DNA of 64,000 bases from Candidatus Methanoperedens sp. (lineage in GTDB: Archaea > Halobacteriota > Methanosarcinia > Methanosarcinales > Methanoperedenaceae). Below are positions 1 through 64,000 of this stretch, piece by piece. Both the position numbers and the translations under genes were made by a program. Under the pieces are notes generated by a model. The model did not search any database. It was not told where the DNA came from and was given only the letters and a program-made list of their open reading frames with translations. The stretch lies in NCBI GenBank assembly GCA_012026795.1, contig VEPM01000007.1, positions 1 through 64,000 on the forward strand. The letters run 5' to 3'. Every line of letters begins with the position of its first letter. Position 1 is the stretch's first letter.

Positions 1-3000
1 CTTTCCGTACTTGTGGGGTCGGTTACGGGTATTGAAGATGTTATTGATAATGGTATATTAATTACTGTCACCGTTATTGTCTGGTCTGTTGTTCCACCGA
101 AATTGTCGCTTGAGTTAAAGTTCCAGATATAAATCCCCTGGTCTGTGTAACCGGGTGTCCATGTGAACTGGCCTGTTGCCGGATCGAATATTCCTTTTGT
201 CGCACTGGTAGCATTAACCAGGATATCCGAATCTATATCGGTTGCAGATACTGTAAATGTCAATAGGCTGCCCTCTGCAACTGTTCTGTTTCCGATCCAG
301 GCTATGACAGGATTATTATTGGCGATCGGGATATTGTCTGATGCGGCTGTCAGGCTCAAACTTCCGTTGCCTGAATTGTTATATGCCCACACACTGATAT
401 TGCTCCATCCGTGAGGTTGGACAGAATTATTGGAATAATTGATACTTGTACCATTTACCCATGAACCGTTCACACTTATGTTGAAGCTGTCAGTAATATT
501 CCCGGTTCCAGCCTGCCATGTATGGTTAATCCAGAAGTTCCCCTGTGCATTTGTAAGAGAAACAGGTACAGATGGGATATAGGATATGCCTGACTTAATG
601 GTCAGTATCGCATTTGAAGATGCACTCCACTGCTTCCCGATATCCATTCCACGCACATGAATTGTATGCGTCCCAACTGACAGATCGGTTGTATCGATCG
701 TCCCGGTCACGTTTTCCCATGCACCGTTTACTGCGTCATAATAACCGTCTGTTGCATTCAGGGCAATGCCTTTTCCTATTCCTGGATCTGAATCTATGTA
801 ATACTCTGCACCGCCAGCACGGCTTGCATAATAACTTCCTCCTGAAATGTCATTTATTGTTGATGCTACTGTGACCTGGGCTCCACTGGTAACAGTAATT
901 GCTGTCTGGCCATTTAGATAAACCGTGCCTGCAGTTCCTGGTGTGCCTGAAAAATTCCTGTCGATATTATGTTTATTCAGGGTATCAAGAAGACCATTTG
1001 TTACACCCTGGCCATGGCAGCCGCTACTTTCACAGCTTGTGGCCGGATATGCTGCCATTGTGGTTCCTGAAATATTGGGTGCATTGTATTTTGATGCGTT
1101 TGTTGAGTGGCAATCAAGGCAATTAAACGTCTGCGGCACAATAAGCGAACCATCATGCAGGCCAGAGGCATTCATTGTAACATGGCACTGGTCGCATGCT
1201 GCTGTTGATGTATGGCCATATTCTATCTGTGTAGCGTTCCCGTATGTCTGATTGAATGGATAATTCTTATGACAATTATTGCACTCTTTATTGTGATCCG
1301 AGGCATCTGATGCGGTAAAGAATCCGAACACGGGCAAATTGGTCCGGTTAACTGTTGGTTTTAATATTGAAGTGTTTGTTACGTAATGGCTCACGCTTCC
1401 ATTGCGTGTATATGCGAAGTTATTGATGCTGTTGTTATGACAGTCAGTGCAATATGCATTTGTTGAGATGATCCTGCCCGGATCGTTTGGAAGTTTTGGA
1501 GGTATATGGTTCTGGATTATCCGGGCTGAATAGTTACCCTGTGAATGGCAATCTGCACATTTCTTTGGTGTCTTGTATTCAACAGGATGACCGCTTTCAG
1601 GGGCATTCCCATCGCCATGACATGCATAGCATGACCTGTTAACATCAGTATCTGCACCATTTAAGTTCTTATGAATACTCATTCTAAAGTCTGTTATATT
1701 GACAGTTTTCGGGGCCAGACCTCCAATTTCATGGCAGAAGGTACAGTCCGGACCTCCTCCTGTGCCAGCACCGAGACTGTGCGAGTAATTATTTGAATCT
1801 TTTGATGAATTTCCAATAATGGCATGACAGTTTTCACATGACTTGTCTTTGTACCCTGAACTCAGGTATCCTGAGTGGTTTATCCAGTAATCCTTACCGG
1901 TATTATTTTCGGTTATTAGCGGTGGGATCGGGTTCCAATAATCCCCTTTATAATTGGAATTTGATGCATCACTGTAATGGCAGTCAGCGCACCATGTGGT
2001 TGTCGTAAGGTCACCTTTGCGGGTATTGTTCGGATCCGTGAGGAGAAGGCTTATTCTGCCAAGAGCACTGGAATTGTGTTTTGTATCATTATGGCAGTAA
2101 TAGCATGAATCCGTTCCTGATGTCCAGTAGGGGGTACTATTCCAGAGACTGCCATTTGAAAGGTTGTTTGAATGCTTTAACGGATCAGGAATGATCGGGG
2201 CATTTGAGAATCCAGACTGGTGGCAGTCCGTGCAGTTTACTGCGTTTGTCTTTGATGTTTCCCATGAAATCCTGTCCTGCTTAAGATACTGGACAGGATG
2301 TATGTTCCTGGTCGAGTTCAGGTGGCACTGGCTGCATTCCATAGTTGAGTTATGTTTTTCTTTATCTTTTATTGCTGCTGAGCCGGACAGGCCATGGCAA
2401 CCTTCACAAAGTGTTGAGTTTGAGAGGCTAAATGTCGGATTAGTGAGTGTGGAATCATGTAACCTTCCTGTTAAGTGACAGTCTGAACAATTGGGGTTGG
2501 TTGACGGATAGTTGACCGAGTGATTGGCTATCGTCTTGTTGTTATTGTCTGTAAATGGGAAAATAGTGGAAGCATTGTTGTGGCATCTGGTACAGTAGTC
2601 ATTGGTATCCTGGATTGACTGGTAATCCGGTCTCTTTTTGCCGTAGTGGCTTGTGCTGCCGCTTCCCCCGTTTGCTCCACCATAAATGCTTCCTGCACCG
2701 TCAGGATCAAGGTTTGTGCCAAGCATCATTTCACTGGTATTGTGGCAGTCATAACAGGTTGTTATCGCTGTTGTATTGATGCTTGTTCCGTTCCAGAAGT
2801 GCTGGCTGATATTGAGTATTGTGCTAGCAGGTGTAAAATTCAGGTTCTGGCTTGGGCCAGGTATATGGCAATTTTCACATTTGTATGGTGACTTGAAATT
2901 TGAAGGATGTCCCACCAGGGGCTTGCTTCCATTACCATGGCATGCCCAGCATTTTTTGTTCTCATCTGATAAGCCGCCATTAGATGCATTGCTGTTCAGG

Positions 3001-6000
3001 TTCTTATGAATGGATCCTGAATTGTTCATTGCAGTAAAGTTTACTTGTTTACCGCCGCCAATAGCAACGCTGTGACAGCTAATACAGTCAGGACCACCTA
3101 CTGTTCCTTCGTTGAGACTATGTGAATAATTATTAGAATCTAATGATGAACTGCCATTTATCGCATGGCAATTTCCACAAACATCGTCTTTATATCCCGA
3201 ACCAATATAGCCACTGTGGTTTATCCAATAATCCTTACCGGTATTATTTTCAGTTATTAGCGGCGGGATCGGGTTCCAGTAATCCCCTTTATAATTAGTA
3301 TTTAATGCATCATTGTAATGGCAATCTGCACACCATGAGGTAATCGTGAGTTGCCCTTTCCTGGTATTATTAAGATCGCTTAACAGAATGCTTATTTTGC
3401 CAAGAGCATTGGAACCGTGTTTTGTATCATTATGGCAGTAATAGCACGAATCCGTTCCTGATGTCCAGTACGGGGTATTATTCCAGAGACTGCCGTTTGA
3501 AAGGTTGTTTGAATGCTTTAACGGATCAGGAATGATCGGGGCATTTGAGAATCCAGACTGGTGGCAGTCCGTGCAGTTTACTGCGTTTGTCTTTGATGTT
3601 TCCCATGAAATCCTGTCCTGCTTAAGATACTGGACAGGATGTATGTTCCTGGTCGAGTTCAGGTGGCACTGGCTGCATTCCATAGTTGAGTTATGTTTTT
3701 CTTTATTTTTTATTGCTGCTGAGCCGGACAGGCCATGGCAACCTTCACAAAGTGTTGAGTTTGAGAGGCTAAATGTCGGGTTAGTGAGTGTGGAATCGTG
3801 TAACCTTCCCGTAAAGTGACAGTCTGCACAATCTGGACTGGTTGATGGATAGTTGACCGAGTGATTGGCTATCGTCTTGTTGTTATTATCTATGAACGGG
3901 AATACGGCTGAAACATTGTTGTGGCAGCTGTAACAATAATTATTTGTATCTTGCATATTTTTATAATCCGCTCTTTTCTTGCCATAATGACTTACGCTGT
4001 TGCTTCCTCCATTTATTCCTCCATATACGCTTCCTGCCCCGTCAGGATCAAGGTTTGCACCAAGCATCATTTCACTGGTATTGTGGCAGTCATAGCAGGT
4101 TGTTATTGCTGCAGTGCCGATATTGGTACTGTTCCAGTAATGTGCAGTGACATTTAGTAATGTGTCGGTTGGAGTAAAGTTCAGGTTCTGGCCCACCCCG
4201 GGTACATGGCACTGGTCGCAATTGTATGGGGTCTTGTAATTGTCTGGATGGCCGCTCGTGGGTTTGGTACCATCGCCATGACATGCCCAGCATTTCTTGT
4301 TCTCATCTGATAAACCGCCGTTAGATGCATTGCTGTTCAGGTTCTTGTGAATGGAATTGCTATCGTTCATTGCAATAAAATTTACCTGTTTGCCTCCACC
4401 CAGTTCGGTATTATGGCAGCTTATACAATCCGGACCGCCTGCTACTCCTTCATCAAGACTGTGTGAATAATTCATTGAATCTAATGATGAACTGCCGTTA
4501 ATTGCGTGACATGTTTCACAAACGTTATCCCTGTAGCCTGAATTAAGGTAGCTGCTGTGGTTTATCCAATAATCTTTATTCGTATTATTTTCAGTTATAA
4601 GCGGTGGGATCGGGTTCCATAGATTTCCCTTATAATTGGAATTTGAGGCATCATTGTAATGGCAGTCAGCACACCAGGTCGTTGTGGAAATTTGCCCTTT
4701 CCTTGTATTATTAATATCTGTAAGAAGAATGTTAATTGCTCCAAGAGCTGTGGAGTTATGGCTGGTATTATCGTGGCAATAACTACATGAACTTGCTTCT
4801 GAAGTCCAGTAAGTGGTATTGTTCCAGAGACTGCCATTTGAAAGGTTGTTTGAATGCTTTGACGGATAAGGGATGATCGGAGCATTTTCGAATCCTGATT
4901 GATGACAGTTTGTACAGTTGACAGCACTGGTATTTGATGTATCCCAGGAAATTCTGTCCTGGTTGAGATATCTGACAGGATGAATACTCCTTGTTGAGTT
5001 GAGGTGGCACTGGCTACATTCTACTGAACCGTTATGTTTTTCTTTATTTTTTATTACTGCTGAGCCGGTCAGGCCGTGGCAACCTTCACAAAGTGTTGAG
5101 TTTGAGAGGCTAAATGTCGGATTAGTAAGTGTGGAATCGTGTAACCTTCCTGTAAAGTGACAGTCTGCACAATCTGGATTGGTTGATGGGTAGTTTACTG
5201 AATGATTATTTATCGTCTTATTGTTATTATCGATGAACGGGAATACGGCTGAAACATTGTTGTGGCAGCTGTAACAATAATTATTTGTATCTTGCATATT
5301 TTTATAATCCGCTCTTTTCTTTCCGTAATGGCTCGAACTGCCGCTTCCCCCGTTTGCTCCTCCGTATACGCTTCCTGCCCCGTCAGGATCAAGGTTTGCA
5401 CCAAGCATCATTTCGCTCTTGTTGTGGCAGTCGTAACAGCTCGTTGTCGCTGCAGAGGCGATACTTGTTCCGTTCCAGTAGTGTTGTGAGACTTGCAGCG
5501 CTGCGAACGGAATTGATGAATTGATATGGCAGTCAGCACAATTGGATGGTGTTTTGTATCTTGCCGGATGACCCGATGGTTGCGAACCATCGCCGTGACA
5601 TGCCCAGCATTTTTTATTCTCATCTGATAAACCGCCATTAGACGCATTGCTGTTCAGGTCCTTGTGAACGGCTTCCGTGCCGTTCATGGCCGTAAAGTTT
5701 ACCTGTTTACCTCCGCCAATCGCGCTATTATGGCAGCCTATGCAATCAGGACCGCCATCCTGGCCCTGAGAAACGTTATGAAGCAAGATATCAAGACCTG
5801 CTGATTGTAGTATATTCCCCCCATGGCAGAAGTAACATTTTTCGTCACTGTAAGTGCTTGAATCCGACTTATTTATTTTACTTGTATTGTTGTGGTCATC
5901 GTAACCGCTCCTGTTAGACTTCCACGTAGATCCAGTAATCTCAGGGGGCACCACTCCAAAAGAATAATTGAAAACATTCACCATGTTCGTATAATTTTGT

Positions 6001-8777
6001 GTGCTGGTATTTACATGGCATGCACTGCACCAGTAGCTTGTGGAATTAATAGTGCCGTTGATTTGATTATTTCCCATGAAACTCCTAATTCTGCCCAGGC
6101 CGTATGCTTCATTATAGGATCTGCCGTGACAATACCTGCATGAATTTTCATTCTCTACCCAGTATGGTCTCAAACCGGTATTATTCCACCTGAATCCTGT
6201 CTGCTGGGCATGGGTCTGCGGGTTCGGTATTCTCGGCGGGTTCAGTATCAGCCCATTTGTTGTATTGTATGCGTAAATTGTACCCTTGTCCTGATGACAT
6301 GCCCCGCATGTACTCCGGTTATCATACGGGAAAAGGCTTTCCTGGTGCATAGGTGCGTTATTGTAATCTTTATGGCATTCATCGCATGGGACAAATTTAT
6401 TTTCCGCCGCCCCTCCTGGTTTCCCGGTAAGTGAATGTTCAACCTGGACTCTATGGCAGCCAGTATAGCAGTTCCCTGCATAGTTACCACTGCCATTGAC
6501 TCCTCCTGCACCCACGTAACCGGGCGTGCCCCTATCGACATTTGATTTATTAGTTCCATTTATCGATACTTCATAAGAAAGGAGTTTATTATTATCGTGA
6601 CTTCCTCCATGGCAATATTTACATGCCACCATCCTGTTATGGCCTTCCTCAACAGGTATTTTTCCTCCCTTGTAATTATGGTGTTCAGCGCACTGCATGG
6701 GGTTTGGATATTCAGCACGGAATGTGCCGTTTAATCTTGTTCCTGCAGGATAACCCGGAATATCCACTGCAGGCAGAGGGGCAGATGACGAACCCCATGC
6801 GACATTGTGGCAGGTTTCATCACCGCAATAAGTGGCATTGGTATTATTTCTCCTTGGATGACTTGTGCTGTTCCCATAGATCATTGCATCTTTCTGGGCT
6901 GTAGTTCCTGAATTTACCGGGAATGTACCGCCATTTGCATTCTTATAGACACCATGGCAATCAGGGCAAGCAGGATCCCCGAGTGTTCGTGTTGTGAGGC
7001 CCCCGACCATATCATGACAGCTTGTTCTCCCGCATGTCATACCCGGGGTTTCTATATCAGAGTGACTATCCCAGGTCTTACCAGCTTCAGCAGAACCCCA
7101 GAATGTGTCTCCGAAATTATATGCAAGCCACGTTAAATTCTCTTCAGGCTGGCCATCATTGTTAACATCAATATAAACGCTGTATATTTCTCCGCTTGTA
7201 TATCTTCCCCAGATGGCTTTAGCATCATCATTCCAGACAAGATTGCTACCGGATACATTAGCTGAGCCTTCCCATGTTACTGAATAAACGCCGCTCTCAC
7301 CAGGTACTTCTGTCATTGATTTTTCCCTGTTATGGGTACCTGCTGTCTGGGTAGTATTATTTGATAACCATGCTTTTACATTGGTAAGATGCTGGACAGG
7401 CTTTCCAGTCTGATCCATGATTATAGTCTGGACTTTGATCCGGGTCATATCCTTAAAGAATTCATAATCTTTATTGACCGCAAGATAAGCTACATTATCT
7501 TTTTCCGTTGTGGTATATACGCCATCGTAATTCGTATCCCCGCCATTATCCACAAAGCTCGCCTGTCGTGATTTGCCAAACCAGTAAACAGGATGGTTAA
7601 GGAAAGAATGGGACATGTTTGGTGTACCCCTGTTGTCCTGCACATTATACATGTACTCGGCTGATGATGCAATATTTGTTCCATCGCTTATTGTTACGTT
7701 ATACCTGATATTGTCTTCTAAAAGGTAAGGATCCAGGGTTGCCCTGTACTCAATTCCTGTCAGGGCGTTCATCGATTTGGTTTGGACTGTCTGGTTATTT
7801 ACTGTGAAATAAAGAGTGCGTGCAGCAAGATTCACATTATCCACAGCATGTACTGTAATATTTACGAAGTCATCGTCCACAGGGAAGTAGGGTTTTCGTT
7901 CTACAGAGACAATTTCGGGTGCTGACTCATCGCCCTGGGAATTGTTTGCTTCCAGATAGAAACCTGCATAACTTTTTGTATATTTTTTTGAACCTTTAGT
8001 GCTTCCCGTAGGGGCACCAGACCACTGGTTATAAATTTCAAAATAATATTCCCTGTTGGCATACCCTGAAATGTTATATGAATATACGCCATCCTCTTCA
8101 TACGTCATGGCTGTTGCAGCCTGGACAACTGTATGGAGGGAATCCCAGATTGCTATTGTGGGGATATCAAAGTTGTTCCTGAATGGTATTCCTGCATCAG
8201 AATATAATTTCATATATATTTTTTGGTTTGAATTTCCATTCCAGGAGGGGCCAATTGATGTATTAAAAACTTCAATTTTCCAGATGGCACCATGCGCTGC
8301 ATTTGATTCTCCTGCAAAAAACACATGCTGTTCCTGGAGCGTATTTGAACCTGCAGAAACAGAGAATAAAACATTGATATATTTGCCAGCATAATTTATC
8401 ATGTTTATCGCAGCACCTGAATATGAGTTGCCGCTTCCTGTTGCTGTGCCAGTTGCGATCTGTGTGTTGCCATTGACATCAAAATAAGTATATGTAACTG
8501 TTGCTCCCGACACAGGATTTCCACCCTGGTTATATAACAAGACTCTGGGTGTAAAACTGGAAGAATAATTATTGGGTTGGTCTATGGCTGGATCGAAAAC
8601 AAGCTTCCAATTGTCATTCGGTGTTGCCGGGGCAGCAAATGATGGACCAGCTATAGATAATAAACTTATTAATAATATTAATATAGAACAGACACATTTC
8701 TTATATTTTGTTTCATTCCTATCAATGATAAAAGCATTTTTGCCCTGCAAAATAACGATTTCCCTGTTTTTCATCAT
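1..8777 (-). CDS. Giant multiheme c-type cytochrome, partial (C-terminus beyond window)
   Basis: The frame is open from ATG codons at 8772-8777 to the left edge, giving 2,925 visible codons without a stop. A signal peptide (hydrophobic stretch about residues 28-47, ending in an AxA-like site) is followed by about 530 heme-free residues of beta-rich, Ig-like sequence. About 50 CX2CH motifs then lie between residues ~580 and ~2,585, plus three CX4CH and one CX3CH (C770). A degenerate CAEHH at residue ~696 lacks the second cysteine. The middle holds three 12-heme repeats. After the last heme come a domain shared with the other big cytochromes here (key residues EYYID and GMDIGKQW) and cadherin/PKD-like repeats running off the edge. 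By family it should be a secreted extracellular electron conduit, with hemes bound covalently through thioethers. Electron acceptor and partners are unknown. The length already exceeds most described cytochromes. Confidence 0.92.
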   Translation of the reverse strand, partial: MMKNREIVILQGKNAFIIDRNETKYKKCVCSILILLISLLSIAGPSFAAPATPNDNWKLVFDPAIDQPNNYSSSFTPRVLLYNQGGNPVSGATVTYTYFDVNGNTQIATGTATGSGNSYSGAAINMINYAGKYINVLFSVSAGSNTLQEQHVFFAGESNAAHGAIWKIEVFNTSIGPSWNGNSNQKIYMKLYSDAGIPFRNNFDIPTIAIWDSLHTVVQAATAMTYEEDGVYSYNISGYANREYYFEIYNQWSGAPTGSTKGSKKYTKSYAGFYLEANNSQGDESAPEIVSVERKPYFPVDDDFVNITVHAVDNVNLAARTLYFTVNNQTVQTKSMNALTGIEYRATLDPYLLEDNIRYNVTISDGTNIASSAEYMYNVQDNRGTPNMSHSFLNHPVYWFGKSRQASFVDNGGDTNYDGVYTTTEKDNVAYLAVNKDYEFFKDMTRIKVQTIIMDQTGKPVQHLTNVKAWLSNNTTQTAGTHNREKSMTEVPGESGVYSVTWEGSANVSGSNLVWNDDAKAIWGRYTSGEIYSVYIDVNNDGQPEENLTWLAYNFGDTFWGSAEAGKTWDSHSDIETPGMTCGRTSCHDMVGGLTTRTLGDPACPDCHGVYKNANGGTFPVNSGTTAQKDAMIYGNSTSHPRRNNTNATYCGDETCHNVAWGSSSAPLPAVDIPGYPAGTRLNGTFRAEYPNPMQCAEHHNYKGGKIPVEEGHNRMVACKYCHGGSHDNNKLLSYEVSINGTNKSNVDRGTPGYVGAGGVNGSGNYAGNCYTGCHRVQVEHSLTGKPGGAAENKFVPCDECHKDYNNAPMHQESLFPYDNRSTCGACHQDKGTIYAYNTTNGLILNPPRIPNPQTHAQQTGFRWNNTGLRPYWVENENSCRYCHGRSYNEAYGLGRIRSFMGNNQINGTINSTSYWCSACHVNTSTQNYTNMVNVFNYSFGVVPPEITGSTWKSNRSGYDDHNNTSKINKSDSSTYSDEKCYFCHGGNILQSAGLDILLHNVSQGQDGGPDCIGCHNSAIGGGKQVNFTAMNGTEAVHKDLNSNASNGGLSDENKKCWACHGDGSQPSGHPARYKTPSNCADCHINSSIPFAALQVSQHYWNGTSIASAATTSCYDCHNKSEMMLGANLDPDGAGSVYGGANGGSGSSSHYGKKRADYKNMQDTNNYCYSCHNNVSAVFPFIDNNNKTINNHSVNYPSTNPDCADCHFTGRLHDSTLTNPTFSLSNSTLCEGCHGLTGSAVIKNKEKHNGSVECSQCHLNSTRSIHPVRYLNQDRISWDTSNTSAVNCTNCHQSGFENAPIIPYPSKHSNNLSNGSLWNNTTYWTSEASSCSYCHDNTSHNSTALGAINILLTDINNTRKGQISTTTWCADCHYNDASNSNYKGNLWNPIPPLITENNTNKDYWINHSSYLNSGYRDNVCETCHAINGSSSLDSMNYSHSLDEGVAGGPDCISCHNTELGGGKQVNFIAMNDSNSIHKNLNSNASNGGLSDENKKCWACHGDGTKPTSGHPDNYKTPYNCDQCHVPGVGQNLNFTPTDTLLNVTAHYWNSTNIGTAAITTCYDCHNTSEMMLGANLDPDGAGSVYGGINGGSNSVSHYGKKRADYKNMQDTNNYCYSCHNNVSAVFPFIDNNNKTIANHSVNYPSTSPDCADCHFTGRLHDSTLTNPTFSLSNSTLCEGCHGLSGSAAIKNKEKHNSTMECSQCHLNSTRNIHPVQYLKQDRISWETSKTNAVNCTDCHQSGFSNAPIIPDPLKHSNNLSNGSLWNNTPYWTSGTDSCYYCHNDTKHGSNALGKISILLSDLNNTRKGQLTITSWCADCHYNDALNTNYKGDYWNPIPPLITENNTGKDYWINHSGYIGSGYKDDVCGNCHAINGSSSLDSNNYSHSLNEGTVGGPDCISCHSVAIGGGKQVNFTAMNNSGSIHKNLNSNASNGGLSDENKKCWACHGNGSKPLVGHPSNFKSPYKCENCHIPGPSQNLNFTPASTILNISQHFWNGTSINTTAITTCYDCHNTSEMMLGTNLDPDGAGSIYGGANGGSGSTSHYGKKRPDYQSIQDTNDYCTRCHNNASTIFPFTDNNNKTIANHSVNYPSTNPNCSDCHLTGRLHDSTLTNPTFSLSNSTLCEGCHGLSGSAAIKDKEKHNSTMECSQCHLNSTRNIHPVQYLKQDRISWETSKTNAVNCTDCHQSGFSNAPIIPDPLKHSNNLSNGSLWNSTPYWTSGTDSCYYCHNDTKHNSSALGRISLLLTDPNNTRKGDLTTTTWCADCHYSDASNSNYKGDYWNPIPPLITENNTGKDYWINHSGYLSSGYKDKSCENCHAIIGNSSKDSNNYSHSLGAGTGGGPDCTFCHEIGGLAPKTVNITDFRMSIHKNLNGADTDVNRSCYACHGDGNAPESGHPVEYKTPKKCADCHSQGNYSARIIQNHIPPKLPNDPGRIISTNAYCTDCHNNSINNFAYTRNGSVSHYVTNTSILKPTVNRTNLPVFGFFTASDASDHNKECNNCHKNYPFNQTYGNATQIEYGHTSTAACDQCHVTMNASGLHDGSLIVPQTFNCLDCHSTNASKYNAPNISGTTMAAYPATSCESSGCHGQGVTNGLLDTLNKHNIDRNFSGTPGTAGTVYLNGQTAITVTSGAQVTVASTINDISGGSYYASRAGGAEYYIDSDPGIGKGIALNATDGYYDAVNGAWENVTGTIDTTDLSVGTHTIHVRGMDIGKQWSASSNAILTIKSGISYIPSVPVSLTNAQGNFWINHTWQAGTGNITDSFNISVNGSWVNGTSINYSNNSVQPHGWSNISVWAYNNSGNGSLSLTAASDNIPIANNNPVIAWIGNRTVAEGSLLTFTVSATDIDSDILVNATSATKGIFDPATGQFTWTPGYTDQGIYIWNFNSSDNFGGTTDQTITVTVINIPLSITSSIPVTDPTSTE
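1731..5745 (-). repeat. Three tandem 12-heme repeats inside the giant cytochrome gene
   Basis: Equivalent heme codons recur at 5730, 4413, 3072 and 1731, giving spacings of 1317, 1341 and 1341 bp (about 447 codons). Each unit encodes 12 CX2CH motifs in the same order, for example CWACH, then CYDCH, CYSCH, CADCH, CEGCH and CSQCH. The two units nearest the left edge are so similar that a 104-codon opposite-strand reading frame is preserved in both with one residue changed (2164-2478 and 3505-3819). A fourth, partial unit continues towards position 1. This is recent tandem duplication that keeps the reading frame. Confidence 0.9.
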
Positions 8778-9001
8778 ACCTATCCCATCCAACATTTTTG
8801 GTTTTTATATTGTTTTTAATAGTTGATAGAATTCCCAGGTACATTTTTTGCTGTCATGTCCTATCCATTTTGGTTAGAGGAGTTATTCCCCTTATCCTAT
8901 CGTCCTATTTTTTATTCGTATTAATACGAATACATTTTTTTAATATAGAGTTATATTTTTAGATCTATGACCTATTAAAACTTGCTGTATCTAATTAAAT
9001 C
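8778..9001 (-). promoter_or_regulatory. Upstream region of the left giant cytochrome: 20-bp palindrome and GGATAG motifs
   Basis: This 224-bp gap holds no gene. A perfect 20-bp palindrome, TATTCGTATTAATACGAATA, lies at 8923-8942, next to AT-rich TATA-like sequence at about 8945-8970 (minus strand). Copies of the minus-strand hexamer GGATAG occur at 8861-8866 and within 8779-8790, directly before the start codon. The palindrome is placed where an operator near the transcription start would be. No regulator is identified in the window. Confidence 0.5.
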
Positions 9002-11515
9002 CTAAGTATTTGTCACACTTCCTGTTACGTTTCCCGTCGGCTTTTTTATAAGTTCAATATCCTGCACAACATTCACACCTGACATAACTGTTAAGTTAAC
9101 AGAATTATTTGGATAATATCCGGGTTCACTTAATGCCGTAAGCATATAATCCCCACTTAACAATTGCAGGGAATAGAACCCGGATTCATTTGCTGTTGTT
9201 GATTCACTTGTATTGGCAGTCACTGTTGCTCCTGCAATCCCTGTGCCACCATGATATACAAAACCTTCTACACGAGGCGGCATTGATAATACTGTTATTG
9301 AATTCGTCCCATTTTTTAAGAAGTATTCACCATATGAGGATGAATTGACTGCTGCTTCCAGGTCATATGAAGTCGTAACTGTGGTATTGAGCGCCCTGAC
9401 GGTCCAATTTGCAGACGCTGAATTTCCCGGGTCGATAGTCCCAAGCGGTAAAGTGTCCGGGCCTGAAACTGTAAAACCCGGAATGAGTATTAAAGTCACA
9501 TTAACGTTATGGGCCGACATATCACCAGTATTATTTACAGTTACATTCAATTCGAAATCCCATCCACTGTCAACAATATCCGGGATTGTTATATTAAGAG
9601 TCAAATTAGGAGGATTCGTCTGCTCAAATCCGGATTCTGTAGAAAGCGCATAATCTTCAATTATTACACCTTCCGGAAAGGTTCCATCGGGTTCGACTTT
9701 CAATATAGCAGAACTATAATTTGCATTTGATGTAACCTGTTCCACATTATTCAAATCTGAAACTGATGATGCCGCCGCTGCACCACTTGTTTCATTATAA
9801 AGGTAAAGGTCAAGGTTGGATATAGTTGAGACGTTTGTGGGATAATCAGGACCTGAATAATTAATATGCCTGTTCCAGACCAGTGTGGCTTTTTCTCCTG
9901 TAGAAATATTCCCTCTATAATACTTCTCCACGTGTCCATCAGGCGCATCATTTATTGAATCTGTGATTACATCATCCCTGTGTATATACGCATTTGTAAG
10001 ATCAACATACCCGAAACCATAGTCATAATCAGGCCCTGCATTTCCTTTATCCTCTGCTGTGTTAAGAATCAGGGCCTTTATCGCTTCAGGTCTCCACCTG
10101 AAGTTTTTGTAATCCAATATCAAAAGAATGCTCCCTGTTATATGAGGGGTTGCCATACTTGTACCGGACAATGATATGAAATCATCCTGGGTTTCCCATT
10201 TATTATTTGCAGACATTATGCCGGTTCCAGGCGCTGAAATATCAGGCTTGATCCTTCCATCCAGCGTAGGACCTCTGCTGCTTGATGATGCAAGAACGTC
10301 ATCTGTGCGTGATACTGTATTCATATCATTTACATTCCCCACTGCTATTACATTAAATGCACCCGCCGGATATCCCACTGTACTACCTCCTGGACCGGAG
10401 TTTCCTGCAGCAATGACAGCAGGAATATCAAGGTCATACACTATTGCATCAAAGAAATGCTCCCATTCGCTATCCCCATCAGATACACCACCCCCAAAGC
10501 TCAAACTGATAACATCGGCATCATCAGGATTACCAAAAATTGCCCAGTCAATAGCAGCCATACTATCGCTTAAATACATTAAACCTCTTCCATAAATGTC
10601 CAGCCATCCCGCTTTTGCATTAATCAATTTATCAATACCATACGCAGCTCCTTTATACGTGGAATCATTGCTTGCCACAATCCCGGCAACATGTGTCCCA
10701 TGCCCCTGCAGATCATCAGTTTTAGATTGATTATCATGATATAAAGGATCTAATTTTCCGGCTTCATGGAAAACAGACGCATAATCCACATTCAATGCCG
10801 GATGAGTCCCATCGATACCGGTATCAACAATTGCTGCATCCTGGACACCCCCTGTATAACCATTCTCCCACAAGGTATTCGTTCCCATTGCAGGTGTACT
10901 TATGTCAAGACTGGCATTTATTAAATAATCCCGGGAAATTTTATGGATCGACTGCTCCCTGGAAAGCTCATTGATATAAGAAATCGGTATGTCGGCAGAT
11001 ATTGCATTAAATATCTTGCTGCTGTATTTTATACGGCCTCCTTTTAATTTGATCTTATCTATTATAGGCGCCTGGATCCTATCTACAGGAAATGTCGTTT
11101 TATTGAGGATCTCTTTTCTCATGTCCCTTGTTTTTGATTCCAGTTTATGCCCTGTTTCGTTAAGTAATATTTTTTCATCCTCAGCCAGGAGAGATTGTTC
11201 AAGAGTGATGAGTTCCTGAACATTATTGCCTTTTTTACTTATGAGGTGCGGCTTTATCCTGCTGTAAATTTTTTTTGCAGGCATTGTGATATCTTCAAAT
11301 TGCTTTTTATATTCATTTTTTGTCTTGATGCTGATATCATGAGCTGGCTGTTCCTTAAAAACGATCACAACCGGAATAATTTCATTTGATGGTGCAGAAT
11401 TAGTTGCAGACATTGGAACTGTTGATACGGCTATTATCAGGACTAAATAAAATGTGATTAGAGCAATGATTTTCAGAGTCATATAAGCTGCATCGTTTCC
11501 CATTTTCCTATCCAT
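9002..11515 (-). CDS. Secreted subtilisin-family (S8) serine protease
   Basis: An endopeptidase acting outside the membrane. The catalytic Asp is in DTGIDG (about residue 231), the His in GHGTHVAG (about 270), the oxyanion Asn in AAGNSG, and the Ser in SGTSMATPH (about 450). A signal peptide and an I9-like propeptide (IPVVIVFKEQP) precede the catalytic domain. A CARDB-like domain and a carboxypeptidase-regulatory-like beta domain follow, and the protein ends GNVTGSVTNT, the same lone strand that ends three cytochromes here. The start is uncertain: ATGs at 11515, 11503 and 11482 are in frame. A TATA-like element at about 11521-11533 would put the transcript start near 11500, which favours 11482. 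Lying between two giant cytochromes, it may process or turn over surface proteins; that role is inferred. It was probably co-acquired with the cytochromes, given the shared tail. Confidence 0.9.
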   Translation of the reverse strand: MDRKMGNDAAYMTLKIIALITFYLVLIIAVSTVPMSATNSAPSNEIIPVVIVFKEQPAHDISIKTKNEYKKQFEDITMPAKKIYSRIKPHLISKKGNNVQELITLEQSLLAEDEKILLNETGHKLESKTRDMRKEILNKTTFPVDRIQAPIIDKIKLKGGRIKYSSKIFNAISADIPISYINELSREQSIHKISRDYLINASLDISTPAMGTNTLWENGYTGGVQDAAIVDTGIDGTHPALNVDYASVFHEAGKLDPLYHDNQSKTDDLQGHGTHVAGIVASNDSTYKGAAYGIDKLINAKAGWLDIYGRGLMYLSDSMAAIDWAIFGNPDDADVISLSFGGGVSDGDSEWEHFFDAIVYDLDIPAVIAAGNSGPGGSTVGYPAGAFNVIAVGNVNDMNTVSRTDDVLASSSSRGPTLDGRIKPDISAPGTGIMSANNKWETQDDFISLSGTSMATPHITGSILLILDYKNFRWRPEAIKALILNTAEDKGNAGPDYDYGFGYVDLTNAYIHRDDVITDSINDAPDGHVEKYYRGNISTGEKATLVWNRHINYSGPDYPTNVSTISNLDLYLYNETSGAAAASSVSDLNNVEQVTSNANYSSAILKVEPDGTFPEGVIIEDYALSTESGFEQTNPPNLTLNITIPDIVDSGWDFELNVTVNNTGDMSAHNVNVTLILIPGFTVSGPDTLPLGTIDPGNSASANWTVRALNTTVTTSYDLEAAVNSSSYGEYFLKNGTNSITVLSMPPRVEGFVYHGGTGIAGATVTANTSESTTANESGFYSLQLLSGDYMLTALSEPGYYPNNSVNLTVMSGVNVVQDIELIKKPTGNVTGSVTNT

Positions 11516-11583
11516 ATCCGTAATTTATATAATATTCAATTAAATTATCTATCCACAAATTCCAGACATTTGATTTAAGCTGT

Positions 11584-13584
11584 TTATGTATATATTAGCT
11601 TTGTTTTATTATCGCGGCCTTTACAATCCTGTTTTTCGCAAAACCTGCGAATCTCACTTATAAAAATGCCTCCGTAGCTTTCAAGCTTCTTATCTCCTAC
11701 CCCGGTAATCTTCCTGAAATCCTCCGGGCTGCATGGCCGGCGCGATGCCATCTGTTTCAGGCTTGCATCGTTAAAGATCATATAAGGGGGCTGGTTCTGG
11801 GCGTCTGCCAGGGTTTTCCTCAATATCCGGAGCTTCTCGAATAAACCAGCATCCGGCGTATCCTCCTGAATTTTATGATGGTTCCCGATTAATCCTTGCT
11901 TTTCAATGGCCGGGGGTTTTACAAGGTATATTTTTTCATTTTTAACCCCGCTCCTTGACAGCGATAAAATATCCCGGCTTTTCTGGTTCAATTTAAGGAC
12001 TGGATATTCTCCTTCAACTTTTAAATATCCGCGCTGGATAAGCTCTCTTATAAACCCATGCCACATTTTCTTTGGCAGGTTTTTTCCCGACCCGTACGAT
12101 CCTAATGAAGAGTGTCCGTTTTGCAGTAGGCGGCTACCCTTTCCCCCGATAAGCACATCTATAACATAATTTATGCCGAATCTCTCATCCATTTCATCGA
12201 TGCAGGAAAGTATGGTCATTATTTCATTTGTTGCTTCAATTTCCTCCTTCGGCATAAGACAGTTATCACAGCCCTTGCAGTTATTTTCTTTGAAATCCTC
12301 TCCAAAATAACCCAGCAATAGTTTTCTTCTGCATAGATTTGTTTCAGAGAAATTTATTATATCGTTAAGTTTATTCTGTGCAATTTGTCTTTCCTTTTCA
12401 TTGGATATCTGTTTTAGAAAATACTCGATTTTTTGCCTGTCGCCATAACTATAAAAAAGCACGCATTCGCTCTTCAATCCATCCCTACCTGCACGTCCGG
12501 TCTCCTGGTAGTATGCTTCAAGATTCTTGGGAAGGTCATGATGTATCACAAATCGGATATTGGGTTTATCAATACCCATCCCGAAGGCGACTGTGGCTAT
12601 AAGTACATCAACGTCGTCTTTTATGAACTTTTCCTGGTTCTGCGATCTTATTTTCGAAGATAAGCCTGCATGATATGGAAGCACCCGGAATCCTGCATTT
12701 TTCAGGCCCTCTGTAATAGTTTCCACATTTTTCCTGCTGTAGCAGTATATTATGCCTGATTCTCCCCGCTTTGTTCGCAGGATTTCCACGATATGCCTGA
12801 ATGCATCCTGCTTGGGTTTTACATAATAGATCAAATTTTCCCTGTTAAAACTGGCAAGATATTTTTTACAATCGGAAAGGGCAAGCTGGGTGATGATATC
12901 ATCCCTGACTTTAGGGGTGGCAGTGGCAGTTAGCGCTATTATGGGAACATCCGGAAAATATTGCCTTATTTGCTTTAACTGCCTGTATTCAGGCCTGAAA
13001 TCATGCCCCCATTCGGATATACAATGGGCTTCATCAATAGCGAACAGGCTTATATTAAGCCCCTTCAGGAAGGAAAGAAATGATGGTATTGTGAATCTTT
13101 CCGGGGCAATATATAATAACCTGATATTGTTTTGTAAAAGTGCGGATTTTATTTTTATTATATCCTGATAGCTCTGCGAACTATTTATGAATTCAGCAGG
13201 GATGCCATTCATTCTCATGCTGTCCACCTGGTTCTTCATCAGAGAAATAAGAGGTGAGATAACTATCGTCAATCCTTTAAAAAGCAGTGAAGGATACTGG
13301 TAGCATAGCGACTTCCCCCCGCCTGTGGGCATCAGTACAAGTACGTCATTTCCTTTCAGTACATCAAGGATTATATCCTTTTGAAGCTGGCGGAAGTCAG
13401 GGTATCCGAAATACCTCCTGAGTATGTTATAATCGATGACAGGATCCGTTCCATTAGAAGGTATATCGATTTTTTTCTGATCTTCAAAGTTTTTCAATTT
13501 CGGGCACAGGTCAAAAAGCCTTTCGTCTTTTAACCCGCATTTACCGGATGCTTCGCACGTTATGCAAACCTGCATAAAAGCCAT
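11584..13584 (-). CDS. recQ: RecQ-family ATP-dependent DNA helicase
   Basis: A 3'-5' DNA helicase of superfamily 2, acting in recombination and replication repair. Walker A is MPTGGGKS (about residue 84-91), the DEAH box is at about 181 (IDEAHCISEWG), and helicase motif VI is YYQETGRAGRDG. The RQC zinc-binding cysteines lie in CRRKLLLGYFG...CKGCDNC (about 415-445). A C-terminal HRDC domain (GVGDKKLESYG) covers roughly residues 570-650. The length, 666 aa, is normal to slightly long. The N-terminus carries an extra cysteine cluster (C7, C10, C16, C27) before the helicase core, which could bind zinc or a cluster; that is only a guess. It is functionally unrelated to the cytochrome genes on either side. 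Confidence 0.95.
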   Translation of the reverse strand: MAFMQVCITCEASGKCGLKDERLFDLCPKLKNFEDQKKIDIPSNGTDPVIDYNILRRYFGYPDFRQLQKDIILDVLKGNDVLVLMPTGGGKSLCYQYPSLLFKGLTIVISPLISLMKNQVDSMRMNGIPAEFINSSQSYQDIIKIKSALLQNNIRLLYIAPERFTIPSFLSFLKGLNISLFAIDEAHCISEWGHDFRPEYRQLKQIRQYFPDVPIIALTATATPKVRDDIITQLALSDCKKYLASFNRENLIYYVKPKQDAFRHIVEILRTKRGESGIIYCYSRKNVETITEGLKNAGFRVLPYHAGLSSKIRSQNQEKFIKDDVDVLIATVAFGMGIDKPNIRFVIHHDLPKNLEAYYQETGRAGRDGLKSECVLFYSYGDRQKIEYFLKQISNEKERQIAQNKLNDIINFSETNLCRRKLLLGYFGEDFKENNCKGCDNCLMPKEEIEATNEIMTILSCIDEMDERFGINYVIDVLIGGKGSRLLQNGHSSLGSYGSGKNLPKKMWHGFIRELIQRGYLKVEGEYPVLKLNQKSRDILSLSRSGVKNEKIYLVKPPAIEKQGLIGNHHKIQEDTPDAGLFEKLRILRKTLADAQNQPPYMIFNDASLKQMASRRPCSPEDFRKITGVGDKKLESYGGIFISEIRRFCEKQDCKGRDNKTKLIYT

Positions 13585-13611
13585 TCACAATTTCAACAAC
13601 AATAATGGTTT

Positions 13612-13655
13612 CTATAAAAAAAATCAAAGGAGTGAAATGAGAATTTCGCTCCTTT
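13612..13655 (-). terminator. Hairpin plus T-run terminator after the 2,912-aa cytochrome
   Basis: An inverted repeat with arms 13626-13638 and 13643-13655 gives a 13-bp stem (one G-T pair) and a 4-nt loop. On the minus strand it is followed within 2 nt by eight T residues (13616-13623). It lies 27 nt beyond the cytochrome stop codon and before recQ, so it should separate the two transcription units. Confidence 0.75.
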
Positions 13656-13681
13656 ATATTTAATTTCGCTATCGTTCTTTA

Positions 13682-16600
13682 TTATACATTCGTAACTGTG
13701 CCGCTGATTGTTCCTGTTGGTTTCTTCTGGAGATATACCGGTACTGAAGTTGTATTGCCCTGGGTAACAACAACCACACCCGTGCTTGTATTGTCGTTGT
13801 GTGTGGGCTGTTTGCTAACTGTAACATTGTATGTTCCGGCTGGTACTGCAAATGAATAGTTACCGTTAATATCCGTTTTCTTGATATCTGCGCTATCTAT
13901 CCAGACGTCTGCATTTACTACAGGCCCGTCTACGCTTGTTACAGTCACATTGATATATCCCAGGGACTGGACAACAAGCTGAGCATTCTTCGGAGCGCTC
14001 CACTGTTTACCGATATCCACGCCGCGGACATATATTGTATGATTTCCGTCCGGGAGGCTGCCTGTATCAAGTGTTGCTATTACATTCTCCCAGCTTCCTT
14101 GCCTTGCATCATAAAGGCCGTCCGCTGCCGTCATAGGAATTCCTTTGCCCTGGCCAGGATCTGTATCGATATAATACTCAGCTCCACCAACACGTGAAGC
14201 AGCACCATTTGCATCGTTGATCATGGATGTTATTTCAACAGGAGTTCCTTTTGTGACGCTAAGTGAAACATTGTTATTCAGATAGACTGTATTGGTAGAA
14301 CCTCCTGTACCCGGATATGTCCTGTCAACATTATGCCTTGCCAGGGTATCCAGGCTGCTGGAAATATCCGTGCCATGGCAACTTCCGCCGTTACATGTTG
14401 TATAACCGGAACCGCCCATAGCCGTATCTGTAAGGTTTGGTGCATTATATTTTGATGCATATGTCGTGTGGCATGATTTACATGATACAGTTACCGGCAT
14501 AGCAAGCGAACTATTATGCAGGTCAGATGCGCTGCCATCTACATGGCACTTGTCACATGTACCTGTGCCCGTATGAGGTATGGTTACCTGCTTATTCACC
14601 ACACCATAGCTGGTCTTATTCACAGCGCTGTTGTGGCAGTTATTGCACGCGGTATTGTAAGTTCCTGCGCTTGGTGTTACAAGGTTCGTTGTTGTACCGT
14701 AATGTGTAACATTTCCCATTGCTGTATTAACTGTTGAATTCTGATCCGGGATATTCAAACTGTTGCTGTGGCAGTTCTCACAATTCATTGTGGTTACATT
14801 AATATTAGCACCGGGATAGTGTTCGCTGACTGCTGGTGAGGTAACATCCTGGTTCACGTGGCAGTCATTGCATACACGGACATTTACTCCTGGCTGAACC
14901 GTATAATTTGAACCCATATCAGTGGTATTGTAATGGCATGTCTTGCAATCAGCATTCGTAATTCCACCATCGGTGTTGTTGATATTTCCATGCATGCCAA
15001 GGGATGAAACATCAACTTTGTTTTGATATCCACTGTTGGTATCATGGCAAGCTATGCAGTTATCGCCACTGGTAGCATCGATTACACCATTCAGGTGACC
15101 TGCTTGTGTGCCTGTTGTGGCTCCTGTTCCATGGCAATTCTCGCAGTCACTGCCGTTGCTTGACGGGTGTGCCCTGTTATTCCTGGTAGTGATTGGCGGG
15201 GTGCTGTGGCAGTCACCGCATGTTACACTTGATGTGTTCCAGGTAGGGGCGGATTTCGGATCGTATGTTGGGTTCGGGCTGTGGCAATAGACTGAGCATG
15301 TCTTGCTTGCATTGATGCTGCCGGTAACGTTCGTGAAGTTGATGTCAATTGCACCGTTTGTCCTGTGCCCTGTCTGGTTACCTGCATCTGCATTCGTTCC
15401 GTGGCATTCTGCACAACTGTATCCTTCTGTGGTATAGTGTCTGGTATGGTTACCAGTTGGCGGAAGACCGCTTGGGACTGTTGAATGGCATTCTGTGCAT
15501 GCCCCGGCAGTTGCTGTGTTCCAGGTGGCTGTGCCGACTTTTGCACCGCTGCTTAAGCCGTTGCTGTGGCATGAGACGCCAGCGCATGTGTCGTCGTTGC
15601 CTGAAGCCGGATTCATGGTATATGTTGCTATTGTTGCTGAACCATTTGTTACAACTGATGCATTGTCGTTTGTAATTGTATGATCAAGGTTGTTCCTGCC
15701 TCCGGTTGAATGGCAGTAATCGCAGCTTGTTTCCGGGATGCTGCCGTATCCTGCTGATTTATGCAGGTCATGGGCACCGGTCATGTTGTATCTGACTGAG
15801 CCGCTGGGTGGCTGGGAATGGCAGCCTTCGCAGAATGCACCTGAGGCCTGAGCAATTGTTCCGTTGTAAACTGATTGGGCACCGTGGCATTTATCGCAAT
15901 TAACCGAACGGCTAAGGTTATGTAACGGCCAGACGCCAGCCGAAGTGTTCATTTTCTTGGCTGTTGTCCATTTACTGCCTGGTGTTTCTTTATAAAGACC
16001 GTAATAATTGTCACCGGATACTGCATAACCTGTGGCGTTCACGGTTGTAAATGTCTGGTCATGGCATCCTACGCATTCAACTTTATCGGTATGTTTTGAA
16101 GTGAACTGGAAAGTATGGTTTGCAGGATTATGACAAACCTCGCAACCTGTTACGCCTGATGTAGTGTTCTTTACCTGGAAGTCATGTACCCCTCTGCTGA
16201 AGTTGGCATTCATGTGACAGTCAGTACAGGTGAAAGAGGATGTTGTCTTGTGCGGTCCTGCGAACTTGCTGTCATGACTGCTGCCAGGCTCGTGGCATTT
16301 TTCGCATAACTGTGTATTATTTGATATCGGGTCATAGACCGAATAATTCACATAAGAGCTTGCAGTCGCATTATAGAAAGCAACAGGGTATCCTGAGATG
16401 CCGCTATACGACCTATTATGGAGGTTATGGCATACTCTGCACTGGATTCCAGCCCAATCCTGTTCTGCTATTACAGGATTTGTCACATTCAGGGTATCGT
16501 TGTAATTCAGGGGTGATTTACATTTAGCACAGTTATTCTTACTGTCTGATGTCCCGAATCTTGAGTTGGCATGTGAGCTATTGAGCCATGTGCTGGAGGC

Positions 16601-19600
16601 TTTATCGACTTTTTCAGGATTCCTGACTGCATGGCAGGTTAAGGAACAGGTGTATTGCGGGAACATTCCGATACCTGTGCCATTATTGCTGGCAAGAGGC
16701 ATTCCTGCTCCTGACTGGTTGTATTGATAGTAGCTGTGCTCAACTGTCAGATTATGGTCATGGGTATAGAGAGATTCATTGAAACCGGTGAATTTCCGGG
16801 TGGTGTTCGCAAAATGGCACTGGGTACAATCAGAGGAACTGGTGTGGTTTTCTTTGAACCCGTTGGAACCATCTACATGGCAATTCCTGCATGTGTTGCT
16901 TTCGTTTACTATGTAGCCCTTATTGCCAGTGGTATGCCCGCTTACTGGCAGGTAGCCTGTGTGGCATGTGGTACATTCGGGAGCGGCTGGATTTTTGCTC
17001 TGGTTGTGTTGTGTGGAAAGTACTGCGGTATTATATGATGCATGGCAGGTAGCACAGGTCATACCTTCCGTATCGATTGCACCATTGAGGTGACCGGTCT
17101 GTGTACCTGTTGTAGCTCCTGTTCCATGGCAATTCTCGCAGTCACTGCCGTTGCTTGACGGGTGTGCCCTGTTATTCCTGGTGGTGGTTGGCGGGGTGCT
17201 GTGGCAGTCACCGCATGAGACACTTGATGTGTTCCAGGTAGGGACGGATTTAGGATCGTATGTTGGGTTCGGGCTGTGGCAGTATACGCTGCATGTCTTT
17301 GTTTCGTTTATTGTGCCTGTGACGTTGGTGAAGTTAATATCAATTGCAGCGTTTGTCTTGTGTCCTGTCTGGTTACCTGCATCTGCATTTAGGCCATGGC
17401 ATTCTGCACAGCTATAGCCTTCTGTTGTATAGTGTCTGGTATGGTTACCAGTTGGCGGAAGACCGCTTGGGACTGTTGAATGGCATTCTGTGCATGCCCC
17501 GGCAGTTGCCGTGTTCCAGGTGGCTGTGCCGACTTTTGCACCGCTGCTTAAGCCGTTGCTGTGGCATGAGACGCCAGCGCAGGTATCGTCATTACCTGAA
17601 GCGGGATTCATCTGGTAATCTGATATTGCTATTGATGCTGATGCATTTGGAACTACGCTTGCATTGTCACTTCCATTGGGATGAAGGTTCTCGAATCTCC
17701 CCTGGGTTGAGTGACAGAAATCGCATCCTGTTTCTGATACATTACCATAGCCAGCATCTGCATGCAGGTCATGGGCACCGGTCATGTTGTATCTCTCAGT
17801 TCCACTTGGCGGTTGAGTATGACAGCCTGTACAGCCAGTACCTGTACTCAAGTTGTGCATGTAGGCTGTGATGCTTGTGGTATTTCCCTTATGGCAGGTA
17901 GCGCAATCGTTATCATTGTTCAAAGTGAAACCTGAATGGTCAGTAGCCCCTTCTGGATAATATGCGTATCCAGATTTGATCTGAGGTGGTATCGGTGATA
18001 GATTGCCTTTCATAGTGTTATAATTCGCAGATCCATTCACATGGCAGCCAAGACACCAGGTGGATTGTGTAAGATCAGTCGTTTCGACATTATTCGTGCC
18101 TTTGAACCGGTCAGGTTTACCAAGTGCAGTTGCATTATGTCTTGTGTCACCATGGCAGTAATCGCATGATGTGAGCCCTACTGAAACTGTCTCTGAACGC
18201 ACGCCTGCATAATCGACACTCAGAGTATTTTGAGTTGCATCAGAAGATATTGTGGTATCCACATAGCGTATCTGCACCTTACCTCCTGCGATCTGTGTCG
18301 GTGACAATGATGTATTATACCACTGGGAGGTCGTTCCGCTGATAGTGGATTTCGTGATCCATGATCCTGAATCGTCCACCTGGACGTTATAGGATTCCCC
18401 TCCATCAGTCTTGCCTTTGATAGTAAGATAATAATTATTTTCTGCCGGAATCCCTGTGACATTCTGCTTGACATCAAGGAGATAGTTGGTGCCTCCGGCG
18501 GTCATGCTGTGTATGCGCTGGTAGTCAATGTATAAGCTGCCCTGCGAGGTGCCCGCAGGATTGACATCTGTATATCTTACTCTTGGATTGCCACCGTTCC
18601 ACTCACTTGCTGTGAGCGACGTGTTGAACACTGTCATAGTCGAGGAAGAGAGTGTTCCTTTCTGGTTCCAGATAGAGCCATCGAACACTGACACACTGTA
18701 ATTATCATGCGAGGTCACATTGTATCTTATTTCAAGGTACTGATAATCCGCTGCAGGGACAGATGCGGTATCTGTGGTAATATTCATACTATATGTGGTT
18801 GTTCCTCCTGAAGTTGTTACATTCACCCACATGGCATCTACATAAATGGTACTGCCCCCACCGTTAGATCCTTTATCCATGGTAGCCTGTAACCAGATAT
18901 TATATACATCTGTCCATGATGAGATACTTGAAGTGATATTGTATACAAATTGTTGTTCTGTAACCTGGTCATGACTTGCAGCTTTTAAATTCGTCCATGA
19001 TGCAGGTGCCGTCGCAGTTGCGGTATTTCCGAGACCCCAATCAAGCGTCCATACCTCTAATGGATCTGTACCCATTTGAGTATATACTTCAAAAATAGCT
19101 TCAACTTTAGTTATTGCTCCACCTGACGGGTTCGTTGAATTGTACACATTAAGAGCCCCATTACCTGTAGAAGAATAAACATTGTTCGGCGCGTTATATG
19201 CATTTGTTGCACTGCCTGCATTGGAATACCTGGCCATTGTTCCACTGCCACCTCCTCCACTTCCGCCTTCTGTCATCGTGGCAAAGGCGCCGCCATCTGA
19301 CCAGCTCTGCATATTTGAAAAGATGCTGATAGTGCCCGTAGTTTGTGTATTGCTCGTAACCGAAGTGTTAGTATCAAGAGATGCACCACCAGCATTAGCC
19401 TCTGTCATGTTCTCGAAAATATCATTTTCAAACTGAGCTCCTGAAATTCCAGTGGTGGTTCCTGTAGTGTCGACTTCCTGGGATACGGCAGTATTATTCG
19501 ATGAACCTACACCACTGCCCCAGTAGTTACCCCACTTCTGGCCTGCATTATCATTGCTGTGACTGATTGGTGAATTTACCTTCGTAGCATTGGAGAATCC

Positions 19601-22420
19601 TGACACTCCTGTGCCCTGATGGCAGCTCTGACAACCAGCCGCAGATGCATTGGATATATCGTATCCTCCGGAAGAACCGATATATTTGATCGGATGTGCT
19701 TTATCCCTGGATGCGCTGGAATTTACGTGACATGTGATACATGATACATTATTATTATGTTCCTGTCTTGTTGTATGACATCCTGTACATAAAGCATCAT
19801 TTAACGCTGGAATAGTGAGATTGCCGTCATGCATCCTTCCCTGACTGTGACACAGATCACAGGTTGGTGTAGTAACAGGGTAATTGGTACTGTGATTGGA
19901 TATGGTCTTATTTGCCATATATTCAAATTCAAATGTTGAGCTTGAGTTATAATGGCAGTATTTGCAGTTCACTACATTGTTTGAGACAAGTCCTGTATTG
20001 TTCCTGCTCTTTCCATAGTGAGAAACATTGCTGTAACTTGTGCCACTGTCATCTGAGAAAGATCCTAGCATCTCATTATTAATGTGGCATGCGATGCACG
20101 AGTCATTCAAATTGGTGTAAGCCTTTGTCTGTAATTCACTTCCGTCTGACCTATGCTCTGGAACCTGGCGGGCGCTAAAGTTTATACCCGCGTTGGTATT
20201 CAGATGACAGAGAGTGCAGTTCTTTGGTGTATTGTATCCTGTTGGATGGTTGCTGGCAGGAATACTGCCATTATTAACCACTCCGCCTGTTATGTAGCTG
20301 TTATTGGTATGACATGCATAGCACATCTTATTCTCAACTCTACCATTGGATGTGCCTCCACTATTCAGCGTCAGGTGGATGCTATCTGACTGGTTCATAT
20401 TTCCTACATTAACTTTATTTCCGGTTGTCCCCTCGTGGCATGAAACGCAGTCCTGTCCACCTGCGCTTCCTCCTGTAATATCCGCATCATGAAGTTTGAC
20501 TGTTGTAGAATTAAAATTACCATGACAAGTTTTGCAGTCAGAGTTCACTTTGCCATTATGCAAACTACTGAAGTTAGTATTCGGATTGACCGGGGTACCC
20601 CATGATGCATTGTTGGTATTTGTTATATGACACCAGGTACAATCGTTGCTGTGGGTTGTAGTTGTCATCAGGTTTGCGTTGGCATCCTTAAGATAATGTG
20701 ATGCTGTAGCGTTCTGAGGATTCGTAATTCCAAAACCATCAGTCTCAGTTATCGCAGTAAGGCTGTTATTGTGGCATAACGAGCATTGTGTACCTGTTGT
20801 TGGGACGTCAGGCGCGCCGATCCTGTGTTCGACCACCTGCGGGGCACTGAAATTAGAGCTGGACTGGAGATTATTATGGCAGTCCGGACATTTTCTTGGG
20901 TTCTTGTAAATTGTATCATTATGTGAGCCAGCTGGCTGGTCGCTCTCGTTGGCATATCCGTTAGCATTCAAAGTACCGTGACATGCCCAGCATTTTTGAT
21001 ATGTGGCATTACTACCCGTAAATTGCGATCTATTGTTCAGATTTGCATGAGCGCCATTACCCATATTTGTAATATCAATATCATAACCTGCCTGACCGCC
21101 TATATCATGGCAGCGGCCACAGTCCCTGTCACCGGATTTCCCTTGTGGGACAAGATGAACATTGAGTTTTCCTGAATCATCGTTATGGCACGATTCACAA
21201 TTTGAAGTTGAACTGCTATGAGGAGCATAAGATTGAGGGCCATTAGAACCGTGACATAACCAGCATTGTTCATTAATATTGGAATAGGTACCTGGATTTG
21301 GTTGAGGCAGTTTCCATCTTCCATGGTTATCATGACATAGCTCACATGATACATTTGCTGGTACGGTAGTAGAATGATTATGTGATTTTGAATTTGCAGC
21401 ACCATTCTGTTTCCAGAATAGGTCAATTCCGGTTAATGACGTACCTTTGATATTTGTGGTAGCATGACAGTTCACCCCATCAGGACCTGCGCTCCAGGAA
21501 CATGATGGCCTGGAAGACGAAGTTAACATATCCAGGGTTCCACTTCCGGTCCCTAAGTATGTATCATGACATGCCACACATATATCAGCCCTGCCATATG
21601 TGGAGAGTGCTCCTTCGGTTCCAGCTTCAAGTCCGTTCATATAATTAAAGGTATTAGAAGAGATAGTTGGATTGTATAAGTTTGCATCATTCGAAAGGTT
21701 CGTCCCGGGTCCATGAGACGAATTATCCAATGTATGTTCTATTCCATAATGACATTCAGTGCAGGGAGCCCCTTGATGGGCTGAATTCTGAGTATGAAGA
21801 TTGGCATCAAAAGTAACCGATTTATCACCATGTCCACATGAAAATCGAGTAAAAGTAATATTGTAATTGCCGCTAAGCGAACGCGTGCTTTCCGTTACGT
21901 TTATCCGGATGATCAAATGATCATCTTTTATCGTCGTGGGCATGCTTCCATAATTCCAAGCTATCTCATAGATACCATCTCCATTCGGGTCAGACCAGGA
22001 GCCTAATGTTGCGTTATTAACATAATTACCATTAGTGGTAACGATACTGGAATGATGAATCGCTGTACTTCCCGTGTGATTCAGTTTTTGTATATCTTTC
22101 GCAGATGCACTGAATGATAAACCTGATTTGATTATTTTTCCATTACTGTCCAGAACTACTGCATAGACCTTAGGGTTTATATCTACTCCGTCATTATCAG
22201 GCCATAATGTATTATCGGCAACATATCTTGGATAGTCAAAATATATCGATTTATCTGTAAATACAACAAGTTTTTCACCCGCTGCAGCAGCAGGTGCTAT
22301 TAAGATTAATATGCTTGTAAAAATAATCATTAACAGTACAGATATTTTTCCAATCCCAACTTCCAATTTTATCTTTTTATCGATATTGGATACTATATTA
22401 CGTAAATCGCCTATTCTCAT
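13682..22420 (-). CDS. Giant multiheme c-type cytochrome, 2,912 aa, about 58 heme motifs
   Basis: A signal peptide (about residues 28-47) leads into a beta-rich N-terminal domain. I count 52 CX2CH, three CX3CH (two CSVYCH, one CSLTCH), three CX4CH (two CAGVSCH, one CNGGSCH) and one CX2CK (C1964-K1968). The first heme is at about residue 218 and the last at about 2,680. A heme-free stretch of about 485 residues (about 930-1,415; DNA 18170-19620) interrupts the array. It contains two related beta domains ending SLYIDYQRI and TLSVDYAGV. Two 8-heme modules are close copies of those in the 2,846-aa protein. The C-terminus has the shared EYYID/GVDIGKQW domain, a carboxypeptidase-regulatory-like domain and a final orphan strand GTISGTVTNV. 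It probably has its own promoter, with ccmF ending 180 bp upstream. Predicted role: secreted, surface-associated electron conduit. Confidence 0.95.
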   Translation of the reverse strand: MRIGDLRNIVSNIDKKIKLEVGIGKISVLLMIIFTSILILIAPAAAAGEKLVVFTDKSIYFDYPRYVADNTLWPDNDGVDINPKVYAVVLDSNGKIIKSGLSFSASAKDIQKLNHTGSTAIHHSSIVTTNGNYVNNATLGSWSDPNGDGIYEIAWNYGSMPTTIKDDHLIIRINVTESTRSLSGNYNITFTRFSCGHGDKSVTFDANLHTQNSAHQGAPCTECHYGIEHTLDNSSHGPGTNLSNDANLYNPTISSNTFNYMNGLEAGTEGALSTYGRADICVACHDTYLGTGSGTLDMLTSSSRPSCSWSAGPDGVNCHATTNIKGTSLTGIDLFWKQNGAANSKSHNHSTTVPANVSCELCHDNHGRWKLPQPNPGTYSNINEQCWLCHGSNGPQSYAPHSSSTSNCESCHNDDSGKLNVHLVPQGKSGDRDCGRCHDIGGQAGYDIDITNMGNGAHANLNNRSQFTGSNATYQKCWACHGTLNANGYANESDQPAGSHNDTIYKNPRKCPDCHNNLQSSSNFSAPQVVEHRIGAPDVPTTGTQCSLCHNNSLTAITETDGFGITNPQNATASHYLKDANANLMTTTTHSNDCTWCHITNTNNASWGTPVNPNTNFSSLHNGKVNSDCKTCHGNFNSTTVKLHDADITGGSAGGQDCVSCHEGTTGNKVNVGNMNQSDSIHLTLNSGGTSNGRVENKMCYACHTNNSYITGGVVNNGSIPASNHPTGYNTPKNCTLCHLNTNAGINFSARQVPEHRSDGSELQTKAYTNLNDSCIACHINNEMLGSFSDDSGTSYSNVSHYGKSRNNTGLVSNNVVNCKYCHYNSSSTFEFEYMANKTISNHSTNYPVTTPTCDLCHSQGRMHDGNLTIPALNDALCTGCHTTRQEHNNNVSCITCHVNSSASRDKAHPIKYIGSSGGYDISNASAAGCQSCHQGTGVSGFSNATKVNSPISHSNDNAGQKWGNYWGSGVGSSNNTAVSQEVDTTGTTTGISGAQFENDIFENMTEANAGGASLDTNTSVTSNTQTTGTISIFSNMQSWSDGGAFATMTEGGSGGGGSGTMARYSNAGSATNAYNAPNNVYSSTGNGALNVYNSTNPSGGAITKVEAIFEVYTQMGTDPLEVWTLDWGLGNTATATAPASWTNLKAASHDQVTEQQFVYNITSSISSWTDVYNIWLQATMDKGSNGGGSTIYVDAMWVNVTTSGGTTTYSMNITTDTASVPAADYQYLEIRYNVTSHDNYSVSVFDGSIWNQKGTLSSSTMTVFNTSLTASEWNGGNPRVRYTDVNPAGTSQGSLYIDYQRIHSMTAGGTNYLLDVKQNVTGIPAENNYYLTIKGKTDGGESYNVQVDDSGSWITKSTISGTTSQWYNTSLSPTQIAGGKVQIRYVDTTISSDATQNTLSVDYAGVRSETVSVGLTSCDYCHGDTRHNATALGKPDRFKGTNNVETTDLTQSTWCLGCHVNGSANYNTMKGNLSPIPPQIKSGYAYYPEGATDHSGFTLNNDNDCATCHKGNTTSITAYMHNLSTGTGCTGCHTQPPSGTERYNMTGAHDLHADAGYGNVSETGCDFCHSTQGRFENLHPNGSDNASVVPNASASIAISDYQMNPASGNDDTCAGVSCHSNGLSSGAKVGTATWNTATAGACTECHSTVPSGLPPTGNHTRHYTTEGYSCAECHGLNADAGNQTGHKTNAAIDINFTNVTGTINETKTCSVYCHSPNPTYDPKSVPTWNTSSVSCGDCHSTPPTTTRNNRAHPSSNGSDCENCHGTGATTGTQTGHLNGAIDTEGMTCATCHASYNTAVLSTQHNQSKNPAAPECTTCHTGYLPVSGHTTGNKGYIVNESNTCRNCHVDGSNGFKENHTSSSDCTQCHFANTTRKFTGFNESLYTHDHNLTVEHSYYQYNQSGAGMPLASNNGTGIGMFPQYTCSLTCHAVRNPEKVDKASSTWLNSSHANSRFGTSDSKNNCAKCKSPLNYNDTLNVTNPVIAEQDWAGIQCRVCHNLHNRSYSGISGYPVAFYNATASSYVNYSVYDPISNNTQLCEKCHEPGSSHDSKFAGPHKTTSSFTCTDCHMNANFSRGVHDFQVKNTTSGVTGCEVCHNPANHTFQFTSKHTDKVECVGCHDQTFTTVNATGYAVSGDNYYGLYKETPGSKWTTAKKMNTSAGVWPLHNLSRSVNCDKCHGAQSVYNGTIAQASGAFCEGCHSQPPSGSVRYNMTGAHDLHKSAGYGSIPETSCDYCHSTGGRNNLDHTITNDNASVVTNGSATIATYTMNPASGNDDTCAGVSCHSNGLSSGAKVGTATWNTATAGACTECHSTVPSGLPPTGNHTRHYTTEGYSCAECHGTNADAGNQTGHRTNGAIDINFTNVTGSINASKTCSVYCHSPNPTYDPKSAPTWNTSSVTCGDCHSTPPITTRNNRAHPSSNGSDCENCHGTGATTGTQAGHLNGVIDATSGDNCIACHDTNSGYQNKVDVSSLGMHGNINNTDGGITNADCKTCHYNTTDMGSNYTVQPGVNVRVCNDCHVNQDVTSPAVSEHYPGANINVTTMNCENCHSNSLNIPDQNSTVNTAMGNVTHYGTTTNLVTPSAGTYNTACNNCHNSAVNKTSYGVVNKQVTIPHTGTGTCDKCHVDGSASDLHNSSLAMPVTVSCKSCHTTYASKYNAPNLTDTAMGGSGYTTCNGGSCHGTDISSSLDTLARHNVDRTYPGTGGSTNTVYLNNNVSLSVTKGTPVEITSMINDANGAASRVGGAEYYIDTDPGQGKGIPMTAADGLYDARQGSWENVIATLDTGSLPDGNHTIYVRGVDIGKQWSAPKNAQLVVQSLGYINVTVTSVDGPVVNADVWIDSADIKKTDINGNYSFAVPAGTYNVTVSKQPTHNDNTSTGVVVVTQGNTTSVPVYLQKKPTGTISGTVTNV
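14086..14887 (-). repeat. 802-bp block identical to 25686-26487 (copy 1)
   Basis: Reading both copies line by line at an offset of exactly 11,600 bp, I find no difference from 14086 to 14887. A T/C mismatch at 14085/25685 and a clear divergence at 14888/26488 bound the block. It encodes the C-terminal hemes and the start of the shared beta domain. Identity at synonymous positions implies very recent duplication or gene conversion. Similarity, with scattered differences, continues to the stop codons. Confidence 0.9.
15050..17840 (-). repeat. Two dispersed copies of the 8-heme module (15050-15840 and 17040-17840)
   Basis: Both stretches encode the same order of motifs: CX2CH-QPPSG, CDYCH or CDFCH, CAGVSCH, CTECH, CAECH, CSVYCH, CGDCH, CENCH. 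They are separated by about 1.2 kb of unrelated heme-rich sequence that includes the CX2CK site. The CX4CH/CX3CH pairs followed by WNT...CX2CH resemble the Pfam/TIGRFAM family GSu_C4xC__C2xCH, first defined in Geobacter. Confidence 0.85.
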
Positions 22421-22600
22421 ATCTATCCTATCCTCTGTACCCTCCTATCCGGGTATCCTATCCTATCATAAATGCGTTATTATAACGCCAGTATCAAGAT
22501 AAGTAATTTTATGTCTTGTCATAATATATACCTTTCTTTTATCATCCGGTGAATTGATCACTATTAATAATTAATTAAATCCAATGCCTCATTCAATTTA
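22421..22600 (-). promoter_or_regulatory. Upstream region of the 2,912-aa cytochrome: GGATAG array and palindromic TATA
   Basis: On the minus strand, four exact GGATAG hexamers and one near copy lie in tandem at about 22423-22463, the last ending 2 nt before the ATG. Just upstream is an inverted repeat, GCGTTATAATAACGC (22474-22488), whose centre reads TTATAATAA, a plausible archaeal TATA box. A regulator bound there would block the promoter. The rest of the gap shows nothing clear. Confidence 0.5.
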
Positions 22601-24493
22601 CTATTCTTTCCTAAAAAAAAGAAGAGGAATAAGTCCGATAACAACAAGAATACAGCCTGCCCACAGGATCGACATGCCCGGAATTACTCTGACATTTGCC
22701 ACTGAAAGAAAAAGAGGTGTCTGTGTTCCAATACCCTGATACCTTATATTAACGTCAGCAAGTAATCCTCGATAAATAAAAGGCTCAGTAATTAATTCCC
22801 CCTTGATCTCCCTGAATCTGGCCTCACCTGAATCGATTAGAAAACCATCTTTATAAATATTATAATTACCTATTTTTGTCATGGTAGCGGATACATGTTC
22901 ATGTTCTATGGGAAAAGCAAGGTTTGTTAATTCTATCTCGTATCCGCCAATAGATTTCTTTTCATTGAATTTCATGAATAACAAGGTATCTGAAGACGCA
23001 TATGTGGACATCAGTATTCCTATAAGCAGTAAAACAACTCCAAGATGGGATATATGGGGAGCGCATGAAAACAGCTTTTTCCTTATTCCACTGATATTGA
23101 GACTCTTTATTATCCTATACATAGTTCCAATTCCGGCAAATACAAGAACTGCTCCGGAAAAATCCGTATATATATTTTCAGCAGGTTTGATCAGAACGAT
23201 CGCAAGAATTAAGACTCCACCGAAAATAATCCCATTTTTCCACCATTTCCCAAGAATTTCTAACATGCATATTCCAAGAACTGCGATAAATGCTATTGTC
23301 AGTGGATATGACCATGTTCCATACAGACCAACTGAAATAGATGCGCCGAAATTTTTAAGGATCAAAGTTGCTGTAAGTCCCCAGAATAGTATGAAAGCAA
23401 GCCCCATAAGAAGAATTATCGTTACATAAAAAATATTTTTGTTTGAAAGTAACGTTGATTTCCCGTTTTCTTCATCTTTCTCCAATAAAAAATACCGATA
23501 GGTTACCAGCCCTTCTGACACGATAGCCAGCAGAATGACCAACAATAACAGTGAAAAAATATCAGAACCTTCACTAAATGAGTGGGCTGAATTAAGAGTT
23601 CCGCTTCGAATTATGTATGTTGAATACATGGCAGAAATAAAACCATTCACAGCCAGGGTCGGAGTCAACCACTTCGCCCGGTTCCTCCTGTACAGGCTTG
23701 TTGAATGTAAATATGCAGTCAACAAAAGCCATGTCATGAGGATCGAAATAAAAGCAGGGTCCCATATCCAGTAACTCTCCCATACTTCATATGACCACAT
23801 CACTCCTGTTACCATGCCAGCGCCCAGGATTATCCATGCAGCCCTGCCATATGGTCTTGAAAACTCTTCCCACTCCCCTTTTCTATCTAAAAGATGAAGT
23901 ATCGCAGAAGCAAAGATCACAACCATGATCCCGTATGGCAAAAAGATCCCTGGAGGATGGAATATCATCCATTTATTAATTAGAAGAGGATTTAATCCTG
24001 CGCCATCTTCCGGGATTTCAACAGACCCTGTATCAAATACACTGATGAAAGGCGAAAGGAAAGCGGTAATGAAAATAAACATTATCCCTATTAGAAGGAT
24101 AATTATTTGTATCCTGCGAAAGAACTTTGTTTCCTGCCCATGACTCTCCGAGACAATAAAAGCCATCAGTATTATTGTCCATGCCAGAAACATAATTGAA
24201 CCGGCTTCTCCTGTCCATAAGGCTGAAATCTTATATATAAAAGGCAGGTCTTTGCTCGTGTATTGCCACACATAATGAACTGAAAAATCAGAGATTATGA
24301 GGTAATATAAAAGAAGCGCCATCGCCGCTGAAATTAATATGGCTGTAGCGCGGATGGGTTTTTTTGAATGCGGTATTAATTGCTCGAATGCTGTTTTCTT
24401 TCCAGAATCCTTTAATTCCGCAAAGATAAGTGAAAAAATGGATATAATTCCAAAAAGTATGCTAAAATATAGTAATATTGTTCCTATTTCCAT
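22601..24493 (-). CDS. ccmF: Cytochrome c heme lyase subunit CcmF (System I)
   Basis: A polytopic membrane protein that, in System I cytochrome c maturation, joins heme from CcmE to CXXCH cysteines outside the membrane. Length 630 aa fits the family (about 630-660). The tryptophan-rich heme-handling segment reads WESYWIWDPAF at about residues 238-248, a diverged version of the usual WGGWWFWDPVEN. The Glu after DP is replaced. A later segment (HLGVVLLLIGILMSTYAS) matches the conserved C-terminal helix with its His. Many transmembrane helices are evident. It is the third gene of ccmE-(small membrane protein)-ccmF, 36 bp after the previous gene, directly upstream of a giant cytochrome. CcmA, B, C, D, G and H are not in the window. 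Confidence 0.92.
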   Translation of the reverse strand: MEIGTILLYFSILFGIISIFSLIFAELKDSGKKTAFEQLIPHSKKPIRATAILISAAMALLLYYLIISDFSVHYVWQYTSKDLPFIYKISALWTGEAGSIMFLAWTIILMAFIVSESHGQETKFFRRIQIIILLIGIMFIFITAFLSPFISVFDTGSVEIPEDGAGLNPLLINKWMIFHPPGIFLPYGIMVVIFASAILHLLDRKGEWEEFSRPYGRAAWIILGAGMVTGVMWSYEVWESYWIWDPAFISILMTWLLLTAYLHSTSLYRRNRAKWLTPTLAVNGFISAMYSTYIIRSGTLNSAHSFSEGSDIFSLLLLVILLAIVSEGLVTYRYFLLEKDEENGKSTLLSNKNIFYVTIILLMGLAFILFWGLTATLILKNFGASISVGLYGTWSYPLTIAFIAVLGICMLEILGKWWKNGIIFGGVLILAIVLIKPAENIYTDFSGAVLVFAGIGTMYRIIKSLNISGIRKKLFSCAPHISHLGVVLLLIGILMSTYASSDTLLFMKFNEKKSIGGYEIELTNLAFPIEHEHVSATMTKIGNYNIYKDGFLIDSGEARFREIKGELITEPFIYRGLLADVNIRYQGIGTQTPLFLSVANVRVIPGMSILWAGCILVVIGLIPLLFFRKE

Positions 24494-24529
24494 TTTACAA
24501 TCTCTGAAAAGCTAATTGTTTTCTCTATA

Positions 24530-24853
24530 TTAAAATATTCCTCTAAGTTTGAGTCCTAAAAAAATATTGACCATCATCAAGAGAATTGCAGTTCCAAGGA
24601 GAGCTGCAATTTCTTTATTATCCCATGCCTTATAAAGAAAAATATAGGTAGTTAACAATGTAGCTATTCCCCAGATCCCTGTGCCATGCAGAGGTGTCGG
24701 TAGTATAGACAGTATGAACATGCCAAACGACAGATGCCCTGATAAATGTCCATATTTCCGGCTCTTAATATAAGCAATTGTCAGGGTTGTAAGGATTATA
24801 CCAGTATTGACATCATGAATTGCTGAAAGATTGAACATCGGTTCATCCTTCAT
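24530..24853 (-). CDS. Small membrane protein between ccmE and ccmF
   Basis: A 107-aa protein with about four predicted transmembrane helices. I chose the ATG at 24853 because it overlaps the ccmE stop by 11 bp, a typical translational coupling; an in-frame ATG 51 nt upstream would lie deep inside ccmE. Several histidines sit near helix ends (AIHDVNTG, GHLSGHLSFG, LHGTGIW), which could ligate heme. I do not recognise a family. Its place between two System I genes suggests a job in heme delivery to CcmE or CcmF, possibly substituting for a missing small Ccm subunit. Confidence 0.75.
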   Translation of the reverse strand: MKDEPMFNLSAIHDVNTGIILTTLTIAYIKSRKYGHLSGHLSFGMFILSILPTPLHGTGIWGIATLLTTYIFLYKAWDNKEIAALLGTAILLMMVNIFLGLKLRGIF

Positions 24854-25208
24854 ATTTTGTCGGGCATTTCGTGATAATTTTTGTGGCATGGAAGGTAGAA
24901 TCATTCATAGTTCCAAGTATCACGATTTTAGAATCCATTCCAAATGATAGTGGTAATTCACCAATAAAACTTACGTTCATTGTTGATACGCCGTCGGTAA
25001 GTACAAAAGTATATTCGCCTGTATTCAATGGGGCAAATGAACCTTTCTGGATCGAACCATTTACCCACATCATTTTATTTTCCTTTTCCAGAAGAGCTTC
25101 GTCGATCGTTTTATATTTTTCAATATAATTTGAGAAGGTGCTATAACTTAACACAAGTATGAAAATGATTACTACTGAACCAATTATTACTCGTGAATCT
25201 ATTTTCAT
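24843..25208 (-). CDS. ccmE: Heme chaperone CcmE, CXXXY (archaeal/Desulfovibrio) type
   Basis: A periplasmic-side heme chaperone with one N-terminal membrane anchor (about residues 8-26) and an OB-fold beta domain. CcmE binds heme covalently and passes it to CcmF. In most bacteria the heme ligand motif is HXXXY; here the C-terminus reads CPTKYEG, so the covalent residue would be Cys in CXXXY. That variant is known from archaea and Desulfovibrio. Length 121 aa is slightly short because the flexible tail after the motif is nearly absent. It is the first gene of the ccmE-ccmF operon, 76 bp downstream of the 2,846-aa cytochrome and separated from it by a strong hairpin. Confidence 0.92.
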   Translation of the reverse strand: MKIDSRVIIGSVVIIFILVLSYSTFSNYIEKYKTIDEALLEKENKMMWVNGSIQKGSFAPLNTGEYTFVLTDGVSTMNVSFIGELPLSFGMDSKIVILGTMNDSTFHATKIITKCPTKYEG

Positions 25209-25232
25209 AAATTATTGTCTTGAGCTCGATAT

Positions 25233-25281
25233 TATATTGTGAATAAGTCAAGAATATTAATCTTGACTTATTCACAATATG
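25233..25281 (-). terminator. Long perfect hairpin between the 2,846-aa cytochrome and ccmE
   Basis: Arms 25234-25253 and 25261-25280 are perfect reverse complements: a 20-bp stem with a 7-nt AT-rich loop. The structure begins only a few bases after the cytochrome stop codon at 25285. There is no long T-run. It could stop transcription, protect the 3' end of the long cytochrome mRNA, or, being symmetric, act as an operator for ccmE, whose start is 25 nt further on. Confidence 0.65.
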
Positions 25282-25284
25282 ATA

Positions 25285-28200
25285 TTATACATTCGTAACT
25301 GTGCCGCTAATTATTCCTGTTGGTTTCTTCTGGAGATATACCGGTAACAGAGTTGTGTCTCCCTGAGTAACAACCACACCCGTGCTTGTATTGTCGTTAT
25401 GCGTGGGCTGTTTGCTAACTGTAACATTGTAGGTTCCGGTTGGGACTGCAAATGAATAGTTGCCGTTAATATCCGTTTTCTTGATATCTGCGCTATCTAT
25501 CCATACATCTGCATTTACTACAGGCCCGTCTACGCTTGTTACTGTCACGTTGATATATCCAAGGGACTGGACAACAAGCTGAGCATTCTTTGGAGTGCTC
25601 CACTGTTTACCGATATCCACGCCGCGGACATATATTGTGTGATTCCCGTCCGGGAGGCTGCCTGTATCAAGTGTTGCTATTACACTCTCCCAGCTTCCTT
25701 GCCTTGCATCATAAAGGCCGTCCGCTGCCGTCATAGGAATTCCTTTGCCCTGGCCAGGATCTGTATCGATATAATACTCAGCTCCACCAACACGTGAAGC
25801 AGCACCATTTGCATCGTTGATCATGGATGTTATTTCAACAGGAGTTCCTTTTGTGACGCTAAGTGAAACATTGTTATTCAGATAGACTGTATTGGTAGAA
25901 CCTCCTGTACCCGGATATGTCCTGTCAACATTATGCCTTGCCAGGGTATCCAGGCTGCTGGAAATATCCGTGCCATGGCAACTTCCGCCGTTACATGTTG
26001 TATAACCGGAACCGCCCATAGCCGTATCTGTAAGGTTTGGTGCATTATATTTTGATGCATATGTCGTGTGGCATGATTTACATGATACAGTTACCGGCAT
26101 AGCAAGCGAACTATTATGCAGGTCAGATGCGCTGCCATCTACATGGCACTTGTCACATGTACCTGTGCCCGTATGAGGTATGGTTACCTGCTTATTCACC
26201 ACACCATAGCTGGTCTTATTCACAGCGCTGTTGTGGCAGTTATTGCACGCGGTATTGTAAGTTCCTGCGCTTGGTGTTACAAGGTTCGTTGTTGTACCGT
26301 AATGTGTAACATTTCCCATTGCTGTATTAACTGTTGAATTCTGATCCGGGATATTCAAACTGTTGCTGTGGCAGTTCTCACAATTCATTGTGGTTACATT
26401 AATATTAGCACCGGGATAGTGTTCGCTGACTGCTGGTGAGGTAACATCCTGGTTCACGTGGCAGTCATTGCATACACGGACATTTACACCGGCCTGGACA
26501 GTATAATTTGAACCCATATCAGTGGTATTGTAATGGCATGTCGCGCAATCGCTGTTTGTCAGGTTATTATTTCCATCTGTACTGTTGACATTTATATGCA
26601 TACCAAAGGATGCCGGATCTATCTTTACATTTGATGATCCGTTAAGACCGTGGCAAGTTATACAGCTATCTGTATTTGCATTGACTATTCCATTGAGGTG
26701 GCCTGTCTGGTTTCCTGTTGATGCTCCAGTACCGTGGCAACCTTCACACTCAGCAAGCGTTGCAGCAGGATGAGAGCTACCAGTTCTTGTCAATGTCGGC
26801 GGGATGCTGTGGCAGTCACCGCATGTTACACTTGATGTGTTCCAGGTGGGTTTGGGCTTGATATCGTTCGGGTTGGGGCTGTGGCAGTACACACTGCATG
26901 TCTTGCTGGCATTGATGCTGCCGGTAACATTCGTAAAGTTGATGTCAATTGCACCGTTTGTCCTGTGCCCTGTCTGGTTACCTGCATCTGCATTCGTTCC
27001 ATGGCATTCTGCACAGCTATAGCCTTCTGTGGTATAGTGTCTGGTATGGTTTCCTGTTGGTGGCAGACCGCTTGGGACTGTTGAATGGCATTCTGTGCAT
27101 GCTCCGGCAGATGCTGTGTTCCATGTGGCTGTCCCGACTTTTGCACCGCTGCTTAAGCCGTTGCTATGGCATGAGACGCCACTACAGGTATCGTCATTGC
27201 CTGAGGCAAGGTTCTGGAAGTAGGTCATGGTGGCTGAGGCATTGACTGCGACATCTGCTGCACCATCATTCTGGGGGTGACCGAGTTCATAGCCGCCTGC
27301 ATTGTTATGACAATACTGGCAGCTTGTGTTTTCAAGAGTACCGTAACCTTTGGATTTGTGAAGGTCATGAGCACCGGTCATGTTGTACCGTGTTGTGCCG
27401 CTCGGTGGCTGGGAATGACAGGAGACACAGCTCATTGTCGGGGTATCGATTACTCCGTTGATATGCCCTGTCTGGGTACCGAGTGTTGCATTTGCACCGT
27501 GGCAGCCGTTACAGTTCGTATCTGTTGTATGATTTACATTGTTTCTTGTGATTGTTGGCGGGATACTGTGGCAGTCACCACATGATACACTTGATGTGTT
27601 CCAGGTGGGTTTGGGCTTGATATCGTTCGGGTTGGGGCTGTGGCAATACACGCTGCAGGTATTGCTGGCATTGATGCTGCCGGTGACGTTTGTGAAGTTG
27701 ATGTCAATCGCACCGTTTGTCTTATGACCAGTCTGGTTACCTGCATCTGCATTCGTTCCATGACATTCTGCACAGCTATAGCCTTCTGTTGTATAGTGTC
27801 TGGTATGGTTACCAGTTGGCGGCAGACCGCTTGGGACTGTTGAGTGACATTCTGTACATGCTCCTGCTGTTGCTGTGTTCCATGTGGCTGTTCCGACTTT
27901 TGCACCGCTGCTTAAGCCGTTGCTGTGGCATGAGACGCCACTACAGGTATCGTCGTTACCTGAGGCAAGGTTCTGGAAGTAGGTCATGGTGGCTGAGGCG
28001 TTGACTGCAACATCTGCTGCACCATCATTCTGGGGGTGACCGGGTTCGTAGCCGCCAGCGTTATTGTGGCAATACTGGCAGCTTGTGTTTTCAAGAGTGC
28101 CGTAACCTTTGGATTTATGCAGGTCATGGGCACCGGTCATATTATAACGGACTGTACCGCTTGGTGGCTGGGAATGACAGGAGACACAGCTCATTGTCGG

Positions 28201-31200
28201 GGTATCAATTACACCATTGAGATGGCCAATCTGTGTACCTGTTGAAGCATTTGCACCATGGCAACCGTTACAGTTTGTGTCCGAGGTATGAGTCTTGTTG
28301 TTCCTTGTTGTGAAAGCTGTTGGCGGAATGCTGTGGCAGTCACCACATGTTACACTTGATGTGTTCCAGGTAGGTTTGGGCTTGACATCGTTCGGGTTAG
28401 GGCTGTGGCAGTACACACTGCATGTCTTGCTCGCATTGATGCTACCGGTAACATTTGTGAAGTTAATATCGATCACTGCATTGGTCTTATGGCCTGTCTG
28501 GTTACCTGCATCTGCATTCGTTCCATGGCATTCTGCACAGCTATAGCCTTCTGTTGTATAATGTCTGGTATGATTACCAGTTGGCGGCAGACCGCTTGGG
28601 ACTGTTGAGTGACATTCTGTGCATGTTCCTGCTGTTGCTGTGTTCCATGTGGCTGTTCCGACTTTTGCACCGCTGCTTAAGCCGTTGCTGTGGCATGAGA
28701 CGCCACTACAGGTATCGTCGTTACCTGAGGCAAGGTTCTGGAAGTAGGTCATGGTGGCTGAGGCATTGGCTGCAACATCTGCTGCACCATCATTCTGGGG
28801 GTGACCGGGTTCGTAACCACCTGCATTGTTATGGCAGTATTGACAGCTTGTGTTTTCAAGAGTACCGTAACCTTTGGATTTATGAAGGTCATGGGCACCG
28901 GTCATGTTGTATCTCTCGGTTCCACTTGGCGGTTGAGAATGACAGGACAGGCAGTTCATTGTCGGAGTATCAATTACACCATTGAGATGACCGATCTGTG
29001 TGCCTGCTGATGCATTTGCACCATGGCAGCCGTTACAGTTTATGTCCGAGGTATGAGTCTTGTTGTTCCTTGTTGTGAAAGCTGTCGGCGGAATGCTGTG
29101 GCAGTCACCACATGTTACACTTGATGTGTTCCAGGTGGGTTTGGGCTTGATATCGTTCGGGTTAGGGCTGTGGCAGTACACACTGCATGTCTTGCTGGCA
29201 TTGATGCTACCGGTAACGTTCGTGAAGTTGATATCGATCACTGCATTGGTCTTATGGCCTGTCTGGTTACCTGCATCTGCATTCGTTCCATGGCATTCTG
29301 CACAGCTATAGCCTTCTGTTGTATAATGTCTGGTATGATTACCAGTTGGCGGCAGACCGCTTGGGACTGTTGAGTGACATTCTGTGCATGTTCCTGCTGT
29401 TGCTGTGTTCCATGTGGCTGTTCCGACTTTTGCACCGCTGCTTAAGCCGTTGCTGTGGCATGAGACGCCACTACAGGTATCGTCGTTACCTGAGGCAAGG
29501 TTCTGGAAGTAGGTCATGGTGGCTGAGGCATTGGCTGCGACATCGGCTGCACCATCATTCTGGGGGTGACCGGGTTCGTAGCCGCCAGCGTTATTGTGGC
29601 AATACTGGCAGCTTGTGTTTTCAAGAGTACCGTAACCTTTGGATTTATGAAGGTCATGGGCACCGGTCATATTATACCGTGTTGTGCCGCTTGGAGGCTG
29701 GGCATGGCAGGAGATACAGCTCATTGTCGGGGTATCGATTACTCCGTTGATATGTCCTGTCTGTGTACCGAGTGTTGCGTTTGCACCGTGGCAGCCGTTA
29801 CAGTTGGTATCTGTTGTATGATTTACATTGTTTCTTGTGATTGTCGGCGGGATGCTGTGGCAGTCACCACATGATACGCTTGAAGTGTTCCAGGTGGGTT
29901 TGGGCTTGACATCGTTCGGGTTAGGGCTGTGGCAGTAGACTGAGCATGTCTTGCTAGCATTGATGCTGCCTGTGACGTTCGTGAAGTTGATATCGATCAC
30001 TGCATTGGTCTTATGGCCTGTCTGGTTACCTGCATCTGCATTCGTTCCATGGCATTCTGCACAGCTATAGCCTTCTGTTGTATAATGTCTGGTATGGTTA
30101 CCTGTTGGTGGCAGACCGCTTGGGACTGTTGAGTGGCATTCGTTGCATGCTCCTGCTGTTGCCGTGTTCCAGGTGGCTATGCCGACTTTTGCACCGCTGC
30201 TTAAGCCGTTGCTGTGGCATGAGACGCCACTACAGGTATCGTCATTGCCTGATGCCGGGTTCATGTTATAAGTCCCTATTGAGGCTGAGGCATTTGTGAC
30301 TACTGTTGCATTGTCATTTGTATTAGGATGACCTGCTTCGTTCTTACCCCCGGTTGAATGGCAGTAATCACAGCTTGTTTCCGGGATGCTGCCGTATCCT
30401 GCTGATTTATGCAGGTCATGGGCACCGGTCATGTTGTACCGGACCGTACCGCTTGGTGGCTGGGAGTGGCAGGATGTACAGCTACCTGAACCTCCCTGTA
30501 CACTTGCATTATGGAAATCCACGATTGCAAGGCTCGAAACATTGCTATCTTTGTGGCATACATCACACTGGCTTGTCAGGGTTTCGGTATGATTTCTTTT
30601 TATGCTTGTACTGATATTCACCGGGGAACCCCAGCTTGCATTGTTTGAATATGTAGCATTGTTATGGCACTCGATACAGTTGGAGGTATTGATTGGACCA
30701 AAGTGCTGGTATGGGCTTGTTGAAATGTTTGTTACATCCTTAATATAATGTACAAAAGCAGTTGTCATTCCGTTAGTTCCTGCATTTGGCAGGAACATCC
30801 CGCTATTGTCATGACAGGTATTGCATGTTGCATTGGTTATTACGTCCTGACCGACCTGGTTATGTTCTGCTACAAGCGGAGCGCTGTAATTTCCTGCACC
30901 GGTATGACAATCAGCACATAGCTTCGGATTCCTGTAATTTTCTGGATGACCGCTGGCCGGAGCTGTTCCGTCACCATGGCATGCATAACATGCTTTGTTC
31001 ACATCGGTCAACGCCTGGTTCAGGTTCCTATGTGTGCTGTTCTTAAGAACATTTATATCAACTTCTTTTGGTGCTGAGCCGCCGATATCATGACAGGATT
31101 TACAATCCGGTCCTCCTGATAATCCCTGAGCGACATTATGAAGAAGACCTGTGATATTTGTGCTCGATGTGAGGCTTCCGTGGCACCCCTGGCATGACGC

Positions 31201-33825
31201 ATCATCCTTGGCAATACTGCTGTGATTAAAGTAACCGGGTTTGCTCTGGTTTGCGCCGTATGTGGCATGGCCAGTAATCTCAGGCGGTACCCTCAGGGCG
31301 TTAAAAATATTCACCATATCATTGTAGGTATTTGCACCGCTGGTATATCCCTGCCAGTGACATGAAGAACACCAGTAGGTAGTATTTGATATTGTTGAGC
31401 CAACAACATTGTTACCATCAAATTGGGCTGGTCTCCCCAGAGCGCTCAAATCATGCTGTGTAGAACCATGGCAGTAATTGCAGGCAGTTAATTGTGCGCT
31501 TCCGCCTGTTCCACTCGTCCAGTAATTATTCCACTTCTGGCCTGCTGACGAATCATTGCTATGGTTTAATGGGATCTGTACTTGCGGCGGATTTGGTCCT
31601 GAATATGGGCCTGCTTTAGGATTTAATTTAAGAGTATTGAAGAATGAGGCGTTCTGGTGACAGTTGGTACAATTACCCTGGTAGGTACTTCCCTTGTTAA
31701 CATATCCGGCACTCTGTGATAATACTTGAATTACATGCACATCCTGGCTGTGGCAGAGTGTGCAGTTAACACTTCCTTTATGCTGTTCATAATTTGCATG
31801 ACAGGTCGTACATTGACTATCCTCTGTTACATTATTCAACATACCCACAGTTGGATCGGGTTTTGTAATATTATGCATCGGACCATGACAGATAATGCAT
31901 GGAATGCTGGCATTCTGGTCATGATAAGTCGATGTCGTGGAATAATTAGAGAGAATTCCATTTAATGTTGATTTTTTTGTGATTGCTGTTCTATTATGGC
32001 AATTACTGCATGAGCCTATTACCATATTGGTTTGATGCTGGGTAATTGTCCCATGACAGCTGCTATTGGTACAGCTAATACTGCTATGCCTATCAGAGGT
32101 ATTCATACTGGGTGTTGATCCCTGGCCATTGTATGAAAGATGGCAATACATACAATCATTGGCTGTATTATAGTGAGTACTTCTGGCGCCAACAACCCCA
32201 TCATGCCCTGTCGTATAGGGAGAATTGATTGCTGCTCCTGTTGCCCAGCTTTGACTGCTATGTCCTGTGCAGCCAGCTCCTCCGCCGCATCCCCACCAGT
32301 TGTAAATGAAAGATGTGCTCTGATTCAGTCCTTCAAAATCCGCCACTATCTGCCATTTTCCGTAATAATTCTTGTTATTAAGGTCGCGTGTTACATTTAC
32401 AAGACCTTTGCTATCGGTAGCTTTCGTGAAAGTATAGTCGTTGGTTCCTACCGGGTTTTTAAGTGTAAAATTAACATTTTTATTTGCAAGAGGCTTACCA
32501 TTGCTATCAAGCAACATTGCCCACATCGTTATTGTAGTCTCTACACCTGTAATGGTATCTGTAGCCCAATTATTGGTTGGGTTCTTAAATCCTGTTCCTG
32601 AAAAAGAACCTGTCTTTGGATCATCAAGCACCACGTACCTGTTGGCTGAAACAAGGATTTTTCCAGCGGATGATGGTTGCATATAAGTTATCGAAATATT
32701 CGAATTCGGTTGATTTGCTCCGTTCACAGTTTTTGTGATAGAGTTCGGATTATATCCAGTTTTTGATGCTGTAATTATATATGTGCCGTTATTAACTGTA
32801 AAATAATAGTAACCTGCTCCATCTGTTGAAATGTTCAAGCTCGTATTGGTTGTAACAATAGCACCAGATATCGCAGCGCCATTTGATGAATTGGTAACAT
32901 AACCGGATAAAAGGTAGGTCGGGACAGGAGATAGAGAGATATTGACATTTGTCAGGTTAGCGCCGCTGATGGTTCTTGTTGTAGAATTAGTAGCATAACC
33001 GGTCAGGCTGGCATTTATAAGATATGATCCGTTGGATAAATTTGTGAAGATATAATAGCCCTGAGCATTTGTGGTTGTGGATTGGCTGGTGTTTGTCTGG
33101 ACTGTTGCGCCGTTCAGGGCAGAACCGTTGGATTTATTGGTGATATAACCTGAAATGGTGTATGTTGCTACAGCCTGGGCAGTTTCTACTATATCGATAT
33201 AAGCACTCGTTGAACTTGCATAAACCCTTGCGATATCCGTGCTTCCCGGCTGGTTGAAATCATATTGCAGCATTAATCTATGATTCTGAGGTACAGTGTA
33301 GGCAGAACTTGATATAGTATAAGAATAAGCTGTCGTTGTTGTACCTCCTGTAAGAGTTATTGTTTGGCTTGACCCTATTAACGTTTTTGTACCTGAAACG
33401 GGATTATAATCATAAAGCCTCACAATTGCAGTATTACTTGTTGAGGCACCTCTTAAATAAGCACTTCCGGCTGGATTTGCACTTATCTGGGTTGGTTGTG
33501 AATAATCTGAAGTAAAATACCATCTTGAATGTGTATATAATCCCGTTGGATGGGAGTTAGTACTGCCTGTTCTTGCATTTCCTGAATCTAACCCGGTTGT
33601 ATCCATAGATGCTGTGATTATTGGCGGGATGGTAACATATGTTCCTGATACAACATTGGTTGGACCATCAACACCTATGTCAACGCCATTAACAGTGTTC
33701 ATATAATATCTGACGGTTGCTGCGCTCGCCAAATTACTCAAAAGAAGCAATGTCAATATTCCGAAAATTAAAATTTTTATAAGGTTAAAACTACACTTTT
33801 TTTCAATGTCTGCTTTTTCTCTCAT
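25285..33825 (-). CDS. Giant multiheme c-type cytochrome, 2,846 aa, about 64 heme motifs
   Basis: A signal peptide (about residues 16-36, ending ASA) is followed by about 520 heme-free residues: a beta domain, two carboxypeptidase-regulatory-like domains (TISGYITN, LLSGYVTN) and an Ig-like domain. I count 52 CX2CH, five CX3CH (all CSVYCH) and seven CX4CH (such as CSGVSCH), between residues ~558 and ~2,620. The centre is five tandem 8-heme modules of about 255 residues. The last ~500 residues closely match the 2,912-aa cytochrome, including the domain with EYYID/GVDIGKQW, a carboxypeptidase-regulatory-like domain and the terminal strand GIISGTVTNV. Each 255-residue module also holds about nine N-glycosylation sequons. 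It lies 123 bp downstream of resB-ccsA. Predicted role: secreted electron conduit at the cell surface. Confidence 0.95.
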   Translation of the reverse strand: MREKADIEKKCSFNLIKILIFGILTLLLLSNLASAATVRYYMNTVNGVDIGVDGPTNVVSGTYVTIPPIITASMDTTGLDSGNARTGSTNSHPTGLYTHSRWYFTSDYSQPTQISANPAGSAYLRGASTSNTAIVRLYDYNPVSGTKTLIGSSQTITLTGGTTTTAYSYTISSSAYTVPQNHRLMLQYDFNQPGSTDIARVYASSTSAYIDIVETAQAVATYTISGYITNKSNGSALNGATVQTNTSQSTTTNAQGYYIFTNLSNGSYLINASLTGYATNSTTRTISGANLTNVNISLSPVPTYLLSGYVTNSSNGAAISGAIVTTNTSLNISTDGAGYYYFTVNNGTYIITASKTGYNPNSITKTVNGANQPNSNISITYMQPSSAGKILVSANRYVVLDDPKTGSFSGTGFKNPTNNWATDTITGVETTITMWAMLLDSNGKPLANKNVNFTLKNPVGTNDYTFTKATDSKGLVNVTRDLNNKNYYGKWQIVADFEGLNQSTSFIYNWWGCGGGAGCTGHSSQSWATGAAINSPYTTGHDGVVGARSTHYNTANDCMYCHLSYNGQGSTPSMNTSDRHSSISCTNSSCHGTITQHQTNMVIGSCSNCHNRTAITKKSTLNGILSNYSTTSTYHDQNASIPCIICHGPMHNITKPDPTVGMLNNVTEDSQCTTCHANYEQHKGSVNCTLCHSQDVHVIQVLSQSAGYVNKGSTYQGNCTNCHQNASFFNTLKLNPKAGPYSGPNPPQVQIPLNHSNDSSAGQKWNNYWTSGTGGSAQLTACNYCHGSTQHDLSALGRPAQFDGNNVVGSTISNTTYWCSSCHWQGYTSGANTYNDMVNIFNALRVPPEITGHATYGANQSKPGYFNHSSIAKDDASCQGCHGSLTSSTNITGLLHNVAQGLSGGPDCKSCHDIGGSAPKEVDINVLKNSTHRNLNQALTDVNKACYACHGDGTAPASGHPENYRNPKLCADCHTGAGNYSAPLVAEHNQVGQDVITNATCNTCHDNSGMFLPNAGTNGMTTAFVHYIKDVTNISTSPYQHFGPINTSNCIECHNNATYSNNASWGSPVNISTSIKRNHTETLTSQCDVCHKDSNVSSLAIVDFHNASVQGGSGSCTSCHSQPPSGTVRYNMTGAHDLHKSAGYGSIPETSCDYCHSTGGKNEAGHPNTNDNATVVTNASASIGTYNMNPASGNDDTCSGVSCHSNGLSSGAKVGIATWNTATAGACNECHSTVPSGLPPTGNHTRHYTTEGYSCAECHGTNADAGNQTGHKTNAVIDINFTNVTGSINASKTCSVYCHSPNPNDVKPKPTWNTSSVSCGDCHSIPPTITRNNVNHTTDTNCNGCHGANATLGTQTGHINGVIDTPTMSCISCHAQPPSGTTRYNMTGAHDLHKSKGYGTLENTSCQYCHNNAGGYEPGHPQNDGAADVAANASATMTYFQNLASGNDDTCSGVSCHSNGLSSGAKVGTATWNTATAGTCTECHSTVPSGLPPTGNHTRHYTTEGYSCAECHGTNADAGNQTGHKTNAVIDINFTNVTGSINASKTCSVYCHSPNPNDIKPKPTWNTSSVTCGDCHSIPPTAFTTRNNKTHTSDINCNGCHGANASAGTQIGHLNGVIDTPTMNCLSCHSQPPSGTERYNMTGAHDLHKSKGYGTLENTSCQYCHNNAGGYEPGHPQNDGAADVAANASATMTYFQNLASGNDDTCSGVSCHSNGLSSGAKVGTATWNTATAGTCTECHSTVPSGLPPTGNHTRHYTTEGYSCAECHGTNADAGNQTGHKTNAVIDINFTNVTGSINASKTCSVYCHSPNPNDVKPKPTWNTSSVTCGDCHSIPPTAFTTRNNKTHTSDTNCNGCHGANASTGTQIGHLNGVIDTPTMSCVSCHSQPPSGTVRYNMTGAHDLHKSKGYGTLENTSCQYCHNNAGGYEPGHPQNDGAADVAVNASATMTYFQNLASGNDDTCSGVSCHSNGLSSGAKVGTATWNTATAGACTECHSTVPSGLPPTGNHTRHYTTEGYSCAECHGTNADAGNQTGHKTNGAIDINFTNVTGSINASNTCSVYCHSPNPNDIKPKPTWNTSSVSCGDCHSIPPTITRNNVNHTTDTNCNGCHGANATLGTQTGHINGVIDTPTMSCVSCHSQPPSGTTRYNMTGAHDLHKSKGYGTLENTSCQYCHNNAGGYELGHPQNDGAADVAVNASATMTYFQNLASGNDDTCSGVSCHSNGLSSGAKVGTATWNTASAGACTECHSTVPSGLPPTGNHTRHYTTEGYSCAECHGTNADAGNQTGHRTNGAIDINFTNVTGSINASKTCSVYCHSPNPNDIKPKPTWNTSSVTCGDCHSIPPTLTRTGSSHPAATLAECEGCHGTGASTGNQTGHLNGIVNANTDSCITCHGLNGSSNVKIDPASFGMHINVNSTDGNNNLTNSDCATCHYNTTDMGSNYTVQAGVNVRVCNDCHVNQDVTSPAVSEHYPGANINVTTMNCENCHSNSLNIPDQNSTVNTAMGNVTHYGTTTNLVTPSAGTYNTACNNCHNSAVNKTSYGVVNKQVTIPHTGTGTCDKCHVDGSASDLHNSSLAMPVTVSCKSCHTTYASKYNAPNLTDTAMGGSGYTTCNGGSCHGTDISSSLDTLARHNVDRTYPGTGGSTNTVYLNNNVSLSVTKGTPVEITSMINDANGAASRVGGAEYYIDTDPGQGKGIPMTAADGLYDARQGSWESVIATLDTGSLPDGNHTIYVRGVDIGKQWSTPKNAQLVVQSLGYINVTVTSVDGPVVNADVWIDSADIKKTDINGNYSFAVPTGTYNVTVSKQPTHNDNTSTGVVVTQGDTTLLPVYLQKKPTGIISGTVTNV
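25686..26487 (-). repeat. 802-bp block identical to 14086-14887 (copy 2)
   Basis: The partner of the identical block in the 2,912-aa cytochrome gene, offset by exactly 11,600 bp and in the same reading frame. It covers the CNDCH, CENCH, CNNCH, CDKCH, CKSCH and CNGGSCH sites and part of the following beta domain. Confidence 0.9.
26670..30480 (-). repeat. Five tandem 8-heme modules, about 765 bp each
   Basis: Equivalent codons recur near 30461, 29700, 28935, 28170 and 27409, with the last unit ending near 26640; the period is about 765 bp (255 codons). Each unit has six CX2CH, one CX4CH (CSGVSCH) and one CX3CH (CSVYCH) in fixed order. The units starting near 28935 and 29700 are almost identical at nucleotide level. 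The unit nearest the N-terminus is the most diverged and resembles the copies in the 2,912-aa protein. Confidence 0.92.
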
Positions 33826-33948
33826 TTTTGCCTATCCTCTCAAATAATAAAGATAACATTTAATTAAGCTAGCATATCATATATATTTTCTCTTCCTTAT
33901 GATGATCATTTAGGATGGGAAAATACTATTTTCGACATCTCGCTTTTT
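33826..33948 (-). promoter_or_regulatory. Leader and probable promoter of the 2,846-aa cytochrome
   Basis: On the minus strand a TATA-like stretch, AAATATATATGA, lies near 33880-33890, about 60 nt before the ATG. A GGATAG hexamer (33832-33837) precedes the ATG by 6 nt; there is no normal GGAGG-type ribosome site. The gap holds no gene. Confidence 0.5.
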
Positions 33949-34800
33949 TCATGTGGCCAGGTATGTTGTATGAAGCCCGCTGTAAACATATCCTATACCA
34001 AAAATAGAAAAAGCCATCACAAAGATACTAAATATAATGAACCAGGCGATCTTCTTCCCTGACCAGCCAACATTCATCCTCAGATGCAGGCATAGTCCAT
34101 ATGTGAACCATACGATTAGAGACCATGTCTCTGTAGGGTCCCAGCCCCAGTATCTCCCCCATGTCTGGTTAGCCCATACTGCGCCCGCTCCTATCATTAT
34201 TGTAAGAAAAAGAAAGCCTGAAGCAACGAACCGGTACATCAGATCATCCATTACTTTAATATCAGGGAGTTTATCATAAAATGAAGCGACCTCAGGTGAA
34301 ATAGTTTCAACATTCCTTGAACGTTTCTCCTTCAGGAGATATATGATTGCGATGCCTACTGCAATAAGGAAAGAGCCAAAAGCAAGGCTGGCAAAGCCAA
34401 CATGTGCTATCAGCCAGTAGCTGCGAAGCGAAGCCGAGACTGTCTGGATATCCCTTGAGAATGTTGAACCTACAGCCATCATTAATAAGGATGCAGGCAT
34501 CACGATAAAACCTGTTATCCTTATTTTTTCATATTTGTACTGGACCAGCAAGAAAATGAGGATAGTGAACCATGCATACTTTGAAAGGACTTCATACATG
34601 CTTATATAAGGCCCATGGCCGGTTTCGATCCATCGAAGAGCAATAGAAACACTGTGAAGTAACAAACCTGCAATTGCAGTATTTATGCCGATTTTAATCT
34701 TTTCTTCTTTTTTAAAAACAAAACAGATGATATATATTATCGAACTTAATGCATAAAACGTCGTAGCTGTAAGATACAATATCCAATCAATCTGTGCCAT
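33949..34800 (-). CDS. ccsA: Cytochrome c assembly protein CcsA/ResC (System II heme lyase subunit)
   Basis: A polytopic membrane protein of the heme-handling family. In System II, ResC/CcsA and ResB/CcsB form the heme exporter and synthetase that attaches heme to CXXCH. The signature WGRYWGWDPTETW lies at about residues 211-223. Conserved flanking histidines are visible in IAHVGFA, LCLHLRM and YSGLHTTYLA. Length 283 aa and about eight helices fit the family. The start overlaps resB by 14 bp, so the two are translationally coupled. Its presence 9 kb from ccmE-ccmF means this locus carries parts of both maturation systems. Confidence 0.92.
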   Translation of the reverse strand: MAQIDWILYLTATTFYALSSIIYIICFVFKKEEKIKIGINTAIAGLLLHSVSIALRWIETGHGPYISMYEVLSKYAWFTILIFLLVQYKYEKIRITGFIVMPASLLMMAVGSTFSRDIQTVSASLRSYWLIAHVGFASLAFGSFLIAVGIAIIYLLKEKRSRNVETISPEVASFYDKLPDIKVMDDLMYRFVASGFLFLTIMIGAGAVWANQTWGRYWGWDPTETWSLIVWFTYGLCLHLRMNVGWSGKKIAWFIIFSIFVMAFSIFGIGYVYSGLHTTYLAT

Positions 34801-36202
34801 TTGATAACCTCATTCCTAAATTATTAGCAATTTCTGAAAACTCTTCTTCATATAATGACCTGAACTTATCCGACTTTCCACCTATATGTATTTCTTTTTC
34901 ATTGCTTTTTCCAAGTTCAACAATCTCTACCCAAATTCTTTTTGGAACTATGAAAAAGGAAATGAAAAGACTCAGTGTAATAAGCCCGAATCCGATAATG
35001 ACCAGAAAAACGCTATTATCCTTTACAACATAAAAATTGCTCCAGTATTTTATATCATAAAAGCCAAGCGTTTTATCACCTATTGTTAAAGTTTCATTTA
35101 ACCTCATCGTTCCATCATAAATCTCTTTTCCTCTGTCAAATATTTTAATAAAAAGAATAGGTGTTTGCCCGACATAGTCTGATGCTGTGACTTCGGATGT
35201 TAAAGGGGCTGTCATATATACCATTATCCCGGCTTCGAGTCCTGTATCTCCCAGTTCAAAATATGAAACATATCTCTGGCTATCATCCTGGTCTGTTGCG
35301 GTTATATATGACCCTGAATAGACGGTTCCATCAGAGTTCACCAGCAGCAATAATGGCGCCAATCCATAAACGTTCCCGAGGAATGTGTAGCCCCCGTAGC
35401 TCATCATATGATTTAAATAAACAATATCGGTCTTCACCTGCTGGTCATTCTCATATATGTCAAGTTTTCCGGCTGCTCCTCGCGGGGTACCTGTATCATC
35501 CGTATAATCCGGATAGAATTTTTCAAGAGAAATATTGAATTTTTTATGATTTTCATAAAAAAAAGGCCCTTCATTTATGAACATATAATTTTCATGGTCT
35601 TCTGAAAGCGTCTGTCCTTCTATCAATCGCATATCTCCTTCCATCCGTCCTGTGCTGCCATAGACTACTGCCAAAATTATAAAAAGTATGCATATATGGA
35701 GTAATGGAGTTCCGAATACTCCAATCCTGTTTCTTTCTGCGTATATAAAATTCTCATGATTTGAAACATTATAACCTTTTGATGACAAGACGGAATTGAT
35801 TATCAAAGCAGCATCCTTTTGGTCTTTCACGGTCTTAATTGTCCTGTTATTTTCAAGACTCCTGATAAATGTTAGTTTTTGAAACTGCGGATTTACCTTA
35901 AATCGTCTTACTGAGTTATTAAACATAACCTTTGTGCAAAAAAGCGTATTCATGAAAAGAAGAGCAGCCATGCTTATGAATATTGACGAAGAAAAAAGGT
36001 GGGTAAATCCGAGCTGGTTAAAAATTTTGGCCTCTGTAGTATGATTTTTCTCCCAAGAATTATATACTTCAGTCTTGAGCTGCGATTTCTGGGGTATATG
36101 CGTACCCAGGATTGATAAGAATATTATAAGAACAATAAGAGCAATGGCAAGCCTTCGGGATTTAAAAAAAGCAGTGATTTGTTTTGCAACATTAGAATCC
36201 AT
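34787..36202 (-). CDS. resB: Cytochrome c biogenesis protein ResB/CcsB-like (System II)
   Basis: The partner of ccsA in System II heme attachment. It has the ResB layout: an N-terminal hydrophobic helix after SRRLAIALIV, a second at about residues 65-85, a third at about 165-185 (GTPLLHICILFIILAVVYGS, with a His), a large extracytoplasmic domain (about 190-395) and a last helix at about 400-420. Length 471 aa is usual. It is the first gene of a resB-ccsA operon, with a TATA-like element on the minus strand near 36273-36283 in the divergent promoter region. Confidence 0.88.
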   Translation of the reverse strand: MDSNVAKQITAFFKSRRLAIALIVLIIFLSILGTHIPQKSQLKTEVYNSWEKNHTTEAKIFNQLGFTHLFSSSIFISMAALLFMNTLFCTKVMFNNSVRRFKVNPQFQKLTFIRSLENNRTIKTVKDQKDAALIINSVLSSKGYNVSNHENFIYAERNRIGVFGTPLLHICILFIILAVVYGSTGRMEGDMRLIEGQTLSEDHENYMFINEGPFFYENHKKFNISLEKFYPDYTDDTGTPRGAAGKLDIYENDQQVKTDIVYLNHMMSYGGYTFLGNVYGLAPLLLLVNSDGTVYSGSYITATDQDDSQRYVSYFELGDTGLEAGIMVYMTAPLTSEVTASDYVGQTPILFIKIFDRGKEIYDGTMRLNETLTIGDKTLGFYDIKYWSNFYVVKDNSVFLVIIGFGLITLSLFISFFIVPKRIWVEIVELGKSNEKEIHIGGKSDKFRSLYEEEFSEIANNLGMRLSNGTD

Positions 36203-36339
36203 TGCTAAATCATCCCTTGGTATTCTTAGGATCTTGTTTGTTGAAATGGAATATAAGGGGCATTTAATTAATCCATATAAAACAAGTTAACTATAAATAA
36301 CTTTGCAGACGATGTAAACATAAAAAGTAGCGAATTGAA
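36203..36339. promoter_or_regulatory. Divergent promoter region, resB (minus) and thioredoxin-like gene (plus)
   Basis: For the plus-strand gene, ACTATAAATAACTT at about 36288-36301 is a good TATA box about 40 nt before the ATG. For resB, the minus strand reads GTTTTATATGG at about 36273-36283. The two cytochrome-maturation genes could be co-regulated from here. Confidence 0.5.
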
Positions 36340-36807
36340 ATGACACCGATAAAAAAAATAACTACAATTATTGCACTGGGCATTTTTCTTTTTCTTATTG
36401 CTTTTTATCTGCAAGGTTCATTTTCAAAAGAGGAAGGAGATTATATTAAGCTTGGAAATGTATCGTTTCATACTTCCATAGAGCCAGGTATTAAAGAAGC
36501 GAAAAACCAGAGCAAACCTATTTTTCTTTATTTCAGATCGGAAACATGCTACTGGTGTATTGTATTTGAAAAAGAATCATTGTCCGATAATACTATAGTC
36601 GAATTACTGAATAAAGAGTTTGTGCTTATCTCCATAGATACTTTTAAGCAAAAAAATGTTGCTCAGAACTTGAATGTCCGATCTACCCCGTATATGATTT
36701 TTTTTGATAAAGATGGAAAAGAGATTTCAAGGGTACCCGGATATATTCCAAAAGATGAGTTTATGGTTAAACTTAATAAGATACTAGAACAATTGGAGGA
36801 TCGATAA
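36340..36807 (+). CDS. Membrane-anchored thioredoxin-like protein (CYWC)
   Basis: A 155-aa protein with an N-terminal membrane anchor (about residues 8-27) and an extracytoplasmic thioredoxin fold. The redox motif is C70-Y-W-C73, in a context (FLYFRSETCYWC) like the SoxW/DsbD-gamma type thioredoxins, and the cis-Pro is in RSTPYMIFF. Divergent from resB-ccsA, it likely fills the CcsX/ResA or CcmG role of keeping CXXCH cysteines reduced before heme attachment; that is inferred from context. Its last 35 bp overlap the convergent radical SAM gene. Confidence 0.88.
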   Translation: MTPIKKITTIIALGIFLFLIAFYLQGSFSKEEGDYIKLGNVSFHTSIEPGIKEAKNQSKPIFLYFRSETCYWCIVFEKESLSDNTIVELLNKEFVLISIDTFKQKNVAQNLNVRSTPYMIFFDKDGKEISRVPGYIPKDEFMVKLNKILEQLEDR

Positions 36808-38260
36808 CCATCTCTGGTTTTTTAATATACTTCTCCATGAACTTTTTTGCTTCTGGAGGCATTTCACCTTTCATCTGGTTTGCCAGGTAAGAATCATTTA
36901 TAAGCAATCTTGTTACATCGATCATATAATTTTTCTTGAATTCACTCATCTTTTCGATCGCAGATAACTTATCCGTATAAAATTCCCTGAATGCATTAAG
37001 CAGATGTTTATTTAGCTCTTCTCTTGTCATATTAACGGGCTTGACGATGGGCTCAATAAGGTTATATTTAGAATAATCAAATTCCTCAATATATGGTGCA
37101 AGTTCAGGATAAATATCTGAATAAGGCCAGGGAGCGATAGCCAGGAAAAAAGCAAGATCAGGATTATAATATTTTGCAAGTTTTATCGCCTCAGCGATCG
37201 AAGACGGAGTTTCATCCGGCATCCCCAATACAAATGATGTTTCAGATATGATCCCTGCATTATTGATCAGGTCGATCGCCTGTTTGGATTCCTCGATCCT
37301 GAGGTTCTTTTTATATATATCCAGAGTGTTCTGGCTTGCTGATTCTGCTCCTACGTAAATATGGAGGATACCTGCTTTGACATATTTATCCATTATATCC
37401 TTATCCCTGAGAATATCATCAACTCTTGTTTCCATAAGGATTTCAATATCAAGGTTCTTCTCAATAAGAAGATCAAGGATTTTCTCCCAGCGCTTTCTGT
37501 CAAACGTGGGAGTTTCATCTGCTATCATCGCAACGTCCACGCCATAAGTAGCATTCAGGTATTCCAGTTCAGCTACGAAATTTTCAGGACTGCGTCCTCT
37601 CCATTTCTTTTTCCAGAAAAGCCTCTGGGAACAGAAGGTGCATTTTTGTGTACAGCCCCTTGAGGAACTCACAACTGCAAGAGTTGAGTTTTTTTTGGTC
37701 TTGAACGAATAATCCTTCCATTCAACCAGGTTCCATGCCATTGGGAGAGTATCAAGATCTTTAATCAGCGGCCTATCTTTTGTGGCAAATATCTTTCCAT
37801 TCCGGGAATACGCTATTCCCGGTACATCCAACTCCTTTCCTGCAAAAACATTATTAAGAAGTTCAGTTGTTGTTATCTCACCCTCCCCGCGCACTATGAA
37901 ATCTATGATATCCCCATCCTTTTGGAGGATATCCTCCCAGCAGAAATTAGAGTGTATACCGCCCAGCATTGTTATTATAGAAGGATTCACTTCTTTTGCA
38001 ATCTTCAGTATCGAGATAGCATCATACAGGCTTGATGTGTACGCAGCTGTCCCCACGGCATCCGGTGAATATTCAATTATGTATTTTTTGATATCATCAA
38101 AAGTATGGAATTTTGTCATTGCATCATATATCCTGACCTCATGACCTGAATCCTGAAGGCTTCCTGCAACATATACCATGCCCAGCGGCATCCATGAGCC
38201 GGCTGATTCAAGTACTCCACAGTGGTAAGGGGGTGTAATTAAAAGAACTTTTTTTTTCAT
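36773..38260 (-). CDS. B12-binding radical SAM protein (BchE/P-methylase-like)
   Basis: A 495-aa protein with an N-terminal cobalamin-binding Rossmann domain (about residues 20-150; no DXHXXG motif seen) and a radical SAM core with CTQKCTFC (CX3CX2C, about residues 202-209). Such enzymes methylate or cyclise unreactive carbons; the family includes the anaerobic Mg-protoporphyrin ester cyclase BchE. The substrate here cannot be read from sequence. Neighbouring heme-maturation genes make a tetrapyrrole or peptide substrate possible, but that is a guess. Strand and 3' overlap show it is not in an operon with the thioredoxin gene. Confidence 0.85.
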   Translation of the reverse strand: MKKKVLLITPPYHCGVLESAGSWMPLGMVYVAGSLQDSGHEVRIYDAMTKFHTFDDIKKYIIEYSPDAVGTAAYTSSLYDAISILKIAKEVNPSIITMLGGIHSNFCWEDILQKDGDIIDFIVRGEGEITTTELLNNVFAGKELDVPGIAYSRNGKIFATKDRPLIKDLDTLPMAWNLVEWKDYSFKTKKNSTLAVVSSSRGCTQKCTFCSQRLFWKKKWRGRSPENFVAELEYLNATYGVDVAMIADETPTFDRKRWEKILDLLIEKNLDIEILMETRVDDILRDKDIMDKYVKAGILHIYVGAESASQNTLDIYKKNLRIEESKQAIDLINNAGIISETSFVLGMPDETPSSIAEAIKLAKYYNPDLAFFLAIAPWPYSDIYPELAPYIEEFDYSKYNLIEPIVKPVNMTREELNKHLLNAFREFYTDKLSAIEKMSEFKKNYMIDVTRLLINDSYLANQMKGEMPPEAKKFMEKYIKKPEMVIDPPIVLVSY

Positions 38261-38339
38261 TTAAGCCTCTGATTGCTTCTAATTATAATTTGCAAGTATA
38301 CTATCCAATAATAGATATTGTTGTATATCAAATTAAGTT

Positions 38340-38390
38340 CAAACTATAAAATATCTTTGTTGAAAAATTAGAAAAAATAATATTTCTCTT
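38340..38390 (-). terminator. T-rich termination region after the 754-aa cytochrome
   Basis: On the minus strand, beyond the stop at 38415, the sequence becomes T-rich (TATTATTTTTTC then TAATTTTTC, about 38361-38385). Archaeal RNA polymerase commonly stops at such T-tracts. No hairpin is apparent. Confidence 0.35.
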
Positions 38391-38414
38391 TCTTCAAGCT
38401 CCCAGGACTTCTCC

Positions 38415-40679
38415 CTATATACTTGTAACAATCCCACTTATTATTCCTTTGAGTTTCAATATGAGATTTAAGTTCTGGATCGTCGTATTGCCAGGATAAA
38501 CAACAACTCCATTACTTGTGTTATCATAGAACTCCGGTTGTTTGCTTGCAGTCACATTATAAGTACCTGACTGTATTGCCAGAGCATAATTACCGTTAAT
38601 ATCGGTATATGTGAATGTGCTCCCGCCAGAAACTGTAATCAAGGCACCGGCGATTGCCGAACTATTGTTTGTTACTGCACCGCTGATCAATCCATTTGAC
38701 TGGACAATGAGGGTTGCGTTCTTTGTGGCACTCCACTGTTTCCCGATATCCATGCCCCTGACAAATATAGTATGGTTACCGTCTGAGAGACTGCTTGTAT
38801 CGAGCGTTGCATTAATGCTCTCCCAGTTTCCTTTGACTGCATTATAAAGACCATCTAACGCGTCCATGGGTATTCCTTTTCCCTGGCCGGGATCAACATC
38901 GATATAGTATTCAGCCCCACCAACACGTGAAGCGGCACCAAGTGCATCTTTAACCCTTGCTGTAACTTCAACAGGAGTTCCTTTTGTAACAGTTAGTGAA
39001 ACATTGTTATTTAAATAGACTGTATCGGTAGAACCTCCTGTACCAGAAAATGTCCTGTCAACATTATGTTTTTCCAGAGTATCCAGACTACTAGTATTAC
39101 TAATTCCAAGATGGCAATTGCTGCCACCACATGTTGAATAATCGGCCATGTTAGTCTCTGACAAGTTAGCTGCCCCATATTTGTCCGCATATGTCGTATG
39201 ACACGAGCGGCAATTAAAGGTGACCGGGATGCCCAGGCTTTCATTGTGCAGGTCCGATGCACTGCCATCCACATGGCACCCATTGCATGTTGCTTTGCCA
39301 ATATGGCCTGTTGTTATAAGTGTAGCATTACCATAGCTTGAATTTGATGGATTGTGGCAATTATTACAATCTTTGTTATAATTTTGAGCATCGCCCTGCG
39401 ACATGAAACCGAATCTAGGCTTTGATGTCTGGTTTACTGTATTTACAAGTGATTCATTTGTCCCATAATGACCAACACTTGCATTTACCGAATAAGCATA
39501 TTTATTGATGCTGTTGTTATGACAGGTTGAGCAATATGCGGTAGTTGTTATATTTCCACCTGCGCTTATATCAACTTTTGGCGGTTTGTGGTTCTTGATA
39601 ATCAGAGCAGAGAAATTGCCTTCTGTGTGGCAATCCGTGCATATTTTGGTTTTTGTTGTAAACCCGCCCAGCATCATCTCTGAAAAGTTGAAATCATAAT
39701 GACAGGTAATGCAATCATCGTTTGTAAGATCATTATTCCCACTTGAAGTATTCGTATTGGAATGTTTGCCAAAAGATTCTAATTCTATCGCCGGGTAAGT
39801 AATATCATCTTTCCCAATCTGTGGATTTCTATGACATCCCATACATTCGCTTCCTTCAGCTTCGGCTACGTTATGCACGAAGTCTTTAAAGCTTGCATTT
39901 CTCCCTGCTAATTCACCATGGCAATATTTACAGAACTCATTGTCATAACTTTCCAATGTATGATTAAAGTAATCAACGGAATTCCCATTCCAGCTTGTTC
40001 CATTTGTTATTTCTGGCGGGACATTCAGTCCGGCTGATTCAAAAGTAGATTTCATAAAACTCCAATTTGAATCTCCTTTATAATGACAACCTGAACAAGA
40101 GGCATATTGCTTATCCGATGTCCAATTAAGTATTCTGCCTATTGGAGTAGTATTATGAAGTGTATTATCATGACAGAATTTGCATGCAGTCCTGGGTTCT
40201 GTATTGTTCCAGTAGTTTCCCCATCGTGTTCCGTTTGACGGTTTATTACTATGTGTGAAATTAACAGGGATTTTAGGAGCTGAAGTAAAATTCATATTAG
40301 AGATATTACCCTGGTGACATCCGGGGCATGAGGTAGCAGTGGATTTGCTTCCATATAAACCATTAGTTTGTATGAAACCAAGAGTATGAGGATTTGTAAG
40401 GTGACAGGATTCGCACATCACGGTATTGTTATGCGGCCTTTTATATGGAGCCAGTACACCATCACCATTTGTATCATTCGGGAAGGTAGTATCATTATGA
40501 CACGATATACACCTTTCACTTGTGGGTGAGTAACCTGTTTCCGGGGCATTGGTTATGGATATTATCGCAGCTAAAAATATTATTGCCAATACAGTAAATA
40601 AAAATGGACCTACAATTTTATTCCCACGATTTTTTAATTTTTTTTCCCATAAACGGCTTAACTGCAAGAATGTCCTCAT
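38415..40679 (-). CDS. Multiheme c-type cytochrome, 754 aa, 14 heme motifs
   Basis: I chose the ATG at 40679; the frame also opens 6 nt upstream at a TTG. A hydrophobic segment (about residues 26-43) is a signal peptide or anchor. Thirteen CX2CH and one CX4CH (CGGSNCH) lie between residues ~57 and ~540. The heme array is followed by the same tail as the giants: the domain with EYYID and GMDIGKQW, a carboxypeptidase-regulatory-like domain (LISGAVTN...) and an end reading GIISGIVTSI. It is thus a small version of the giant architecture without tandem modules. Upstream: a TATA element (40719-40731) and GGATAG (40686-40691) 6 nt before the ATG. Predicted secreted electron carrier. Confidence 0.93.
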   Translation of the reverse strand: MRTFLQLSRLWEKKLKNRGNKIVGPFLFTVLAIIFLAAIISITNAPETGYSPTSERCISCHNDTTFPNDTNGDGVLAPYKRPHNNTVMCESCHLTNPHTLGFIQTNGLYGSKSTATSCPGCHQGNISNMNFTSAPKIPVNFTHSNKPSNGTRWGNYWNNTEPRTACKFCHDNTLHNTTPIGRILNWTSDKQYASCSGCHYKGDSNWSFMKSTFESAGLNVPPEITNGTSWNGNSVDYFNHTLESYDNEFCKYCHGELAGRNASFKDFVHNVAEAEGSECMGCHRNPQIGKDDITYPAIELESFGKHSNTNTSSGNNDLTNDDCITCHYDFNFSEMMLGGFTTKTKICTDCHTEGNFSALIIKNHKPPKVDISAGGNITTTAYCSTCHNNSINKYAYSVNASVGHYGTNESLVNTVNQTSKPRFGFMSQGDAQNYNKDCNNCHNPSNSSYGNATLITTGHIGKATCNGCHVDGSASDLHNESLGIPVTFNCRSCHTTYADKYGAANLSETNMADYSTCGGSNCHLGISNTSSLDTLEKHNVDRTFSGTGGSTDTVYLNNNVSLTVTKGTPVEVTARVKDALGAASRVGGAEYYIDVDPGQGKGIPMDALDGLYNAVKGNWESINATLDTSSLSDGNHTIFVRGMDIGKQWSATKNATLIVQSNGLISGAVTNNSSAIAGALITVSGGSTFTYTDINGNYALAIQSGTYNVTASKQPEFYDNTSNGVVVYPGNTTIQNLNLILKLKGIISGIVTSI

Positions 40680-40685
40680 AATCAA

Positions 40686-40735
40686 CTATCCCAATTTATC
40701 CTGATCGAACAATGGCAGCATATATTATAAACCTT
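40686..40735 (-). promoter_or_regulatory. Promoter and leader of the 14-heme cytochrome
   Basis: On the minus strand, purine-rich GGAAAGG (BRE-like) followed by TTTATAATATATG (about 40719-40731) is a good archaeal TATA box, about 40 nt before the ATG. GGATAG at 40686-40691 ends 6 nt before the ATG, as in the 2,846-aa cytochrome. Confidence 0.55.
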
Positions 40736-40759
40736 TCCAAACGTGTTTATTAATTTATA

Positions 40760-42526
40760 TCATAAAAATATTTGATACATCCATTTTAAAATATTCCCCA
40801 ATATCGGCAATATAGCAAAATTCTGTGAAGGCGATATATATGTCATGCTTACGACCCAGTAATAAAAAAGCATCAAAAAAGACGCTTCAGCTATTGATAA
40901 AGATATAAAAAACATAGTTAATTTCTTCGTAATTACAAAAAATCGTTCATTTTTTATTAAAATATTTAATGATACAACAATTAACAAAAATACCGCTGTT
41001 AATTGTGAAACATAATAATATAAATACATGAATCGTACAGGGAATTGTTCTATAAAATAGATACTACCCAATAATATTAATACTCCATATACTATGGCTA
41101 TTGTTTTGAATTCAACCTCGATCAGTTCCTTTATTCTATCTATTCTCAATATAAAATAAAGTAATATAATATATATCATAAGAAGATACCTGTATTCAAG
41201 TACCGCAGGGGTATCTGTTATTATAGAACCGAATAAATTTATATTTAATAATATATATAATAAACTATATGCGCCCAGAAGTATTGCAATATATACAAAG
41301 AAAAATTTATCCAATATATTTAGTTTGATCCTGGACTTACCCATATAAACAATAAATGCAAGCGCAATTATTAAAAATGGACTAACCAAAAAAACACCGA
41401 ATGTATTATTCAATTTAATAAATAAAACAGAAAAAATAATTCCTATAAAAGATTCATTTATTGAATTCCATTTATATCCGAGTTTGTCCAGAAGTTCACT
41501 TTGCTTATTATTCCCATTGTTATCAAGTAAAATGAAATCCTTTGACGTTTCCAGTGTTATTCCTTCATCTGTCAGCGGAGTATTTTCTAAAATTGAAAAC
41601 GGGGTTCCGAGAATCAAATAATTAAAGATCAAATAGGGTATTAACGATATCAAAATGATTGATAAAACAGATAATACATATTTAATATTTATTTTTTTAA
41701 CGGTAATAAAATGCATTACTATAAGCGATATTAGAAGTACAGTACCGTCTAAAATTCGTGTCCAGATACATAATCCTGCTAAAACATAAGAAATAAATAT
41801 ATATTTATTTTGTTTTGTTTCATAATGTTGATAAAAATAATAAATGGATAATAACGTAAAAAATAAAGTTAAACTATGGTGTTTAAGTGTAATGGCATAA
41901 AATGAAATCGGGGTAGCAAGGATCACAAAAAAAGAGGCGAATAATGCAATTTTATTTCCAAAAAAAATGTTAAATAATTTATAAATGATCAATGCAATAA
42001 GCGAAGTAATTATAATATTAGTAAATTCTATAGAAATCAGTTCACCCCATTTTGGAAAATAAATGGGTTCAAAGAAAAACCAATTGGATAAAAATAAAAT
42101 TCCAGACGATAAAACACCGATTTTTAAAGCATTACCTGATTTCTTATACTTCATAATAAAATAAGCGATCATCCCACCGCTTAATGCCCATAACTGCAAT
42201 ATTAAAAGATGTGCACCATAATAATTATCGATTATTTTTAATATATAATATACAGGTAAAGATAAAATAAGTAAAGAATAACTGAATAATCCATAAAGGT
42301 TATTACCAACTACTATAAAAATTCCTTTTTCTGTGTTTATCTTGGCAATTTTAATAGCTAAAGAACCGTTTATTAAATTATAAAACTGATCTAATATCAC
42401 CCCCTCGTCAGATAAAAATAACCGGGTTCCTGCAAAGGTGAGAAGAATGAAAAATGAACTGGTAAATACAAATAATGGAATTGGATTGGAATCGAAGTAA
42501 TTCAATATCTTTTTAATAATATTCAT
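40760..42526 (-). CDS. Polytopic membrane glycosyltransferase-like protein (PMT/GT-C fold)
   Basis: A 588-aa protein (ATG at 42526; an in-frame TTG lies 36 nt upstream) with about 12-13 transmembrane helices and an early acidic loop (FLSDEGVILDQFYNLI). The layout is that of GT-C glycosyltransferases that use lipid-linked sugars (PMT_2/DUF2029-like). I cannot assign substrate or exact family. It is 52 bp downstream of the winged-helix/TM gene and on the same strand, so it is probably the last gene of the minD operon. It may belong to envelope glycosylation with aglB and the Agl23-like gene further on. Confidence 0.7.
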   Translation of the reverse strand: MNIIKKILNYFDSNPIPLFVFTSSFFILLTFAGTRLFLSDEGVILDQFYNLINGSLAIKIAKINTEKGIFIVVGNNLYGLFSYSLLILSLPVYYILKIIDNYYGAHLLILQLWALSGGMIAYFIMKYKKSGNALKIGVLSSGILFLSNWFFFEPIYFPKWGELISIEFTNIIITSLIALIIYKLFNIFFGNKIALFASFFVILATPISFYAITLKHHSLTLFFTLLSIYYFYQHYETKQNKYIFISYVLAGLCIWTRILDGTVLLISLIVMHFITVKKINIKYVLSVLSIILISLIPYLIFNYLILGTPFSILENTPLTDEGITLETSKDFILLDNNGNNKQSELLDKLGYKWNSINESFIGIIFSVLFIKLNNTFGVFLVSPFLIIALAFIVYMGKSRIKLNILDKFFFVYIAILLGAYSLLYILLNINLFGSIITDTPAVLEYRYLLMIYIILLYFILRIDRIKELIEVEFKTIAIVYGVLILLGSIYFIEQFPVRFMYLYYYVSQLTAVFLLIVVSLNILIKNERFFVITKKLTMFFISLSIAEASFLMLFYYWVVSMTYISPSQNFAILPILGNILKWMYQIFL

Positions 42527-42577
42527 TTTCTGCCTGCCTGCTAATAATTCAAATATATACAAAAATTTGAAAGTTCT

Positions 42578-43183
42578 TTATAAAACCCCGAAATAAATAA
42601 TCAAAATAATTAATATTATTACTGAAACGACAAGTATCAAATCAATTGATTTTTGGATCTTTATATTTCGTTCCTTTCTATTTTCAATAACTATTTCAAT
42701 AAATTCAATGATTGGTCTCCAGACCTCTTCCGGGTTGCCAGTTTCAAATTCTTCGATCACATTTTTACCTTTAGATGTAATTACACAGAATTGAAAATAT
42801 TTTATAAAACCATCCTTAATAAGTTTATATATATGTTTCTCGACTACCGGACTCCTGATTTGGAGTGCATTTGATATTTCTTTAATGGTCTTAAAGCCAT
42901 AAGTTACAGATTTCAGAATGGCATAGTCCACTTCTCCAAAAACTATATCTTCATTTTCCGTATTGTCCTGATAGTTATTTTCCCTGATTCTCCGGACCTG
43001 GACAACCGGACCTTCTTTTTGTATGGTTTTTTCTTCATCCTGCCTGGTTTCTGCTTTTTGTGATTTTATTATATTTTCTTCAGGTTGTTTCTTTGGAGTT
43101 TTTTGTTTTACATCTTTTGGTGTTAGCCATGGGCTATCATCCATAAAAAAATTTAAAACATCTTTATCTTTCGATTTTTCCAT
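42578..43183 (-). CDS. Winged-helix protein with C-terminal membrane anchor
   Basis: A 201-aa protein in three parts: a charged, probably disordered N-terminus (residues 1-75), a winged-helix/ArsR-like domain (about 78-150: DYAILKSVTYGFKTIKEIS...) and one C-terminal helix (about 178-200) that would anchor it in the membrane. Such tail-anchored wHTH proteins are common and little known in archaea. It starts 2 bp after the minD stop, so the two should be co-translated. It may tether DNA or partners of MinD to the membrane; this is inferred. Confidence 0.75.
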   Translation of the reverse strand: MEKSKDKDVLNFFMDDSPWLTPKDVKQKTPKKQPEENIIKSQKAETRQDEEKTIQKEGPVVQVRRIRENNYQDNTENEDIVFGEVDYAILKSVTYGFKTIKEISNALQIRSPVVEKHIYKLIKDGFIKYFQFCVITSKGKNVIEEFETGNPEEVWRPIIEFIEIVIENRKERNIKIQKSIDLILVVSVIILIILIIYFGVL

Positions 43184-43185
43184 GT

Positions 43186-43923
43186 TTATCTTAACAACCT
43201 GGCAAAAATACTTTTTTTCTCAGGAATCCCACCGATCTTTTTTGCTATTTTCATCAAGGCCTTTGCAGATGGTGATTTTGGTTTCAGCAGGATAAGAGGT
43301 TTTTTTGTATCCCTGGATTTAATGATAGAATCATCTTCCGGTATAACACCTATTACGGGTAATCCCAGCTTTACTCCAAGGTCATTATATATACTCTTTT
43401 TATATTTATTTACAATAATTCCTGTTATATTCAGGCCGGCAAGACCTGCAACACCTTTGACTTTTTGCGCATCCGATATAGAAGCAGGTTCCGGGTTAAC
43501 AACTAATATTACCTCATCTGAATAAGTAACAGGCAATATGCTGAACTTCGAAAGACCTGCAGGAACATCAAGAATTATAAAATCATAATCCGAATTCTTA
43601 AGCTCAGATATAATTTCACCTAATTTGTCCATATTCACATCTTTCAGGGCCTGAAGTGAAGAGCCGCATGGTAAAATATTTAGTCCCATCTGGATTTGAT
43701 ATATTGCATTCCTGACATCTGATGAACCATTAAGCACTTCAAGAAGAGTTATCATAGGCTTTTCAAGACCGGTATATAGATCCAGGTTTGGGAGGGATAT
43801 ATCAGTATCCACAACTAAAACTTTTTTGTTCAAAGATGCTAATGCAAACCCGATATTTAGTGCAACGGTTGTTTTTCCAACACCGCCTTTCCCTGATGCT
43901 AGAGCAATGATTTTTGGAGCCAT
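43186..43923 (-). CDS. minD: MinD/ParA-type P-loop ATPase
   Basis: A 245-aa deviant Walker A ATPase with SGKGGVGKTT at residues 10-19, VVDTDISLPNL as the A' motif, and LDVPAGLS as Walker B. The C-terminus (KKSIFARLLR) can form the amphipathic membrane-targeting helix typical of MinD. Archaeal MinD-like ATPases position membrane machinery; they need not act in division. It lies between a membrane-anchored wHTH protein and a surface-type membrane protein, so it may organise an envelope complex. Confidence 0.88.
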   Translation of the reverse strand: MAPKIIALASGKGGVGKTTVALNIGFALASLNKKVLVVDTDISLPNLDLYTGLEKPMITLLEVLNGSSDVRNAIYQIQMGLNILPCGSSLQALKDVNMDKLGEIISELKNSDYDFIILDVPAGLSKFSILPVTYSDEVILVVNPEPASISDAQKVKGVAGLAGLNITGIIVNKYKKSIYNDLGVKLGLPVIGVIPEDDSIIKSRDTKKPLILLKPKSPSAKALMKIAKKIGGIPEKKSIFARLLR

Positions 43924-43927
43924 TTTC

Positions 43928-45217
43928 TCACTTTAACTTCCATTTTAAATACAATCTTAATGCTACTATGGATATTATAAGTATTGAAAGACCAATTATG
44001 TATTTAAGCTCTGGTTTTTTTTCTTCTATAGATATTATTGAAATATTTGTTGCATTCGTAACCTGTTCAGGGGATTCTACAAAAAATATCTTGCTTAGAG
44101 ATGTATTTGTTATTGAAACCCTGTAAGCGCCCGGTTCAGGTTTCGTTACATTAAATTTTACATCTTGAGTCTCGGTAAAATTCAGGAAAACTTCTTTTTG
44201 TTCTTCAAGTTTATCATTAATTAACAGTTCCACAGGTTGAGAACCTTCTTTACCGACATTTTCAACGGTCACAGAAATAGTTACGGTCTCACCCTGAATA
44301 ACACTTAATTTATCTATCTGTAAATCCTTAATATTAAATGAAGTGGGTTTTTCAACTATTTTCTCTGGAACTATGCTGAAGAATGCAGAATTATTTAATC
44401 CCATTGCATTAGGTCCTATAGGAATTATCTCTATCAAATGGTCTCCTACGATATCGGATGAGACTATGGTAGTAACATTACGGGATTTGTAACCTTCAAG
44501 TTCTATCGTAGTATTACCTATTTCTTTGCCATCCAATAATATCAAAACCGGGGTTGAACCTTTATCATAAAAGGTATTCAGAACATTGAAACTGATTTGA
44601 ATTTGTTCTTTTGGTGCAACGCTGTACCTGTCAAGGATTATATTTTCAACTCTGAATCTATCTACCGGATATTTGTTTGCGTACCTATCCACATAAAATG
44701 TTTTACTTATGTTTATAAGTTGATTTTGATCACCTAATATATCGCTTCGATTAATTTCAGGTATATCCGGTATTCCTGAGCCATTCAAATACGATTCTGT
44801 AAGGTTAAAATAATAATCATTCATCAGGGAATCATTAAGCAGATCAAAAACATGGATTTGTACTGTATATACTCCGTCTTCCCAGCTTTGTGGGATACTC
44901 TTTGAGTATACGACAAAATCATTTTCCCTGTAATCATCATATTTACTACTCAAAGATGAAGTATCTACAATATTGTCATTTGCATCTTTAATTAGAAAAA
45001 CATAATCAACAGCTACATGGCGCCTATGATTAATCCCATTTGATTCCACATATATTTTCATGATACTTCCTGGAGGAAACCTGTCATTCCAGTGCAAATC
45101 ATAATCCTGCAATCCTCTTACATTATAAACTATCCTTGCATATGCATTGTCCATTGCCATCGAGGGAGAAGACATTAATATGAAAATTATTATTATGATG
45201 GCTAGCTTATAATTCAT
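43928..45217 (-). CDS. Secreted CARDB-domain protein with C-terminal membrane anchor
   Basis: A 429-aa protein with a signal peptide (about residues 4-21, ending SMA), an extracellular region with at least two Ig-like/CARDB domains (QIDKLSVIQGETVTISVTVENVG is the clearest, about 300-370) and a C-terminal helix (about 402-420) followed by KWKLK. It has no PGF motif before the helix. Several N-glycosylation sequons are present. It is 4 bp upstream of minD and likely co-transcribed. A structural or adhesive surface protein is the likely role; no enzyme motif is seen. Confidence 0.75.
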   Translation of the reverse strand: MNYKLAIIIIIFILMSSPSMAMDNAYARIVYNVRGLQDYDLHWNDRFPPGSIMKIYVESNGINHRRHVAVDYVFLIKDANDNIVDTSSLSSKYDDYRENDFVVYSKSIPQSWEDGVYTVQIHVFDLLNDSLMNDYYFNLTESYLNGSGIPDIPEINRSDILGDQNQLINISKTFYVDRYANKYPVDRFRVENIILDRYSVAPKEQIQISFNVLNTFYDKGSTPVLILLDGKEIGNTTIELEGYKSRNVTTIVSSDIVGDHLIEIIPIGPNAMGLNNSAFFSIVPEKIVEKPTSFNIKDLQIDKLSVIQGETVTISVTVENVGKEGSQPVELLINDKLEEQKEVFLNFTETQDVKFNVTKPEPGAYRVSITNTSLSKIFFVESPEQVTNATNISIISIEEKKPELKYIIGLSILIISIVALRLYLKWKLK

Positions 45218-45398
45218 GTGTAAAGTTCTTCAACTTTAGTTATAAAGATTTTGATAAAATGCTATTTTCAATTTAGTAATATATATTTGTTGATACTATC
45301 ACAATTCTGGCATAAAATAAAGAATTCCATTTTCATGAATAATAGATACTGCTAAAGGAATATATATATTTAGTTATTTGGAAAGATAATAACACTTT
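45218..45398 (-). promoter_or_regulatory. Intergenic region with TATA-like elements before the CARDB-minD operon
   Basis: An AT-rich 181-bp gap without a gene. TATA-like stretches on the minus strand lie at about 45280-45295 (AATATATATTAC) and about 45355-45372 (AAATATATATATTCC). Either could drive the four genes from 45217 down to 40760. Confidence 0.4.
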
Positions 45399-46403
45399 TC
45401 ACTTATTTTTCCAGGCTAAATTTGTTTCCTCTTTTTCAACATCCTCTTTTAATCTTTTTTTAAGTTGGGAAAATGCAATACCCACCATTTCCTGTAACAT
45501 CCCTTTATCCTGTGTAGCGAAAAATTCACTTGTCGTTGGTTCCTGCTTCTTTATTCCTATAAATGGAAGGCTTCCGGTTGTCATATATATAGCCCATAGG
45601 TAATAAGTCAATGTATATATTCCAACAGAGAGATATATTATGGCAAGCAGTACATTATAATTTAACAGGTTTAAGAGTAATGTTATTGAAACAGGTACTA
45701 CAAGTATAGGGAAAAAAACCATACCCCATGCCATAGAGTCTTTCCATAAATTATATTCTTTTGTAATAAATACCCACCACATAATAAAGATCAAAAGAAT
45801 GCCGTAATTTGTTAAACCGATGATCTGGAAGTTAATAAAAAATATAAATGCAGCCATTGTCACTGATAATAAAAACATTGTTTTAATAGCAAATTTTATA
45901 GAAGTACCAACAGCAATGGGCTCTTCCATGAATTCACGTGATTTTACCTCTCTTGTGTACCCTTGTTTTAAGATATTCTGGACTTTTAAATCCATATTCT
46001 CAAGGCGCCCGAGAATAATATTTGTATCAACATGAGATTGTGCAATGTTCTCCATTAGAGGACGCAATCTTGCATAAACACCATCCTGAAAAGCCGTATC
46101 TATCAAAATATCAGCAATGATTTTTCTTTTAAAAATATTGATGCTAAAATATATTGCACCAGAACATATAAGAATTATTAATATATCAATTAAAGCATAA
46201 ATATAGTTTGATTTATTAAAAAGGTCAATATAAAGTGAAAAAAATGTAATCAAAAGGATCACTACCGAAATAATAAAAGCGCAAGCTAAGCCTATTTTTT
46301 CAAATAAAGATAAATGCTGGACAGGAGCCGATGATATATCTTCGGTAGTATTCAATAGCGGATTCTTCATAGTGTCACGGATATTGTTGCGTTCCATTGA
46401 CAT
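45399..46403 (-). CDS. Polytopic membrane protein of unknown function
   Basis: A 334-aa protein with about two helices near residues 36-105, a soluble loop (about 115-170) and about four further helices (about 172-290). The C-terminus is charged. I do not recognise a family. The ORF opens at 46403, overlapping the octaheme cytochrome by 29 bp; an internal ATG at 46370, with GTGA just upstream, would remove the overlap and is an equally good start. Tight linkage to the cytochrome suggests a membrane partner, but no heme motif is present. Confidence 0.7.
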   Translation of the reverse strand: MSMERNNIRDTMKNPLLNTTEDISSAPVQHLSLFEKIGLACAFIISVVILLITFFSLYIDLFNKSNYIYALIDILIILICSGAIYFSINIFKRKIIADILIDTAFQDGVYARLRPLMENIAQSHVDTNIILGRLENMDLKVQNILKQGYTREVKSREFMEEPIAVGTSIKFAIKTMFLLSVTMAAFIFFINFQIIGLTNYGILLIFIMWWVFITKEYNLWKDSMAWGMVFFPILVVPVSITLLLNLLNYNVLLAIIYLSVGIYTLTYYLWAIYMTTGSLPFIGIKKQEPTTSEFFATQDKGMLQEMVGIAFSQLKKRLKEDVEKEETNLAWKNK

Positions 46404-47466
46404 ATATTGTTACCTGTGGTTCAGTATAGTATTTAAAGTGTAATGAATTATTCGGAACAGGATTTCCCGTATTTTTACAGGCCATACAGAAATAACCCTG
46501 AATAAAAGCAGGCTGCAAAGTGATGGAATTCTCGATATTCCCCATACTGCTGCTGTTATAGGGGGGTGTTCTTGTCGCCCCATTGATATCCACAAAAAGA
46601 TTTCCTGACCTGCCGTGGCAATCCATGCATGATATAGTCATTGAATTGTGGACTGGCAAATTGAATGGGTTTGCAGGATAGGGCGATGTTCCAGCATTAT
46701 TCTGAGTTAATGGTTTATGGCATGATTTACAATAGGAATTAAGGTCTGAATAAGCGGATAAATTATGATTTTTTCTCCATTGTTCATTAGAATGACCACC
46801 TGCCAGAGCTGCCTGTTTAATATCTTCATGACAGGATATACAATCCGTATAGGTTGTAACCAGATTAATGTTATGCAGTTTCCCACCAGGATTCCCGGTT
46901 GTGTTTATTCCATTAATTATCTTCATTTGTCCTATTACAAGATTGCTTATTGTCCATGTACCTGATGAATTTAATACGTCCCATTCAATAAATTCCGGTC
47001 TTGTAAAATTAACATTTTTATAATAATCTGAATGGCAGAATATGCAAGCTTCATTCTCACCTTTCATCAAAGAATTTGAAACTGCGCCGCTGATAAAAGG
47101 ATTATGGGATTCTGCATTTGTTATGTTTTCTCCGAATACTTGTGCTAAAGGGGTCATAAATGTATTATTATTTGAATCCGTCACAATACGCAAAGGCATA
47201 CCATGGCAATCAAGACATCCGGGGACATCACTGCTATGCAGCTGATTTAATGATTCATTTAAATAATGGCAATTTTCACATGAAAAATATGTATGATGTA
47301 TTGATGAATCCAGGTCCTGCCTGATGTCAGGATGGCATTTTAAACATCGGGATATTCCTGAAGGATATATATTATGCTCTCCTGAAAACAGGGAATAAAC
47401 TGAAGGTAATAAAAATATCGCAGCGACAATTAATGCCCCGATAAGTAATTGATGCCTTATTTCCAT
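46375..47466 (-). CDS. Octaheme c-type cytochrome with one CXXCK site
   Basis: A 363-aa secreted or membrane-anchored protein with a hydrophobic N-terminus (about residues 8-26). It has seven CX2CH motifs and one CX2CK (C327-K331), the lysine-type site known from NrfA nitrite reductase. The N-terminal half aligns with the tetraheme cytochrome at 48262: both have LF-(S/A)-G-(E/Q)-HN exactly at residue 26, then four hemes, LM(K/E)G.NEACI.CH and W(T)(I/V)SN. The other four sites are in an added C-terminal half. Several sequons are present. Context: signal peptidase I lies between the two related cytochromes. It could be an electron carrier or an enzyme; the Lys ligand hints at a catalytic or special-potential heme. 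Confidence 0.92.
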   Translation of the reverse strand: MEIRHQLLIGALIVAAIFLLPSVYSLFSGEHNIYPSGISRCLKCHPDIRQDLDSSIHHTYFSCENCHYLNESLNQLHSSDVPGCLDCHGMPLRIVTDSNNNTFMTPLAQVFGENITNAESHNPFISGAVSNSLMKGENEACIFCHSDYYKNVNFTRPEFIEWDVLNSSGTWTISNLVIGQMKIINGINTTGNPGGKLHNINLVTTYTDCISCHEDIKQAALAGGHSNEQWRKNHNLSAYSDLNSYCKSCHKPLTQNNAGTSPYPANPFNLPVHNSMTISCMDCHGRSGNLFVDINGATRTPPYNSSSMGNIENSITLQPAFIQGYFCMACKNTGNPVPNNSLHFKYYTEPQVTIYVNGTQQYP

Positions 47467-47488
47467 GTATCTACATTCATTGTAAACT

Positions 47489-48214
47489 TTATCTATTTTG
47501 CCATGGCTTTTTCTTGAATGAAAGAGTAATATATAATATTATACAAAGAACTATAATAACATAACCGTAAATTTTGATCACCTGGAAAAACAGGAAATAA
47601 CTCCTGTAATCATTTCCAAAAAGAGCTAACTGCTGGTCCTTGGCATCAACTATGAAAAATCTCCCGTATCTTTTGATAACAATAGGCTTTCCATTAATAG
47701 TAATAGCTTTTGCAAGAATATTTTCTTTCGTGATCTTCCATCCGTCCATCAGGCCTGAGAAATCCCCTGCTGTTCTTATCATGCCGTCATCGCCAATCTT
47801 AGCTATCCTGTGAGTTACGGGCCGGCTTGTATAAGGGTCAATGAACATTACGATATCCCCGATGTTATATGATTTACCTATATTTTGCATCAGGATCAGG
47901 TCGTTTCTTTCAAACGTAGGTACCATACTTCCGGATACTACTGCTGTAAAGAATATACTTTTTGATGCAATAATTAACATAATTAATGAAAAAATAGAAA
48001 AGATCATTACTTCTTTGAGTATCATCTTCTGGGAATCCTGAGGTTGTTTGGAAATATCCCTTATGTAATTATTTATGCTGGATTTTCTATGGTATGATAA
48101 AGAATAGCGTTTTACAGGATTAAAAAAGTCATTGTTAAGTATTGACTTCCTCAAAATGATCAAAGATATAAAAAGAGATGCAATGACCAAAATACTCAGT
48201 AGCGGTAAAAACAT
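47489..48214 (-). CDS. Signal peptidase I (Sec11-like)
   Basis: A 241-aa membrane protease that removes signal peptides from secreted proteins. The catalytic Ser is S96 in SGSMVPTF and the archaeal-type His is H135 in VTHRI, with GD following at about 142-152. Helices lie at about residues 4-22, 72-92 and a C-terminal one near 215-232. It has an unusually long N-terminal part with two helices before the Ser. It sits between two related cytochromes. Its ATG (48212-48214) comes immediately after an 11-T run that ends the tetraheme terminator, so it has no visible ribosome site and its expression is odd. Confidence 0.88.
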   Translation of the reverse strand: MFLPLLSILVIASLFISLIILRKSILNNDFFNPVKRYSLSYHRKSSINNYIRDISKQPQDSQKMILKEVMIFSIFSLIMLIIASKSIFFTAVVSGSMVPTFERNDLILMQNIGKSYNIGDIVMFIDPYTSRPVTHRIAKIGDDGMIRTAGDFSGLMDGWKITKENILAKAITINGKPIVIKRYGRFFIVDAKDQQLALFGNDYRSYFLFFQVIKIYGYVIIVLCIILYITLSFKKKPWQNR

Positions 48215-48250
48215 AAAAAAAAAAAGAAAAGGAAAAAATTTTCCTTTTAT
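48215..48250 (-). terminator. Hairpin and 11-T run after the tetraheme cytochrome
   Basis: Arms 48227-48236 and 48239-48248 (AAAAGGAAAA/TTTTCCTTTT) are followed on the minus strand by eleven T residues (48215-48225). The element sits 14 nt beyond the tetraheme stop codon and touches the start codon of the signal peptidase gene. Confidence 0.75.
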
Positions 48251-48261
48251 TTGTACAGATA

Positions 48262-48885
48262 TTAATATTCTGCAGTTGAATTTGTAACAGTTGTGTTTAC
48301 ACCACTTGACTGGAAGTTGCTGACAGTCCAGACACCGGTTTCATTGCTGTCTGCTATGAAGGATAATCTGGTAGGCTTGTTCCATGTTATTGTTACTGCA
48401 ACATGTGTATGGCAGCCGATGCATGCTTCATTGGATCCTTCCATCAGGTCACCCTGTGTAGCATTTGCCGAGTTAACAAAGTCCTTATGTGCTTCTTTAG
48501 ATCCATTGTAGATCGAAGTTGCCATAGGTGCGGCGAATATGTTACCACTGACACCATGGCAGTCCATACATGCCGGTGCAGCTGCTGCATGGATGTTTCC
48601 ACTGCTATTTCCGGAAACAATCGCTCCAAGCTCAGTTTGAGACGTAATGTGGCATTCAACGCATGTTGTTTGGCCATCTGCATGTGCTCCATTTCCACCC
48701 ATAGCATCCATCTGTTGCTGGACATCTGCGTGGCATTTAGCGCAAGGTACACCCATATCTGTTGTATTTGTTTTATCTACATCATACCAGTTATGCTGGC
48801 CTGCGAATAAAGCAAGTGTTTCTGGCAGGGCAACCAAGCCAATAGCCAGAATTGCTATTCCCAATATTACTAATTTATTTGTCAT
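48262..48885 (-). CDS. Small secreted tetraheme c-type cytochrome (candidate nanowire subunit)
   Basis: A 207-aa protein with four CX2CH motifs (CAKCH, CVECH, CMDCH, CIGCH). I chose the ATG at 48885: upstream ATG 48915 and TTG 48924 exist, but this one has GGATGTGA before it and aligns exactly with the N-terminus of the related octaheme protein. A signal peptide covers about residues 4-26. Seven N-glycosylation sequons are present. The gene is a single unit with its own TATA box, repeated operator-like sequence and strong terminator, which suggests high expression. Size and heme number match the archaeal extracellular cytochrome nanowire subunits described from Pyrobaculum and Archaeoglobus. 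Polymerisation is inferred, not shown. Confidence 0.92.
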   Translation of the reverse strand: MTNKLVILGIAILAIGLVALPETLALFAGQHNWYDVDKTNTTDMGVPCAKCHADVQQQMDAMGGNGAHADGQTTCVECHITSQTELGAIVSGNSSGNIHAAAAPACMDCHGVSGNIFAAPMATSIYNGSKEAHKDFVNSANATQGDLMEGSNEACIGCHTHVAVTITWNKPTRLSFIADSNETGVWTVSNFQSSGVNTTVTNSTAEY

Positions 48886-48982
48886 ATTTTTCACATCCTT
48901 TCCTACCCATTTCATTTTACCCAATTTGGGTTTAATTTGGGTATAATTAGTATAAAGTCATATTAGTTTATATACATTTCGA
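48886..48982 (-). promoter_or_regulatory. Promoter and operator-like repeats of the tetraheme cytochrome
   Basis: A TATA box on the minus strand (TGTATATAAACTAA, about 48965-48980) lies about 85 nt before the ATG. Between them, AATTTGGGT occurs twice (48923-48931 and 48934-48942) at one-helical-turn spacing, and the first copy is part of an inverted repeat ACCCAATTTGGGT (48919-48931). This looks like a protein-binding site or a leader RNA element. GGATGTGA lies 6 nt before the chosen ATG. Confidence 0.6.
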
Positions 48983-49420
48983 TTAACCCCATATCATATC
49001 CTCCACAACATACCCTATCCGTCGTCCTTTTTCATCTACGACAATTATAGATATATGCACAGAGTCATTGACTTGCGGGTAATATTCTTCGTCAAAACCT
49101 ATGTTGAATGTATATGTGCCATTTCCTTTATATGGTAACACCTCCCAGGGACCGGTTGCGTTCATGCTCGCTTTTGTACCATTCCTTACTACCAGTGTCC
49201 TGCCGGATATGGCCGGGAATGCCTGTGCAATAGTATTTCTGGGTCTTGCAGCATAATCGACCATTCCCTGAGTAAAGGTAAGATTTTCCGGGACCACATA
49301 ATCCCCTTTTTCCACGAATGAAATATTCACCTTCAATACGGGTACCTGTTTTAAAGGATTTTCTATACATCCTGAAGCTACTATTCCAAGAAGGAATAAC
49401 AAAATTATTTTCGTTTTCAT
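48983..49420 (-). CDS. Small lipoprotein of unknown function
   Basis: A 145-aa protein with a signal peptide and lipobox ASGC (Cys18), so it should be lipid-anchored on the outer face of the membrane. The rest is a beta-rich domain (residues ~30-145) without heme motifs or recognised family. The start is 3 bp after the hexaheme cytochrome stop, so it is the last gene of aglB-surface protein-hexaheme-lipoprotein. It could be an assembly or anchoring factor for the neighbouring cytochromes. Confidence 0.75.
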   Translation of the reverse strand: MKTKIILLFLLGIVASGCIENPLKQVPVLKVNISFVEKGDYVVPENLTFTQGMVDYAARPRNTIAQAFPAISGRTLVVRNGTKASMNATGPWEVLPYKGNGTYTFNIGFDEEYYPQVNDSVHISIIVVDEKGRRIGYVVEDMIWG

Positions 49421-49423
49421 GAT

Positions 49424-50137
49424 TTACCTCAATATTTGCGTAAACTGTCCTAATAACTTAATAATAAATTCTCCGATAGATGGATATTCGGGCTTATTTG
49501 ATATGTTTGGCATGGATATATTTGATAATGAAGGAAGCTTTGCTTTATCTTCTGCCCCAAGACTATTAACATATACTTCTATATATTCACCATGGCATGC
49601 CACACACATTTTTTCAATTCTTTTGCCATGTACGACATGCGGATTCACATTATGACAATCCGAACATCTGGTTTTCAATGGCTTCTTATAAGTACCGTTT
49701 TCATATGTGTGGCAACTCAGACATGCAGTTTTGCTCATTACCCTGTGGAAATCCCCCGCAGTTACATTTTTTTGGGATTTTAACCCAACATGACATCGTA
49801 TGCAAACTATATCCTTGTGAAGATTTGCTATTTTCGTCATATCAATTTTCCTATCATCACCCTTAGCATAACCTTTTACCTGATTGGAATGGCAATTTTC
49901 ACAAGAACTGGAAATCGCACTTGCCTTTTCTGTCCCTGCAAGCATATAGTGGCATGGTAAACATATTTTGGCATCATGCCAGCGTGCTCCTACCCCATCT
50001 TTAAATTCAGGCCTCTCATAAGCACTGGCAGGACCTGCGAACAGAAAAGGTAACATAACCATAGTACAAATAATAAAAATTATATTTTTATTTATTGGCA
50101 CTATTTTTTTTCTTGAAGTTTTATAATTTTTAATCAT
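49424..50137 (-). CDS. Hexaheme c-type cytochrome
   Basis: A 237-aa protein with a signal peptide or anchor (about residues 19-40, ending ASA) and six CX2CH motifs (CLPCH, CENCH, CIRCH, CLSCH, CSDCH, CVACH) in about 130 residues. The heme-free C-terminal 60 residues end in a possible amphipathic helix (IGEFIIKLLGQF). The ATG directly abuts the stop of the preceding surface-protein gene (TAG-ATG), so they are translationally coupled. Heme density is much higher than in the giants, typical of compact electron-transfer cytochromes. It may link membrane carriers to the larger extracellular proteins. Confidence 0.92.
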   Translation of the reverse strand: MIKNYKTSRKKIVPINKNIIFIICTMVMLPFLFAGPASAYERPEFKDGVGARWHDAKICLPCHYMLAGTEKASAISSSCENCHSNQVKGYAKGDDRKIDMTKIANLHKDIVCIRCHVGLKSQKNVTAGDFHRVMSKTACLSCHTYENGTYKKPLKTRCSDCHNVNPHVVHGKRIEKMCVACHGEYIEVYVNSLGAEDKAKLPSLSNISMPNISNKPEYPSIGEFIIKLLGQFTQILR

Positions 50138-51751
50138 CTATGACCTGAATAATCTTAATATTACTATGAAGAGTATAATAACAACATATTCCTGAAATCC
50201 CGGGGTAGATTTGGGCGTTGGAGCCGCTGTTCCGGTTGGAACAGAAGTACTTATCTTTTCAGGAGTGATCATCGGTACAGGAGTCCTGGTAATTTTAACA
50301 GGCTGCTGCTGCGCAATTATGGATTCTTTTACATTAAAGCTGATATTTCCTGAATTGATCTTTTGTATATACCGCTCATCCTGGTAAAGGAACTGGTCCA
50401 GAACGGTCGCTTTTGCGGGGGGAAGAATGAAAATGCCTGTATCATTAATATTTAATGTGTATGAGAATGAAGTAGCGTTACCTGCCCGAAGAACAACAGT
50501 TTTTAATATATTTGAAAAAGATATGTTCCCGGATTTTAATGAGTAATTAACCGGAACACTATCCATAATTTTTACTATAGCTGCTACATTTCCCTGGTTT
50601 TTGGCCTCTATCGTAACAGTCACATTATCTCCTTTTGCAGGATTTTCAATATTTGAGTACTTTGATAATACTACATAAGGGCCGTTCACTATAAGTTTGT
50701 CAAGATTTTTATTATATTCCAGACCATCCTGGTATTCGATCCTGGAACTGCCAGGCTGGAAAAAATAAGTACCGGGTTTTTGGGGTTTTACCATATAAGA
50801 TATCGATTTTTCCTCAAGGGGACCTAATGAGAAATTCCAGGACATATTTGGATTTACTGGTATAAGACCACCGGGAATAGCTTCCTCAAGGGTCAGGTTT
50901 TCAATTTTCCGACTCTCATTATTCTTTATAAATACAGAAACAACGGCAACATCTCCCATATAAATCTTTTCAGTTACGGATTTTCTAATATCAATTCTTT
51001 TTTCGGTCTGCGGCTTTACTTCAATATTAATAGAATCAACAACCTTATAAGTCTTACCGAACCTGTCATTTCCACTGGCCTGTGCAAATATCGTAAAATT
51101 TTTTTTTTCTTCAACATATGGAGCCCTGAAACGAACTGTATTAGCGTCTGATTCATTTCCGGCAGTTATATCGAGCAATTCATAATACAATTTATCATCA
51201 ACAAGCAAAGGCAAACTTGAATTGATCCTGAGTATCGTATCCTTTAATACGGCTTTGCCGTCATTCCTTACTGAAAAATTAAAGGAGATCTCAGAACCCG
51301 GGACAAATGACCGCCTGACTACCATTTTATTTTTGATCCTTTCTTCATTGGGAGCGATTGATACCCTGGGTATTGGCCGCCCTGCAACCCTGGTCTCAAT
51401 CCTGACCGATTGATCAACAACAACATTGAGTCCGAGGCTCGCTCCGATATTCCCCCTTTTTTCCTGAAGATTTACGATCGTGATATTCATCTGGTCGTTT
51501 ATATTCATCCAATCATTGATCCGTGTTAGATTTTTTGATATTATATTGTGGTCTTTATCATATACGGAAATAAGGGAGCTGTTATCATAAAAATCCGAAG
51601 CTTCAATATAAAAACCATCCCTGATCACAAATTCCATCAACCTTAATGTCTTTTCCTGGGGGTCCACCCATTCAATATCATCAGCTAATGCCGGGATAAT
51701 AAATAGAAAAATAATAATTGGAATTATTAAAATTTTATATAGATTTTTCAT
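50138..51751 (-). CDS. Surface protein with COG1361-type domains and PGF-CTERM signal
   Basis: A 537-aa protein: a signal peptide (ending ALA, about residue 22), several conserved-repeat/COG1361-like beta domains (about 130-460), a Thr/Pro-rich linker, and a C-terminus TPGFQEYVVIILFIVILR. The latter is a PGF-CTERM-like signal (PGF, helix, basic end), which in archaea is cut by archaeosortase A and replaced by a lipid anchor. Sequons are frequent. It shares one base with the aglB stop and abuts the hexaheme gene, so glycosylation enzyme, surface protein and cytochrome form one operon. A scaffold for the cytochromes is plausible. Confidence 0.82.
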   Translation of the reverse strand: MKNLYKILIIPIIIFLFIIPALADDIEWVDPQEKTLRLMEFVIRDGFYIEASDFYDNSSLISVYDKDHNIISKNLTRINDWMNINDQMNITIVNLQEKRGNIGASLGLNVVVDQSVRIETRVAGRPIPRVSIAPNEERIKNKMVVRRSFVPGSEISFNFSVRNDGKAVLKDTILRINSSLPLLVDDKLYYELLDITAGNESDANTVRFRAPYVEEKKNFTIFAQASGNDRFGKTYKVVDSINIEVKPQTEKRIDIRKSVTEKIYMGDVAVVSVFIKNNESRKIENLTLEEAIPGGLIPVNPNMSWNFSLGPLEEKSISYMVKPQKPGTYFFQPGSSRIEYQDGLEYNKNLDKLIVNGPYVVLSKYSNIENPAKGDNVTVTIEAKNQGNVAAIVKIMDSVPVNYSLKSGNISFSNILKTVVLRAGNATSFSYTLNINDTGIFILPPAKATVLDQFLYQDERYIQKINSGNISFNVKESIIAQQQPVKITRTPVPMITPEKISTSVPTGTAAPTPKSTPGFQEYVVIILFIVILRLFRS

Positions 51752-54012
51752 CAGTTCACCGATATTGTATTACCATTAAGGATATCTTTTTCTGAAACAT
51801 TAATAGAACGGGTAATATTATCATATTTTAATGTAAAGCCTTCTAATAACTTTGTCCTGTAAGGACTTTCTTTTGAATATGGAACTATAAATTCAAAATA
51901 TCCGTTTTCATCTGTATTATTTTTTTGTGTATACTCAAATCTTCTTTTCTGGTTTGTAATTATCGTGCCTGAAAGCATTACAGATTCATTCGATGTAGCA
52001 TTTCCAATTATCCTTGCACCCATTACATATTCAAATATTTTAATGTCCCTGCTTACGTTGTCAAATATGTCATAATGCATTTCCTTTGATTCATATATCA
52101 TTCTGTAGTTTTTAAGTCCTGCGCCATCGAACACATGCATTTTTGAATACATTGTTTGGAAATAATTATTATTGGGAAAATTATTTTTATCAAAATACAT
52201 CCCGATATCTTTGTTTGCTAAATTTGCAATACCAAAAAATGTCCCTTTTATAACTACTTGATCACCCTGACTGAACTTATTTAACCCCATTTGCATATCC
52301 ATAACAACATATCTTGCTTTTCTTTTATCCATTATCTCATTTGCAAGTATTTCATTATCCTCTGTGAAAAACCTGGCAGCTTCATCACCGCCGATCTGGA
52401 AATTATTGGCTACAACCGGACGTTTTGAAATATACAATATCCAGTTGCCATAATCCCACCATGCCATAACACCATACTGGGGGATTCTTCCAGGATCAGG
52501 GGTGTTATCTCTTAACCACACCAATGAATCATACCAGTCATCCGAGATTTTGGGCGGAGATTGTGCCATATTATACGCCATCACGGAATTTGGAATAACA
52601 AGAATCGTGAGAATGAACAAAGCAATATAATCCGATTTCAGGTGAAAAGTTTTGAATTTACCAGTATTACAACTATATAATGCGACCTTATCCAATAAGA
52701 ATCCCGATAATATCGCCACATTTACTGCAAGCATATAAGTAAAACGCCTCTGGGATAGAGCAAGTGACACGACTAATAAAGTCCATATTATGAGAAATAA
52801 TGTTCCTTTATCGGCCCCTCTTCGACTATAATAAATTAATAAGAAAAATCCTATGATCGCAAAATAAAAACTAAAAGAGAATTGATACCACACAGGATTA
52901 CTGAAAAATCGCCATCCTAAAAAAATCCCATCATATGTATAAAATAAAGGTTGCGCCTCAATTACCTGTTTTATGGCAGACGCATCCCTTAGCAAATATC
53001 CTATACTGTTCAATAAATTTTCGTAAAAAGATGGCAAGCTAATTACCATCATGAAAAAGAAAGAAGCAAAAATAACAATTAATATTAATGGGTAGAAAAT
53101 CCATTTCTGGCCTTTCATGAACCTGGAAATTATTCCTAAAAAAACAACTATTATCGCACCAAAAAATACATACATTAACTGGAAATATGACAGCACACCT
53201 GCTTGCAGATTTTTCTGCCATGGTATCCAGAGATAAAAAAGCAGAATCGTAAAAAAAGCGATGGAAAATGAAATAATCCCGGTTTTTAGAAGATAATTAG
53301 AATCAACATTAGATTTTTTATCAATGATAAACTGAATGATTACATAAGATAATATTATCCCGATAAATATCGGAGCTCCGATCCATGTAAGAAACGATAA
53401 TCCGATCATAATCCCGGATAAGATAGAGAACCTGTAGGAATCGTTTTTTAAAGATCTCATAAAAAACAAATAAGCTATAACCGAAATAAGCACCTCAAGA
53501 ATATGATGGTCAACAAATCCCACGAACGATATCTGGGCATGCGCCGGCATCACTGCAAGTAAAAGGGAACTATATAGACCTGCACGTTCATTAAAAATTT
53601 CTTTTGCAATATAATATACTGAAATTATAGAAATAATTCCTGTAAATACGGGGGTAAATGCACCTATTATTTCAACAAGATACGTACCCGGATTGCCAGA
53701 ACCGGCAATTAAAGAGACCAGGGCGATGCTTTGATCTGAAAGAGGTGGCCACCCTACGGCAGCACCGTATGGAAAATTAAGGAACGGATCGAAAAAGAAC
53801 GTCCCGGGGAAAGTCTCTATATATGAAAATACCCGCCACATGTGGTAATATGGATCTGCCTCAAGAAACACTACCCTGCCTGGCTCAAAAACCTGCGAAA
53901 AAGTAAAAAGCCTTACTTTAAAACCTATTAAAAGTATTAGAAATAAGAAAATGAAAGTCTTAGATTCCGGCCTGATTTTATTCCAAATTGTCATTTTTGC
54001 GTATAAACTCAT
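51751..54012 (-). CDS. aglB: AglB oligosaccharyltransferase (STT3 family)
   Basis: The catalytic subunit that moves a lipid-linked glycan to Asn in N-X-S/T on the outer face of the membrane. Length 753 aa with about 13 helices and a C-terminal soluble domain. The first acidic motif is EADPYYH (about residue 51), the second VDHHILE, and the STT3 hallmark WWDYG lies at residues 518-522. A beta-sandwich end (from about residue 670) follows. It heads the operon that includes a PGF-CTERM protein and a hexaheme cytochrome, and diverges from the Agl23-like gene. The many sequons in the cytochromes are likely substrates. Confidence 0.95.
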   Translation of the reverse strand: MSLYAKMTIWNKIRPESKTFIFLFLILLIGFKVRLFTFSQVFEPGRVVFLEADPYYHMWRVFSYIETFPGTFFFDPFLNFPYGAAVGWPPLSDQSIALVSLIAGSGNPGTYLVEIIGAFTPVFTGIISIISVYYIAKEIFNERAGLYSSLLLAVMPAHAQISFVGFVDHHILEVLISVIAYLFFMRSLKNDSYRFSILSGIMIGLSFLTWIGAPIFIGIILSYVIIQFIIDKKSNVDSNYLLKTGIISFSIAFFTILLFYLWIPWQKNLQAGVLSYFQLMYVFFGAIIVVFLGIISRFMKGQKWIFYPLILIVIFASFFFMMVISLPSFYENLLNSIGYLLRDASAIKQVIEAQPLFYTYDGIFLGWRFFSNPVWYQFSFSFYFAIIGFFLLIYYSRRGADKGTLFLIIWTLLVVSLALSQRRFTYMLAVNVAILSGFLLDKVALYSCNTGKFKTFHLKSDYIALFILTILVIPNSVMAYNMAQSPPKISDDWYDSLVWLRDNTPDPGRIPQYGVMAWWDYGNWILYISKRPVVANNFQIGGDEAARFFTEDNEILANEIMDKRKARYVVMDMQMGLNKFSQGDQVVIKGTFFGIANLANKDIGMYFDKNNFPNNNYFQTMYSKMHVFDGAGLKNYRMIYESKEMHYDIFDNVSRDIKIFEYVMGARIIGNATSNESVMLSGTIITNQKRRFEYTQKNNTDENGYFEFIVPYSKESPYRTKLLEGFTLKYDNITRSINVSEKDILNGNTISVN

Positions 54013-54078
54013 ACAATAATATAACTATTTAAGCTTTACAAAAGTAATTTTTTGATTTTTTCGATAGGTTTTTATTGA
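54013..54078. promoter_or_regulatory. Short divergent promoter region, aglB and Agl23-like gene
   Basis: Only 66 bp separate the two starts, so the promoters must overlap. AT-rich TATA-like sequence is present (ATAATATAACTATTTAAG, about 54015-54032). The plus-strand gene has GATAGG about 11 nt before its ATG. Confidence 0.4.
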
Positions 54079-55572
54079 ATGTCAAATTCCTGCATACATG
54101 CCTTTATGATATTTAAATTTCCAGGAAAATTGGATAAAACACTGATTGTTTTTATTTTTATAGCTATCGCGGGTTTTTTACTGAGGCTATTTAAACCTGC
54201 AGAAAATCCTCTTGACTTTGATGAAAGTATTCATGCTTTTACATCATTTTTATTATTTAAATATAATATTTATGTATATAATCCTACTACTCATGGACCT
54301 TTTCTATATTATATGACTGCTGGGATCTTTCAAGTTCTGGGAGATAATATATTATCGGCTAGATTATTCCCGGCTTTATTTGGGGGAGGGATGGTTTTAT
54401 TACTCTTTCCATTACGCCGATATTTTGGAGATGTTAAATTTTTATTAATATCAGGCATGATCGCATTTTCTTATTCTTTCATAACATTTTCAAGACAATT
54501 AAGACACGATATTTTCCTGGCGTTTTTCATTCTTGCCTTTATAGTATGCATGATATTATTCTTTGAGCATCATTCAACATTATATCTTTATTCAGGTTCT
54601 GCTTGTTTAGCAATAACTATGGCCATAAAGCCTACAACATATATTTTTATGTTTATCATAGTCTATTTCCTTATATTGAATAAAAATGTTTTTTATAGGA
54701 TCTATGAAGAATTAAATACGCAAACTGGCAAAAATAATAAAATTAGCTTTATCATAATTTACATTATATTAATCTTTATTTCTATCAATTATTTATTTTA
54801 TAATAATTTATCAGATGGATTTTTTAAGGCGATATATAATTGGGTTTACCAAATTTATTATCCAAGTGGTAATCTAAAAGAAATTCTATTTCAACCGTAT
54901 TATTTTTATTTAATAAACCTATTGAAATTTGAATTTATTATTTTCATTACGGGTTTAATTGGCTCCATATATTATATATTATTAAAAGATAAAAGTTATT
55001 TTATTCTTTTTTGTTCTTTCTGGGCTATATTATCATTATTAATTTTTTCTATGATTAAATATAAAACTCCTGATCTTATACTGAATATTATATTGCCTTT
55101 TATAATTGTTTCCGGGTTTTTTCTTGGTGAAATAATAGAGAGATTTTTCAATAAAAACAGAATGAATTTTACATCAATAATAATTATACTGCTTATTGTA
55201 TTGGTATTAATTAATAATCCTCTTTTAATTAACTCTAACAATGAATATGAAGAGATTAATCAATTTATTAAAATAAATAAAGGTGAACAAAATGATATAT
55301 ATTTAGTATCACTTCTTGGGAATTTTTATACCATACAATGGCCCCTTCCATGGTATTTAAGGGAGTATAATTTATTACAGGCTGATAAAGGTTACGCCAT
55401 TGAATTAAATTATTTATTTAATGCAAAATACTCAGATAATGCAAAGGACTTTGTTCACCCTTATAAAACAAAAGGAGTGATTATTTCTTCAACAAACATA
55501 ACAAACATGGGAAAATTTGGATACAATAATAGTAAGCGCTTTGAAAAATCCGGCGTGTATATATATTATTGA
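54079..55572 (+). CDS. Agl23-like membrane protein (TIGR03663, flippase-associated)
   Basis: A 497-aa membrane protein with about 11 helices. The early motif DFDESIHAF (about residues 49-57) and THGPFLYY (about 72-80) match the family named 'flippase activity-associated protein Agl23', a GT-C fold group beside N-glycosylation genes. It is divergent from aglB, as expected. An internal ATG at 54106 is an alternative start. The gene is AT-rich compared with its neighbours. Its end overlaps the convergent beta-propeller gene by 7 bp. Confidence 0.82.
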   Translation: MSNSCIHAFMIFKFPGKLDKTLIVFIFIAIAGFLLRLFKPAENPLDFDESIHAFTSFLLFKYNIYVYNPTTHGPFLYYMTAGIFQVLGDNILSARLFPALFGGGMVLLLFPLRRYFGDVKFLLISGMIAFSYSFITFSRQLRHDIFLAFFILAFIVCMILFFEHHSTLYLYSGSACLAITMAIKPTTYIFMFIIVYFLILNKNVFYRIYEELNTQTGKNNKISFIIIYIILIFISINYLFYNNLSDGFFKAIYNWVYQIYYPSGNLKEILFQPYYFYLINLLKFEFIIFITGLIGSIYYILLKDKSYFILFCSFWAILSLLIFSMIKYKTPDLILNIILPFIIVSGFFLGEIIERFFNKNRMNFTSIIIILLIVLVLINNPLLINSNNEYEEINQFIKINKGEQNDIYLVSLLGNFYTIQWPLPWYLREYNLLQADKGYAIELNYLFNAKYSDNAKDFVHPYKTKGVIISSTNITNMGKFGYNNSKRFEKSGVYIYY

Positions 55573-57116
55573 TTTTTTTTATTTTTATTCAAAATTAAAA
55601 TTATCAGTACGGATATTACACCAAGATAAAGTGAAAATCCCGGTGTTCCGACAGGTGATGTTTCCCGGTCTACAGGTGGAATATATTTAACCGTACGGAC
55701 CTCGGATTTAATATTTCCTGCTTTATCTACTGCCTTTATTGATATAATATTTGTGCCATTATCAAGGGTCAAGGTTGCTTTCCAGTTCTCAGCCCCGGCT
55801 TCTATACCATTGACAGTTACCATTATAATACCACTTGAATCCGTTGCTGTGCCTGATACAGTCAGTATTTCAGAAGTAGTGTTTATAGGAATAGGATTTA
55901 TTTTAATTTCAGGAAGGATCAAATCCGGAGCAACATTAGGAACTATTGAAGATTCAGGGACTTCTAATCCAAAAGCACGGACATAACCATCATCTGATGT
56001 AGCATATAACAAATTATCCGATATTGCCAGGGATATTATTCCGCTACCTGCATCATAACTACTGATTTTAGTTCCTTTTTCCCTGTCAATAGCGTAAATT
56101 GTTCCGTCCTTCGATCCTGAATAAACAATATCTTTTGTCACTATCGGCTGAGAGTCGATCCATCCACCCGTTACAAATTTCCAGAGGATATCCCCATTAT
56201 CAATATTCATTGCATATAATGTATTATCATTAGAGCCTATATAAATCGAATTTTGAAAAACTGCAGGAGTTGATCTTACTATATCATTCGTTTTTTCTCG
56301 CCATTTCAATTCTCCGCTATTAGAGTCAATAGCATAAACGTTGTTATCATTTGCTCCTACAAATACAATCCCATTGATCACAGCCGGGGATGATGTGATA
56401 CTCCCGCCGGTAGTATATTTCCATCTGAGATTTTTATTTCTTGCATCAAGAGCATATAAATTATCATCATGTGAACCAGCATAAACAAGGCCCTGTGAGA
56501 TAGCCGGGGAGGATTCTACTTTTCCATCAGTTGCATATCTCCAGTCTATACTGCCATTGTTAATAAATATTGCATAAATATATTTATCAAACCCCCCATA
56601 GAGAATATTATTATAAACGATTGGTGGCGAGGCCGTACTAAATCCGGCATTTGATATCCATTTCTGGTTTCCATCATAATCTAAAGCATAAATATTATTA
56701 TCAAAAGAAGCTGCAAAAACCACCCCGTTTTTTGCTGCCGGTGTATAGACTTTCCCAAGAGTGGGGAACTGCCATTTTAGCTCACCTTTAACAGCGTCTA
56801 TAGCATACAGATTATTATCATCAGAACCCACAAAAAGTATTCCTGCATCAATTATGGGTGCAGATATTTCTGAAGTCCCTATACGGTATTCCCACCTTAA
56901 TTCCAGCGGAACTGGCGAACTATCTGAATAACCGCTATGCCCAAGATCACCACCATAATTCTGCCAGTTCGCTGATACTGATAAAGGCAAGAAGATGAAA
57001 ATAAGGCTCATGATTAGTAATTTATGAAGATGTGTGTATAAGGTCAAAATATCCACTTTCTTTTTCCCGCCTGATTTCGCTCTTAATAGCTTATTTACAA
57101 TTAGATACTCAAGCAT
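55566..57116 (-). CDS. PQQ-type beta-propeller surface protein with PGF-CTERM signal
   Basis: A 516-aa protein from the ATG at 57116, 19 bp after rlmE (an upstream in-frame TTG at 57158 would overlap it). A hydrophobic segment ending SVSA precedes about seven propeller repeats of the form (N)LYAID...G..KW, covering about residues 60-380. These resemble PQQ-dependent dehydrogenase/BamB repeats but show no dehydrogenase residues. An Ig-like domain (about 400-480) and TPGFSLYLGVISVLIILIL then KNKKNQ give a PGF-CTERM-like end. It is probably lipid-anchored by archaeosortase at the surface. Role unknown; likely protein binding. Confidence 0.82.
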   Translation of the reverse strand: MLEYLIVNKLLRAKSGGKKKVDILTLYTHLHKLLIMSLIFIFLPLSVSANWQNYGGDLGHSGYSDSSPVPLELRWEYRIGTSEISAPIIDAGILFVGSDDNNLYAIDAVKGELKWQFPTLGKVYTPAAKNGVVFAASFDNNIYALDYDGNQKWISNAGFSTASPPIVYNNILYGGFDKYIYAIFINNGSIDWRYATDGKVESSPAISQGLVYAGSHDDNLYALDARNKNLRWKYTTGGSITSSPAVINGIVFVGANDNNVYAIDSNSGELKWREKTNDIVRSTPAVFQNSIYIGSNDNTLYAMNIDNGDILWKFVTGGWIDSQPIVTKDIVYSGSKDGTIYAIDREKGTKISSYDAGSGIISLAISDNLLYATSDDGYVRAFGLEVPESSIVPNVAPDLILPEIKINPIPINTTSEILTVSGTATDSSGIIMVTVNGIEAGAENWKATLTLDNGTNIISIKAVDKAGNIKSEVRTVKYIPPVDRETSPVGTPGFSLYLGVISVLIILILNKNKKNQ

Positions 57117-57135
57117 ATAACTCTTATGACTTCGG

Positions 57136-57897
57136 TTAAATTCTATCCCCGAACGCAAAATTGGGTTTTATGAACCTGATCCGGATATTAAGTTTCTCTC
57201 CCTTTTTTGCATCTTTTACGAACACAACGAAATCATTGATCTTTGCGATCCCGTCCCCGCTTGCGCCAGTGTCCTCTATCGTGACGGCATATTCCCCGTT
57301 CATTTTGACCGCGTCAGTCAGTAATTCCTTCCCGATAACATATATTTCAGCGCTCTGCTGCCGGGACGCTTCAGGGGAAAAAGCCTGTACCTTTCCAAAA
57401 TACAGGCGAACCTTATTAAGGAAGTCCGGGAACATGTCTCCCTGGAATACTTTAACCGCAAAATTCCCTCCGTTCTTCAGTATCTTTCTTGCGCACTCTA
57501 GAGCTGAAGTTGAAAGGTCAATAGAGCGGGCATGGTCATAACTCCAGCTTCCTGAAAGGTTAGGCGCAGCATCGCAAATTACGACATCAGCTTTATCCGA
57601 CTCGATCTTTTTCCTTATATTTCCAATGGTTTTATCAAGTCGGATATCACCTTTTATTACATCCACACCTTCTATCTCCTCGATATCCAGAATATCCACA
57701 CCTACAACTATTCCGCCGGAGAGTTCTTTTGCGACCTGGAGCCATCCCCCTGGCGCCGCGCCAAGATCAACAACAGTATTTCCTTTTTTTATTATCTTAA
57801 ATTTTTCATTGATCTGCTTGAGTTTAAAAGCAGCGCGGGAACGATAACCTTCATCCTTTGCTTTTCTATAGAAAAAATCCCTTCTGTCTCGCGGCAT
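57136..57897 (-). CDS. rlmE: 23S rRNA 2'-O-methyltransferase RlmE (FtsJ/RrmJ) with TRAM domain
   Basis: A 253-aa SAM-dependent enzyme that methylates a ribose in 23S rRNA. The SAM motif is DLGAAPGGWLQVA (about residues 44-56), and the catalytic K-D-K-E set is visible around FKLKQ, CDAAPN, FAVKVFQG and the later SAEIYVIG. The C-terminal 60 residues are a TRAM RNA-binding domain (IEDTGASGDGIAKI), typical of the archaeal form. A housekeeping gene, on the same strand as the methyltransferase upstream. Confidence 0.95.
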   Translation of the reverse strand: MPRDRRDFFYRKAKDEGYRSRAAFKLKQINEKFKIIKKGNTVVDLGAAPGGWLQVAKELSGGIVVGVDILDIEEIEGVDVIKGDIRLDKTIGNIRKKIESDKADVVICDAAPNLSGSWSYDHARSIDLSTSALECARKILKNGGNFAVKVFQGDMFPDFLNKVRLYFGKVQAFSPEASRQQSAEIYVIGKELLTDAVKMNGEYAVTIEDTGASGDGIAKINDFVVFVKDAKKGEKLNIRIRFIKPNFAFGDRI

Positions 57898-57926
57898 TTC
57901 ATTGATCCTTTATTACTATTAATATT

Positions 57927-58859
57927 TTATTCTTTAGTTCCTACATATACCCACTGGTCATAAATGCCTTTGCCATCGGTATTATCAATTAATTCCCCGC
58001 TGATCCCATTTATTTCAAGTGCGTTTATCAATATCTCTATCTCTTCTTTCTTATTTACTGTTAGCAGTATCATTCCTGCCGGTTTGAGAATCGACACTGA
58101 TTCAGTCATCATCTTTTCCCACACACTTTTATTGAATGGATATATCGTCCCGAGCATAAAGCCAACTATTGTATCAAAAGAATTTATATTGAAGAATTCG
58201 CAAAGCCTGGTGGCATCAATAACTATTGTCCTCTTCGGGTCAAGCACATTATGTTCAAGTCCCTGGCATATCTGGCATTTATCATAATCGACAGATAGAG
58301 GATCATATCCCATATTATGGAGCGGCAGAGTGGACATCCCGTTCCCGCAGCATATTTCCAGTATATTGCCCTTGAGTCTATATCTATCAAGGATTCCTTT
58401 TAACCTGGCATTCCTGCTTTCAATATAAACCATATTATAGGGTTCTTTGTTTACGTGGCAATTTTCACATAAATGCCTGTTAACAAGTTCGATGGAAAAA
58501 TATTCATTTACAGCTTCGCTAAATTCCCGGATCGTCGTTTTATACGAATTTTGCAGCTTCATATTTCTGACAATTCCGGAAAAAATCCTGCTGCTATTAG
58601 TTGGAATTGGTCTTGAAGAAATTATGTTTGTAAAAATTGCATGGAACGATTCTGATTCTTCGGATTCAGGATTAATAAGAACCAGGCCGATAATATTATC
58701 ATCTTCATCTTTTATCCCTGATACCGGAGCGTCCGGGTCTTTACTGATATTTTCCAGATACTGTAATGTAAGCGTATTGTTTTTTAAAGAAGCAAAGCTT
58801 TCTTCAACAAAACAGACATTCTCATCTTCAGGAAGACCTAAGATTTTGTGGATTAGCAT
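57927..58859 (-). CDS. Class I SAM-dependent methyltransferase, substrate unknown
   Basis: A 310-aa cytosolic protein. The C-terminal half has the SAM-binding motif ILEICCGNGMST (about residues 165-176) and a later acidic strand (VIDATRL). The N-terminal ~130 residues are a separate domain I do not recognise. CENCH near residue 134 looks like a heme motif, but there is no signal peptide, so a metal or structural role is more likely. It starts 7 bp after the DUF2150-like gene stop and precedes rlmE by 29 bp, forming a small housekeeping operon. Confidence 0.8.
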   Translation of the reverse strand: MLIHKILGLPEDENVCFVEESFASLKNNTLTLQYLENISKDPDAPVSGIKDEDDNIIGLVLINPESEESESFHAIFTNIISSRPIPTNSSRIFSGIVRNMKLQNSYKTTIREFSEAVNEYFSIELVNRHLCENCHVNKEPYNMVYIESRNARLKGILDRYRLKGNILEICCGNGMSTLPLHNMGYDPLSVDYDKCQICQGLEHNVLDPKRTIVIDATRLCEFFNINSFDTIVGFMLGTIYPFNKSVWEKMMTESVSILKPAGMILLTVNKKEEIEILINALEINGISGELIDNTDGKGIYDQWVYVGTKE

Positions 58860-58866
58860 CTAAATT

Positions 58867-59466
58867 TCAATTGCCTTCATCGGGCTCATCATCACGATAG
58901 CTTGTATCCCCTATCATAGCTGCCCTGAGTGAGTCTACCCCATCAAGCCATTCAGCCACAAGTCCGTCAGGAATATCCTCAAGGTCCTTATCTTTTATTT
59001 TTCCGCCCGCGAGGATGTTTGCGCCGATCTCCGCAATATTCCCAAGCACTGCACCCATATTCTCTTCTTTCTCGGCTTCTATTGCTTTTTTGATTAAAGG
59101 CTTGAGAGATTTTGTTTTTTCAAATGCTTTCTCTATGTAGCATTCACATGAAGCAAAAACGCCCATTAGCGATAATTGCATGGATTCGATCATCATATCA
59201 ATGTCCTCGGAAATGGGCTCAACTTGCTTAAGAACTATTTCCTTGATCGATGTGATCTGTCCCAGTGCATCTTCTTTTGTGATTAAGTTCTTTTCAAATT
59301 TTGCAATAATTTTAAGGCATGCAAGGACAACATCATCTTCCATATTAACAAAAATCGCTCCTTTTTGCTCATCATCGATCTTAAAACCGCTTTCTTTGAC
59401 CTGTATTATCCAGTTCTGCCATCTTTCCTGTGTATAAAAGGGAATTACAATTTTTTGTACTTGCAT
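58867..59466 (-). CDS. DUF2150-like archaeal protein
   Basis: A 199-aa soluble protein, acidic and mostly helical. The start (QERWQNWI) and the central helical part (DDVVLACLKIIAKFEK) look like DUF2150 (PF09920), a family of unknown function found in methanogens and relatives. No catalytic motif is evident. Family assignment is from memory of the sequence pattern and should be treated as probable. It lies between the signalling operon and the methyltransferase genes. Confidence 0.65.
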   Translation of the reverse strand: MQVQKIVIPFYTQERWQNWIIQVKESGFKIDDEQKGAIFVNMEDDVVLACLKIIAKFEKNLITKEDALGQITSIKEIVLKQVEPISEDIDMMIESMQLSLMGVFASCECYIEKAFEKTKSLKPLIKKAIEAEKEENMGAVLGNIAEIGANILAGGKIKDKDLEDIPDGLVAEWLDGVDSLRAAMIGDTSYRDDEPDEGN

Positions 59467-59496
59467 GATATTCTCTCCATTGTTTTGAATAATATT

Positions 59497-59907
59497 TTAA
59501 TTTATGGTCGTTATTTGCTTTTTATCTGTTAATCCTGTTAATTTCCTCACTTTGCTGATCAATTCATTTTTCCCGAATGGTTTAGTTATATAATCGTCAG
59601 CCTTTAAAACATGTAAACCCAGCAATTTATCGATATTCTGCGCTTTTGCTGTTAAAATAGCGATGGGAATGCCCGGGTCTCTTTCTTTCATTTTCCTGAA
59701 CACATCCCATCCGTCCATATCCGGCATCATGATGTCCAGAAGAACAAGATCGGGACGTAAGGTAGCTATTTGGGCCAGGGCTTCCTTTCCGTTATTTGCA
59801 AGAACAGCTTCAAAACCCCCGCTTTCAAGTACCAGCTTAACAAGTTCCAGCGTATCTGGTTCATCATCCACTATAAGAACTTTTTTTGTTGAATTATCTG
59901 TACTCAT
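59497..59907 (-). CDS. Single-domain response regulator (REC only)
   Basis: A 136-aa receiver domain. Phospho-acceptor D58 (LLDIMMPD), acidic pair in VDDEPD (residues 14-18), T86 (LTAK) and K109 (YITKPF) are all present. I chose the ATG at 59907 because it gives a TAATG junction with the kinase gene and has GGGTGA 6 nt upstream; an in-frame ATG at 59919 also exists. There is no output domain, so it acts by protein contact or passes phosphate on. It is the last gene of the kinase operon and the obvious partner. Confidence 0.93.
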   Translation of the reverse strand: MSTDNSTKKVLIVDDEPDTLELVKLVLESGGFEAVLANNGKEALAQIATLRPDLVLLDIMMPDMDGWDVFRKMKERDPGIPIAILTAKAQNIDKLLGLHVLKADDYITKPFGKNELISKVRKLTGLTDKKQITTIN

Positions 59908-62558
59908 TATTTCACCCATTTTGGTAATAAAATATGAAAGGTACTTCCTCTATTTTTACTTTCCGCCCATATTCGGCCATTATGCGCGTCTATAATTTTC
60001 TTCGATATCCATAAACCCAATCCGGTACCGCCGTATTTTCTTTTGTCTGATGAATCCACCTGATAGAACCGGTCAAATATTTTATTCAGCTTATCTTCAG
60101 GGATACCAATCCCGGTGTCGCTGATCACAAGATGGATATTTTCGGTATCCAACTCCCCTTTTATAACTATCTCACCTGTAATCGTAAATTTAATTGCATT
60201 TTCCACAATATTTGAAAATACCTCTATTAATCTTTCGTTATCTCCCTCAATGATCAAGAGATCAGGAATATCAATGGTTATGGGTATATTCTTACTAACT
60301 GCAATGTTCTTCATATCTTCGACCACAGCTATGATAAGTTCATTGATCACTATCTTTTCTCTGGTGAGCTGGAGATCGCTTGAGTCGATTATCTGGGTAT
60401 CAAGAAGCGACCTTATCAACCTGTATAATCGTTTTGAATTCCGGAATATGATCTCAATTTTATGAATCTGGTTTTGCGTCAAATTCTCTTCCAGCATTAA
60501 TTCAGTGTATCCCATAACAGATGTGAGTGGGGTTCTAAGTTCGTGAGATATACTTGAAAGAAAATTATCTTTGATCTTATACATTTCCTGGAGTTTTGAA
60601 TATGTTAATTTGAGTTCTTCATAAGAGTCTTTAAGTTCTTCTTCAAGTTTTCTCTTTTCAGATACGTCCTTTATAACAGTTATAATCTTTTCCACAACTC
60701 CATTTTTGTCCTTGATGGGGATTTTGCTGGTACTTGTATATATTGTTTCATCATAATATTGTATTTTTTCCTCACTTTGAAAAATTTCTCCGGTTTTAAT
60801 GACATGATCATATTCCAGATCCACATTTTTTTCCTTGAGGAATGGAAATACATAGTAAATATTTTTATATAAAATGTCTTCTTTCTTTATCCTGCCCCTG
60901 CCAAGCTTAATTAATTCATCGTTTACAGCAAGTATCCTCATATCCCTATCAATAACATGTAATGCCAGGTTTACATTGTTCAGTATTTCATCGTTAAATT
61001 CTTTGAGATATTTTATATTATCATAGAAACTGATGTTCTCAATAGCTACACCTATCTGGTTTCCAATAGCCCGAAAAAGTTCTTTGTCCCTCCCTGAAAA
61101 AATATGATTTTTTTTGCTGCTGATCTTAATTATCCCAAAAACTTTATCTTTTGATTTAAGTGGAATAACTGCAAAAGAATCATTATTCTTTGCGGGTACA
61201 ATATTTTCCCTGCCTTCAAAGATCAATACTTCATTTACTACACCGGGTTCAAAAGTATCACTGCATTTTTCACCCCGATGAGTTACCAGGTTATATTTCC
61301 CGGTCTTGTCGTCAATCAGATAGGCATCTCCACATTCCATATTTGTTAATTTCAGGATATTTTCAAGTGATTTTGATACTATCCGATCAATATCAAATGC
61401 TTCGTTAATATTCTTTGAAATTTCATTTAGCACCGTAAGCTCACGATTTCGAAGCAATAGTTCATTTTCAAGATTTCTATGCTGTGTTACATCTCTTATT
61501 ACCATTATAATATTTGGATTTCCCTTTATATCGATGAACAGGGATGAATTTATATCAAGGATTTTTGTACCGGAGTCGAATTTGCTTTGGTGTACAAATC
61601 GTATCGGCTGTCCTGTCTGCAATAATTTATTGACCGGGCAATCTCTATTTTGGGATGGTAATGTTTCGAAAATCAATTCATGGCATGTTTTTCCTAAAAC
61701 ATCTTTTTCATTCATTCCTGTCATCTTCAAGAAAGAGCTATTCATTTTAATGATCTCATGGTTAATGTTTATGACAATAATTCCATCTTCAATACTATCG
61801 AACAATGTTTCCAGATATTTTTCTGCATTTTCAGTTTTTTCTTTTGAGGTTGTGAGTTCCTTGATTTTTTGATCAAGGGTAGAAGACATATCGTTAAATG
61901 TCCGTGCAAGTTCCCCCATTTCATCATCGGAACCTACTTCTATCTTCTGGTCAAGAATACCTTTATTTATTCTTTTTGCCCCTTCATTAAGTCTTATGAT
62001 AGGCTCTGTCAATCGTTTTCCTATGAAATAGACAAATATTCCACCAAGCAGCACGGCGCAAATAGCCAAAAACAGGATTTTTCGTGATGCATCACGGATT
62101 TGTGCTCTTACCTTGTTTTCTGATAACCCTATATGTATATATCCTACATTTTTAAAAAGTGGCGCATCAAATTCATGAATAGTTCCATTTTCAGTTTCTA
62201 ATATCTCTTCTTTTCTGACATTTTCAGGCCTGGCAAAATCGAGTAGCGCTTTGGGAAAACCGTCCTCAAAAGTATGAACAATCACAATTCCCTGCGAATC
62301 CGTCACAAATATATATTCGATCTCAGGATAGCTGTTCTTTGCATTCTCGAATGATTTTTTGATTTCAACCAGATCATTTCTTAGAAAATTATTTGTGGTT
62401 TCTGAGGCAAGATTATTTGCCAATAAAAATCCTTCATTCCTGAACTCTCCCTCGATTATTCCTGTTTGTATATCCTGGATCACAAAATATGAACCTGAAA
62501 AGATTAAAAATATAATTGCCAGCATGGATATTATAATCCGGCCGCGCAGACTACTCAT
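59907..62558 (-). CDS. Membrane sensor histidine kinase (HAMP-PAS-GAF-PAS-HisKA-HATPase)
   Basis: An 883-aa sensor. Helix 1 (about residues 8-28), an extracellular Cache-like domain (about 30-155), helix 2 (about 158-178), HAMP (about 180-235), PAS (about 245-370), GAF (about 375-520), PAS (about 525-640), HisKA with the phospho-His H672 in SISHELRTP, and HATPase with N box (VENAIKF), G1 (DTGIGIPE) and G2 (GGTGLGLWI). Its start overlaps the PhnD-like lipoprotein by 4 bp and its stop shares a base with the regulator, so all are translationally coupled. The lipoprotein may present a ligand to the Cache domain. Signal unknown. Confidence 0.95.
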   Translation of the reverse strand: MSSLRGRIIISMLAIIFLIFSGSYFVIQDIQTGIIEGEFRNEGFLLANNLASETTNNFLRNDLVEIKKSFENAKNSYPEIEYIFVTDSQGIVIVHTFEDGFPKALLDFARPENVRKEEILETENGTIHEFDAPLFKNVGYIHIGLSENKVRAQIRDASRKILFLAICAVLLGGIFVYFIGKRLTEPIIRLNEGAKRINKGILDQKIEVGSDDEMGELARTFNDMSSTLDQKIKELTTSKEKTENAEKYLETLFDSIEDGIIVININHEIIKMNSSFLKMTGMNEKDVLGKTCHELIFETLPSQNRDCPVNKLLQTGQPIRFVHQSKFDSGTKILDINSSLFIDIKGNPNIIMVIRDVTQHRNLENELLLRNRELTVLNEISKNINEAFDIDRIVSKSLENILKLTNMECGDAYLIDDKTGKYNLVTHRGEKCSDTFEPGVVNEVLIFEGRENIVPAKNNDSFAVIPLKSKDKVFGIIKISSKKNHIFSGRDKELFRAIGNQIGVAIENISFYDNIKYLKEFNDEILNNVNLALHVIDRDMRILAVNDELIKLGRGRIKKEDILYKNIYYVFPFLKEKNVDLEYDHVIKTGEIFQSEEKIQYYDETIYTSTSKIPIKDKNGVVEKIITVIKDVSEKRKLEEELKDSYEELKLTYSKLQEMYKIKDNFLSSISHELRTPLTSVMGYTELMLEENLTQNQIHKIEIIFRNSKRLYRLIRSLLDTQIIDSSDLQLTREKIVINELIIAVVEDMKNIAVSKNIPITIDIPDLLIIEGDNERLIEVFSNIVENAIKFTITGEIVIKGELDTENIHLVISDTGIGIPEDKLNKIFDRFYQVDSSDKRKYGGTGLGLWISKKIIDAHNGRIWAESKNRGSTFHILLPKWVK

Positions 62559-63466
62559 TTTATTTGTTTCCTCATTTCCCTGATTGAATCATAAGCCTTA
62601 TCATCAATATATACGAACCTGTTGATCTTGATCAATGAAAGTATTCTCTTTCCCTTTTCATCCTTATCCATATTCAAAAAGATATTTCTGAGTTTTTCCT
62701 CCAGAAAAGGATCTATATCCTTTGAAACTACGACCGGGGGAATACCAAAAGATGGTGATATTTCAATAATTCTCGTTTTAGCTATTATTTCAGGGCTTGT
62801 TTCTTTCATATACTCATAAACCAGGCTGTCCACAGCTGCTCCTTCTGCCAGTTGCTCAGCTACTGCAATTATGGAATTATCATGGCCGTATGTATAAAAC
62901 CAATTATCTCTTCCCTGCCCGTCAATTCCAAAGAAAGAGCCCGGCGTTTCATTAATTAGATAAAGCCTGTATGCCGGATAAAGTTTTCCCGAATTTGATA
63001 GTGGGTCCGTAAAAGCAAATTTCTTGCCTCTTAAGCCGGTAAAATTGGTATAATTGCTATTGTTGTGGACAATTATATATGAATTATATGTGGTATTTCC
63101 ATAAACTTCCGGCGCAACAAGGATCTTCATCCCGAATTCCGAGTTCCCGTCAATATATGCCCCCCCACAGACAAAAGCAAAGTCGATTTCTTTATTTTTG
63201 ACCATATCATTTATTTCCTGATAACTTCTTTTCTGGATTATTTTTACTTCCCCACCGAGTTTTTGCGAAAGATATTGAATCATTTCTCCATAATATTCAT
63301 AAGATTCTTTCGGAGAAACAACCGAAGCAATTGCGACCCTGACTACTGGCTCACTAAATGATGTATTAGTTTCCTGTGTTACACTCAGGTCAATTTTATC
63401 CTTTTTATCAACACAACCGGATATTAATAAAATAAAAATTACTATTATTAAAGACGCATATTTCAT
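62555..63466 (-). CDS. PhnD-like periplasmic-binding lipoprotein
   Basis: A 303-aa protein with lipobox ISGC (Cys18). It has the type 2 periplasmic-binding fold of phosphate/phosphonate-binding PhnD proteins: YYGEMIQYLSQKLG, IDFAFVCGGAYID and the later KDIDPFLEEKLRNIF are characteristic. No ABC permease or ATPase is next to it; instead a histidine kinase follows with a 4-bp overlap. This arrangement suggests a sensing role. The ligand is unknown. Confidence 0.85.
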   Translation of the reverse strand: MKYASLIIVIFILLISGCVDKKDKIDLSVTQETNTSFSEPVVRVAIASVVSPKESYEYYGEMIQYLSQKLGGEVKIIQKRSYQEINDMVKNKEIDFAFVCGGAYIDGNSEFGMKILVAPEVYGNTTYNSYIIVHNNSNYTNFTGLRGKKFAFTDPLSNSGKLYPAYRLYLINETPGSFFGIDGQGRDNWFYTYGHDNSIIAVAEQLAEGAAVDSLVYEYMKETSPEIIAKTRIIEISPSFGIPPVVVSKDIDPFLEEKLRNIFLNMDKDEKGKRILSLIKINRFVYIDDKAYDSIREMRKQIK

Positions 63467-63471
63467 TATAA

Positions 63472-63774
63472 TTATCCTCTAAATAACTCTATGATTAACC
63501 AGCCCCAGTATTTGATCGATGCGATCAGGCCAAACGTCAGCCCGATTGAAAAAAGAACATATCCAAATAATTTAGAATCAGGCATATTCTCAAAATATAT
63601 TGACATGATAATGGAGCCTGCCAATGTAAAAATCATCCCCAGGTAATAAAGATAATAATATTTTCCAATTCCCATGACTTCACCCAGCCGCCTGCTGATC
63701 ACACTTAAAAAATAAAGTATTATAGAATATAAGAGAAAAGATACAGTATCAAATAATTGAATATCTATTTTCAT
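63472..63774 (-). CDS. Small membrane protein of the kinase operon
   Basis: A 100-aa protein with about three helices (about residues 8-25, 43-60 and 70-95). It has no recognised motif. It resembles its upstream neighbour in size and in a YYYLY segment, so the two may be related. It overlaps that gene by 4 bp (ATGA) and lies 6 bp before the PhnD-like gene, so it is part of the signalling operon. Confidence 0.7.
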   Translation of the reverse strand: MKIDIQLFDTVSFLLYSIILYFLSVISRRLGEVMGIGKYYYLYYLGMIFTLAGSIIMSIYFENMPDSKLFGYVLFSIGLTFGLIASIKYWGWLIIELFRG

Positions 63775-64000
63775 TTTACACCTATCATTTTCCTGTACAG
63801 GAAATAACTTGCCAGAAAGGAAACCACTGAGCCAATAAATTCAATAAATTCCGCTTCGATGCTGAAAATGGGAAATATTTGTAAAAGAATAATAAAAAAT
63901 ATAATTACAGGTATAAAATATAAATAATAATATGTGTTGATCCTGAAATTCTTTTGATACAATTTAGCTATCGCAGCCGTAAAAATCATGATCAGGCTCG
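63771..64000 (-). CDS. Small membrane protein, start possibly beyond window
   Basis: A protein with about two helices visible (about 22-41 and 48-65 counting from the ATG at 63989). The frame stays open to the window edge, so the true start may lie outside; if the ATG is real the length is 72 aa. No family recognised. It is the first visible gene of the PhnD-kinase-regulator operon. Confidence 0.6.
   Translation of the reverse strand, partial: SLIMIFTAAIAKLYQKNFRINTYYYLYFIPVIIFFIILLQIFPIFSIEAEFIEFIGSVVSFLASYFLYRKMIGVK

Follow-up and report, generated by a model that had tools for sequence, protein, structure and literature searches.

Archaeal cytochrome nanowire subunits are described from Archaeoglobus veneficus (AvECN; F2KMU8, PDB 8E5G) and from Pyrobaculum (PcECN; A3MW92, PDB 8E5F) (PMC11936953). 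In AvECN, the distal histidine is supplied by another subunit for three of the four hemes (PMC12203936). The accessible part of a further report already names an ECN in Methanoperedens BLZ2 (WP_097300794.1; PMC12246660), and a nanowire cytochrome with a linked protease is found in the OmcZ-OzpA system of Geobacter, Methanoperedens, and Borgs (PMC11208441, PMC10874420). Regarding machinery, Chadwick et al., 2022 put forward two putative genes for cytochrome maturation and heme handling, one encoding a signal peptidase and the other a protein without annotation, "8x TMH". The "8x TMH" protein occurs in all ANME groups, Syntrophoarchaeum, Argoarchaeum, Geoglobus, and Ferroglobus, and the pair adjoins giant MHC/CcmF genes in ANME-2a/2b/3; the same work places a widespread group of small cytochromes, possibly the ECN group, among the highest-transcribed genes (PMC9012536). 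In the literature that we searched, we found no account of the processing, anchoring or positioning of cytochrome nanowires in archaea. In that literature, the original 2023 nanowire paper excepted, the peptidase/"8x TMH" pair is not linked to AvECN-type nanowires, and the remaining members of the gene set presented below are not described either.

We analyzed a window of 64,000 nucleotides (the whole stretch, positions 1 to 64,000 of contig VEPM01000007.1) from Candidatus Methanoperedens sp., and the genes around its ECN gene (Table 1). As a nanowire subunit, ECN is already a known kind in Methanoperedens; the larger result is the locus. We consider it probable that ECN is the repeating subunit of an AvECN-type nanowire and that the surrounding genes form a conserved module for filament biogenesis.

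Table 1. Features of the ECN locus, in window coordinates.
Feature	Position	Strand	Basis or remark
AglB/STT3 oligosaccharyl transferase	51751..54012	-	
DUF11-repeat membrane-anchored protein	50138..51751	-	
Pentaheme c-type cytochrome	49424..50137	-	
ECN partner, ~145 aa, lipobox/TM-anchored beta-sandwich, no known family	48983..49420	-	
TATA box TATATAA, preceded by BRE-like CGAAATG	48968..48974	-	sequence
Leader/operator motif TATACCCAAATTAAACCCAAATTGGGTA, 11-bp direct repeat and inverted half-site	48918..48945	-	near expected transcription start
Ribosome-binding-like GGATGTGA ahead of ECN start	48891..48898	-	sequence
ECN, secreted tetraheme cytochrome, AvECN-type nanowire subunit (very probable), 207 aa	48262..48885	-	homology and motif counts
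Hairpin 3' of ECN stop codon	48227..48248	-	recurs in seven syntenic loci and L058
11-T tract abutting signal peptidase ATG (48214)	48215..48225	-	sequence
Signal peptidase I of archaeal/ER type, with conserved catalytic Ser, His, and Asp	47489..48214	-	
ECN-ECN fusion, 7 CXXCH and CXXCK	46375..47466	-	
M334, polytopic membrane protein, probably "8x TMH" of Chadwick 2022	45399..46403	-	
M429, extracytoplasmic CARDB protein, C-terminal TM	43928..45217	-	
Archaeal MinD-type ATPase	43186..43923	-	
Winged-helix-like protein (HTH-TM), C-terminal TM	42578..43183	-	weak family matches

The ECN gene, its product and its punctuation

The ECN gene starts with an ATG at 48885, ends with a TAA at 48262-48264 and has 207 codons of product. 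The product carries four CXXCH motifs (residues 48, 75, 106, and 155), five histidines outside of them (31, 68, 99, 133, and 161) and exactly seven N-X-S/T sequons. Its N-terminus is signal-peptide-like by its residues, with a hydrophobic stretch followed by a conserved P.TL(A/S)LF boundary. This confirms the small secreted tetraheme protein with seven sequons described in an earlier, sequence-only reading of this DNA. The source genome (3.59 Mb) holds about 1000 matches to the CXXCH pattern.

Compared to the PDB as a single sequence (phmmer), the subunit gave one strong match, 8e5g_A (E=6.6e-23, residues 3-192), and a profile of 16 ECN sequences matched 8E5G over its full length at E=2.4e-41. 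Since its sole strong match is the A. veneficus protein, the gene is of the AvECN type. No match to 8e5f was obtained at E<=10 with the single sequence or at E<=1 with the profile, which rules out a Pyrobaculum-type (PcECN) identity. Hence, the earlier proposal of an archaeal nanowire subunit like those of Pyrobaculum and Archaeoglobus holds for the latter, by full-length homology, and fails for the former. Kinship with OmcS, OmcE or OmcZ was also rejected: OmcS (6ef8) alone appeared in the profile search, at E=0.0019, the level of unrelated cytochromes, and no OmcZ structure was present among the profile matches in the PDB.

Within the 16-member alignment His31 and His133 are invariant, His99 is nearly so, and most homologues have a histidine near position 68. 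H31, H99, and H133 align with histidines of AvECN, and H68 falls within one residue of another; from the alignment, these four are the likely distal heme ligands of the subunit. The AlphaFold model of the monomer (pLDDT 44.6) was too poor for a comparison of heme stacking with 8E5G. Because three of the four AvECN hemes are ligated across subunits, one should expect the monomer to look incomplete when modeled, and low model quality might be expected for a protein of this type. By the same token, the sequence-only reading had chosen an unsuitable test in counting a predicted monomer without an inter-subunit ligand or contacts against the nanowire. Judging from homology, the gene product is very probably a building block of a surface nanowire in this Methanoperedens-type archaeon, and we infer that it polymerizes into a filament.

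All the elements of punctuation listed in the earlier reading (a TATA box of its own, a repeated motif, a site resembling a ribosome-binding sequence, and a hairpin with 11 T) are present, with the TATA box at -89. The 28-base motif TATACCCAAATTAAACCCAAATTGGGTA occurs only once in the 3.6-Mb genome, even when up to three mismatches are allowed. It is found 5' of ECN genes in five other species (L049, L051, L055, L058, and L133) at near-constant spacing, and hence is conserved rather than accidental; in the locus of a sixth species (L052) it is degenerate. Lying some 25-30 bases past the TATA box, it could be either an operator that overlies the start of transcription or an element of the 5' leader.

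At the other end of the gene, the hairpin has a 9-bp, A/T-rich stem followed by exactly 11 T. The hairpin and T-run lie just 5' of the signal peptidase ATG in 7/7 fully syntenic loci, with different stem sequences, and L058 has both too, in this case at some distance from the ATG. Taken alone, the hairpin is modestly stable (z=-1.84). A scan for bacterial terminators, in which 3 G-C pairs are required, did not call it, and an Rfam search of the leader and the hairpin gave no convincing family. The T-run directly abuts the start codon of the signal peptidase gene, so that the ECN gene, previously described as self-contained, is punctuated but not self-contained; read-through from ECN into the signal peptidase operon is likely.

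Composition, recurrence and distribution of the gene cluster

The signal peptidase scores above the cut-off of TIGR02228, with a weak match to the SipW model, and its residues Ser96, His135, Asp151, and Asp157 (the Ser of SxSM, HR, and GD...D) are invariant among 19 homologues. The genome has four signal peptidase I genes, two of which are located in its two ECN clusters. The MinD-type ATPase reaches 228 bits with TIGR01969 (curated cut-off 201.75). M334 has 6-8 TM segments (about 5-7 by a crude hydropathy count) and is probably of the same family as the "8x TMH" protein, judged by its peptidase neighbor and lineage spread rather than by accession. A relation of M334 to EMC3/Oxa1 was dropped, as 1/19 members matched, at E=0.05. 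The CARDB repeat of M429 matches 224/393 genomes of the phylum, making this protein unfit as a clean phylum marker, although its matches below 1e-50, among those listed, are all in genomes with ECN or M334. The partner protein gave a confident AlphaFold model (pLDDT 90.1), for which a fold search of the PDB found no confident analogue (best E=0.024); likewise, it has no sequence relative in the PDB and no consistent Pfam family.

The ECN-ECN fusion is matched twice by the subunit, and its N-terminus starts with the same LFxG(Q/E)H. The sequence-only reading had called this neighbor a related octaheme protein: the relatedness stands, while the heme count is to be corrected to seven CXXCH and one CXXCK. 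Members of the fusion family have 7, 8 or 11 CXXCH, the 11-heme form being found in G004, G006, G024, and on contig C18 of the source genome, and in 6/7 members a CXXCK motif ends the protein. In bacteria, CXXCK heme motifs need a special heme lyase. Two membrane proteins of PMT_2 type (mannosyltransferase-like) flank the cluster, at 40760-42562 (-) and 54079-55572 (+), and perhaps have a role in glycosylating sequon-rich surface proteins. Elsewhere in the window, the giant ORFs at 3-8795, 13682-22420, and 25285-33825 are matched by multiheme proteins of related loci.

The cluster comprises eleven consecutive genes: aglB, DUF11 protein, pentaheme, partner, ECN, signal peptidase, ECN-ECN fusion, M334, M429, MinD, and HTH-TM. 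As far as the fetched stretches of relatives reach, this order is kept in five genomes (G004, G006, G014, G018, and G024), apart from minor insertions or rearrangements in several of them. The source genome carries most of the cluster a second time (G000, contig C18:63000-71700, L019), as a paralogous set with an 11-heme fusion that lacks aglB and a matching MinD gene. Most cluster proteins are about 40-60% identical across the closest syntenic loci, which also have most flanking genes in common. In more distant families the gene order is broken and subsets of the cluster families surround ECN genes, with the core rearranged at 23-36% identity. Homologues of six neighbors recur beside ECN across the phylum: signal peptidase I, M334, CARDB, MinD, pentaheme, and the beta-sandwich partner. 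As an example, the ECN genes of Archaeoglobi (L102, L103, and L104) are surrounded by homologues of the signal peptidase, M334, and M429, together with a hexaheme protein related to the pentaheme one. The most telling comparison is A. veneficus itself (G108), in which the set stays together although linkage to ECN is absent: the genome holds the AvECN gene (100% identity over 240 residues), and homologues of M334, the signal peptidase, M429, MinD, and HTH form one locus (C1:1.645-1.651 Mb) unlinked to it.

In 34/39 loci of the Methanoperedens family, no more than 1 kb separates the partner gene from an ECN-family match, against about 0.3% expected per locus. Linkage of the partner to ECN is also seen in families f3, f10, and f20, in some f9 genomes and in a few of f8; in several ECN-positive f8 (Archaeoglobi) genomes, including A. 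veneficus, it was not detected. In one locus (L117), the signal peptidase/M334 pair sits between an ECN and a large MHC. A single-sequence scan of genome contigs returned only two loci, both of Methanophagales. We also noted three tandem ECN-family genes with 4-5 CXXCH on a Methanophagales (ANME-1) contig (L017 4530-7288). Divergent ECN genes are adjoined by 12-heme proteins in L055 (4831-5826), L056 (7166-8170), L057 (7592-8596), L058 (4791-5717), and L133 (8542-10603); the two scanned, from L055 and L058, have a weak NapC/NirT-like N-terminus, and a quinol-side electron donor is a possible role for such proteins.

We then screened 393 genomes of the phylum for ECN (E<=1e-12) and M334 (E<=1e-6). 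ECN was found in 61/393 genomes and M334 in 60/393, with both in 55, neither in 327 and disagreement in 11 (Fisher 3.8e-54, uncorrected for kinship). The six genomes with ECN and no M334 match (G253, G283, G311, G330, G336, and G346) are mostly incomplete, and the five with the reverse pattern (G092, G199, G242, G321, and G340) are mostly incomplete or have fragmentary matches. Among the 34 genomes of the family, ECN was found in 28, M334 in 29 and the partner in 28. The five without M334 (G008, G016, G020, G023, and G028) have no ECN or partner match either and occupy at least four places in the EF-2 tree. An independent-pairs test within the family gave p=0.25, with too few pairs (3-4 supported), and where the genes are linked one missing contig could mimic their joint loss. 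Where M334 and ECN are unlinked, the evidence for a role of M334 with ECN is their co-occurrence. One of the five, G028, is 95% complete, and the 331 kb sampled from it contain seven multiheme ORFs with 5-16 CXXCH; the contig samples of G016 and G023 were cytochrome-poor, and that of G006 was small and empty. Taken together, synteny, recurrence and co-occurrence lend comparative support to the idea, already raised from the sequence, of an assembly locus.

A proposed nanowire biogenesis module and its rivals

We propose that the cluster is a module for the processing, anchoring and positioning of nanowires. The subunit would be made in excess from its own promoter, with the hairpin and T-tract damping read-through into the machinery genes, and then be exported, loaded with four hemes and N-glycosylated. 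The signal peptidase of the cluster would cut ahead of LFxGQH, which is invariant, and release an N-terminus carrying His31; this residue could then ligate a heme of the neighboring subunit, so that cleavage would license polymerization. M334 and the CARDB protein M429 may form a membrane platform whose position the MinD-type ATPase would set. The small beta-sandwich (lipo)protein may hold, anchor or cap the growing end, and the ECN-ECN fusion may act as an adaptor in line with the filament, at its base or tip, passing electrons from the pentaheme protein. We consider it most likely that processing and polymerization are coupled at such a platform, because the cleavage region borders LFxGQH, whose histidine is a likely intersubunit ligand, the catalytic residues of the peptidase are kept, and half of the genome's signal peptidase I genes are found in ECN clusters. 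We hold more tentatively, and with some doubt, the full picture of a dedicated machine (signal peptidase I, M334, CARDB, and MinD, with the beta-sandwich partner and the tandem-ECN adaptor) in which cleavage triggers growth at MinD-positioned sites, from Archaeoglobi to methane oxidizers.

The main rival to a nanowire module is general cytochrome maturation. On this view ECN is still a nanowire subunit, but the peptidase/M334 pair, together with M429 and MinD, would serve the maturation or heme supply of every multiheme cytochrome in EET archaea, with ECN as the client present in greatest amount. This is the role that the peptidase/"8x TMH" pair was assigned from its place by giant MHC/CcmF genes in ANME-2a/2b/3 (PMC9012536), and the pair between an ECN and a large MHC in L117 points in the same direction. 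In addition, as ECN and M334 are each a mark of EET-capable lineages, lifestyle may account for their co-occurrence. Yet the usual immediate neighbor of the peptidase is ECN, the partner protein tracks ECN, and G028 has multiheme ORFs but no match to ECN, M334 or the partner, a single genome that is not decisive. On balance we find general maturation rather unlikely.

Less probable still is that ECN shares ancestry with AvECN and works as a tetraheme shuttle, monomeric or oligomeric but not polymerizing, between the membrane and the S-layer. The literature consulted reports no filament of the ECN protein in Methanoperedens, and divergent ECN-family paralogues in the same family suggest functional diversification; however, the GQH near the N-terminus is conserved as in AvECN, as are the remaining likely distal histidines, and for a minor shuttle one would not normally expect such a strong promoter/terminator arrangement with a linked peptidase. 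As for gene order being the passive synteny of close relatives, without functional meaning, the shared flanking genes of the closest loci would fit, but the modest identity of most cluster proteins, the duplication of the cluster inside the genome, the rearranged core in distant families and the separate locus of A. veneficus make this very improbable, and we strongly disfavor it.

The biogenesis module thus remains our preferred reading. The recurring machinery is of specialist interest, as it converts an open question into a testable list of genes: a short set of candidate parts, several without a family description, recurring by nanowire genes in methane oxidizers and Archaeoglobi. If true, it would open to molecular study the wiring that carries electrons from methane to minerals or partners.

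Comparison with known systems

With AvECN, the subunit shares the four CXXCH, the (L)FxGQH N-terminus, the positions of the distal histidines, the NEACIxCHT..V.I.W block and the C-terminal segment. AvECN is longer (262 aa against 207), with insertions before hemes 2 and 4 that the protein studied here does not have, whereas the latter has the additional His161. The machinery is linked to ECN here and at another locus than AvECN in A. veneficus. The ECN of Methanoperedens BLZ2 is most likely from the same genus and is likened to ours by its naming; the passages found in its report give the gene's name and no account of the genes around it. OmcZ-OzpA resembles this locus in having a nanowire cytochrome beside a linked protease, but its subunit is unrelated to ECN and OzpA is a serine protease, in contrast to the signal peptidase I found here. 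In the SipW-TasA fibres a signal peptidase I gene is linked to that of the fibre subunit, as here, though TasA is unrelated to ECN and heme-free. The pair of Chadwick et al. likewise has a peptidase beside an unannotated polytopic membrane protein and the same kind of lineage distribution, yet it was proposed for MHC maturation next to giant MHCs, while here what is probably the same pair is tied to ECN genes, in a set that adds M429, MinD, and the partner protein.
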